IMG/VR virus record: IMGVR_UViG_3300044625_001412 | Span: 1 to 25,799 of that record | Direction: 5' to 3' (one strand) | Origin: a virus | Length of the DNA: 25,799 nt | Part shown: piece by piece, positions 1 to 25,799 of the stretch | Position numbering within the stretch: position 1 is the first letter of the stretch | Layout: each line of letters opens with the position of its first letter | The notes under the pieces: generated by a model | What the model was told of the DNA's origin: nothing | The model's database searches: none | What the model saw: the letters and a program-made list of their open reading frames with translations, nothing else | Made by a program: the position numbers and the translations under genes

Positions 1-28
1 GGTCCAGCGATCTGGAATGCAGTAGGCA
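1..28 (-). CDS. Start of a downstream phage (probably tail) gene, cut by the window edge
   Basis: An ATG at 28 opens a frame reading MPTAFQIAG before the window ends. It sits three bases after the stop of the gpS-like gene. That gene's last codons contain AAAGGA about 10 bases upstream, which would serve as a Shine-Dalgarno. In head-tail clusters of this order the next gene is usually a tail terminator, tube or sheath protein, but nine residues do not allow a call. Confidence 0.5.
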
Positions 29-30
29 TT

Positions 31-708
31 TCATCGTCCTTTCAGAATGGATTTCAGGCTCATGTAGATCGACTTGCCGACCGCCCGCATCTCCGTGCGG
101 GTCGGCAGCAAGAACGGCCTCGCGGGAACGGTAACGCCGTTCCACGCCATCATGTAGTCCTTGCCACGGATCAGACCCTCATTGTTGGGGTTGTTGCCTG
201 TCCCGTGCTTTCGTTTTCCCTTGAAACTTAAGGGTATGTAGTTCGGACCGCTGGTACTGAATCCTCGGTCTTGATACAGCGCGTACATCGGCCCGCGCAG
301 TGTCACGCGCAGTTTGTTCCGGCCAACCCGCATGCCCACCGCGTTGAGCGCCCCGTACATCTCGCTGGTATCGCGCAGCGGGTGGCCTCCCGCTCGGTAT
401 GACTGCGTCTTGACCAGATACTGCTTGCGGCGTGACAGGCGAGTTTCGTCGCCGTTGCGCCCGCGCATCTTGACTTTGGTTGTGACCTCGCGGGTCGACA
501 CGACAACCTCGTTGGGGCCAACGCTATCTACCCATCGGCGTCCGCTCACGCTGCTCAATGGCTTGTGACTCACGGCGTTGCCGCCGCGACCGCGCCCCTC
601 GCTGCGGTCGATGTGGTCTTTCATGTAGTACTCAAACAACTGAGCAATGCCCTGCTGCACCGCAGGTCTGCCGAGCGCCTCCCGAACCCGGCGCGACCAG
701 CCGCTCAC
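31..708 (-). CDS. Phage virion morphogenesis / tail-completion (gpS-like or HK97 gp10-like) protein
   Basis: This 225-residue protein probably acts in joining head to tail, as gpS/gp10-type proteins do. The call rests on the pattern GGHPLRDTSEMYGAL in the middle, typical of the 'PLRDTG..Y.SL' region of the virion-morphogenesis family, and on the C-terminal ARPFLLPT, matching the usual aRPFLg motif before the last helix. The N-terminus is basic and predicted helical. Start is the GTG at 708, which overlaps the stop of the upstream gp36-like gene as GTGA, implying translational coupling. Order capsid, gp36-like, then this gene, fits the standard head-completion arrangement. Family assignment is by motif reading only. 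Confidence 0.65.
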   Translation of the reverse strand: MSGWSRRVREALGRPAVQQGIAQLFEYYMKDHIDRSEGRGRGGNAVSHKPLSSVSGRRWVDSVGPNEVVVSTREVTTKVKMRGRNGDETRLSRRKQYLVKTQSYRAGGHPLRDTSEMYGALNAVGMRVGRNKLRVTLRGPMYALYQDRGFSTSGPNYIPLSFKGKRKHGTGNNPNNEGLIRGKDYMMAWNGVTVPARPFLLPTRTEMRAVGKSIYMSLKSILKGR

Positions 709-1193
709 GGATAGACCGTTCCCCGGCGAAACGGGAAGAAGTTGGAGTTGCTGACCTTGTTGTACCAGCCGAGGTTGGCCGTAGGAACAGCCTTCACCAC
801 GGGCGTACCCGCAGCAACGTTGCTCGTGACGCTACCGAACAGCGCCTTGCCGTCCCTCAGCGCCTCAAGCATGGAGTAGGCCTGCTTAATTCGCTGCTCA
901 ATGGCGGGCGTGATCTTGACGCCTCGCCGCTGATAAAGGATTTCCGTGGCGAGGTCCACGACGAGCATCTTCAAGACGGCATCGCCCGCATTGTTGAGTG
1001 CGGTGATCTCGTCTTCGCTGTAAATGCCACCCACGCGGATGTATGACCGAACGATCCCGGTCGCCCGCTCAAGGGCCATGGTCGTGATCGGATTCGGCCC
1101 CGGCATCGCCGTTCCAGCATCACCGCACAACTGCGCGATGATGTCGGCGTCCAGCGATTCCTCAAGATCGGAGTACGCGGCGTATGCAGGCAT
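705..1193 (-). CDS. Mu gp36-like head-tail connector/completion protein (DUF1320-type)
   Basis: This 162-residue protein is probably a head-completion (adaptor) protein that binds below the portal. It begins MPAYAAYSDLEESLD, the 'YAtysDL' opening typical of Mu gp36/DUF1320 proteins. An ALERATGIVRSYI helix and a DLATEILYQRRG segment with helical repeats follow, as in that family. Length is near the family norm of 130-160. The start ATG at 1193 has TAGGAG seven bases upstream. It is the first gene after the capsid, separated from it by a large stem-loop, and its stop overlaps the next start (GTGA). Confidence 0.72.
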   Translation of the reverse strand: MPAYAAYSDLEESLDADIIAQLCGDAGTAMPGPNPITTMALERATGIVRSYIRVGGIYSEDEITALNNAGDAVLKMLVVDLATEILYQRRGVKITPAIEQRIKQAYSMLEALRDGKALFGSVTSNVAAGTPVVKAVPTANLGWYNKVSNSNFFPFRRGTVYP

Positions 1194-1209
1194 TTCAATC
1201 TCCTAATCC

Positions 1210-1243
1210 GAGGGGCGGCAAGGGCGAACCCCTGCCGCCCCTC
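1210..1243 (-). terminator. 15-bp stem-loop with a UUCG loop just downstream of the major capsid gene
   Basis: On the minus strand the arms GAGGGGCGGCAGGGG and CCCTTGCCGCCCCTC pair over 15 bp (one G.U wobble in RNA) around a UUCG loop. It lies between the capsid stop (1261) and the Shine-Dalgarno of the next gene. No U-tract follows, so it may be a partial terminator or a 3' mRNA stabiliser/processing hairpin that raises capsid expression relative to the downstream head-completion genes. The structure is seen directly; the role is inferred. Confidence 0.7.
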
Positions 1244-1260
1244 AGTGGAGTGAGGATGGC

Positions 1261-2301
1261 TCAGTTCAGCACATCAGCGATCGCAAAGCCAGCCACGGGC
1301 GCGACAACGGCGGGCACGCTGTTGTCGATCACGCGACCTTCGATGCGTCGGTTCAGCGGGTCGTTGAACTGCTCGACCGTCATGTCCTCGTACGCGAAGA
1401 TCTGGAGCGTGGCGAAGGAGGAAGCGCCCTCCACGCCGACCAGACCGCCCGGACGGGACAGGAAGTAAGCACCCTGACCGAGGATGAAGGACTGCGAGAG
1501 CGTCGCGTTGCCCTTCTTGCTCGTGGTCCGCACCGAGTCGTCGACCACGACGTCGCCGAGGCCGAAGAGGGTGGGCGGGATGCCCCAGCGGGCGAACGTG
1601 TCGGAGCCCTGATAGAACTGCAGGGTGCCGGGGTTGTTCACGATGTAGTCCTTCGTTTCCGCGGCCTGCGAGATGGCAACGGCGACCTCCGGGGAGATTA
1701 CGAGGATCAGATCGCTCGGGCGAACGGCGCCACCGGAGGACTGCGAAACAATCTGCATGACCTTCTGGATGGACTTCTGAATGTTGCGATCGCTTCCGGT
1801 CGCGCTGTTCCAATAGCCCGGTGCGCTGATCGGGCTAGCGGTCGGGTTGGCCGCGTAGTTGCTGCCCCAGTTGCCGCTCGTGGACAGTGCCGACGCCGCG
1901 GCGATGGTTCGCCGGGTCATCGCCAACTGCGCCTTGCTGCGAGCGTGCTGCGCAACCGTATCCCAAGCCGCCTGATTAGCCGACTCCTGCGGGATGTAGA
2001 ACGGGAACGCGAAACGCTGGCACGCGTACTGCACGAAATCAAATGCGTTCTGCTTGCCAGCCGGGCGGTCATTGCCCAGCGGCCAGACGAACTCGTTGAC
2101 GTCCGTGACACGGGTGTTGTCCGCGGTGTCCTGACGCAGGTAGTAGCCCGTCATCTTGGTGACAGGCACGATCTGGGCGTAACGCGACAGCGCGAACGAG
2201 TTGACGCTGCGGGTGAACTCCACCTGCAGCGCGCCCGTGGCGAGATCGTTCGTGGAGGGGATGTAGGTTGAAAGCCCTCCTCCGACAACGGTGTAAGCCA
2301 T
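1261..2301 (-). CDS. Major capsid protein
   Basis: This 346-residue protein is the likely HK97-fold shell protein. Evidence: its place after protease/scaffold and decoration genes and before head-completion genes; its length; and internal features common in such capsids. These include an N-terminal arm (STYIPSTNDL), a loop rich in FVWPLGNDRPAGKQNAFDF with many aromatic residues, a long ARSKAQLAMTRRTIAAA spine-type helix, and a central SDLILVISPEVAVAI beta strand resembling the P-domain core of other capsids. The C-terminal part (FATLQIFAYEDMTVEQFND) is beta-rich. The ATG at 2301 is preceded by AAGGAGC. It is followed by a strong stem-loop. Mass spectrometry of virions would make it the dominant band. 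Confidence 0.8.
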   Translation of the reverse strand: MAYTVVGGGLSTYIPSTNDLATGALQVEFTRSVNSFALSRYAQIVPVTKMTGYYLRQDTADNTRVTDVNEFVWPLGNDRPAGKQNAFDFVQYACQRFAFPFYIPQESANQAAWDTVAQHARSKAQLAMTRRTIAAASALSTSGNWGSNYAANPTASPISAPGYWNSATGSDRNIQKSIQKVMQIVSQSSGGAVRPSDLILVISPEVAVAISQAAETKDYIVNNPGTLQFYQGSDTFARWGIPPTLFGLGDVVVDDSVRTTSKKGNATLSQSFILGQGAYFLSRPGGLVGVEGASSFATLQIFAYEDMTVEQFNDPLNRRIEGRVIDNSVPAVVAPVAGFAIADVLN

Positions 2302-2331
2302 GTGTGTTGCTCCTTGTGTTGGGGGTTGGGC

Positions 2332-2733
2332 TTACGGGACGGCTCGGGTTCCGATGCGGAAGCAACGAATGATTTCGTTCGCTGCCGTAGCGGCTTCCAG
2401 AGCGATGTAGTAGCAGACCTGACCGCTGGTTCCGGCCGTTGCGAGGCCGCTAGCGTTGGAGGTCACGAGAGCACCCGCGGTGATTGCGGCGCTCGCCTCA
2501 ATCTGCACGGTGTTGCTGGGCTGCAGGCTGATCGGATCGCCAGCCTCAGCATGAAGAGTGTTGCCCGTGTTGCCCGGGACGCCACTCTTCACGGAGCCGT
2601 CGGTGACGCCCACGATGTTGTCCGAGGCCGCATTGGCCTGCGCACCCTGAAATGCACCCGAGAGTTCGACCATGCGGAACGGCGCGATGTTTCCGCTTGC
2701 GACGAGTTCGGGCGTGAAGCCGAATTCTGCCAT
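2332..2733 (-). CDS. Decoration-type capsid protein, paralogue 1 of 5
   Basis: This 133-residue protein sits directly upstream of the capsid gene, the usual place for a capsid stabilising/decoration protein (DUF2190-like). It has the three blocks shared by five proteins in this window: IVGVTDGSV, a GDPISLQPSNTVQIEAS strand pair, and a C-terminal IALEAATAANEIIRCF. N-terminal PELVASGNIAPFRMVEL matches the 'G.i.pfr.v' opening of paralogues 2 and 3. It starts with ATG at 2733 behind AAAGGAAGGA. Position next to the capsid makes it the best candidate for the abundant shell decorator; the others may be minor variants or vertex/fibre proteins. Confidence 0.65.
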   Translation of the reverse strand: MAEFGFTPELVASGNIAPFRMVELSGAFQGAQANAASDNIVGVTDGSVKSGVPGNTGNTLHAEAGDPISLQPSNTVQIEASAAITAGALVTSNASGLATAGTSGQVCYYIALEAATAANEIIRCFRIGTRAVP

Positions 2734-2748
2734 GTTCTTGTCCTTCCT

Positions 2749-3384
2749 TTACCGCTTGTTGAGGCGGCTGTTGATTGCCTTCTTGAACTCCTCGGGCTTG
2801 CCAGCGAACTCGCGGACAAGATCTCCGACCTGACGGGCGTCAATGTCGGCCGAGGGGAGGGCCGAACGGCCCATGTCAATGCGAACACCCATGGGGTCGC
2901 GGCTGAACAACTCGCGCCACGACTCAAGCAGCGCCGAGGCGTCCGAGGATGCCGAGAGTTCCGCGATCAGGCGCGGACGGTGCGCCGCCGGGATGCGGTA
3001 GCCGTCTGCCTCCATCGCGTCTAGTTCGCGGCCGAAGCGCTCGCGGCTGATCTCAGCCTTGAGTGCCTTGATCTCACGCTGCATCTTGGCGTTCTCGCGA
3101 CGCATAGCGAAGACATCGGCGCGACCGGGGCGGGATGCCGGGAACATCATGGCCTCTGCCTCCTCCTCTTCCTCCTCCTCGCCGTGGGAGTCGATGTCGA
3201 TGTGGACGCCGTCGCCCGCACCCTGCTCCTCGGCGAACTGCTCAGCGAGCATGTCCTCCGCGGCCATCTCCTCCTTCTTCTCCTTCTTCTCTTCCTCGCC
3301 CTCCCCGAAGTGCTTCTTCATCATGGACTTCATCTCGTCCATTTCGCACTTCAGGGCGGCGATCTCCTTGCTGTAGTCCGCCAT
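2749..3384 (-). CDS. Nested scaffold protein from an internal start in the protease gene
   Basis: Within the protease/scaffold frame, an ATG at 3384 (residue 187, MADYSKEIAALK) is preceded by CGAAGGAA seven bases upstream. That is a better ribosome site than the one at the long form's 3942 start. It would give a 211-residue product made only of the coiled-coil, acidic and C-terminal helical parts, that is, a free scaffold. Lambda C/Nu3 and Mu I/Z use exactly this in-frame nested arrangement. The ribosome site is seen; use of the start is inferred. Confidence 0.5.
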   Translation of the reverse strand: MADYSKEIAALKCEMDEMKSMMKKHFGEGEEEKKEKKEEMAAEDMLAEQFAEEQGAGDGVHIDIDSHGEEEEEEEAEAMMFPASRPGRADVFAMRRENAKMQREIKALKAEISRERFGRELDAMEADGYRIPAAHRPRLIAELSASSDASALLESWRELFSRDPMGVRIDMGRSALPSADIDARQVGDLVREFAGKPEEFKKAINSRLNKR

Positions 3385-3942
3385 GTTGGTTTCCTTCGTG
3401 GTGGGGACATACGTGGATTGCCCGCCGCCGACTGTCCCCATGTCGAAGCGGATTGGTCTTGCGAAAGTGACGAGTTCGCCGTTTCGCGTGAAGTGCGTGT
3501 CGGGCAACGGACGGCGCGGGGTTTCACGGCCGAGCAGCGCAACCTCAGACAGGTGGTTCTGGTCAGCCCAGATCTCGGCGCTGCGGCGCGGGAACGCATT
3601 GGTCGCCAGCAACTTGTCGAACACCGGCTTCTCAACCTCGCAGTCACCGATGATGTATGCGACGCCGTTTCGCTCTTCGTAGCCGATACGCGTGAAGCGA
3701 CCGACAGAGGACTTCGGCTCGCTGCCGTCCTTGTCGTGCATCACAACGAGCCTCGGATACGAACCACGCGTCATGTATTTCGCGGTCGCGTTCACGATTT
3801 CCATGACGCGCTCATTGTCGAACTTCTTGAGTTCCGGGTCGCTATCGCCGTCGATGGACGGGTCATAGGCGCAGAACACCTCAAGACCATGAATCGTGAC
3901 CGTCTTGCCGTTCTCGGAGATTTGATGCGAGGTCGACATCAT
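2749..3942 (-). CDS. Prohead protease fused to scaffold
   Basis: This 397-residue protein (from the ATG at 3942) probably cleaves scaffold and capsid arms during prohead maturation. Residues 60-160 carry a protease-type pattern common in phage head peptidases: SVGRFTRIGYE, then AFPRRSAEIW and LSEVALLGRETPRRPLPD. Residues 187-300 are a charged coiled coil with Glu/Lys runs (EEEKKEKKEE, HGEEEEEEEAEA) typical of scaffolds. A linker RPGRA occurs at 271, and the C-terminal 300-397 helices may bind capsid. Catalytic residues cannot be assigned by eye. The start is ambiguous: ATG-ATG at 3942/3939 abuts the upstream stop (TAATG) but lacks a Shine-Dalgarno, whereas GTG at 3981 has AAGGTGA upstream. 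An internal start at 3384 is listed separately. Confidence 0.72.
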   Translation of the reverse strand: MMSTSHQISENGKTVTIHGLEVFCAYDPSIDGDSDPELKKFDNERVMEIVNATAKYMTRGSYPRLVVMHDKDGSEPKSSVGRFTRIGYEERNGVAYIIGDCEVEKPVFDKLLATNAFPRRSAEIWADQNHLSEVALLGRETPRRPLPDTHFTRNGELVTFARPIRFDMGTVGGGQSTYVPTTKETNMADYSKEIAALKCEMDEMKSMMKKHFGEGEEEKKEKKEEMAAEDMLAEQFAEEQGAGDGVHIDIDSHGEEEEEEEAEAMMFPASRPGRADVFAMRRENAKMQREIKALKAEISRERFGRELDAMEADGYRIPAAHRPRLIAELSASSDASALLESWRELFSRDPMGVRIDMGRSALPSADIDARQVGDLVREFAGKPEEFKKAINSRLNKR

Positions 3943-4367
3943 TATTCTGGAGGCGCGACTTGATTCACGAAATCGTTCCACATGCTCACCTTTGCGACCC
4001 AGATTATCTCGCCAGCCGATCCGCCCTCAAGAGCAGTAAAGAATACGAACGTTGGGTTCAGAGTGGTCGAAGCGACTTGGCCGCGCCCGTCACCCGTCAA
4101 TCCAACGCCGGCTCCCGGCGCTACTGAGCCAGCAAGTTCCAACTGCAACCACTGCCCATTCTGAAGCGAAACGACTTCGCCATCCGTTGCGTGCATCGTT
4201 GCAGCGAAGTTAGAAACGCTGCCGTCCGTTACTCCGATGTGGTAGGTGAAGGCGTCATACAACCTGACTCGCCATTGCTTCCCGCCCCCCGGCACCTTGC
4301 TGACAGCGCGGAACGGAGGGATATTTCCCTCTGCCACAAGGTTCACGGTGTTGTTCATCGTGCTCAT
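3942..4367 (-). CDS. Decoration-type capsid protein, paralogue 2 of 5
   Basis: This 141-residue protein has the same three blocks as the other family members: HIGVTDGSV, GEVVSLQNGQWLQLELAGS, and FFTALEGGSAGEIIWVAKV. The N-terminal LVAEGNIPPFRAVSK aligns with paralogue 1. It lies between the minor head gene and the protease gene; its TAA overlaps the protease ATG. The start is ATG at 4367, with a second Met at residue 4; neither has a good Shine-Dalgarno. Probably a beta-rich virion surface protein. It has no recognisable catalytic motif. Confidence 0.62.
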   Translation of the reverse strand: MSTMNNTVNLVAEGNIPPFRAVSKVPGGGKQWRVRLYDAFTYHIGVTDGSVSNFAATMHATDGEVVSLQNGQWLQLELAGSVAPGAGVGLTGDGRGQVASTTLNPTFVFFTALEGGSAGEIIWVAKVSMWNDFVNQVAPPE

Positions 4368-4415
4368 GTCGCTACTGATGGTATCACGCGTCGGTATTCA
4401 TACAAGCCATAGTGT

Positions 4416-5528
4416 TCACCCGCTGATGAAACCGGGGTCAGGGAACTGCCCGCTGTCAATCAATTGCTGCCGACGCCCATTGTGCTTCTTGATTGCTGCA
4501 TAGTCCGGAACACCCTCCTCATCCGTCCAACCCCTTGAAGCCGCCACAACCAGCGGGATCGGCTTCCATCGGCATCGGCAGTTGAAGCCGCCGGGTGTGG
4601 GAATCCCTTGTGCGTCGATCTGCTCTACCGTCGCCACGTAACCGTCCATGGCCTTGTGGGTATCACGGGTGCGGTTGTCTTTCGTGGAGGTGAACTGCAT
4701 GACAGGGACGAACGCCTTGACCTCCGAATCGCGAACGATGTCAAGTTGCCCCTGTGTCTGCGCCCGGTTGATGTTGGTGCGGTAGACCGTTTCCAGCCGG
4801 GCGTCCGTCAAGTCCGTCCCGGTGGCCAGAACTGTCTGCTCAATGAAGTCGCCGACACCCAACTTTGTCAACCTCTTGCCCGCAACCGACTTCGCCACCT
4901 TGCCCTCAATGACCTTGGCTAGGAGTTCTTTCGTCGCTTCTACCTGCTTCTGCGACATTCCCGTGACGAAGAACGCGCTCTGCGCCAGTTGCTGAACACC
5001 GGGTGATCGACGCCTCCGGACTTCCGCTGGCAAGGCTGCAGGAGCGCGGCCCTCTGGAGGGCGGGTGAGGGCCGGAAAGATCACTCGGGCGAGTTCTGGG
5101 CTCGTCTCCACGATCTTGCGAAGGGCAGTCGCAGCCTCGTCCCTCCGCATCTCGTTGGCTGCAGCGAAGGCGTAGTCAATCAGACGATCCCACTTCTCCC
5201 TCGTCAGCGGGATAGCCGTCATGAATCGCGAGATGACCTCCCGGGCCGGGCCAGATTCGAATCGCAGGAGCATCTCCGGAACATCCCTGTCAAACGTGAT
5301 CGGCTTCGGGATGGGCTTCTTGACACCTATCCCAGCCTCAATGAGGGTCTGTCCTGCACCTGTCGCCCACGAAGCCAGCAGTATCGCGGCCGTGTCCTGC
5401 GCCCAACGATCCCATTCGGCTGCGCCGCCGCCGCCGCGGACCTGCGCGGCCACGGCCTTTCGGTACGCGTCCTTGCCATCAGCGAGCAGGGAGCGGAACA
5501 GGTCGTTGATGGACGGCCTAACGGCCAT
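4416..5528 (-). CDS. Minor head / head morphogenesis protein (Mu gpF, SPP1 gp7 type)
   Basis: This 370-residue protein is an internal minor capsid protein needed for head assembly or DNA ejection. The diagnostic domain is near residues 255-320: ARLETVYRTNINRAQTQGQ, then FTSTKDNRTRDTHKAMDG and PTPGGFNCRC, where the conserved H and the Cys pair of the Mu-F-like domain are present. The N-terminal 200 residues are helical. Start chosen is ATG at 5528 (MAVRPSINDL), overlapping the portal stop by 11 bases, with TTGAGG upstream; an in-frame TTG at 5537 is also possible. It follows the portal gene as in Mu-like and many other phages. Confidence 0.85.
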   Translation of the reverse strand: MAVRPSINDLFRSLLADGKDAYRKAVAAQVRGGGGAAEWDRWAQDTAAILLASWATGAGQTLIEAGIGVKKPIPKPITFDRDVPEMLLRFESGPAREVISRFMTAIPLTREKWDRLIDYAFAAANEMRRDEAATALRKIVETSPELARVIFPALTRPPEGRAPAALPAEVRRRRSPGVQQLAQSAFFVTGMSQKQVEATKELLAKVIEGKVAKSVAGKRLTKLGVGDFIEQTVLATGTDLTDARLETVYRTNINRAQTQGQLDIVRDSEVKAFVPVMQFTSTKDNRTRDTHKAMDGYVATVEQIDAQGIPTPGGFNCRCRWKPIPLVVAASRGWTDEEGVPDYAAIKKHNGRRQQLIDSGQFPDPGFISG

Positions 5529-6990
5529 GATCCTCAAGCAGCCATGCGCGGCGGGAGAAGGACGCTGGCTGCATCGGAGAAGGTTGCCCCTCCGGAGCGG
5601 CGGATTCGCCGAGCATCGCCGTCAGGGGATTCGCGCCGCCTTGCGACGAACCGAGGATCGGCTCATCCTGCTTCGGCTCCGACAAACCGAGCAAGTCTCG
5701 CACTTCCCTCTCGGCCACCTTGCCGCCCATGTCGACGAACGCCCGGATCGCCTCCAGCCGCTCCTTCGGGTCAGGACGCTCGGGTGCAAACTCAAACCGG
5801 AGCGCCGAGATCTCTTCTTCCGCCGCGCCAAGCATCTTGGCGATTACGCGGACGAAATCGTTGGTCATGCTGTCCGCAAGCGCATCGGCGTGATACCGGA
5901 TGATTCTGGAAAGCGTGTCGGCATGCAGCGAAGCAACGCCTGAACCCATGCCCGTCGCACCGGACTCGCTTGACAGGTTCTGGCCGAGTATCGCCTCCTT
6001 GATCTTGCCCGAGAACCAGTTGACCAGTTCCATGAAGACCTGCGCACGGCCAGCGTTCGGCTCCTTGATGTCGATGTCGTAGATCTTCTCCGTTCCCGAC
6101 TGCGGGATAAGAACCGAGTTGTCGTTCGTCAGGTTGGCGAGAACCTGCTCCATCATCTCTCGCCCCGCATCTTGGCCGAGCGGGTAATAGCCCACGCGAA
6201 TCCCCATCGCGTATCGCTCTGCGTAGGTGATCGCGTCCTGCAGAATCTCCTGCTTCGCCAACCACATGAACCAGCAGACGTCGCGTGCGCCTACGCCTCG
6301 GTAAATGGACTCAGACGCGTTTGGGTCGTTGAAGTCAGGCGCGGCAACAAACACGCGATGAAGCACGATTGCACGTCGCTCCTGCTCCGTGAAGATATGC
6401 ACGCGGCTGTCAAAGCCGATGTTCTGCGCGTTCGGCCCATGGTTGCCGTAGTCCGCACCGACGCGCATTGCGAGGTTGCCGCGCTGGTCGTAAGCAAGGG
6501 TGTCCGGGTGGAACGGATACCACTCCTTGACGGACACGCCGAGGCGCGGATCTCGCTGATACACCAAGTTGCAGGCCGAGTTGCCATACCACACCGCCTC
6601 GTGCATGGAACGCACGAAATCGCTGCGGCGCGGCATTGATTCGAAGATCTTGCCGATGCGCTCGGCCAGCGCCTGAAGTCGAGGGTTGTCGCTGTCGTCG
6701 GCAACTACCGCCCATTCAAGGGACGCGAGCGTGACCTGTAGCGAGCGCAGGACGCCTTCGATGTCGGCGTCCGCACGCATCATCTGCTGATACTGCGGGT
6801 TCAGCCTGTATGCGAGGCTGCTGTTCCGGAGCATCTTGTCCGCGGTCGTGAAGAACGATCGCTGGACTTCTACGGTGGTTGCCAGCGGGTTCGTAATCCC
6901 GCGCTGAACCGGAGCCGGGAGCGGCTTGCGAGGACGCTGCTTGGGCGTCAACCCGTTAGCCATCGCGTTCGCGTCAGGGGTGTCGCTCAT
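5518..6990 (-). CDS. Portal protein, Mu gp29-like (DUF935 type)
   Basis: This 490-residue protein should form the dodecameric portal through which DNA is packaged. Typical features of the gp29-like family are visible: the early ADADIEGVLRSLQVTLASLEW region, EAVWYGNSACNLVY, the PFHPDTLAYDQRGNLAMR segment, and ARDVCWFMWLAKQEILQDAITYAERYAMGIRVGYYPLG, split by loops, ahead of a GTEKIYDIDIKEPNAG stretch. Start is ATG at 6990, which overlaps the previous stop as TAATG and has AGGA about seven bases upstream; a longer in-frame reading lacks such a site. It overlaps the minor head gene by 11 bases. Confidence 0.87.
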   Translation of the reverse strand: MSDTPDANAMANGLTPKQRPRKPLPAPVQRGITNPLATTVEVQRSFFTTADKMLRNSSLAYRLNPQYQQMMRADADIEGVLRSLQVTLASLEWAVVADDSDNPRLQALAERIGKIFESMPRRSDFVRSMHEAVWYGNSACNLVYQRDPRLGVSVKEWYPFHPDTLAYDQRGNLAMRVGADYGNHGPNAQNIGFDSRVHIFTEQERRAIVLHRVFVAAPDFNDPNASESIYRGVGARDVCWFMWLAKQEILQDAITYAERYAMGIRVGYYPLGQDAGREMMEQVLANLTNDNSVLIPQSGTEKIYDIDIKEPNAGRAQVFMELVNWFSGKIKEAILGQNLSSESGATGMGSGVASLHADTLSRIIRYHADALADSMTNDFVRVIAKMLGAAEEEISALRFEFAPERPDPKERLEAIRAFVDMGGKVAEREVRDLLGLSEPKQDEPILGSSQGGANPLTAMLGESAAPEGQPSPMQPASFSRRAWLLEDHGR

Positions 6991-7439
6991 TAGATTCCTG
7001 AGAGGCAAGGATGCCCGGTTAGTCTTCGTGCCCAGAACACCTCGCCGGGAGCGAACCGCTCCAGCGCGATGAACTGCGCTAGTTGCCATTGATTCTGCGA
7101 GGCTTCGTAGAACGGTATGACGGTTCCGTTGCTGCCTAGCCGCAGCAGTTTGCCAGCGTTCCAGAACGAATATGCGGCACCGTCTGTTCCTGCGCGAACA
7201 AGAACGTTGAGCCCCGTCTGCAGCGTAACCAAGCCGCCCGTTACGGCATGAAACTGCGTTTCGTTCATTGCAACCGAGCCATCGGTCACTCCGATGATTG
7301 GAACGTCTTGTAATGACGGGTCGGTGTTCTCAAACACCCCCGGCATAACACGGAAGTTTACTTGAGCCATAGTTACAACCGAGAACGGCAGAATGTTCAT
7401 CTCGGCTGTCAGCGGAGGGCAGGTGGATGTATTTAGCAT
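6990..7439 (-). CDS. Decoration-type capsid protein, paralogue 3 of 5
   Basis: This 149-residue protein has IIGVTDGSV, GGLVTLQTGLNVLVRAG and FIALERFAPGEVFWARRL, the three family blocks, plus an N-terminal LTAEMNILPFSVV that matches paralogues 1 and 2. It is the last of three consecutive family members just before the portal gene, and its TAA overlaps the portal ATG. Start ATG at 7439 lies ten bases after the previous stop; the Shine-Dalgarno is poor, suggesting translational re-initiation. No enzyme motif is seen. Confidence 0.6.
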   Translation of the reverse strand: MLNTSTCPPLTAEMNILPFSVVTMAQVNFRVMPGVFENTDPSLQDVPIIGVTDGSVAMNETQFHAVTGGLVTLQTGLNVLVRAGTDGAAYSFWNAGKLLRLGSNGTVIPFYEASQNQWQLAQFIALERFAPGEVFWARRLTGHPCLSGI

Positions 7440-7448
7440 CGCGTCGGC

Positions 7449-7940
7449 TCAGTGAGGAACGATTGCCGGAGGAAGTACTGAATACGGCCATCCATAAACA
7501 CGAGCAGCCCAAACGATCTGACCTGCCGCCGTGCTGTTCTCCATGGCAACGAAATGAACTATCTGCGCGGTCAACTGAAACTCCGGCTGCGGGATGTTTC
7601 CGACCCGCCCATCGGCTCGTGATTGCAGATAAGCACCAGCGGTAAATGCTTCCGCGGATTCTACTTGACAGTAATCCGACGCCTGAAGCGTGACCTGACC
7701 GTCATACTCGGCGTGAAGTTGCTTACCCTCGGCATACACCGAGCCATCCGTGACGCCGACGATTGGGCTGGCTATCTCTTTCTCATATGGACCGGTCGCG
7801 GTTCCAACCAGCGGATAGTCAAGCGCGAATGCAGTCTTGTCCGAGATGTTCGCTGCCCGATACACGCTGACGCAGCGAAACGGGAACAGATCATCCTCGC
7901 CACGCCACACCAACGGGACTGTGATTCGATTATGACTCAT
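7449..7940 (-). CDS. Decoration-type capsid protein, paralogue 4 of 5
   Basis: This 163-residue protein (from MSHNRITVP at 7940) contains IVGVTDGSVY, GQVTLQASDYCQVESAE and FVAMENSTAAGQIVWAARV, the shared family blocks, with a longer insertion after the N-terminal strand than paralogues 1-3. The chosen ATG overlaps the end of the upstream paralogue by 11 bases. A longer in-frame reading upstream would run deeply into that gene and starts with low-quality, unrelated sequence, so it was not used. Confidence 0.6.
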   Translation of the reverse strand: MSHNRITVPLVWRGEDDLFPFRCVSVYRAANISDKTAFALDYPLVGTATGPYEKEIASPIVGVTDGSVYAEGKQLHAEYDGQVTLQASDYCQVESAEAFTAGAYLQSRADGRVGNIPQPEFQLTAQIVHFVAMENSTAAGQIVWAARVYGWPYSVLPPAIVPH

Positions 7941-8490
7941 AACGAGCGAAGTATGATCGGAGGATGATGGCGGAAATAATGTCGCCGGACTGACCCGGCT
8001 CAAGTGCCTGCACCGCAGCATCTAGAAGCGTAAATCCCGTTGCGACGTTTCCCTCGAACGGAACTACCCACCCAAGGTTCTGGTCGTAAACCGTGTTGAG
8101 GAAATCGCCGCACTTGACGTTATAGGTGTTTATTGCTTCCCCGGCAATCGTCTGCCATCCGATCTGAACCTGCACGATTGGGCCGTTCTGTACAGGAATC
8201 AACTGTCCCGGCATGCACGCGGTTGGGCTCTGCTTCAAGTCTCCACTGGTTGTGTGACTATACGGCGGCACCGTTTGCCCCAGCCAGACGCCATCGCTTG
8301 ATGCCGCCGAGCCATCTACAAAGAGCACCCTCGGCACGGCAAACGATTGAAGGAGTTGCCCCAAGAAACTGGGCTGCGCCGCTCCAAGATTGTTTCGGAT
8401 TGAGATCGGGCTGTATACCGGAATCTGGCTAGATGCAACTAGCGGGACGCCTCCCGATTCGCCGCTGAAGAATGACGAGTGAACGCTCAC
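7930..8490 (-). CDS. Divergent decoration-type capsid protein, paralogue 5 of 5
   Basis: This 186-residue protein starts at a GTG (8490) just after the 567-residue gene. It is the most divergent family member. In place of GVTDGSV it has LFVDGSAAS, but the second block (GQLIPVQNGPIVQVQIG) matches GEVVSLQNGQWLQLELAG of paralogue 2 well. The C-terminal ALEPGQSGDIISAII matches the ALE...GEIIW block. N-terminal 50 residues (SSFFSGESGG, SPISIRNNLGAAQ) are unique and could be a capsid-binding or fibre-like extension. Confidence in homology is moderate. Confidence 0.52.
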   Translation of the reverse strand: MSVHSSFFSGESGGVPLVASSQIPVYSPISIRNNLGAAQPSFLGQLLQSFAVPRVLFVDGSAASSDGVWLGQTVPPYSHTTSGDLKQSPTACMPGQLIPVQNGPIVQVQIGWQTIAGEAINTYNVKCGDFLNTVYDQNLGWVVPFEGNVATGFTLLDAAVQALEPGQSGDIISAIILRSYFARYES

Positions 8491-8492
8491 GG

Positions 8493-10196
8493 TTAGATCT
8501 CGCCTCGGCGCTTGAGGTCCAGCGCGATCGCGACTGCCTGCTTCTGCGGCTTGCCCTCGTGAATGAGCGTGCGGATCTTGTCGGCCACTGCTGCGTCCTT
8601 CGCGGCGATCATCTTGAGGCCAGAGCGCACGTCTTCCGACTCCTCTGGCTGAGCGGCCTCGGACTTCGGCACGCAGTCGGGGACGGTCTTGCCGTCCTTC
8701 TGCTTCGTGCCGACCGCCTCGTAGCCCTGCCAGCAGGCGTCGGACAGCGCGTTCGTGGACTTCGCGCCGGGGCGGGAGGCGCGAAGCGTCATGGGCTTGC
8801 TGATCCGAATGCCTTTGCGTTCCGCCAACGCGATCAACTTCTTGTACAGAAGCCAATCGCGATCGTTCGCGGTCATCTCGTCCCGGTATCGCGTCATCGC
8901 CTTGGTCGCCTCGTCAACGAATGAACCCGCCGACGGTTCATCGTTCTTGACGACGGACATCGCATCCAAGAGTACATCGCTCAAGGTGAACTTCGCCTTC
9001 GCGCCGGGGCGATTGTTCCAAGCCTGCGGATACTTTTTCATGTCTCTGGCGTCGGCTACGCAAATCTCGGCGATGCTCTTCGCTTGAAAGACAAGTCCCT
9101 TCGCGCCATCGAGAATCGCATCTGCTTCTGCACGCCTGTACGCGGCTTTGAGCTCTTGGAGTTCATCCATCAGAGCCCTTTCTTCCATCTTGAAATCCGA
9201 AGGCACAGACGCAAACTTCACCTTCGCGCCGGGGCGGGAGGACTTGAACGCCGCATCTACGGCCCTGTCGCCAAACTCAGCGCGAACGATGTCCGAGATC
9301 AGCGATCCCTTGTCCCATTCGCTGATCTTCTGCTCTCCGATTGAGACTCGACCGCGCTGTATCTTTGACTTCCACAGGTCGAAGACTTTTGCCTTCGGCT
9401 GCGACTTGAGTTCGTTGTAACGATCAATGATCTTCTGCGAGTTGTCCATCGCCGCCTTCGCGCCGGGGCGGGCGTGATAGGAACCTCCCGAATAATCGTC
9501 GGCCACCGAGACATTGACCATTGGCGAGATCTTGTTCTTCCTCAGCACCTCACGGATCGCGGCGACGTCGGACTTGTCGTAAACGATGATCCCCTTCGCG
9601 TCGGTGTCGACAGCGAAGTCATACATCAGTTCAAGGATTTTCTTCCGCTGCGGGTGACCAGCGAGTCTCGCGGCAAACTCGGTTCTCTTTCCGGGGCGGG
9701 AGGCGCGGCTTCGCAGCGCGAGAATCTCGTGCCCTGTCTCTTCGGCAAGTTCCAGCAGATCGTCGTCTCCGACGCGCTTCGCGTGCGCGATCGCCTCATC
9801 CACGATCTTCTCCATGGCTTTGTGATTTGAAATCGTGACCGGCTTCATGAGTTTCGCAGCCAGTTGATCTGAGCGTTCCATTCGTGCATTCTCCTGCTTG
9901 TCCTTGAGTTGCTCAAACTTTCGGGCCGCCCACGACTTTCCGGAATCGCCTCCCCAAAGGAGCCAAGCGATGTATCCTGCATCGTCCTCGCCGCCCGACT
10001 TGTTCTTCTCGTGACGATTGAAGAACGCATGCATCCGCCGAACCGTCTCTGGGGACAGGTGCTTGCGGTTGCTGATGTCCCTCGCTCGCGCCACACCGAT
10101 GGCCGTTCCGCCCTTCCCGTGCTTCTTTCGGAGTTCAAGGCCACGCCTCGCGTTTGAGGCCATCTCCTCAGTCGGTTGAAGGTCGATCTCGGCCAT
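8493..10196 (-). CDS. Modular structural-region protein punctuated by RPG(A)K linkers
   Basis: This 567-residue protein lies between the large terminase gene and the decoration/portal genes. Residues 12-92 form a conserved phage domain (RRGLELRKKHGKGGTAIG, then LSPETVRRMHAFFNRH and AWLLWGGDSGKSW), often found fused to prohead or portal-region proteins. RPG(A)K motifs occur at residues 167, 243, 321, 396 and 475, spaced 75-79 residues apart and separating segments of dissimilar sequence. The C-terminus has SDACWQGYEAVGTKQKDGK and PDCVP, then EGKPQKQAVAIALDLKRRG, both recurrent small phage modules. The DNA at each linker carries CCGGGGCGG. Start ATG at 10196 has GTAGGA upstream. Function unknown; likely virion-associated or a maturation cofactor. 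Confidence 0.62.
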   Translation of the reverse strand: MAEIDLQPTEEMASNARRGLELRKKHGKGGTAIGVARARDISNRKHLSPETVRRMHAFFNRHEKNKSGGEDDAGYIAWLLWGGDSGKSWAARKFEQLKDKQENARMERSDQLAAKLMKPVTISNHKAMEKIVDEAIAHAKRVGDDDLLELAEETGHEILALRSRASRPGKRTEFAARLAGHPQRKKILELMYDFAVDTDAKGIIVYDKSDVAAIREVLRKNKISPMVNVSVADDYSGGSYHARPGAKAAMDNSQKIIDRYNELKSQPKAKVFDLWKSKIQRGRVSIGEQKISEWDKGSLISDIVRAEFGDRAVDAAFKSSRPGAKVKFASVPSDFKMEERALMDELQELKAAYRRAEADAILDGAKGLVFQAKSIAEICVADARDMKKYPQAWNNRPGAKAKFTLSDVLLDAMSVVKNDEPSAGSFVDEATKAMTRYRDEMTANDRDWLLYKKLIALAERKGIRISKPMTLRASRPGAKSTNALSDACWQGYEAVGTKQKDGKTVPDCVPKSEAAQPEESEDVRSGLKMIAAKDAAVADKIRTLIHEGKPQKQAVAIALDLKRRGEI

Positions 10197-10205
10197 GCGA
10201 TGATC

Positions 10206-11663
10206 CTACCCTGCTGGGAACATCGGTCTACGGGGCATGTTGCTCCCGAACATACGGGTGATCGCGTCCGGTTTCTGTATGGGCTTGACAGCCAGATCGC
10301 TCTTGGAGAGCGAGCCGCGAACGGCTTCGGCGCACAGGTCGACGATGACGTCTACGGTGTCATCGTGGCTCCCTGCGGGAAACGCGAGCATCTCATCGAT
10401 TACAGGCTGAAACGCTGGGAGGACGCGGCCAGCTTCGTCGGTCGGGAATCGGAGTTTCCCTCCTTGGACGAATGGCTGCGCACCCGCCGCACGAAGGTGC
10501 TTGTCTCTGTTGCGCTCGACGGCGAGCATCGGCTGCGTTGTCATCTCCCGGAACTGGTCGAAGATGCCTTTCTGTGGGCCGTTGGCCTCCGCGAGTACGA
10601 CCGAGACGCCTCGCCTTGACAGCAGATCCGCCGCCATCCGCGCAAACGTGGGGAACGATTCGCGGACACGGATGATGTCCGTGACATAGCAATCACGCTT
10701 CCCATCCACCTCCGCCACGATGCAGACGGAGTAGTCAGGATCATCTCGTTCCTGCTCCCGCTTGCCGTATCCCCAATCCAGCGCGGCGATGGTTCTCGTC
10801 ACCTTCGGCCGATCTCCTTGCCGGTAGTGCCCAATCCAGCCCGGCTGGAAGATCAGCAGGTCGCTTGAAAGCGGGATCAGTTCGTAGGCGCGGGCATAAG
10901 CCATCGCGCCCATCTCTTCGCGCTTCTTTCGCAGGTATTCCTCCGTGAACACCTCAGGCCACGGACTGATGTCCCCGCGACAGGGCAGGCGCAGCAGCGT
11001 GCTGTCCTGCTCGTGGTATCGACGCCAATCCGCGGTCACGTCATCGGTGTGGAACGGCGTTGCCGTCTTCCAAACGCGGCTGTCAAACTCCGCGGCGGGA
11101 TCAAGCATCGGCATCCAGATGTTTGCCACCGCCTCCTTCACTTGATCGCGGAGCGTTGGCTGCAGGACGGCGTTCCGCAGGTCGCAGATGTCATCGAACC
11201 AAAGGACGTCCGCACGGCCACCCGTCCGGCCGAACACGCCGGAGCCCTGAACGGAAGGGTCGCGCCGTGATGGCAAACCCGGCGCTGTCACGCTCCATGA
11301 TGTCACGGCTTCTTCGCCAGCCTTGATCTTGACACCGGGGAACACGGCTCGGAACGCGTCGGATCGGATGATCTCGCGGATGAACTTCGTCGTTTGCCCT
11401 GCGGCCTCGTCGTTCTGGCTGACGATCTTGAACCGGGTTCCGGGCCTGACTCCCAGCCACCACGCTGTCATGAACGCCATCGTCGTCGTCTTGGCGTGTC
11501 CACGAGGGATCTCGGCGTACCAAGAGAACGCTGTCAATGCCTGATGGATGAGTTCGCGTTGGATGTCGCTGACTGGCTTGTTCATCGCCAGAGCGATGAA
11601 GCCGAGCGGATTCTCGCGTGCGTCTGCGACCGTCTGTTGTGGCAGAAGAGTCTGTCTCGTCAC
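10206..11663 (-). CDS. terL: Terminase large subunit (packaging ATPase-nuclease)
   Basis: This 485-residue protein packages DNA into proheads. Seen directly: a Walker A-like PRGHAKTT at 53-60, Walker B DVLWFDD at 152-158, a coupling-motif candidate KTATPFH near 199, and a C-terminal RNase H-like nuclease with ALDWGYGKRE and a final HDDTVDVIVD supplying acidic residues. Length is normal. It begins with GTG at 11663, overlapping the stop of the preceding gene as GTGA. Its position next to a small helical protein fits the usual terS-terL order. The packaging strategy (cos or pac) cannot be told from this sequence alone. Confidence 0.93.
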   Translation of the reverse strand: MTRQTLLPQQTVADARENPLGFIALAMNKPVSDIQRELIHQALTAFSWYAEIPRGHAKTTTMAFMTAWWLGVRPGTRFKIVSQNDEAAGQTTKFIREIIRSDAFRAVFPGVKIKAGEEAVTSWSVTAPGLPSRRDPSVQGSGVFGRTGGRADVLWFDDICDLRNAVLQPTLRDQVKEAVANIWMPMLDPAAEFDSRVWKTATPFHTDDVTADWRRYHEQDSTLLRLPCRGDISPWPEVFTEEYLRKKREEMGAMAYARAYELIPLSSDLLIFQPGWIGHYRQGDRPKVTRTIAALDWGYGKREQERDDPDYSVCIVAEVDGKRDCYVTDIIRVRESFPTFARMAADLLSRRGVSVVLAEANGPQKGIFDQFREMTTQPMLAVERNRDKHLRAAGAQPFVQGGKLRFPTDEAGRVLPAFQPVIDEMLAFPAGSHDDTVDVIVDLCAEAVRGSLSKSDLAVKPIQKPDAITRMFGSNMPRRPMFPAG

Positions 11664-12133
11664 GACTTGGGCTTGATTGACGCTGCGACTGCCTTCATCT
11701 GTTCATCGGTGATGCTGGCAATGAGGGCGACGTTCTCGGTGCTTTGTCCTTCGTGGAGGCGCTCAAGCCTGTACGCCTCGATCACCAGATCGGCGTTGTT
11801 TCGGTCGAGCATCGCAAGCGTCTGGACAGCGCGAATCTTGTCGCGGATGTCCGTCGCGGGATCTGCCAGTATCCGACCCACGATGCGCGGGGCGGCGATG
11901 TAGGCCTCGGACGGGATGTCCCATCGCATCTTGACAGCGCGACGGATGAGCGACATTGTCTCGGCTGCGCCGTGCGCCTCCAGAGGGCCGGAGACGAGCG
12001 GAGTTGGCTCCGGGGCGGACGCTGCCCCTTTCCCCTCGGCTTCCTTCGCTTCGCGTGCGAGGGTGGTGTTGGGGACGGGGCGAGGCCGATTGGCTTTGGG
12101 CTTCGGCTCGCTGCGCGGGTTGTTGCGGCTCAT
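11660..12133 (-). CDS. Candidate terminase small subunit
   Basis: This 157-residue protein begins at ATG 12133 behind a very good GAGGAGGGT. The N-terminal 50 residues are basic and proline-rich (SEPKPKANRPRPVPN), likely disordered. The C-terminal part is helical (MSLIRRAVKMRWDIPSEAYI, then DKIRAVQTLAMLDRNNADL). Small terminases bind the packaging site and stimulate TerL; gene position immediately upstream of terL with a GTGA overlap, its size, and its helical C-terminus support this. No family motif was recognised, so the role comes mainly from context. Confidence 0.55.
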   Translation of the reverse strand: MSRNNPRSEPKPKANRPRPVPNTTLAREAKEAEGKGAASAPEPTPLVSGPLEAHGAAETMSLIRRAVKMRWDIPSEAYIAAPRIVGRILADPATDIRDKIRAVQTLAMLDRNNADLVIEAYRLERLHEGQSTENVALIASITDEQMKAVAASIKPKS

Positions 12134-12230
12134 CCTACCCTCCTCGGTGCCAGAATCGGTGGCTCGCCGTGGGGCCAACGAGGACAGAGTTTCGCTCTGT
12201 GCTTGACACGTGTGTTGGGACGCTTGGTTC

Positions 12231-12989
12231 TCACGTGGTCCGGCCGTCCCTTCTCCGGAGCGCGTCGAGGTAGATGCCCCGGTAGTCGAGCAGGACGTCA
12301 AGCCGATCTCGGGAGTTGGGTTCCATCCGTGCTCGCTGTGCGCCCCACGCGGCGAACACCTCTCGGGCGGCGTTCTCGTCGATCCGGGCCTCGTAGTCGG
12401 AGTGGAGTCCGCCGGGGTTGTCGGAGAACTTGTTCGCGAAGGCCGTCCATTCTGATCGGATGGAGATCATGCACCTGTCATGAACGAGGCCGACCATGTC
12501 CTTGTCATGCTTGAGGCGGAAGCGGTAGCGCAGGTCACCGATGCGCTCGGCATGGATGGCGACCACGGACTCGCATCGGGCGTGCGCCTTGACAGGCTTG
12601 GTTGCCGACCATGCGAACTGCTGGTACTGCATGGCCCCGATGGCGCAGTTGGGCTGCGCGATGACTTGCTGTGCTGCGTCGATGACGGTCGGCGCCTCGG
12701 TCTTCTGTACGCGCCTGTTGACGACCAAGCCCATGCTGGTGATGTCGTCGTCGATCATCCAGAACCACTTGTGGCCGCTGAACTTGGCGTGGTCAAGGAT
12801 GAAGTTCCGTGAGTAGCAGAGTCCTTCATTGTCCTTGTCAAGGACGACGATGTTCGGCACGCCGGCTCTGCGGTACACGGGCGCGTCCTGCGGCTCGACC
12901 ACTACGGTGAACGGCAGTCCCCTCAGGAGGGTGAACGACTGTCCTTCGGGTCGCCCCTTGCTCGGGATGTAGATCGGCCAAGGCTTCAT
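12231..12989 (-). CDS. TET-associated type glycosyltransferase (DNA base hypermodification)
   Basis: This 252-residue protein has a GT-A-like layout: PIYIPSKGRPEGQSF at the N-terminus, VVVEPQDAPVYRRAG, LDKDNEGLCYSRN, and a metal/nucleotide-binding DDD in WFWMIDDDI at 78-83. This pattern matches phage and fungal glycosyltransferases found beside TET/JBP dioxygenases, proposed or shown to glycosylate oxidised 5-methylcytosine in DNA. Start is ATG at 12989, overlapping the dioxygenase stop as ATGA, so the two are coupled. By this reading it would add sugar to 5-hydroxymethylcytosine made by its neighbour. The sugar and donor are unknown. Confidence 0.72.
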   Translation of the reverse strand: MKPWPIYIPSKGRPEGQSFTLLRGLPFTVVVEPQDAPVYRRAGVPNIVVLDKDNEGLCYSRNFILDHAKFSGHKWFWMIDDDITSMGLVVNRRVQKTEAPTVIDAAQQVIAQPNCAIGAMQYQQFAWSATKPVKAHARCESVVAIHAERIGDLRYRFRLKHDKDMVGLVHDRCMISIRSEWTAFANKFSDNPGGLHSDYEARIDENAAREVFAAWGAQRARMEPNSRDRLDVLLDYRGIYLDALRRRDGRTT

Positions 12990-13810
12990 TCGGTCTTCCC
13001 TTTCGCTGCGCGGCGTCGCTCGTTCGCGGTACGGGCGCGGTTGAACGCTTTGACTTCCTCGCCGGGCGGCTCGCATCGCCACATGCCTTCAAGCGAATAG
13101 AACACCACCGTGTATCGGGCAGCGTTGTCGGACAGCCTTCGGAACGGTGTCACGCCGTGCAGAAGCGACTGTCCGTCGAAGAGCAGGAGGGACTGATCCC
13201 CGATGGCGAACGCCGTGTCAAGTTCCGGCACGGTGAGGTGACCACCTTCGATCTCGTTCTTGAACCCCAGCATCGCGGAGTTGACACTCTTGAAGTTGCC
13301 TCGGTCGAAGTGGTAGGGGAGGGGGTTGTTCTGGTTGACGATGCCGCTGGTGAACGGGGTGTCAGCGATGCGGTACTCGGGAAGCACCTTGCTCGCGATC
13401 TCTGCGTGCTTCGCCGCCTGTTCGGGGAACGCGGTCTTGTAGCACTCGTACGCCGTCTTCGCTGCTTCGACCAGCACCTCATGTTCAAGCGGCTGTGCTG
13501 CCGCCAGCGAGGTCTTTCGGCATGGCTGGTTGCGCAGGGGTAGCCGGGGCGCATATCCGAACGTCCTTGCCCGCGTGAACATGGCCTCTTTCGCGGCGCG
13601 GAACGCTTCGATGTACTTGATGCGTCCGAGCGCAGCGCGGAGGGTCGAGAAGTCCTTGTCGAGCCTGTGCCAGTAGGCCAGCACGGGCTTGCCATCGACC
13701 TCCACGATCGTGTCCTCCTGCACGAAACGGGCGCAGTCGGAGAGCGCGGCCTTTCGGCGACGCCATTGCGAGAGGTCAATCGTCCGCTTCGGCACGCTCA
13801 GATACTGCAT
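12986..13810 (-). CDS. TET/JBP-family 2-oxoglutarate/Fe(II) dioxygenase
   Basis: This 274-residue protein likely oxidises 5-methylcytosine (or thymine) in phage DNA. The double-stranded beta-helix residues are visible: HFD at 167-169 in PLPYHFDRGNF, the GGHLTVPEL turn at 189, the distal metal His218 in LLHGVTPF, and Arg232 in ARYTVVFYS for 2-oxoglutarate. This arrangement fits the phage TET/JBP group rather than AlkB. Start chosen is ATG 13810 (MQYLSVPKR) with AGAAGG upstream; it overlaps the ParB-like gene by 35 bases. No cytosine-5 methyltransferase is in the window, so the methyl substrate must come from elsewhere in the genome or the host. Confidence 0.75.
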   Translation of the reverse strand: MQYLSVPKRTIDLSQWRRRKAALSDCARFVQEDTIVEVDGKPVLAYWHRLDKDFSTLRAALGRIKYIEAFRAAKEAMFTRARTFGYAPRLPLRNQPCRKTSLAAAQPLEHEVLVEAAKTAYECYKTAFPEQAAKHAEIASKVLPEYRIADTPFTSGIVNQNNPLPYHFDRGNFKSVNSAMLGFKNEIEGGHLTVPELDTAFAIGDQSLLLFDGQSLLHGVTPFRRLSDNAARYTVVFYSLEGMWRCEPPGEEVKAFNRARTANERRRAAKGKTE

Positions 13811-14444
13811 GTCCTGCCTTCTCAAGGAGATAGACGAGCACGTCTGCGTTCGTCTCAAGCGAGTTGTCATCGGCGATCTGCGCGAGTGCCTCGACGATCA
13901 GACCATATTGCGACGCGGTGTAGGTGAACACGAGTTGCCGCACCTGCGAGGCATCGTATTCCTCAAGGGTGCGAGTGAAGCCGGACGGCAGTTCTGAGAT
14001 TCCGCCAGCGACCTGCCCGAGGTTTGCCACCGCTTCGGGAGCGCGTTCCAGCAGGGAGCGCAGTTCCTCATCCGAGTATCCGGCTGCGTTGGCTAGCGCG
14101 GAGTCGACCTCACGCAGCTCCGAGAGTTGGGCACGGAGGGTGTCATCGTCCCATGCGGCCAGTTCGCTCGAGCGGTTGTCGGCGATGGCGAAGGCTCGCG
14201 CCTCGTCTGCGGACAGGTTCGTGCGCGAGACCCACAGTTCCTCCCATCCGAGACGCTTCGCTGCCTCAAGCGTGCCGTTTCCGGCGATGACGGTGTTGTC
14301 GGCAAGCACGACAACGGGCCGCTGCTGCCCGAACTTGTTGAGCGAGGCCATGATCGCCTCGATGTTGCGCTCGGGGTGTCGGCGTGCGTTCTTCGGGTCG
14401 GAGGTCAGTCTTTCGATCCGGACGCGTTCGTGCTTCTCTGTCAC
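13776..14444 (-). CDS. ParB/sulfiredoxin-fold domain protein
   Basis: This 222-residue protein has an N-terminal ParB-like domain: RIERLTSDPKNARRHPERN, FGQQRPVVVLADNTVIAGN, and GTLEAAKRLGWEEL, followed by the LSADEARAFAIADNR helix. These are the standard blocks of phage ParB-N proteins, with GNGTLEAA at the position of the GENR-type nucleotide loop. The C-terminal 100 residues are unassigned. Such proteins commonly accompany phage DNA methylases and base-modification enzymes. GTG start at 14444 overlaps the HTH gene stop (GTGA). A nuclease, CTPase or specificity role in DNA modification is possible; chromosome partition is less likely here. Confidence 0.75.
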   Translation of the reverse strand: MTEKHERVRIERLTSDPKNARRHPERNIEAIMASLNKFGQQRPVVVLADNTVIAGNGTLEAAKRLGWEELWVSRTNLSADEARAFAIADNRSSELAAWDDDTLRAQLSELREVDSALANAAGYSDEELRSLLERAPEAVANLGQVAGGISELPSGFTRTLEEYDASQVRQLVFTYTASQYGLIVEALAQIADDNSLETNADVLVYLLEKAGHAVSERAEADD

Positions 14445-14722
14445 TTGGTGGCCTTTCGGCTGCTCGGGCGCGGGATGAGAACGAGGTCGAACCCAGCCAG
14501 CCGCGCCATCTCGACGGCTAGTTCGAACGATGGTTTCCTCTGCCCTGTCACGGTTCCCTCGTCAGCCAGGAGACACTCGGCAGTGTGCAGGGTGCATACC
14601 TTGTTGTCGACGCACCGGCGCACGAACTCGTAGCGCGAGATGCCCTGATCGCGCAAGTGCCTGTGCATCGCGGACTTCCATGCTTCCGGCGCGTGCAGTA
14701 CGTAGGACTTCGGTGCTGTCAT
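14441..14722 (-). CDS. Small HTH (XRE/HigA-like) DNA-binding protein
   Basis: This 93-residue protein is the first gene of the minus-strand operon. Residues 14-80 (AWKSAMHRHLRDQGISRYEF, then HTAECLLADEGTVTGQRKPS and ELAVEMARLAGFDLVLIP) fit a five-helix XRE-type fold, with KPSFELAVEMARLAGF resembling the last helices. The ATG at 14722 is preceded six bases away by a -10-like TACAGT, so the mRNA may be leaderless. It probably regulates its own operon or the divergent units, or gives sequence specificity to the modification genes that follow. Not matched to a named family. Confidence 0.55.
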   Translation of the reverse strand: MTAPKSYVLHAPEAWKSAMHRHLRDQGISRYEFVRRCVDNKVCTLHTAECLLADEGTVTGQRKPSFELAVEMARLAGFDLVLIPRPSSRKATK

Positions 14723-14728
14723 GCGCGA

Positions 14729-14757
14729 ACTGTACCCTTCAGCCCCGATGGGGCCAA
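14729..14757 (-). promoter_or_regulatory. Putative leaderless promoter of the minus-strand operon
   Basis: On the minus strand TTGGCC (14757-14752), a 17-base spacer and TACAGT (14734-14729) resemble a sigma70-type promoter. The -10 ends six bases before the ATG at 14722, so transcription would start at or next to the start codon. The spacer contains CCCC-AT-CGGGG symmetry and AGGG before the -10, echoing the plus-strand promoters. No good Shine-Dalgarno lies close to the ATG. Confidence 0.5.
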
Positions 14758-14785
14758 GACCTGACAGATGATTTCTCTCGGGCGA

Positions 14786-14804
14786 CACGCGGCAGAGCCG
14801 CGTG
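14786..14804. repeat. Perfect 8-bp inverted repeat (hairpin)
   Basis: CACGCGGC and GCCGCGTG pair perfectly around an AGA loop. A second hairpin (CCTGCG/CGCAGG) follows within ten bases. Together they could form an RNA structure or a protein-binding site between the divergent operons. No U-tract is present. Confidence 0.6.
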
Positions 14805-15070
14805 CCTTCCTGCGAGACCCGCAGGGTATTGATTTCTTGAAGGGATGAGCAGGGGGCTGCGCCCCCCGCACCCCCGCACAGCCGCAGAGAGGTGGGTGCA
14901 GTTCGGAAGGTGAGCGCGAAGGGAAGCATGACCCCCGCGAGGGAGCCATGCGATTCAGCCCGGACGGAGCCGCGCTTCGGTCGCTTGACGCAGGTTTCAC
15001 CATTTCGACGCTCGGTGGGCATCCGCTTCCCCTGCGTGGGAGCGCAACTCGCAAGTCTGGCTTACAAGAT

Positions 15071-15125
15071 GGCGCGGAGTAGGGTCAGGCGTCCGCGACT
15101 TGAACCGATCCGCCCCTACTGCGCC
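15071..15125. repeat. Inverted repeat carrying opposed AGTAGGG motifs
   Basis: GGCGC-GG-AGTAGGG on the left pairs with CCCTACT-GCGCC on the right across 29 bases, with a two-to-one-base bulge. AGTAGGG is the same word that precedes the -10 in plus-strand promoters A and D, so this may be a pair of binding sites for the same regulator, or an RNA stem. Confidence 0.5.
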
Positions 15126-15398
15126 GGGCGGGAGATGCGGCATCCATGCGAGCGCACTCGCACATGGCAGGTAGGATGCGACCTGCAGAGTTGTCGTTCG
15201 GTCGCGCCCTCCGCTGTCCGGCGAGTTGGGGCGCACCGACCCCCTCATTATGCCGCCCCGTACCCGATCACCGGGCGGGGCGGTGTATTTAGGGGCCGCG
15301 CCGGGGCCGCCCCGAAGAAATCTGACGCAGCAAAGCGAGTGACTGCTCGGGATTGCATCAATCTTGAGGAAAGTTGGCGGATTGTTCGTCCGCAACCC

Positions 15399-15426
15399 TT
15401 TACCCTAGCCGAAAGTAGGGTATCTT
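15399..15426 (+). promoter_or_regulatory. Promoter A
   Basis: TTTACC, 16 bases, TATCTT. ACCCT and AGGGT form an inverted repeat with a ten-base gap between and within the core elements, as in promoters B and D. A 45-base upstream block starting GAGTGACTGCTCGGG (15337) is recognisably related to that of B and C. It would drive the unit 15498-17059. Confidence 0.65.
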
Positions 15427-15434
15427 GATGGAGT

Positions 15435-15497
15435 CGGGCATGTCGCCCGGCCCGTGCCGCCCGGTCGGCGGTGTCACGAACCGAAGGAACAAGAGCC
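15435..15497 (+). promoter_or_regulatory. Leader A: two hairpins, TGTCACGAA box and ribosome site
   Basis: CGGGC-ATGTC-GCCCG (15435-15449) and CCGCC-CGGTC-GGCGG (15457-15471) form tandem 5-bp hairpins. TGTCACGAA and GAAGGAACAAG follow before the ATG at 15498. The same architecture occurs in leaders B and C, so a conserved RNA function such as mRNA stabilisation or translational control is likely. Confidence 0.65.
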
Positions 15498-15941
15498 ATG
15501 ACCACGATCAACCCCGTTCACTGCTTCGCTGCTGCTGCCGACACCTTCAGCGAGTTTGACAATCCGTTCCTGACGCACGGCATCAGCCACCTTGGTGCGC
15601 AACGCGCCACGATGCAGGTGAACGCCGTGCGCCGCGTCACGTACAACCAGCCCTACGACCTGTTCGCTTGGGTGCGCGAGTCAAGCGTGGACGCGTCCAC
15701 CGATCACCGGACGGTCATCCTTCATTGCATCGACGTCGCGCTGCCCCTCCACGTGGCCGTCCAAGGCGCGAACGGACGAAGCATGTATGCGCGGCAGGTC
15801 TACGCGGGGATGCTGCGCAACGCGTATCGCGGCGAATTCCGCGCCGAGGAGAGGGTCCTCTTCTATGTCGCCCACGCCAAGGTGATCACCGAAACCGACC
15901 GCCCCTACGTCCGCATCCTGTCCGTCGAAGACCTGTCCTGA
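15498..15941 (+). CDS. Hypothetical protein, first gene of unit A
   Basis: This 147-residue protein is not recognised. It starts at ATG 15498 (MTTINPVHCF) behind GAAGGAAC; a longer upstream reading would cross the conserved leader. It has no signal peptide or membrane segment. The middle (QPYDLFAWVRESSVDAST, then HRTVILHCIDVALPLHVAV) alternates like beta strands, and the C-terminus (RVLFYVAHAKVITETDR) continues this. Its opening resembles the 364-residue gene of unit B only in being the first gene behind the same module (MTT start). Probably an early or host-interaction protein. Confidence 0.6.
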   Translation: MTTINPVHCFAAAADTFSEFDNPFLTHGISHLGAQRATMQVNAVRRVTYNQPYDLFAWVRESSVDASTDHRTVILHCIDVALPLHVAVQGANGRSMYARQVYAGMLRNAYRGEFRAEERVLFYVAHAKVITETDRPYVRILSVEDLS

Positions 15942-15952
15942 AAGGAGGACTC

Positions 15953-16300
15953 ATGCCACGCACCAAGAACCAACTCCACACCAACACCATCGGCCTGATC
16001 GCTTCTCTTGCCTCCACGCTTCCTGACGACGACGAAGCCCGCGCTGCGTTTGACAACGTGATCGCCGACCCGATCATCGACGCGCTGTCCGCAAGCCCGT
16101 TCGTCGGTCAGGCGCTGAAGAACGCGCTGGCTGCGGGCGAACTGACGCGCAGGGAGCGCCGCCCGATCCTCCGCAACCTGTGCCGTGCCGGGTACTTCCC
16201 GGCGTGTTCCGACACCTCCCGCATCGCCCGCAAGTGCATCACGATCGACGGACAGAAGTACGACATCTCGCAACTCACCGCAACCACCGAAGGAGCCTGA
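15953..16300 (+). CDS. Hypothetical protein
   Basis: This 115-residue protein has a near-ideal ribosome site (AAAGGAGG) before ATG 15953, eleven bases after the previous stop. The N-terminal half is helical (NTIGLIASLASTLPDDDEAR, then FDNVIADPIIDALSASPF), and the second half has LTRRERRPILRNLCRAGYFP and two Cys. No family was recognised. Co-directional and tightly spaced with its neighbours, it belongs to unit A. Confidence 0.62.
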   Translation: MPRTKNQLHTNTIGLIASLASTLPDDDEARAAFDNVIADPIIDALSASPFVGQALKNALAAGELTRRERRPILRNLCRAGYFPACSDTSRIARKCITIDGQKYDISQLTATTEGA

Positions 16301-16302
16301 CC

Positions 16303-16659
16303 ATGAAGATCACCCACGACCAAGCCACTCGCCTGAACGCCCTGCTGAGCGTTGCTCGTTCATATCTTGACGAGATCGGGGGCTGCGATCACTCCGTCAA
16401 CGTCTGCTGCTGCGACCTTGCCCGTGACATTGAGGCTGGCGCGAACGCGCTGCACGAACTGACAGAAGGCAAGTTCGGCAACGCGCCGCTGCCGGAACCC
16501 GACGAAGATCCCGAGCCGCACGGCGCACGTGACACGTTCGTGCCCCCGCCTCCGCGCAAGCCGAACCGCCCGAACGAGGTGTTCCGCTTCATCAACGACA
16601 CCTTCGCGAACTGCGACGTTCCCAAGTTCATGGCGGGCCATCCGCTGGAGTTGGACTGA
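16303..16659 (+). CDS. Hypothetical protein with a Cys-rich segment
   Basis: This 118-residue protein starts at ATG 16303 with AAGGAG upstream. Residues 1-55 are a helical pair around a CDHSVNVCCCDLARD cluster of four Cys and one His, which could bind metal. Residues 60-90 are acidic and proline-rich (PEPDEDPEPHG, PPPPRKP), likely disordered, and the C-terminus is helical. Not assigned to a family. Confidence 0.6.
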   Translation: MKITHDQATRLNALLSVARSYLDEIGGCDHSVNVCCCDLARDIEAGANALHELTEGKFGNAPLPEPDEDPEPHGARDTFVPPPPRKPNRPNEVFRFINDTFANCDVPKFMAGHPLELD

Positions 16660-16660
16660 C

Positions 16661-17059
16661 ATGCAGACCTTCCTTCCCTATCCCGACTTCCGTGAGTCGA
16701 TGCGCGTCCTCGACACGAAGCGACTCGGGAAGCAACGAGTCGAGGCGATGCAGATTCTCAATGCGCTTGAGGGCCGCAGCGCGGGATGGGTCAACCACCC
16801 AGCCACGAAGATGTGGCGTGGCCATGAACCGGCTCTTCGTCAGTACCTCCGGGAGTCCATCTTGGAGTGGCAGCGGCGCGGCTATCGCAACACGATGCAG
16901 ATTCCCGACGAGTTCGGCACGTACCTCGCGCCGTCTTGGCTTGGTCGCCCCGATGTCCATGCCTCGCACCGAAGCAACCTGCTCCGAAAGGATGCTGATT
17001 GGTACGGTCAGTTCGGCTGGTCGGAGCCAACCGATCTGCCGTACGTGTGGGTTGTCTGA
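16661..17059 (+). CDS. Pyrimidine-dimer DNA glycosylase (endonuclease V-like, MSMEG_6728 type)
   Basis: This 132-residue protein is likely a base-excision enzyme acting on UV pyrimidine dimers. It opens MQTFLPYPDFRESMRVLDTK and continues RLGKQRVEAMQILNAL, then HPATKMWRGHEPAL and a C-terminal SNLLRKDADWYGQFGW with DLPYVW. This is the full signature of the bacterial and phage MSMEG_6728-like family within the T4 endonuclease V superfamily. Start ATG 16661 is two bases after the previous stop. It is the last gene of unit A, followed by a GC hairpin. A DNA-repair role for free virions exposed to light is plausible. Confidence 0.8.
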   Translation: MQTFLPYPDFRESMRVLDTKRLGKQRVEAMQILNALEGRSAGWVNHPATKMWRGHEPALRQYLRESILEWQRRGYRNTMQIPDEFGTYLAPSWLGRPDVHASHRSNLLRKDADWYGQFGWSEPTDLPYVWVV

Positions 17060-17074
17060 TCCTGACCTCCGCGC

Positions 17075-17113
17075 CCGCCGCCCCGGAACCCCACGACGGA
17101 ACCGGGGCGGCGG
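17075..17113 (+). terminator. Terminator-like 12-bp hairpin after unit A
   Basis: CCGCCGCCCCGG (17075-17086) and CCGGGGCGGCGG (17102-17113) pair perfectly across a 15-base loop, sixteen bases after the glycosylase stop. No U-tract follows, but the following 140 bases are almost pure G/C with further stems. Likely ends or stabilises transcript A. Confidence 0.55.
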
Positions 17114-17254
17114 CACGGGCGGGGCGCAGGACGCCCGCTGCGGGGCCGGGGCCGCGCCGGGGGCGGGCGGGGGCCGGGGCCGGGGCGGGCCGTGCAGGGG
17201 CCGTGCAGGGGCCGCAAACGGGCCGCGCCCGGGGGCGGGCGAAAGATTCTTGAC
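17114..17254. repeat. GC-rich spacer with 11-base tandem repeat, similar to 23675-23771
   Basis: An almost G/C-only stretch. GGGCCGTGCAG is repeated in tandem at 17187-17197 and 17198-17208, then GGGGCCG, AAACGGGCCG and a GCGGGCGAAAGATT end. The region at 23700-23771 has the same order (GCAGGGGCCGT, CAACGGGCCG, GGGGCGACCGCAAGATT), showing that B and C are homologous over about 300 bases including this spacer. Confidence 0.6.
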
Positions 17255-17316
17255 GAGTGATTCCTCGGGACTTCCAGAAATCTGAGGGAAACTTGACGGA
17301 AACCCGCTCCCTTGGG

Positions 17317-17345
17317 TTGCACCCTGCCCCGCCGTAGGGTATCAT
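17317..17345 (+). promoter_or_regulatory. Promoter B
   Basis: TTGCAC, 17 bases, TATCAT, with ACCCT-N10-AGGGT inverted repeat. Upstream, 17255-17292 matches 23772-23809 with one mismatch over 38 bases. It would drive the unit starting at 17414. Confidence 0.72.
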
Positions 17346-17353
17346 TCGGGGGT

Positions 17354-17413
17354 CGGGCAAGTCGCCCGCGCCGTGCCGCCCGGTTGGCGGCTGTCACGAA
17401 CAGGAGAACGGTC
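17354..17413 (+). promoter_or_regulatory. Leader B: two hairpins, TGTCACGAA box and ribosome site
   Basis: CGGGC-AAGTC-GCCCG (17354-17368) and GCCGCC-CGGTT-GGCGGC (17375-17391) are the counterparts of the leader A stems, followed by TGTCACGAA and CAGGAGAACGG before ATG 17414. Loop bases differ from A while stems are kept. ACAGGAG resembles the GGA motif bound by CsrA, whose homologue may be encoded downstream in the same unit. Confidence 0.62.
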
Positions 17414-18508
17414 ATGACGACCTACGCTTGCGTTCCTGCTCCCGATCACTTCACCGGGATTGCCAACGGCCTCACCTTCAACACGGATCGACCGGAGAGC
17501 CGCAGCGCGGCACTCTGCATCTTTGAGAACCTCAACACGCTGCTGTTCGGCAGTCGTGGTGGGGCCTCCATCTCCGAAGCGTTCAGGATGACTTGGGAGC
17601 ACGGTGGTCGCTCCGGCTACGTCAACTTCGCGCAGATGGTGCGCGGGCAGTCCTACGTGGATGCGCTGCGCTCCGAGACGGATGCAAATGCGCTGCGCGA
17701 CCTGACGCTGTCGATCATCCGCGATTACGTCACGACCAACATCGCCCCGATCTCGTTTGACGAATCCGGTCAGAACGAGATCGACAGGAACGTTCTCCGC
17801 TTCGTGCGGCATCTCTTCCACCTTCGTCAGTGGCGTCAGCAGCACGGCGAGTCGACGCTGAAACTGAACCAGTCCGTCAGCGTCTACCTCCACACCAGCG
17901 CGGCGGATGCCCGGTTCGTCAACCATCCCGATCAGTTCGCGCCGATGTCCTGCCGAATGACCGACAATCGCTACGAACAGCCGATGGTGTTTCGCGTCGC
18001 GATGAATCAGGGTCATGCCGTCGTCCGCGTGAATCGGCACGGGTTCTTCCAGATCGACAGCGGTGATGCCCCGATCCGCCACCTGCGTACCGTGAACGTG
18101 GCCGACGACAGCATCGAACGCCGCCTCCTCATCACGCTCATGCAGAATCCTCAGGCCGTCACGGGCCGCGCAATCGCGGCGTTCTGCCAAGCGCACAACG
18201 GTCGTTCGTGGTTCGGCGGCATGATGACCACCCCGGCCACGCGCCGCGCCGGGATGTCCGTCCGCGTGTTCCGTGGCCTCTACCGTGGGCTTGGCAACGA
18301 GACGCTCGCGTCGTTCGCCCGTCAGTTCCCGCGCCCCGATCGCGGCTGGCGCGAGAGCGACCGCGCTGCCCTTGGCGCGGCCTACCCCGCCACGGCGCGG
18401 GTGATCCGCCGCCGCGCCCGCCTGTGGAACTGGAACGCCATCCCCACCGACGTTGCCGCGATCATGGCGCGTGACCTCGAACTGCACCTCGACGACCCCA
18501 CGGAGTGA
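17414..18508 (+). CDS. Hypothetical protein, 364 residues, first gene of unit B
   Basis: This protein is not recognised. It starts at ATG 17414 (MTTYACVPAP) with CAGGAGAA upstream and the conserved leader before it. The first 200 residues are mixed (RSAALCIFENLNTLLFGSRG, then SEAFRMTWEHGGRSGYVNFA). The C-terminal 150 residues contain Arg-rich helices (RRAGMSVRVFRGLYRGLGNE, then ARVIRRRARLWNW) that could bind nucleic acid. No signal peptide or transmembrane helix is seen. Its placement directly behind the strongest copy of the control module suggests high early expression and a host-takeover or DNA-associated role. A long reading on the opposite strand is a codon shadow. Confidence 0.65.
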   Translation: MTTYACVPAPDHFTGIANGLTFNTDRPESRSAALCIFENLNTLLFGSRGGASISEAFRMTWEHGGRSGYVNFAQMVRGQSYVDALRSETDANALRDLTLSIIRDYVTTNIAPISFDESGQNEIDRNVLRFVRHLFHLRQWRQQHGESTLKLNQSVSVYLHTSAADARFVNHPDQFAPMSCRMTDNRYEQPMVFRVAMNQGHAVVRVNRHGFFQIDSGDAPIRHLRTVNVADDSIERRLLITLMQNPQAVTGRAIAAFCQAHNGRSWFGGMMTTPATRRAGMSVRVFRGLYRGLGNETLASFARQFPRPDRGWRESDRAALGAAYPATARVIRRRARLWNWNAIPTDVAAIMARDLELHLDDPTE

Positions 18509-18513
18509 ACCCC

Positions 18514-18864
18514 ATGCGATCACGATTCCATTGCCCTGATTCCACCATGATCCCTGTCTCCGAAGTCCCGACCGAGATTGCCAAGGACGAGCCGCCCGAG
18601 TGGTCGGCGATCCGAAACGGCCTTCGGCTCAACCTCGCCCCGCCCATCCTGACCATCGTGGAGGATCGCGACAAGGGACAGGCAGAGCGCGGTTGGCGCG
18701 TGGTTGCCTACGTCTGGATCGGGCCGCTCGCGGAGAACGAAACAGTCATGCGTCTGGAGTCTCGCACTTGGTTTGAGGAGCGGGACTGCCAGAAGTCTGT
18801 TGCTGCCGAGTTCGGCGAGGACATCATCGATTCGCTCGTCCGCTTCATCGAGGATCACCAATGA
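18514..18864 (+). CDS. Hypothetical protein
   Basis: This 116-residue protein follows the 364-residue gene by five bases; GGAG of the previous stop region serves as ribosome site for ATG 18514 (GTG at 18505 is an alternative). Strands around APPILTIVEDRDKGQ and RGWRVVAYVWIGPLAENETV, then a C-terminal helix (SVAAEFGEDIIDSLVRFIED), suggest a small alpha/beta domain. Its stop overlaps the next start (ATGA). Family unknown. Confidence 0.6.
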   Translation: MRSRFHCPDSTMIPVSEVPTEIAKDEPPEWSAIRNGLRLNLAPPILTIVEDRDKGQAERGWRVVAYVWIGPLAENETVMRLESRTWFEERDCQKSVAAEFGEDIIDSLVRFIEDHQ

Positions 18865-19040
18865 CCAAGCAAGGCTGCGTAGTCGTGTCGCTTCACAAGG
18901 ACAAGGACACTCTCCATCTCATCACCAACGAAGGCATCATCGTGATCGAAACCTCTCCGCACTCAGGCATGCGCACCAAGGTCGTCGTGCGCGCCCCGCT
19001 CACGGTCGAGATCGCTAGGCGCCGGAAGGAGGCACAATGA
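18861..19040 (+). CDS. CsrA-like small RNA-binding protein (tentative)
   Basis: This 59-residue frame has ATGA overlaps with both neighbours. Its second half, SGMRTKVVVRAPLTVEIARR, lines up with the CsrA core 'gn.VrIGv.AP.eV.vhR.ei': the AP pair, the following V, and the Arg at the position of the RNA-contacting Arg44 of CsrA are all present. VVVS then DTLHLITNEGIIVIE parallels the first strands (LILT, ETLMIGDEVTVTV). The usual RR pair after the first strand is replaced by LH, so RNA binding may be altered. If real, it could act on the GGA-containing leaders of this phage or titrate the host Csr system. It may instead be an unrelated small beta protein. Confidence 0.45.
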   Translation: MTKQGCVVVSLHKDKDTLHLITNEGIIVIETSPHSGMRTKVVVRAPLTVEIARRRKEAQ

Positions 19041-19390
19041 CTTCTTTCCCCCATGTCGGAGATCCGCTTCTGTTCAGCGCGATGTGCAATGCGTTCATCG
19101 TCTTGCGCGAAGAAGACCCGAACATCTCGCTTCAGGCCGCACTCACGTTCGTCGCCATTGCCGCGCTGCCCGCCGGGTGCAGCCAAGCGCAGGTGTGCGA
19201 GCAACTGCGGCTCCCGCCCGGCTACGTCTCCAACCAAGTGAGCAAACTGGCTAACGGACTTGGCCTCGTGGAGATCAAGGAAGATCGTATCGACCGAAGG
19301 AAGTGCCGCCTGTTCATCACGGTACGCGGCGCGAACGTCGCCAATCGCATGCGCTTCGCGGTGAAGGAGGCCGTCCATGAATCTGTTTGA
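19037..19390 (+). CDS. MarR-like winged-helix regulator
   Basis: This 117-residue protein resembles a short MarR-type DNA-binding domain: LQAALTFVAIAALPAGCS, then QAQVCEQLRLPPGYVSNQVS as helix-turn-helix with recognition helix, and KLANGLGLVEIKEDRIDRRK as the winged hairpin with typical D-R-R pattern, followed by a long helix. ATG 19037 has GAAGGAGG upstream and overlaps the previous stop. As the only clear regulator on the plus strand, it is a candidate to bind the ACCCT/AGGGT repeats of the four promoters. Confidence 0.62.
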   Translation: MTSFPHVGDPLLFSAMCNAFIVLREEDPNISLQAALTFVAIAALPAGCSQAQVCEQLRLPPGYVSNQVSKLANGLGLVEIKEDRIDRRKCRLFITVRGANVANRMRFAVKEAVHESV

Positions 19391-19682
19391 CGCGGCCGAG
19401 GCCGAGCGAAGGAAGTTGGCGGGCATGGAACTGGCCGCTTCCGCCAAGCCGGAACTGCTCGCGGAGGCGCAGCGTTGCGCCGTGGAACTGGCCCGGCGAA
19501 ACGTCTGCGTGACCTCCGACGACGTGGCTGCGGAGATGTCTCGGCTTGGCAAGAACTACGATCTCCTCGGCAACGCCGCCGGGAGCGTGTTCCGTGGTGC
19601 GTTCGAATGGACGGGTGGCGTGAAGGCGTCCGTGCGGACGTCCACGCATGGTCGCATGATCAAGATATGGAGGCTCAAGTGA
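19377..19682 (+). CDS. Small phage protein of the replication/early region
   Basis: This 101-residue protein has a form seen often in phage early regions: an N-terminal helix (DAAEAERRKLAGMELAA), a central ARRNVCVTSDDVAAEMSRLG segment, then LLGNAAGSVFRGAFEWTGG and a C-terminal STHGRMIKIWRL strand. The layout suggests a winged-helix fold, but no named family or function can be given. It begins inside the end of the MarR-like gene (ATG 19377, AAGGAGG upstream) and ends on a GTGA overlap. Confidence 0.62.
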   Translation: MNLFDAAEAERRKLAGMELAASAKPELLAEAQRCAVELARRNVCVTSDDVAAEMSRLGKNYDLLGNAAGSVFRGAFEWTGGVKASVRTSTHGRMIKIWRLK

Positions 19683-19831
19683 CGAACCAAGACAACGAAC
19701 CGTACTGGTTGAACGAGCGCGAGATCGCGTACGAGCGATGCGGCAACGACTGCGACTGCCGACGAAGCGATCCGCCGGATACATGGTGCTACAAGCACGA
19801 CGACTGGCGCGAGGAGGCCGAGCATGAATGA
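19679..19831 (+). CDS. Small Cys-containing protein
   Basis: This 50-residue frame starts at GTG 19679 with GGAGG six bases upstream. CGNDCDCRRSDPPDTWCYKH has four Cys and a His, which may form a zinc knuckle. Its start overlaps the stop of the previous gene and its end overlaps the next start, as in the rest of this gene train. Function unknown. Confidence 0.5.
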   Translation: MTNQDNEPYWLNEREIAYERCGNDCDCRRSDPPDTWCYKHDDWREEAEHE

Positions 19832-20000
19832 TCGGGAACTGGTCAGGCGGCTGCGGGACACCAACTCTCGCATCTGCCGATGGGGTTACGCGGCAATCGC
19901 CGCCGACCGCATCGAAGAACTGAAGCGCGACTTGAACCGCGCCAACCAACGCATCGGGCTGTTCCTTCACCACGCATCGAAGAAGAAGGCGAAGCGGTGA
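19824..20000 (+). CDS. Small helical protein, cassette copy 1, gene a
   Basis: This 58-residue protein, ATG 19824 with GAGGAGG upstream, ends RIEELKRDLNRANQRIGLF then LHHASKKKAKR. The 56-residue product at 20296 ends RIKELKRELARANQRLGLY then MHHASKKKAKP: clear paralogues. The coiled-coil helix plus Lys-rich tail may mediate dimerisation and nucleic acid contact. It overlaps gene b of the same cassette (GTGA). Confidence 0.6.
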   Translation: MNDRELVRRLRDTNSRICRWGYAAIAADRIEELKRDLNRANQRIGLFLHHASKKKAKR

Positions 20001-20299
20001 CTGACAAAGACTTCGTGGACATCGTGACTCTGTTGCGCTCACCGGATCGCTTTGAGCCGTATACCTGCAACGCCGCCGCCGACGAGATCGAGCGGCTGCG
20101 CGAAGAACTAACCGCATCGCATGAATCGCACGGGAACGAGGTTGGTGCGCTTACGGAACGGCTGTCACTTGCGATCCATGAGCGCGACGAGGCGAGGCGG
20201 ATGTATTGCTACGCAATCCCGGAGAATTGCGATGAACACGAAGCAAGAAAGATTGCGTGGGAGCGCGGCTGGGACTGCTTCAAGGAGGACGGCAAGTGA
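19997..20299 (+). CDS. Small coiled-coil protein, cassette copy 1, gene b
   Basis: This 100-residue protein starts at GTG 19997. It contains NAAADEIERLREELTASHES, a helix of a type found in many phage early proteins, then AIHERDEARRMYC, a Cys-containing segment and KIAWERGWDCFKEDGK at the end. The 85-residue product at 20463 shares AADAIERLTAERDEARRLYC and the C-terminal ALKRGWVDLFPEGHGK, so the two are paralogues differing by an internal deletion of about 20 residues. Confidence 0.6.
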   Translation: MTDKDFVDIVTLLRSPDRFEPYTCNAAADEIERLREELTASHESHGNEVGALTERLSLAIHERDEARRMYCYAIPENCDEHEARKIAWERGWDCFKEDGK

Positions 20300-20466
20300 A
20301 CGACACCGAACTCACGGAGTGGCTGTTGCGGCAGAAGGGAACGACCGCCACGGTCGGCATGATCGCCGTGCAACGCATCAAGGAACTGAAGCGAGAACTC
20401 GCCCGTGCCAACCAGCGGCTCGGGCTGTATATGCACCACGCCTCCAAGAAGAAAGCCAAGCCATGA
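20296..20466 (+). CDS. Small helical protein, cassette copy 2, gene a
   Basis: This 56-residue frame, from GTG 20296 with AAGGAGG upstream, is the duplicate of the gene at 19824. The first 25 residues diverge (VNDTELTEWLLRQKGTTATV) while the C-terminal 30 residues are nearly the same (ELKRELARANQRLG, HHASKKKAKP). It ends in an ATGA overlap with gene b of this copy. Confidence 0.58.
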   Translation: MNDTELTEWLLRQKGTTATVGMIAVQRIKELKRELARANQRLGLYMHHASKKKAKP

Positions 20467-20720
20467 AGAACGACCCCTTCCCGACCGACGCGGACATCGT
20501 GAAGCGCCTGCGCGAGATCGTCGCCGAGCCGCAGAAATGGTGCAGCACCGACGCGGACTACGTGGACGACGCCGCCGACGCCATCGAACGCCTCACCGCC
20601 GAGCGCGACGAGGCGAGGCGGCTCTACTGCGTTCGCTGTTCTGGAAGCCGGGCCATGGAGCGGGAAATCGCGCTGAAACGCGGTTGGGTCGACCTGTTCC
20701 CGGAAGGACATGGCAAATGA
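20463..20720 (+). CDS. Small coiled-coil protein, cassette copy 2, gene b
   Basis: This 85-residue protein is the duplicate of the gene at 19997: DADIVKRLREIVAE at the N-terminus, a central DAADAIERLTAERDEARRLY and CVRCSGSR, and ALKRGWVDLFPEG at the end. The CVRC pair is specific to this copy. Function unknown; small proteins with this IERL..ERDEA pattern are widespread in phage early operons. Confidence 0.6.
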   Translation: MKNDPFPTDADIVKRLREIVAEPQKWCSTDADYVDDAADAIERLTAERDEARRLYCVRCSGSRAMEREIALKRGWVDLFPEGHGK

Positions 20721-21067
20721 ACATCCGCGACGAACTTGCTGCTGCTTGTTTCGGTGACGATTGCGAAACGATCACCGTCCCTAAGTCCAAGATCCTCTTC
20801 CTTCTTGACGCAGTCACCCGGGCCGAAGACCGCATCTCGCATATCGAGAAAGAGAGGATCGGCTGGCAACTGTATCTTGACAGAGTCATGCCAAAGCCTC
20901 TCAACCCCCAAGTCGTGAGTTCCATCCGCGCCACGAAGGAGTCCGGCGTGAACAACAAGGTCAATGCCCAGCGCCACCAAGTCAGCGAGTCGGCCATCAG
21001 TCGCATCGTGAACGGTTCGCGCCACCGAACGCAGGAGCAGACGAATGCGAACCCGCAGCAGCAATGA
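20717..21067 (+). CDS. Hypothetical protein with a C-terminal helix-turn-helix
   Basis: This 116-residue protein starts at ATG 20717 (ATGA overlap). Residues 1-60 are helical (SKILFLLDAVTRAEDRISHI). Residues 62-100 (VVSSIRATKESGVNNKVNAQ, then RHQVSESAISRIVNGSRHR) match the resolvase/NUMOD-like HTH pattern 'IR....g.s...iA..fgVS.s.Is.I..g..r' found in phage HNH and regulatory proteins. It may bind DNA. The tail is Gln/Asn-rich. Confidence 0.58.
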   Translation: MNIRDELAAACFGDDCETITVPKSKILFLLDAVTRAEDRISHIEKERIGWQLYLDRVMPKPLNPQVVSSIRATKESGVNNKVNAQRHQVSESAISRIVNGSRHRTQEQTNANPQQQ

Positions 21068-21251
21068 ACCGAAGACGCTTGACGAGGCGAATCGTGAGAT
21101 CGCTAGGCTCCGTGATGCCTTGAAGGCCATCGCTGATGGCTTCCGTGATGAGCCATACGCGAGCGACTTCGCCTTGGACATCCTTCGCGGAAAGACTGCT
21201 GACGACTATGCCCGCGCTATGCGCTCGGCCCTGTACCAAGGTGAAGGATGA
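21045..21251 (+). CDS. Small coiled-coil protein
   Basis: This 68-residue protein starts at ATG 21045, 23 bases before the previous stop. DEANREIARLRDALKAIADG is a leucine-zipper-like helix, related in style to the cassette proteins upstream. It ends in a charged helix (DYARAMRSALYQ). Its stop overlaps the RusA start (ATGA). Function unknown. Confidence 0.55.
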   Translation: MRTRSSNEPKTLDEANREIARLRDALKAIADGFRDEPYASDFALDILRGKTADDYARAMRSALYQGEG

Positions 21252-21706
21252 AAGGCGTAACCATCTACGTATCCGGCGATCCGGCGGCACAGGGATCAAA
21301 GCGACTCGTTTCGACGAAGGCTGGCCGGACGATCATGCTGGAGAGCAGCAAGAAACTTCGTCCGTGGCGCGCCGCTGTATCGGAGGCGGCAAGGGAGTTC
21401 AAGTGTCCGACATTCGTCGGCGATGTCGCCATGCGTGTCCGCGTCCGATTCGTTCGCCCAGCCTCTCATTTCCGCAAGGACGGCTCCGTGAAGCCCGCGG
21501 CGCCCTCTCGTCCGGGCAAGGCTGATTGCGACAAACTGCTGCGCGGAATCTGCGATGCCCTGACGGGCATTGCCTATCAGGATGATCGTCAGGTTGCCTC
21601 CGTCGCGATTGAGCGTGTTTGGTGCTCGGTCGGTCAAGACCCCGGAGCCACCATCGATGTTTGTCCATGCCCGACCGACGGCGGCTGGGTGTACGAACAT
21701 CACTGA
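21248..21706 (+). CDS. rusA: RusA-family Holliday junction resolvase
   Basis: This 152-residue enzyme should cut Holliday junctions, removing branches from replicating phage DNA before packaging. Seen: PAAQGSKRLVSTKAGR at 12-27, then the catalytic block KADCDKLLRGICDALTGIAY with Asp93 and Asp95, and QDDRQVASVAIER with Asp112-113, matching the RusA pattern 'kpD.DKl.k...DaL.g..y.DD.qV'. Length is typical. ATG 21248 overlaps the stop before it. Its neighbours in the next unit, ERF and Gp157, are standard recombination partners. Confidence 0.88.
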   Translation: MKGVTIYVSGDPAAQGSKRLVSTKAGRTIMLESSKKLRPWRAAVSEAAREFKCPTFVGDVAMRVRVRFVRPASHFRKDGSVKPAAPSRPGKADCDKLLRGICDALTGIAYQDDRQVASVAIERVWCSVGQDPGATIDVCPCPTDGGWVYEHH

Positions 21707-21740
21707 CGAAACAAATCTCAGAAAGTTGGTTGCTTCGCGC

Positions 21741-21768
21741 TTCACCCTGCCGACAAGTAGGGTATCAT
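21741..21768 (+). promoter_or_regulatory. Promoter D
   Basis: TTCACC, 16 bases, TATCAT, with ACCCT-N10-AGGGT inverted repeat. The upstream AAATCTCAGAAAGTTGG is a reduced match to the AAATCTGAGGGAAACTTGA block of module B. It drives the ERF unit 21818-23628. Confidence 0.68.
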
Positions 21769-21777
21769 TGCCTCAAT

Positions 21778-21817
21778 GGGCCGCGTGGCCCTGTCATCAC
21801 GTTCAGGAGTAGAGATC
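21778..21817 (+). promoter_or_regulatory. Leader D: one hairpin, TGTCA box and ribosome site
   Basis: GGGCC-GCGT-GGCCC (21778-21791) is directly followed by TGTCATCACG and TCAGGAG before ATG 21818. This is a one-hairpin version of leaders A-C: the sequence differs but the order stem, TGTCA, ribosome site is kept. Confidence 0.55.
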
Positions 21818-22654
21818 ATGAACCGTTCGGATTCCATTGGTGCGCTTGTGGCGGCTCTTGCCAAGGCGCAGAAGGCGATCGTCAACCCGGCGCTCGACTC
21901 GGTCAACCCGCACTTCAAGAACAGGTACGCCTCGCTCGCGGCGCACCTCGCCGCGGTTCGCGGGCCGCTCGCCGATCAGGGCATCTCTCTGATCCAGAGC
22001 ATCAGCACGCCCGCCAACGGCGGCGTTTCCGTCACGACGATGCTCGCGCACTCGTCCGGCGAGTGGATCAGCAGCGAGGTTTCGATGCCTCTGCCGGATC
22101 GGGCCACGGCCCAGCAACTCGGCTCGTGCGTGACGTATTTGCGTCGCTATGCAGTTGCCACCTGCTGCCTGATTGTGGGCGACGAGGACACGGACGGGGA
22201 GGAGGATCGGGTCGCACGCAGCAAGCCGACCGAGCCAGCCAAGTATTCCTATGCCGACCGCGCAGAGCGGATCGCCGTGGCGAAGTCCGTTGTGACCGCC
22301 GCCTCGCCCGCGAAGCCAAACGGCCCGCCCAAGGCGAGCGAGGGCGTCGGCAAGAAGTGGCCCGACACGGGTACGGACATCGTGACCGCCGAGAAGGTCG
22401 TTGACCGAGGAACCGGCGTCAATGCGGTGCTCTGCTCTCACCCTTCGCACGGTCGCCAATGGGTGAGCGTTCCGGACAGCATGATCACGAAGGTGCGGCT
22501 CGACAAGCCCATCGAACTGTCATGGGAATGGAACAAGGAGGGGTTCTTCGTGGCGACGAGCGTCGGCGAGGTTCCGGCGAAGGCGAAGCGCGATGACTCC
22601 AAGGCGAAACCCGTCTACGACATGCCGATCACGGACGACGATCTCAAGTTCTGA
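21818..22654 (+). CDS. ERF-family single-strand annealing recombinase
   Basis: This 278-residue protein should anneal complementary single strands during phage recombination. The ERF core occupies residues 5-125: IGALVAALAKAQKAI, NPHFKNRYASLAAHLAAVRG, LADQGISLIQSI, then AQQLGSCVTYLRRYAVAT and CLIVGDEDTDG, the 'GS.iTY.rRY.l....gi..d.DdDg' signature. A Lys/Pro-rich linker leads to a C-terminal domain (AVLCSHPSHGRQWVSVPDSM, SWEWNKEGFFVATSV), possibly for protein partners. It has its own promoter and starts at ATG 21818 with AGGAG upstream. Confidence 0.87.
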   Translation: MNRSDSIGALVAALAKAQKAIVNPALDSVNPHFKNRYASLAAHLAAVRGPLADQGISLIQSISTPANGGVSVTTMLAHSSGEWISSEVSMPLPDRATAQQLGSCVTYLRRYAVATCCLIVGDEDTDGEEDRVARSKPTEPAKYSYADRAERIAVAKSVVTAASPAKPNGPPKASEGVGKKWPDTGTDIVTAEKVVDRGTGVNAVLCSHPSHGRQWVSVPDSMITKVRLDKPIELSWEWNKEGFFVATSVGEVPAKAKRDDSKAKPVYDMPITDDDLKF

Positions 22655-22663
22655 GGAGGAACG

Positions 22664-23122
22664 ATGCTGACCGCTGAACGATTGCGTTCCTTGATGCGAT
22701 ACGAGCCGCATACGGGCCTGTTCTTCTGGAAGAACCATGCGGTTCCTGCTGGCTGTTTCGATGGCCACGGCTACCGAGTGATCTGTGTCGATGGTCGTCT
22801 CCATCGTGCACATCGACTCGCATGGCTGTACCGGCACGGAAAGATGCCGAACGGAGACATCGATCACATCGACGGCGACCGGGGCAACAACCGGATAGCG
22901 AACCTGCGTGACGTCTGCCGATCCCGAAACCTGCTGAACCGACATTCGCCTCGACCGGAGAACCGTCTCGGCATCATCGGCGTGCGAAAGAAGCGAAGCA
23001 AGTATGAAGCCCGCATTCAGTTTCGTGGCAAGCGAATCTCACTAGGAACCTACGCAACACCTGAACAAGCATCCCGGGCTGTTGAGGATGCGAGAACCAA
23101 ACTCATAGGAGGACAACGATGA
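22664..23122 (+). CDS. HNH endonuclease with AP2 DNA-binding domain
   Basis: This 152-residue protein combines an HNH_3-type nuclease (TGLFFWKNHAVPAG, HRAHRLAWLYRHGKMP, DIDHIDGDRGNNRIANLRDV with the H-N-N residues) and a C-terminal AP2-like domain (GVRKKRSKYEARIQFRGKRI, LGTYATPEQASRAVEDA). This is the usual layout of free-standing homing endonucleases in phages. ATG 22664 has TGAGGAGGAACG upstream, nine bases after the ERF stop. It sits between ERF and Gp157, genes that are often adjacent, so it looks like an insertion. It may also nick DNA for packaging. Confidence 0.85.
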   Translation: MLTAERLRSLMRYEPHTGLFFWKNHAVPAGCFDGHGYRVICVDGRLHRAHRLAWLYRHGKMPNGDIDHIDGDRGNNRIANLRDVCRSRNLLNRHSPRPENRLGIIGVRKKRSKYEARIQFRGKRISLGTYATPEQASRAVEDARTKLIGGQR

Positions 23123-23628
23123 GCCTGTATGCGATCAAGGCCGAGATGCTTTCACTGATGGAGGCATTCGGGGAACACGGACCCGGCTCTGCAGAGGCAG
23201 AGGCCGCGATCAAGGAACACGCCGCCGCGCTGTCCGAGCAGTTCGACGCCAAGGCCGATGACTACGCCGCGCTGATCCGCGTCTGCGAGACACGGGCAGA
23301 GGCGAGGCGGGGCGAGGCCGAGCGGATGTACGCGCTCGCAAGCAGCGACGAGGCGCTCGCATCTCGCCTTCGTGAATCGTTGCTCAAGGCGATGAGCGAA
23401 ACGGGGCGAACGAAGGTGGAGACCCCCCGATTCAACCTGTCAATCAAACGGAACGGAGGGATGGTTCCTCTGAAGATCGTCAACGACGCAGATATCCCTG
23501 TGGAGTTCCGCGTCCCGAAAGTGACTACCGTTCTGGATCGTGACGGCATTCGCCGTGCGCTTGAATCCGGCATAGCCGTGCCCGGCGCGGAATTGGGAGA
23601 GCGTGGGTTCCGTCTCGACCTCAAGTGA
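23119..23628 (+). CDS. Siphovirus Gp157-like protein
   Basis: This 169-residue protein belongs to the Gp157 family: an N-terminal helical region (SLYAIKAEMLSLMEAFGE), a charged coiled coil (CETRAEARRGEAERMYALAS), then RLRESLLKAMSETGRTKVET, RFNLSIKRNGG and IPVEFRVPKVTTVLDRDGIR, the family's conserved end. Gp157 proteins accompany phage recombinases and have been linked to phage resistance and replication, but the molecular role is unsettled. Start ATG 23119 has an AGGAGG site and overlaps the HNH stop. Confidence 0.85.
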   Translation: MSLYAIKAEMLSLMEAFGEHGPGSAEAEAAIKEHAAALSEQFDAKADDYAALIRVCETRAEARRGEAERMYALASSDEALASRLRESLLKAMSETGRTKVETPRFNLSIKRNGGMVPLKIVNDADIPVEFRVPKVTTVLDRDGIRRALESGIAVPGAELGERGFRLDLK

Positions 23629-23639
23629 GGCCTACTCCG

Positions 23640-23674
23640 CCGGGGCGGGTGACGCCCGTGGTCGCCCGCCCCGG
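23640..23674 (+). terminator. Terminator-like 10-bp hairpin after the ERF unit
   Basis: CCGGGGCGGG (23640-23649) and CCCGCCCCGG (23665-23674) pair across a 15-base loop, twelve bases after the Gp157 stop. Further GC stems follow, including GGGCCG-TCCA-CGGCCC at 23715-23730. This parallels the 12-bp hairpin at the end of unit A. Confidence 0.55.
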
Positions 23675-23771
23675 TTCCCCGCCCCGCCGGGGCGGGCGGG
23701 CGGGGGCCGCGCAGGGGCCGTCCACGGCCCGGCAACGGGCCGTTCGGCGGGGCGACCGCAAGATTTCTGCA
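23675..23771. repeat. GC-rich spacer homologous to 17114-17254
   Basis: Nearly pure G/C, then GCAGGGGCCGT, GCAACGGGCCG and GGCGACCGCAAGATT in the same order as the spacer before module B. It lacks the clean 11-base tandem repeat of that copy. Together with module C it forms a diverged repeat of about 300 bases. Confidence 0.58.
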
Positions 23772-23833
23772 GAGTGATTCCTCGGGACTTCCAGAAATCT
23801 GAAGGAAACCGTCAAGAAACGCTCCCCTAATGG

Positions 23834-23862
23834 TTGCCGCCTACCCCGCCGTAGGGTATCAT
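23834..23862 (+). promoter_or_regulatory. Promoter C
   Basis: TTGCCG, 17 bases, TATCAT. CCCCGCCGTAGGGTATCATTC is shared almost exactly with promoter B, though the left half of the ACCCT repeat is altered to CGCCT. The 38-base block at 23772-23809 matches module B. It drives the amidoligase/GATase unit. Confidence 0.7.
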
Positions 23863-23870
23863 TCACGCGT

Positions 23871-23926
23871 CGGGCATGTCGCCCGGCCCGTCCCCCCGGT
23901 TCGGGGTGTCACGAAAGGAACAAGTC
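23871..23926 (+). promoter_or_regulatory. Leader C: two hairpins, TGTCACGAA box and ribosome site
   Basis: CGGGC-ATGTC-GCCCG (23871-23885) is identical to leader A. The second stem reads CCCC...GGGG (about 23892-23906) instead of CCGCC...GGCGG: one base pair is exchanged on both sides (G:C to C:G), consistent with selection for pairing. TGTCACGAAAGGAACAAG follows, before ATG 23927. Confidence 0.62.
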
Positions 23927-24868
23927 ATGCCGACCGCCGCTCCCCGCATCACCGCTCGCGACCTCACCTACGGCATCGAGATCGAGTGCGGCATCAACCA
24001 CGATGCGCCCGTCCGCCCCGGCTCGTATCACGCGGGCAACACGGTGACCGCGCTGCCCGCCTCCACGGTTGACGGCGTCACGCGCAACTGGCGGGCCGAC
24101 CGCGACGGCTCGCTGCACTTCCGCAACGCGATGGCGGTCGAGTTCGTCAGCCCGATCCTCAAGGGAGCGGACGGCCTCGACAACATCCGCGCCGCCTGTG
24201 CCCAGATCAAGGCATGGGGCGGCAAGACGAATCGCTCGTGCGGCCTGCACGTCCACGTCGCCTTCCCGACCGAGGACGTTGCCGCGATGCGCCGCCTCAC
24301 CAAGTTGGTCGGTCGCTTCGAGGACGCCCTGTACGCCGCGTCCGGCACTCCCGACCGCCGCAATGGCGGCTACTGCCGCCCGATCAAGACCGAGCGCAAC
24401 AAGTCGTTCGCGTGGAACGTCGCTGACAAGCGTGCGCTCGGTGGCTACTCGCAGCCGCACGACCTCAACGACCGCTACCGCATCCTCAACTGGACTAACT
24501 TCATCTCCGGTCGCTTCAACGCTGTCGAGTTTCGCGTGTTCTCCGGCTCGCTCAACCCGGCCAAGATCGCCGCTTGGGTTCAGATCTGCCTCACGCTCGT
24601 CGAGATGGCTCTCGACAACTGCGATGCCGATTGGGACATCCGCTCTTCCGACCTCGGCAAGTACGGTCGCTCGGTCGGCGAGCAGCAGGTCGGTTACATG
24701 TGCCGCTACTGCTGGTTCTGGCGCCGCCGCCGCGACCGCAACTACGGCGACGTCGGTCACTCCGTGTTCACCCGCGAGTCCTCGCTCGCGACCATGAAGG
24801 CTCTCGCCGTGCGTCACGACGAGCGCGCAGGGGTGCGGCAGGTCGCCGCCCCCGGCGCGAACGCCTGA
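23927..24868 (+). CDS. Amidoligase-family enzyme (COOH-NH2 ligase, glutamine-synthetase fold)
   Basis: This 313-residue protein likely joins a carboxylate to an amine using ATP. It has the blocks of the 'putative amidoligase' family: YGIEIECGIN at 15-24, RADRDGSLHF at 57-66, VEFVSPILKG at 71-80, CGLHVHVAFP at 105-114, and RYRILNWTN with AVEFRVFSGSLNPAKIAAW near 184-217. The acidic and His residues of the GIEIE, EFVSP and HVH motifs would bind metal and ATP. Start ATG 23927 has AAAGGAAC. It is followed by a class II glutamine amidotransferase with the same ribosome-site sequence, suggesting a two-enzyme system. The substrate (peptide, cell-wall or small molecule) is unknown. A long reading on the opposite strand is a codon shadow. 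Confidence 0.85.
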   Translation: MPTAAPRITARDLTYGIEIECGINHDAPVRPGSYHAGNTVTALPASTVDGVTRNWRADRDGSLHFRNAMAVEFVSPILKGADGLDNIRAACAQIKAWGGKTNRSCGLHVHVAFPTEDVAAMRRLTKLVGRFEDALYAASGTPDRRNGGYCRPIKTERNKSFAWNVADKRALGGYSQPHDLNDRYRILNWTNFISGRFNAVEFRVFSGSLNPAKIAAWVQICLTLVEMALDNCDADWDIRSSDLGKYGRSVGEQQVGYMCRYCWFWRRRRDRNYGDVGHSVFTRESSLATMKALAVRHDERAGVRQVAAPGANA

Positions 24869-24901
24869 TCCTCCATCCGCCCATACGAAAGGAACAAGAC
24901 C

Positions 24902-25633
24902 ATGTGCGGACTCTTCGGTATGTACGCCAACTCGCCGCTGTCGATGGCGGCTCTCCCCACCCTCATTCGTGTCGCCAACTCGCAGGTTCACCGTGGTCAC
25001 CACGCGTTCGGCCTCGCTTGGGTCAACGAGGACCGTCAGGTGTTCGCGTTCAAGCGACCCGGCGCTGTCACCGATCACCCCGAGGACGTCGCTCGCGGCG
25101 AGGGTGCGCTGGGCCTCATCGGCCACACGCGGTGGGCGACCCACGGCTCGTACGACGACAACGCCAACAACCACCCGCACCCCTTCTCTTACAAGGATCG
25201 CACGTGCTACCTCGCGCACAACGGCGTGATCTGCAACTACGAGCAGATCGCCGCCGAGCGCGGCCTCACGATGCGGACGCAGTGCGACTCCGAGGTTCTC
25301 GCCCGGCACATCGAGGACGGCTCAGGCCACATCCTCGACCGCGTGGTGGCTGCGATCGCCGATGTCTCCTCCTACGCACCGTGCTGCGTGACGGTCGTGA
25401 CCCACAAGGGAATCGTCCTCGCCCGGCGCGGCAATCCGCTGTTCTGGTCTGACACGGGCAACCTCGCTTGGTTCGCTTCCACCCGCGCCGCTCTCCCGGG
25501 TCGTGTGTACGAGGTTCCTGACAACCGCGCCTTCTTCATCCCGAGCGGCCCCGGCGGAGTGCGCGAAGCCAAGTTGCGGCGCCGCGAAGCGACGACGATG
25601 CGCTTCGTGGGCTCTGACCTGTTCACCGAGTAA
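24902..25633 (+). CDS. Class II glutamine amidotransferase (N-terminal nucleophile)
   Basis: This 243-residue protein should hydrolyse glutamine to deliver ammonia. After Met removal Cys2 (MCGLFGMY) is the nucleophile. VHRGHHAFGLAW at 29-40, GHTRWATHG at 74-82, HPHPF at 91, HNGVICNY at 106-113 and CDSEVL at 128-133 match the glutaminase domain of GFAT/PurF-type enzymes. It is stand-alone, with no sugar isomerase or PRTase domain. It follows the amidoligase by 33 bases with the same ACGAAAGGAACAAG ribosome site, so the pair is probably co-expressed and functionally linked: ammonia donor plus ligase, or making an amidated metabolite or protein tag. Confidence 0.87.
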   Translation: MCGLFGMYANSPLSMAALPTLIRVANSQVHRGHHAFGLAWVNEDRQVFAFKRPGAVTDHPEDVARGEGALGLIGHTRWATHGSYDDNANNHPHPFSYKDRTCYLAHNGVICNYEQIAAERGLTMRTQCDSEVLARHIEDGSGHILDRVVAAIADVSSYAPCCVTVVTHKGIVLARRGNPLFWSDTGNLAWFASTRAALPGRVYEVPDNRAFFIPSGPGGVREAKLRRREATTMRFVGSDLFTE

Positions 25634-25653
25634 CGTTCATCGACTCTTGTTCC

Positions 25654-25696
25654 CCGTCGCCCGTCCCCGCCATGCTGGCGTCAGGACGGGCGACGG
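25654..25696 (+). terminator. Strong hairpin (13-bp perfect arms) after the GATase gene
   Basis: CCGTCGCCCGTCC (25654-25666) and GGACGGGCGACGG (25684-25696) pair perfectly; the 17-base loop contains a further GCCA-TGC-TGGC stem. It lies 20 bases after the last stop. There is no U-tract, but the stability and position favour a terminator or 3' end protector. Confidence 0.65.
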
Positions 25697-25707
25697 CACA
25701 TAAAGAA

Positions 25708-25740
25708 CGCACCCCCGGACGAGAAGTCAACGGGGGTGCG
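25708..25740 (+). terminator. Second tandem hairpin, 10-bp arms
   Basis: CGCACCCCCG (25708-25717) and CGGGGGTGCG (25731-25740) pair perfectly across a 13-base loop, eleven bases after the previous hairpin. The tandem pair isolates unit C from what follows. Confidence 0.6.
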
Positions 25741-25799
25741 CTATCCGGGGGCTAGTCGTGACGCGGCGCATCGTAGCCGGGGCGGGCGGGGCCGGGGCG
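25741..25799. other. GC-rich sequence at the right edge, perhaps another module spacer
   Basis: After the hairpins, GCCGGGGCGGGCGGGGCCGGGGCG begins near 25775, in a style like the spacers before modules B and C. No gene is seen. A fifth promoter-leader module may lie just past the edge. Confidence 0.35.

What the first reader, a model, noticed from the sequence alone, without database searches (positions are those of the whole stretch)
8493..10196. 567-residue protein divided by RPG(A)K linkers every 75-79 residues
Linkers at residues 167, 243, 321, 396 and 475 are regular, while the segments between them look unrelated. This suggests exchangeable cassettes of fixed size bounded by a recombination-prone linker (DNA core CCGGGGCGG), a mechanism to swap domains. 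A similar RPG linker (residue 271) occurs in the protease/scaffold.
Basis: partly seen in the sequence, partly recalled or inferred. Interest (0 to 1): 0.65.

Follow-up and report, generated by a model that had tools for sequence, protein, structure and literature searches.

The report
Phage gene of swappable protein cassettes
A family of uncultured phages carries a gene built like a string of interchangeable protein pieces, joined by a short, nearly invariant DNA linker at which the pieces are swapped between phages, so that even close relatives carry different pieces.

Summary
Linkers sit at residues 167, 243, 321, 396 and 475. A 99.3-99.8% identical relative (L001) has the same gene minus exactly one cassette, joined at the 15-bp linker core. 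In IMG/VR I parsed 156 distinct arrays with 498 cassettes in 175 sequence families, shuffled in order and content. Same-slot arrays in phages with 97-99% identical flanks are the same in 2 of 49 pairs and share no cassette in 27 of 49. Identity between shared cassettes falls from 97% to 30% across the linker. The linker is conserved as DNA: four-fold-site identity is 0.91 at 60-75% identical backbones, against 0.38 and 0.52 in two conserved modules of the same proteins. Arrays occupy two fixed slots in the head gene block. 16 of 19 long contigs encode an ERF or RecT annealing recombinase, none an integrase. Likely mechanism: short-homology recombination at the linker. Likely function, inferred only: a head-packaged protein whose cassettes are effector domains. 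Cassette size is not fixed (64-147 aa); host and cassette functions are unknown.

The parts
8493..10196 (-). cassette-array gene, 567 aa (P0001)
   Evidence: relatives
9897..10196 (-). constant N-module (residues 1-100), also found at the N terminus of the protease/scaffold in other members and in head genes of isolates
9702..9896 (-). helical region between N-module and first linker (residues 101-165)
   Evidence: pLDDT blocks mostly 68-84
9681..9701 (-). linker 1, SRPGKRT (degenerate; DNA TCCCGCCCCGGAAAGAGAACC)
9474..9680 (-). cassette A (family F36; also in L001, L035, L060)
9453..9473 (-). linker 2, ARPGAKA
9240..9452 (-). cassette B (family F31; also in L001, L133 and, as the last cassette, L002)
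9219..9239 (-). linker 3, SRPGAKV
9015..9218 (-). cassette C (family F45; also in L001, L152; in L241 at another position)
8994..9014 (-). linker 4, NRPGAKA
8778..8993 (-). cassette D (family F58; absent from L001, present in L133)
8757..8777 (-). linker 5, SRPGAKS
8664..8738 (-). ACWQGYE...VPDCVPK motif, shared with other phage proteins (e.g. cyanophages)
8496..8627 (-). constant C-terminal tail (KIRTLI.EGKPQ.QAVAIAL..KRRGE)
3112..3135 (-). linker-like SRPGRADV in the protease/scaffold protein (2749-3981)
10206..11663 (-). terminase large subunit, upstream neighbour (slot A lies after it)
5518..7089 (-). Mu-type portal
4416..5537 (-). MuF-like head protein (slot B lies after it in other members)
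21776..22654 (+). ERF single-strand annealing recombinase, the candidate exchange enzyme
   Evidence: Pfam ERF, 2.2e-15

Best explanation
The gene is a variable slot in the head-gene block. It has a constant N-module and a constant C-tail, with a string of unrelated small domains between them. Every domain boundary carries a version of the same roughly 21-bp DNA word (TCCCGCCCCGGCGCGAAGGCG, read as SRPGAKA). It serves twice: as a flexible peptide linker and as a short in-frame patch of homology. Shown by sequence: cassettes are gained or lost, reordered, found in both genomic slots and shared between divergent phages, with junctions inside the linker and the frame kept. Inferred (about 0.75): the phage's annealing recombinase (ERF, or RecT in some) anneals linkers in mixed infections or within one replicating genome. 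Inferred (about 0.5): the protein is carried in the procapsid by its N-module, which the protease/scaffold bears instead in other members, and is ejected with the DNA; the cassettes are small early effectors, for example against host defence, which would explain fast turnover. Inferred, weaker (about 0.3): the head protease also cuts at the linker. The confidence given is for cassette exchange at the linker by homology-based recombination.
For: L001 against the window: flanks 99.3-99.8% over about 11.5 kb, exactly one cassette missing, junction at the 15 bp shared by its two linkers. L035/L060 give a hybrid linker with the crossover inside it; L119/L084 a one-cassette difference between 22-bp repeats. 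Junction profile: 280 and 306 cassette pairs, identity about 0.97 inside and 0.3 beyond the linker. Same-slot array pairs with 97-99% flanks: 2 of 49 same order, 27 of 49 no shared cassette. Cassettes at 96-100% nt identity between phages whose flanks are 72-74% identical. 38 of 78 multi-member families occur in both slots. Exact core in 293 of 357 RPGAK linkers although the scans left third bases of R, P, G and A free; four-fold-site identity 0.909 against 0.384 and 0.517. Consecutive exact cores in the same frame in 207 of 208 cases. Seven linker-linker spacings of 20 aa or less. ERF in 13 and RecT in 3 of 19 long contigs, integrase in 0, resolvase over cut-off in 0. Found without using the linker: 64 of 80 portal-selected loci carry an array, 35 of 38 of those at least 9 kb long. 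Differences between same-family cassettes concentrate at third codon positions (4655 against 1284 and 914), so they are selected as proteins.
Against: The shared word is 15-22 bp, below the about 30 bp given as minimal for Red or RecA pairing (passage in PMC2327257); another passage there cites 5-13 bp events with RecET at very low frequency. Three of 19 long contigs show neither ERF nor RecT, though they may be incomplete. Some linkers are degenerate, such as the window's first, so the exact word is not strictly required. In the closest phage pairs (85-95% flanks) linkers are no more conserved at silent sites than the tail or N-module (0.882 against 0.890 and 0.931). No exchange has been watched, and no isolate was found. 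Virion location and effector function have no direct evidence; no cassette matched a named anti-defence family convincingly (one search gave three weak PADLOC hits).
Confidence: 0.85

Rival explanations
1. A dedicated site-specific recombinase or endonuclease recognises the linker DNA and moves cassettes, as in integrons or shufflons.
For: Linker DNA is nearly invariant over about 21 bp and junctions are precise.
Against: Tyrosine integrase in 0 of 19 and resolvase over cut-off in 0 of 19 long contigs, with controls ringing in 14 and 10 of 14 genomes. Degenerate linkers also take part, and L060 carries a hybrid linker with an internal crossover. An unknown enzyme or an endonuclease was not excluded.
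Confidence: 0.08
2. The linker is conserved only as a peptide, for example a head-protease cleavage site or an interdomain spacer, and domain shuffling at it is incidental.
For: A related motif lies between the protease and scaffold parts in 17 of 108 protease frames. Linkers are predicted disordered in a low-confidence model.
Against: A peptide constraint cannot explain 0.91 identity at silent sites in divergent phages or exact cores in 293 of 357. Cleavage may well exist in addition.
Confidence: 0.05
3. The silent-site conservation reflects a translation or RNA signal between domains (pausing, structure), not recombination.
For: The same codons recur at most boundaries.
Against: It does not predict that identity between arrays changes exactly at the linker. 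Not tested directly.
Confidence: 0.03
4. Metagenome assembly chimeras joined at repeated linkers.
For: All arrays come from uncultured viral contigs; linkers are repeats.
Against: Linker identity (15-22 bp) is shorter than common assembly k-mers (recalled, not tested). Three orders of at least 3 cassettes recur in contigs of different sample numbers, one of them 7 cassettes long. L001 and the window agree over about 11.5 kb around the array.
Confidence: 0.02
5. Ordinary tandem repeat protein whose units have diverged.
For: Regular spacing of 75-79 residues in this one protein.
Against: Unit families are unrelated in sequence (46 of 12,720 pairs); spacings run 64-147 aa (5-95%); one array model shows an all-helical and a strand-rich cassette (low confidence); one family is a free-standing gene in isolated phages.
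Confidence: 0.02

Closest known systems
T-even phage internal proteins (Ip1-3, ip loci)
   Same: Small non-homologous proteins unified by an N-terminal packaging signal, variable between relatives; Ip1-3 block distinct type IV restriction enzymes (PMC12373910, abstract and passages read).
   Different: Whole genes with one signal each, not domains strung in one reading frame; no repeated in-frame DNA linker is described in the passages read. Packaging and injection are established there, inferred here.
Polyvalent proteins (Iyer et al. 2017, PMC5512222, abstract and passages read)
   Same: Many unrelated domains in one polypeptide, encoded beside portal/terminase/MuF genes, proposed to be injected.
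   Different: Those are recognised by catalogued, often enzymatic domains; these cassettes are small and nearly all unassigned, and are bounded by a uniform DNA linker. 'Linker' occurs 0 times in that text.
Mosaicism by Rad52-like phage recombinases (PMC3945230, PMC2327257, passages read)
   Same: Exchange at short or imperfect homology by Red-beta, RecT or Erf; flanking short conserved sequences are mentioned as one route.
   Different: There the homologies flank genes or gene blocks; here one word is repeated in frame inside a single gene and kept at silent sites.
Intragenic domain mosaicism of phage proteins (PMC10684548, passages read)
   Same: Ongoing domain shuffling in phage proteins.
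   Different: That survey classes known domains by protein function; 'linker' and 'breakpoint' occur 0 times in its text.
Integron cassette arrays (features recalled)
   Same: Works like an open, orderless array of exchangeable units.
   Different: No integrase found; units are domains in one ORF, not genes.

Membership tests
Polyvalent proteins | several unrelated domains in one polypeptide | tested here: met
   175 cassette families; 46 of 12,720 pairs of the first 160 families similar; by sequence only
Polyvalent proteins | encoded with phage packaging genes | tested here: met
   MuF found in 101, portal in 93, TerL in 73 of 124 array loci
Polyvalent proteins | contains catalogued effector or enzymatic domains | tested here: not met
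   P0001: no Pfam family at E<=1. 110 of 159 representative cassettes scanned: 39 Pfam families at E<=0.05, each in one or two members, best a DUF
Polyvalent proteins | injected into the host | not testable with these tools
   needs virion proteomics or injection assay
T4-type internal proteins | shared packaging module on otherwise unrelated proteins | tested here: inconclusive
   N-module on 64 array frames and 35 protease frames, never on both in one locus; targeting itself untested
T4-type internal proteins | present in the head and cleaved by the head protease | not testable with these tools
   no isolate
Integron | tyrosine integrase with the array | tested here: not met
   0 of 19 contigs; contigs may be incomplete
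Integron | units are genes with attC sites | tested here: not met
   units share one ORF; cores in the same frame in 207 of 208 intervals
Shufflon / invertible array | invertase and inverted sites | tested here: not met
   resolvase over cut-off in 0 of 19; linkers are read in the same direction within an array
Tandem-repeat protein | units homologous to one another | tested here: not met
   (sequence level)

The most novel reading that the evidence does not exclude
A protein-level counterpart of an integron: an uncultured phage family keeps an open pool of well over 175 domain cassettes. A silent-site-conserved DNA linker makes every cassette compatible with every position, both genomic slots and every member phage, and new domains (even free-standing phage genes) can be captured. 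The linker's DNA is kept by selection for exchangeability, and the products are ejected effectors tuned to local hosts.
Probability: 0.45. Interest if true: 0.9.

Novelty: new variant of a known kind. Interest (0 to 1): 0.82.

Why it matters
Short boundary sequences have long been proposed to guide phage mosaicism, but usually between genes. Here one word is repeated inside a gene, with hundreds of natural exchange products to read, so the proposal becomes directly testable with one annealing recombinase and a two-linker plasmid. If the cassettes are ejected effectors, the arrays are a ready catalogue of well over a hundred unknown small domains, already separated by nature, to be screened against bacterial defences.

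Tried and rejected
Ordinary repeats, conserved order and assembly chimeras were considered and rejected for the reasons given under rivals.

A genome-wide, Chi-like role of CCGGGGCGG looked possible when 14 copies turned up in the window. The contexts show four in array linkers, one in the protease, and most others in GC-rich DNA and inverted repeats near 17078-17188 and 23640-23695, so I dropped it.

Host: the linker pattern in the genome collection (84,980 species) gave 0 stretches, and a portal alignment gave no relative there. In isolated phages the portal matched one record at 26.5% identity and TerL matched 31, at 22.6-25.6% in the 20 listed. No host could be named.

Structure: P0001 with 7 sequences gave mean pLDDT 54.5 and the L121 array with 10 gave 46.7. 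Foldseek against PDB gave nothing at E<=0.001 for either. A first alignment for folding (A2) misplaced short fragments and was not used.

Family searches of 110 of 159 cassette representatives gave a few scattered matches (Pfam, PHROGs, PADLOC); I give no weight to the three weak PADLOC ones. A nucleotide search of one array in isolates found nothing. A PDB sequence search of P0001 gave only one match, at E 0.48.

Papers: searches listed no description of this array (I saw the listings and abstract starts, and opened four of the papers in part); 'RPGAK' occurs in 1 paper, on a trypanosome enzyme. Most subscription literature is not covered.

A result that does not separate the modules, the 85-95% bin, is reported under evidence against. 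Dropped before counts: duplicate or contained arrays (171 to 138; 235 to 156), cassettes under 30 aa, the window's own copy L012, and loci of named isolates.

Full report
WHAT IS THERE. The window is a fragment of a tailed phage. On the minus strand lie TerL, the gene in question, cement-like proteins, a Mu-type portal, a MuF protein and a protease/scaffold (the last is named from its sequence and position, it had no Pfam match). The gene encodes 567 aa with RPG linkers at residues 167, 243, 321, 396 and 475. The exact 15-mer CGCCCCGGCGCGAAG occurs four times, all in this gene, against none in 100 shuffles.

RELATIVES. A protein search of viral contigs returned 11 loci. L001 is the same phage (99.3% and 99.8% over two blocks of 6.2 and 5.3 kb) with exactly cassette D missing. 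L002 keeps both ends but has other cassettes, and holds cassette B in another place.

THE POOL. A linker scoring matrix was trained on RPGAK contexts; shuffled arrays gave 3 hits above a score of 6 in 55,788 residues. It defined 138 distinct arrays in 124 loci, 442 spacings (median 81, 5-95% 64-147) and 435 cassettes of at least 30 aa in 160 families, 80 with more than one member. After adding loci found by portal, the totals are 156 arrays, 498 cassettes and 175 families; 80 families are singletons, so about 16% of further cassettes should be new. The largest family of the first set, F0, sits in 19 arrays with 12 different left and 11 different right neighbours. Of 338 adjacent pairs 295 are distinct and 262 are seen once. 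Families are unrelated to each other: 46 of 12,720 pairs similar at E<0.01.

TURNOVER. Arrays were masked and the remaining DNA compared. Among same-slot array pairs sharing at least 2 kb: at 99% or more flank identity 5 of 10 have the same array; at 97-99% 2 of 49 (27 share nothing); at 95-97% 2 of 90 (60 share nothing); at 90-95% 1 of 188 (132 share nothing); at 80-90% 0 of 171; at 60-80% 0 of 1165. In the other direction, cassettes at 96-100% nucleotide identity occur in phages whose flanks are 72-74% identical; in all, 22 of 652 cassette pairs with enough flank are at least 95% identical with flanks under 85%, 7 with flanks under 75%.

BREAKPOINTS. For pairs of at least 85% identical cassettes with a different neighbour, nucleotide identity is mostly 0.92-0.99 inside, stays high into the linker and falls to about 0.3 just beyond it, on both sides (280 pairs from 45 families downstream, 306 pairs from 39 families upstream). 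Three single-cassette differences were read base by base. In window/L001 the two ends share 15 bp; in L119/L084 they share 22 bp; in L035/L060 the junction linker has its left part from one linker and its right part from the other, a crossover inside the word. Seven of 442 spacings are 20 aa or less, mostly a linker followed at once by another linker, and look like empty cassettes.

DNA OR PEPTIDE? In 357 RPGAK linkers with distinct context, 293 are exactly CGCCCCGGCGCGAAG. Codon entropies are 0.15-0.45 bits at R, P, G, A and K, against 1.8-2.3 elsewhere in the arrays for the first four and 0.56 for K. Shared ancestry is a concern, because the conserved tail also has lowered entropies. I therefore compared four-fold sites between array pairs by backbone distance: at 60-75% flank identity linker 0.909, N-module 0.384, tail 0.517; at 75-85% 0.914, 0.427, 0.571; at 85-95% 0.882, 0.931, 0.890. 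The random expectation is about 0.3. The linker word is thus held at DNA level across divergent phages, or continually renewed by exchange; either way it is a DNA feature. Consecutive exact cores keep frame in 207 of 208 intervals, and cassette differences fall mostly at third positions.

ASCERTAINMENT. Selecting by portal rather than linker (190 relatives, best 80 kept), 64 of 80 loci have an array of two or more linkers, 9 a single linker and 7 none; of 38 loci at least 9 kb long, 35 have an array.

PLACE AND ENDS. By neighbouring genes, 51 arrays lie between TerL and portal, 81 after MuF, and 6 could not be placed. Twelve loci have both, and 38 of 78 multi-member families occur in both slots. 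83 of 88 N-terminal regions form one cluster; of 122 C-terminal regions the largest cluster holds 91 and the next 9. The N-module sits on 64 array frames and 35 of 108 protease frames, and no locus has it on both; 20 loci have it on the array with a protease lacking it, 32 on the protease alone (many loci do not cover both genes, and some frames are overlapping copies of one contig). In isolates the same module lies in genes annotated as major capsid protein (Synechococcus phage S-CBS1, Roseobacter phage CRP-823) and prohead protease (HGTV-1). This is why I infer procapsid targeting.

MACHINERY. ERF is in the window and in 13 of 19 long array contigs; RecT in 3 of the rest; tyrosine integrase in 0; resolvase in 0 over cut-off, with 3 sub-threshold matches that each contain a stop. 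Erf of phage D3 was shown to be a recombinase as efficient as Red-beta on 100% and 78% identical substrates (PMC3945230, passage).

CASSETTE CONTENT. Mostly unassigned. The F11 cassette of L064 has free-standing relatives of about 94-100 aa in Rhizobium and Agrobacterium phages, which suggests capture. F41 weakly resembles a KOW domain (E 0.0015, below cut-off). In low-confidence models the linkers are disordered, cassettes B and D of P0001 are helical, and one array holds both an all-helical and a strand-rich cassette. The window also carries a TET-type oxygenase and a TET-associated glycosyltransferase, so its DNA is probably modified. T4's small injected proteins protect modified DNA from type IV restriction (PMC12373910), which makes anti-restriction one concrete guess for some cassettes. 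TET hits appeared in only 5 of the 124 loci, many of which may not cover that region.

VERDICT. Exchange at the linker is shown by sequence; homology-based recombination is the best mechanism; packaging and effector function are reasoned guesses. I rate it a new variant of boundary-guided phage mosaicism, unusual because the boundary is repeated in frame inside one gene and the pool is so large.

Noticed in passing
window 12231-13870 (-): TET/JBP oxygenase next to a TET-associated glycosyltransferase: probable glycosylated 5-hydroxymethyl base in the phage DNA.
   Followed up: no
window 2332-2733, 3942-4367, 6990-7439, 7449-8021 (-): Four cement-like genes share a motif like 'GVTDGSV...HA...V.LQ', so the head may carry several paralogous decoration proteins.
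   Followed up: no
window 23876-24865 and 24902-25630 (+): An amidoligase next to a class II glutamine amidotransferase, an unusual pair for a phage; possibly a peptide or base modification.
   Followed up: no
window 17078-17188 and 23640-23695: GC-rich inverted repeats repeating CCGGGGCGG, probably terminators; they account for much of the 9-mer's excess.
   Followed up: partly
L141 and L038, N-terminal region of the array: The N-module is cut short after about 25-40 residues and continues into other sequence, as if recombination also happens inside the module.
   Followed up: no
L010:887-2845 (+), L011:2842-4800 (+): The ACWQGYE..VPNCVP motif also occurs in linker-free phage proteins unrelated to the array, so it seems to be a mobile mini-motif of its own.
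   Followed up: partly

Follow-up and report, generated by a model that had tools for sequence, protein, structure and literature searches.

An amidoligase and a class II glutamine amidotransferase paired in a phage operon: a candidate glutamine-dependent amide ligase

What might a phage gain from encoding a carboxylate-amine ligase next to a glutaminase? The question is raised by IMG/VR virus record IMGVR_UViG_3300044625_001412, of which we analyzed a stretch of 25,799 nucleotides (positions 1 to 25,799, hereafter the window). Close to its end, an Amidoligase_2 gene is followed by a gene for a class II glutamine amidotransferase (GATase). A first-pass annotation made from the sequence alone had described the two as a self-contained unit that could modify the host envelope or a phage protein, or assist DNA hypermodification. 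We examined the genes, their control elements and their relatives in other phages, and weighed the activities that the pair might have.

Two predicted enzymes in a compact operon

Profile searches placed both genes where they had first been annotated (Table 1). The product of the first gene matches PF12224 (E 2e-22, 80.6 bits against a curated cut-off of 22) and phrog_2443 (E 1e-31). Its conserved residues are E18, E20, D60, S62, E72, H108, H110, R183, N188, E201 and R203, of which all but S62 are invariant or nearly so in an alignment of 26 related amidoligases; the predicted metal and nucleotide ligands are all retained. The structure model of the protein (pLDDT 92.5, pTM 0.92) resembles glutamine synthetase, YbdK and GmaS (gamma-glutamyl-methylamide synthetase) in a fold search (E 5e-5 to 2.5e-4). 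This likeness is one of predicted fold, with acidic metal ligands and His/Arg residues conserved in the window ligase, but sequence identity to these enzymes is only 11-14% and the TM-scores are low (~0.4). A sequence search of the PDB did not find a solved relative of the amidoligase family. In Pfam, the partner of PF12224 is described as a glutamine amidotransferase-like or Aig2-like protein.

The second gene product matches GATase_6 (E 1e-14) and phrog_14519 (E 2e-20). As in class II enzymes, a cysteine immediately follows the start methionine, and the residues of the glutamine pocket and oxyanion site are present (R77, N107-G108 and D129). Conserved positions comprise C2, R31, H75, R77, T80, H91, N107, G108 and D129, with M1, C2, R77, N107-G108 and D129 invariant among the 25 partner GATases aligned. 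Loss of Cys2 or of the ligase metal ligands in relatives had been named as evidence against the proposed unit; Cys2 is retained throughout the 25 GATases, and the metal ligands are invariant or nearly so across the 26 amidoligases. A structure search related the domain to the glutaminase domain of GlmS (1xff, E 4e-14) and to PurF. The phage protein has in common with the GlmS and PurF glutaminase domains and with EgtC the fold, the N-terminal Ntn-type cysteine and the glutamine-pocket residues. Complete GlmS and PurF, however, carry a C-terminal synthase domain, whereas the phage ORF stops after the glutaminase domain, at 243 aa, with no synthase domain. It also missed the NCBIfam cut-offs for full-length glmS (86 against 418 bits) and for EgtC (TIGR03442; 17.1 against 218.65 bits). 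Having no synthase domain of its own, the GATase would need a partner.

The two genes lie in the same frame, 33 nt apart, and are preceded by identical ribosome-site sequences of 14 nt, as the first-pass annotation had stated. It had also given them a control module of their own. The module is real, but it is not private: the promoter-like box also occurs in the window at 15415, 17334 and 21757, as well as in related phages, and we therefore rejected a promoter dedicated to the pair. Since the promoter-leader module is repeated before other rightward operons, the pair appears to be placed under the phage's own shared system. Matches to the box GTAGGGTATCATT number four in the window against 0.1 expected, every copy being upstream of rightward genes. 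Similar boxes are found upstream of the pair in the related loci L003, L014, L025 and L026, and in the related contig L012 a variant CCTAC-N6-GTAGG dyad, accompanied by a TATCAT-like hexamer, stands before four operons. The leader hairpin, taken alone, gave a folding signal no better than shuffled sequences. More broadly, a module made of CCTAC-N6-GTAGGGTATCATT and a GTCGGGC..GCCCGGC hairpin stands before rightward operons at 15415, 17334, 21757 and 23851 of the window and recurs, altered, in related phages, marking a candidate regulon.

Downstream of the pair, tandem terminators had been proposed. Two strong hairpins are indeed present, and the region at 25634-25775 folds far better than shuffles (z -5.4), but no U-tract follows either hairpin, which is why the terminator scan lists neither, and canonical intrinsic terminators were rejected at this site. 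The apex of the first hairpin recurs after the L003 GATase on a different stem, with no further copy in the stretches searched, and this hairpin appears to move together with the cassette. The contig ends 166 bases downstream of the operon, at the point where a 38-kb sibling contig also breaks off. The pair does stand alone as far as this point, as had been claimed, but the start of a GC-rich repeat copy there suggests that a further operon lies beyond the contig end. The operon region gave no Rfam match.

Table 1. Positions of the two genes and of the neighboring control elements in the window
Feature	Position	Strand	Match or remark
Amidoligase_2, GS-fold carboxylate-amine ligase, 313 aa (gene 1)	23927..24868	+	PF12224, phrog_2443
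Stand-alone class II GATase (Ntn glutaminase domain), 243 aa (gene 2)	24902..25633	+	GATase_6, phrog_14519
Ribosome-site sequence ACGAAAGGAACAAG, gene 1	23911..23924	+	read from sequence
Ribosome-site sequence ACGAAAGGAACAAG, gene 2	24885..24898	+	read from sequence
Upstream control region (GC-rich repeat, promoter, leader)	23686..23935	+	78% identical to 17167-17422
Promoter-like box: -35-like TTGCCG, dyad CCTAC-N6-GTAGG, -10-like TATCAT	23834..23863	+	
Leader hairpin GTCGGGCATGTCGCCCGGC	23866..23891	+	common to other operons of the window phage and relatives
Strong hairpin 1, 3' of operon; apex CCGCCATGCTGGCGTCA	25654..25696	+	
Strong hairpin 2, 3' of operon	25708..25740	+	
Start of another GC-rich repeat copy at contig end	25776..25798	+	repeat family D6

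Linkage and genomic position across phages

We searched IMG/VR with GATase peptides only and obtained 39 loci, in which an amidoligase partner was scored by profile search when it lay on the same strand within 800 nt upstream. Such a partner was present in 36 of the 38 testable loci, the contig of L051 beginning at the GATase, and absent in L053 and L007. Consistent separation of the genes in other genomes, which the first-pass annotation had held to be decisive against it, is thus not observed. Clustering at 90% GATase identity yielded 27 clusters, 25 of them with the pair, and left L007 unclustered. The best 80 GTDB matches listed were considered as chromosomal relatives of the phage GATase, but they fit ordinary GlmS by length (most ORFs ~600 aa, against 243 aa) and identity and were used only as a control; the same amidoligase profile found no match near any of these 80 GlmS-like loci. 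The distance matrices of amidoligase and GATase correlate (Mantel r 0.90), and common phage ancestry contributes in part to this correlation and to the co-inheritance of the pair.

In one locus, L073, both activities are encoded by a single ORF of 722 aa (9911-12076), in which hydrophobic stretches precede each domain and the GATase cysteine is internal (VN-CGIG). Since an internal cysteine would require processing, we treat the fusion as supporting evidence only; a search for a second single-ORF fusion found none. A read-through model of the two domains (TGA as Trp, 11 codons between the genes) reached a pTM of 0.60, with the domains placed confidently individually but not relative to each other. 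Searching with the amidoligase only returned 21 further amidoligase loci, 16 of which have no GATase, so that ammonia from a GATase is unnecessary for the amidoligase fold. Altogether, the retained active sites, the L073 fusion and the different position in related phages support, from comparative genomics, the idea of a self-contained two-enzyme phage unit kept together in ~25 lineages.

The unit also appears to be movable. In four related phages (L012, L014, L026 and L247, with only the amidoligase up to the contig edge counted in L014) the operon adjoins the HTH/ParB side and precedes whichever of RusA, Erf and Gp157 are present, whereas in the window it comes after Gp157. It is found in only 3 of 26 Erf-related loci and, together with the different position in the four relatives, this points to a movable accessory unit. 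Many high-GC phages (L027 to L048) have it between leftward genes, for example terminase and ParB/methylase genes, a placement that, judged by gene order, is the layout of an accessory 'moron'. A terminase search for the host found no close cultured relative, the best match being ~25% identical.

Other features of the window were recorded along the way. Compared with the sibling contig L002, otherwise nearly identical, ~850 bases are apparently missing at a 30-nt direct repeat (20180-20209), owing to a deletion or an assembly collapse. In a structural-region protein (8493-10196, minus strand; L003:1079-2698, minus strand) an SRPGAKAKF-like peptide is repeated many times at scattered positions and may serve in processing or as a linker; a related ASRPGR stretch occurs in the ORF at 2749-3981. 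Several short structural-region ORFs on the minus strand (3942-4367, 7449-8021 and 2332-2733) have an I(V)GVTDGSV motif in common and apparently form a multiplied small protein family.

Relation to published modules

The pairing of amidoligase and GATase is already in print and so is not new. A seven-gene peptidoglycan-modification cassette of predicted function, with amidoligases, GATase, ATP-grasp and GGCT, was described in RIO-1-like podoviruses and reported to be conserved in phiEco32, LUZ24, PaP3 and others (PMC5498523). Its members, after Hardies et al. 2013 and Iyer et al., are phiRIO-1, PSA-HP1, phiEco32, LUZ24, PaP3 and tf (PMC5498523), and superinfection exclusion has been proposed as its role (PMC5498523, PMC11945000). 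In PSA-HP1, the predicted peptidoglycan-modification genes include an amidoligase-GATase pair (PMC5498523) and are transcribed immediately on infection (PMC7082346). The first-pass annotation, which called the phage substrates largely unknown, left out these predictions of peptidoglycan modification and superinfection exclusion (PMC5498523, PMC10580990, PMC11945000).

In this module, a class II GATase comes directly or almost directly after Amidoligase_2, and both are among the early genes (e.g., LUZ24 gp18-gp19); the window genes are likewise adjacent. The module also contains GGCT and a RimK-type ATP-grasp, whereas the window unit consists of two genes alone: profile searches of the window, its sibling and its relatives, all fragmentary records, detected neither of these two families. 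A search of the same sequences for the second COOH-NH2 ligase, PF14395, run without a positive control, gave no match either. With neither GGCT nor ATP-grasp, the window unit represents a compact form of the published module. Its GATase also differs from that of LUZ24 in length (243 against 510 aa). Arthrobacter phages of the Waltz/Laroye and Ottawa types show the window's arrangement, a GATase directly after the amidoligase on one strand, with amidoligases ~27-30% identical to that of the window; Waltz, unlike the window, has an annotated GGCT just upstream. By published description only, the pair can also be likened to the amidoligase and GATase reported in the OM43 phages MEP401 and MEP402 (PMC10580990) and in the Planctomycetes phage ZRK32, which differs by having glutathione synthase and GGCT in addition (PMC10945688).

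Candidate activities of the pair

We give about even chances to the proposal that this accessory operon encodes a two-subunit, glutamine-dependent, ATP-driven amide ligase, a reading that builds on intact active sites, tight linkage, co-inheritance, a common promoter and a movable position. The class II GATase would split glutamine through its N-terminal cysteine, the ammonia released would, we infer, pass to the amidoligase, and this GS-fold enzyme would activate a carboxylate with ATP and convert it to an amide. Sharing its promoter-leader module with the rightward operons, the unit is probably part of the early (rightward) gene set, and early use is in keeping with the immediate transcription of the PSA-HP1 genes (PMC7082346). 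More tentatively, and with more doubt than confidence, we propose that the likeliest target is a carboxylate on some peptide of the host envelope, for example the peptidoglycan stem peptide, in which case the likely use would be to change the cell wall so as to thwart rival phages or lytic enzymes. Weighing against the amide-ligase reading are the low inter-domain confidence of the read-through model, which establishes no interface, the many amidoligases of the family that lack a GATase, the failure to detect GGCT and RimK-type ATP-grasp in the window phage, and the contribution of common phage ancestry to co-inheritance.

The main rival to a glutamine-dependent amide ligase, which we consider unlikely, is that the ligase joins the gamma-carboxyl of glutamate to an amine, and that the GATase, acting as a gamma-glutamyl amidohydrolase, takes the group off again, as GGCT would do elsewhere. 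Ligases of the GshA/YbdK/GmaS type join glutamate to an amine in this way, and EgtC removes a gamma-glutamyl group in ergothioneine synthesis; the predicted ligase fold, as modeled, is consistent with the former, and PDB searches with the GATase do recover EgtC structures (sequence E 2e-6, Foldseek E 5e-11), although the GATase is clearly nearer to GlmS and PurF. Further support comes from the distribution of GGCT (PF06094): one record among the 26 of the amidoligase-GATase set has it, against 13 of the 15 amidoligase records without GATase (nine above the curated cut-off), as though the partners were interchangeable. This contrast (Fisher p 8e-8, ignoring relatedness and fragment length) suggests that GATase and GGCT are alternative partners able to replace each other, and the swap is a new lead, but full modules have both (LUZ24, Lyrsu01, Waltz, L050, L075 and L080), which speaks against removal of glutamate by the GATase. 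The exchange fits either a gamma-glutamyl eraser or two chemistries around one ligase. We hold it to be distinctly unlikely that Amidoligase_2 writes a gamma-glutamyl mark which GATase and GGCT can erase interchangeably, so that tagging would be reversible and the eraser swapped between lineages.

A further proposal, raised for a precursor in the first-pass annotation, has the pair contribute a precursor or a reaction step to DNA hypermodification alongside TET and glycosyltransferase genes. We regard this as highly improbable: a general joint function was tested both ways and found unsupported, TET being present in 4 of 30 and TAGT in 2 of 30 records of the GATase/amidoligase set (missing in 26 and 28), and pair genes at only 4 of 79 TET loci, those of the window's kin and of one other lineage. 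Within the window, 10 kb separate the pair from the TET/glycosyltransferase genes, which belong to another operon on the opposite strand. Nevertheless, genes of this type lie near some copies, and a link restricted to some lineages may exist: TET lies close to the pair in L003 and L014, both kin of the window phage, and two genes upstream in L055, TAGT is near it in L026 and L054, and an ABC-ATPase/GNAT fusion is near it in two distantly related phages, L029 (7356-8585, minus strand) and L058 (3759-4889, plus strand). In L058 the fusion occupies the slot held by the glycosyltransferase or TET in its kin L054 and L055, a variable modification-gene slot. At L053 (3314-5863), TET is upstream of a related GATase, the amidoligase is absent from the 5.5 kb upstream, and the contig ends inside the GATase.

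Most improbable, in our view, is an auxiliary metabolic unit that aids nitrogen assimilation by host or phage, as proposed for ZRK32. This phage reportedly stimulates growth on nitrate or ammonium, a claim that appears to rest on growth effects rather than on gene tests (PMC10945688). The two enzymes are not known to catalyze any step of bulk nitrogen assimilation, and a glutaminase would free ammonia from glutamine.

The pair represents a two-gene unit that is widespread in phages; guesses at its target go back to 2009, with no decisive test found in the literature. The window, with a ligase and a glutaminase only, offers the simplest form in which to test the chemistry, and the swap with GGCT poses a direct biochemical question: is the GATase an ammonia donor or a gamma-glutamyl eraser?
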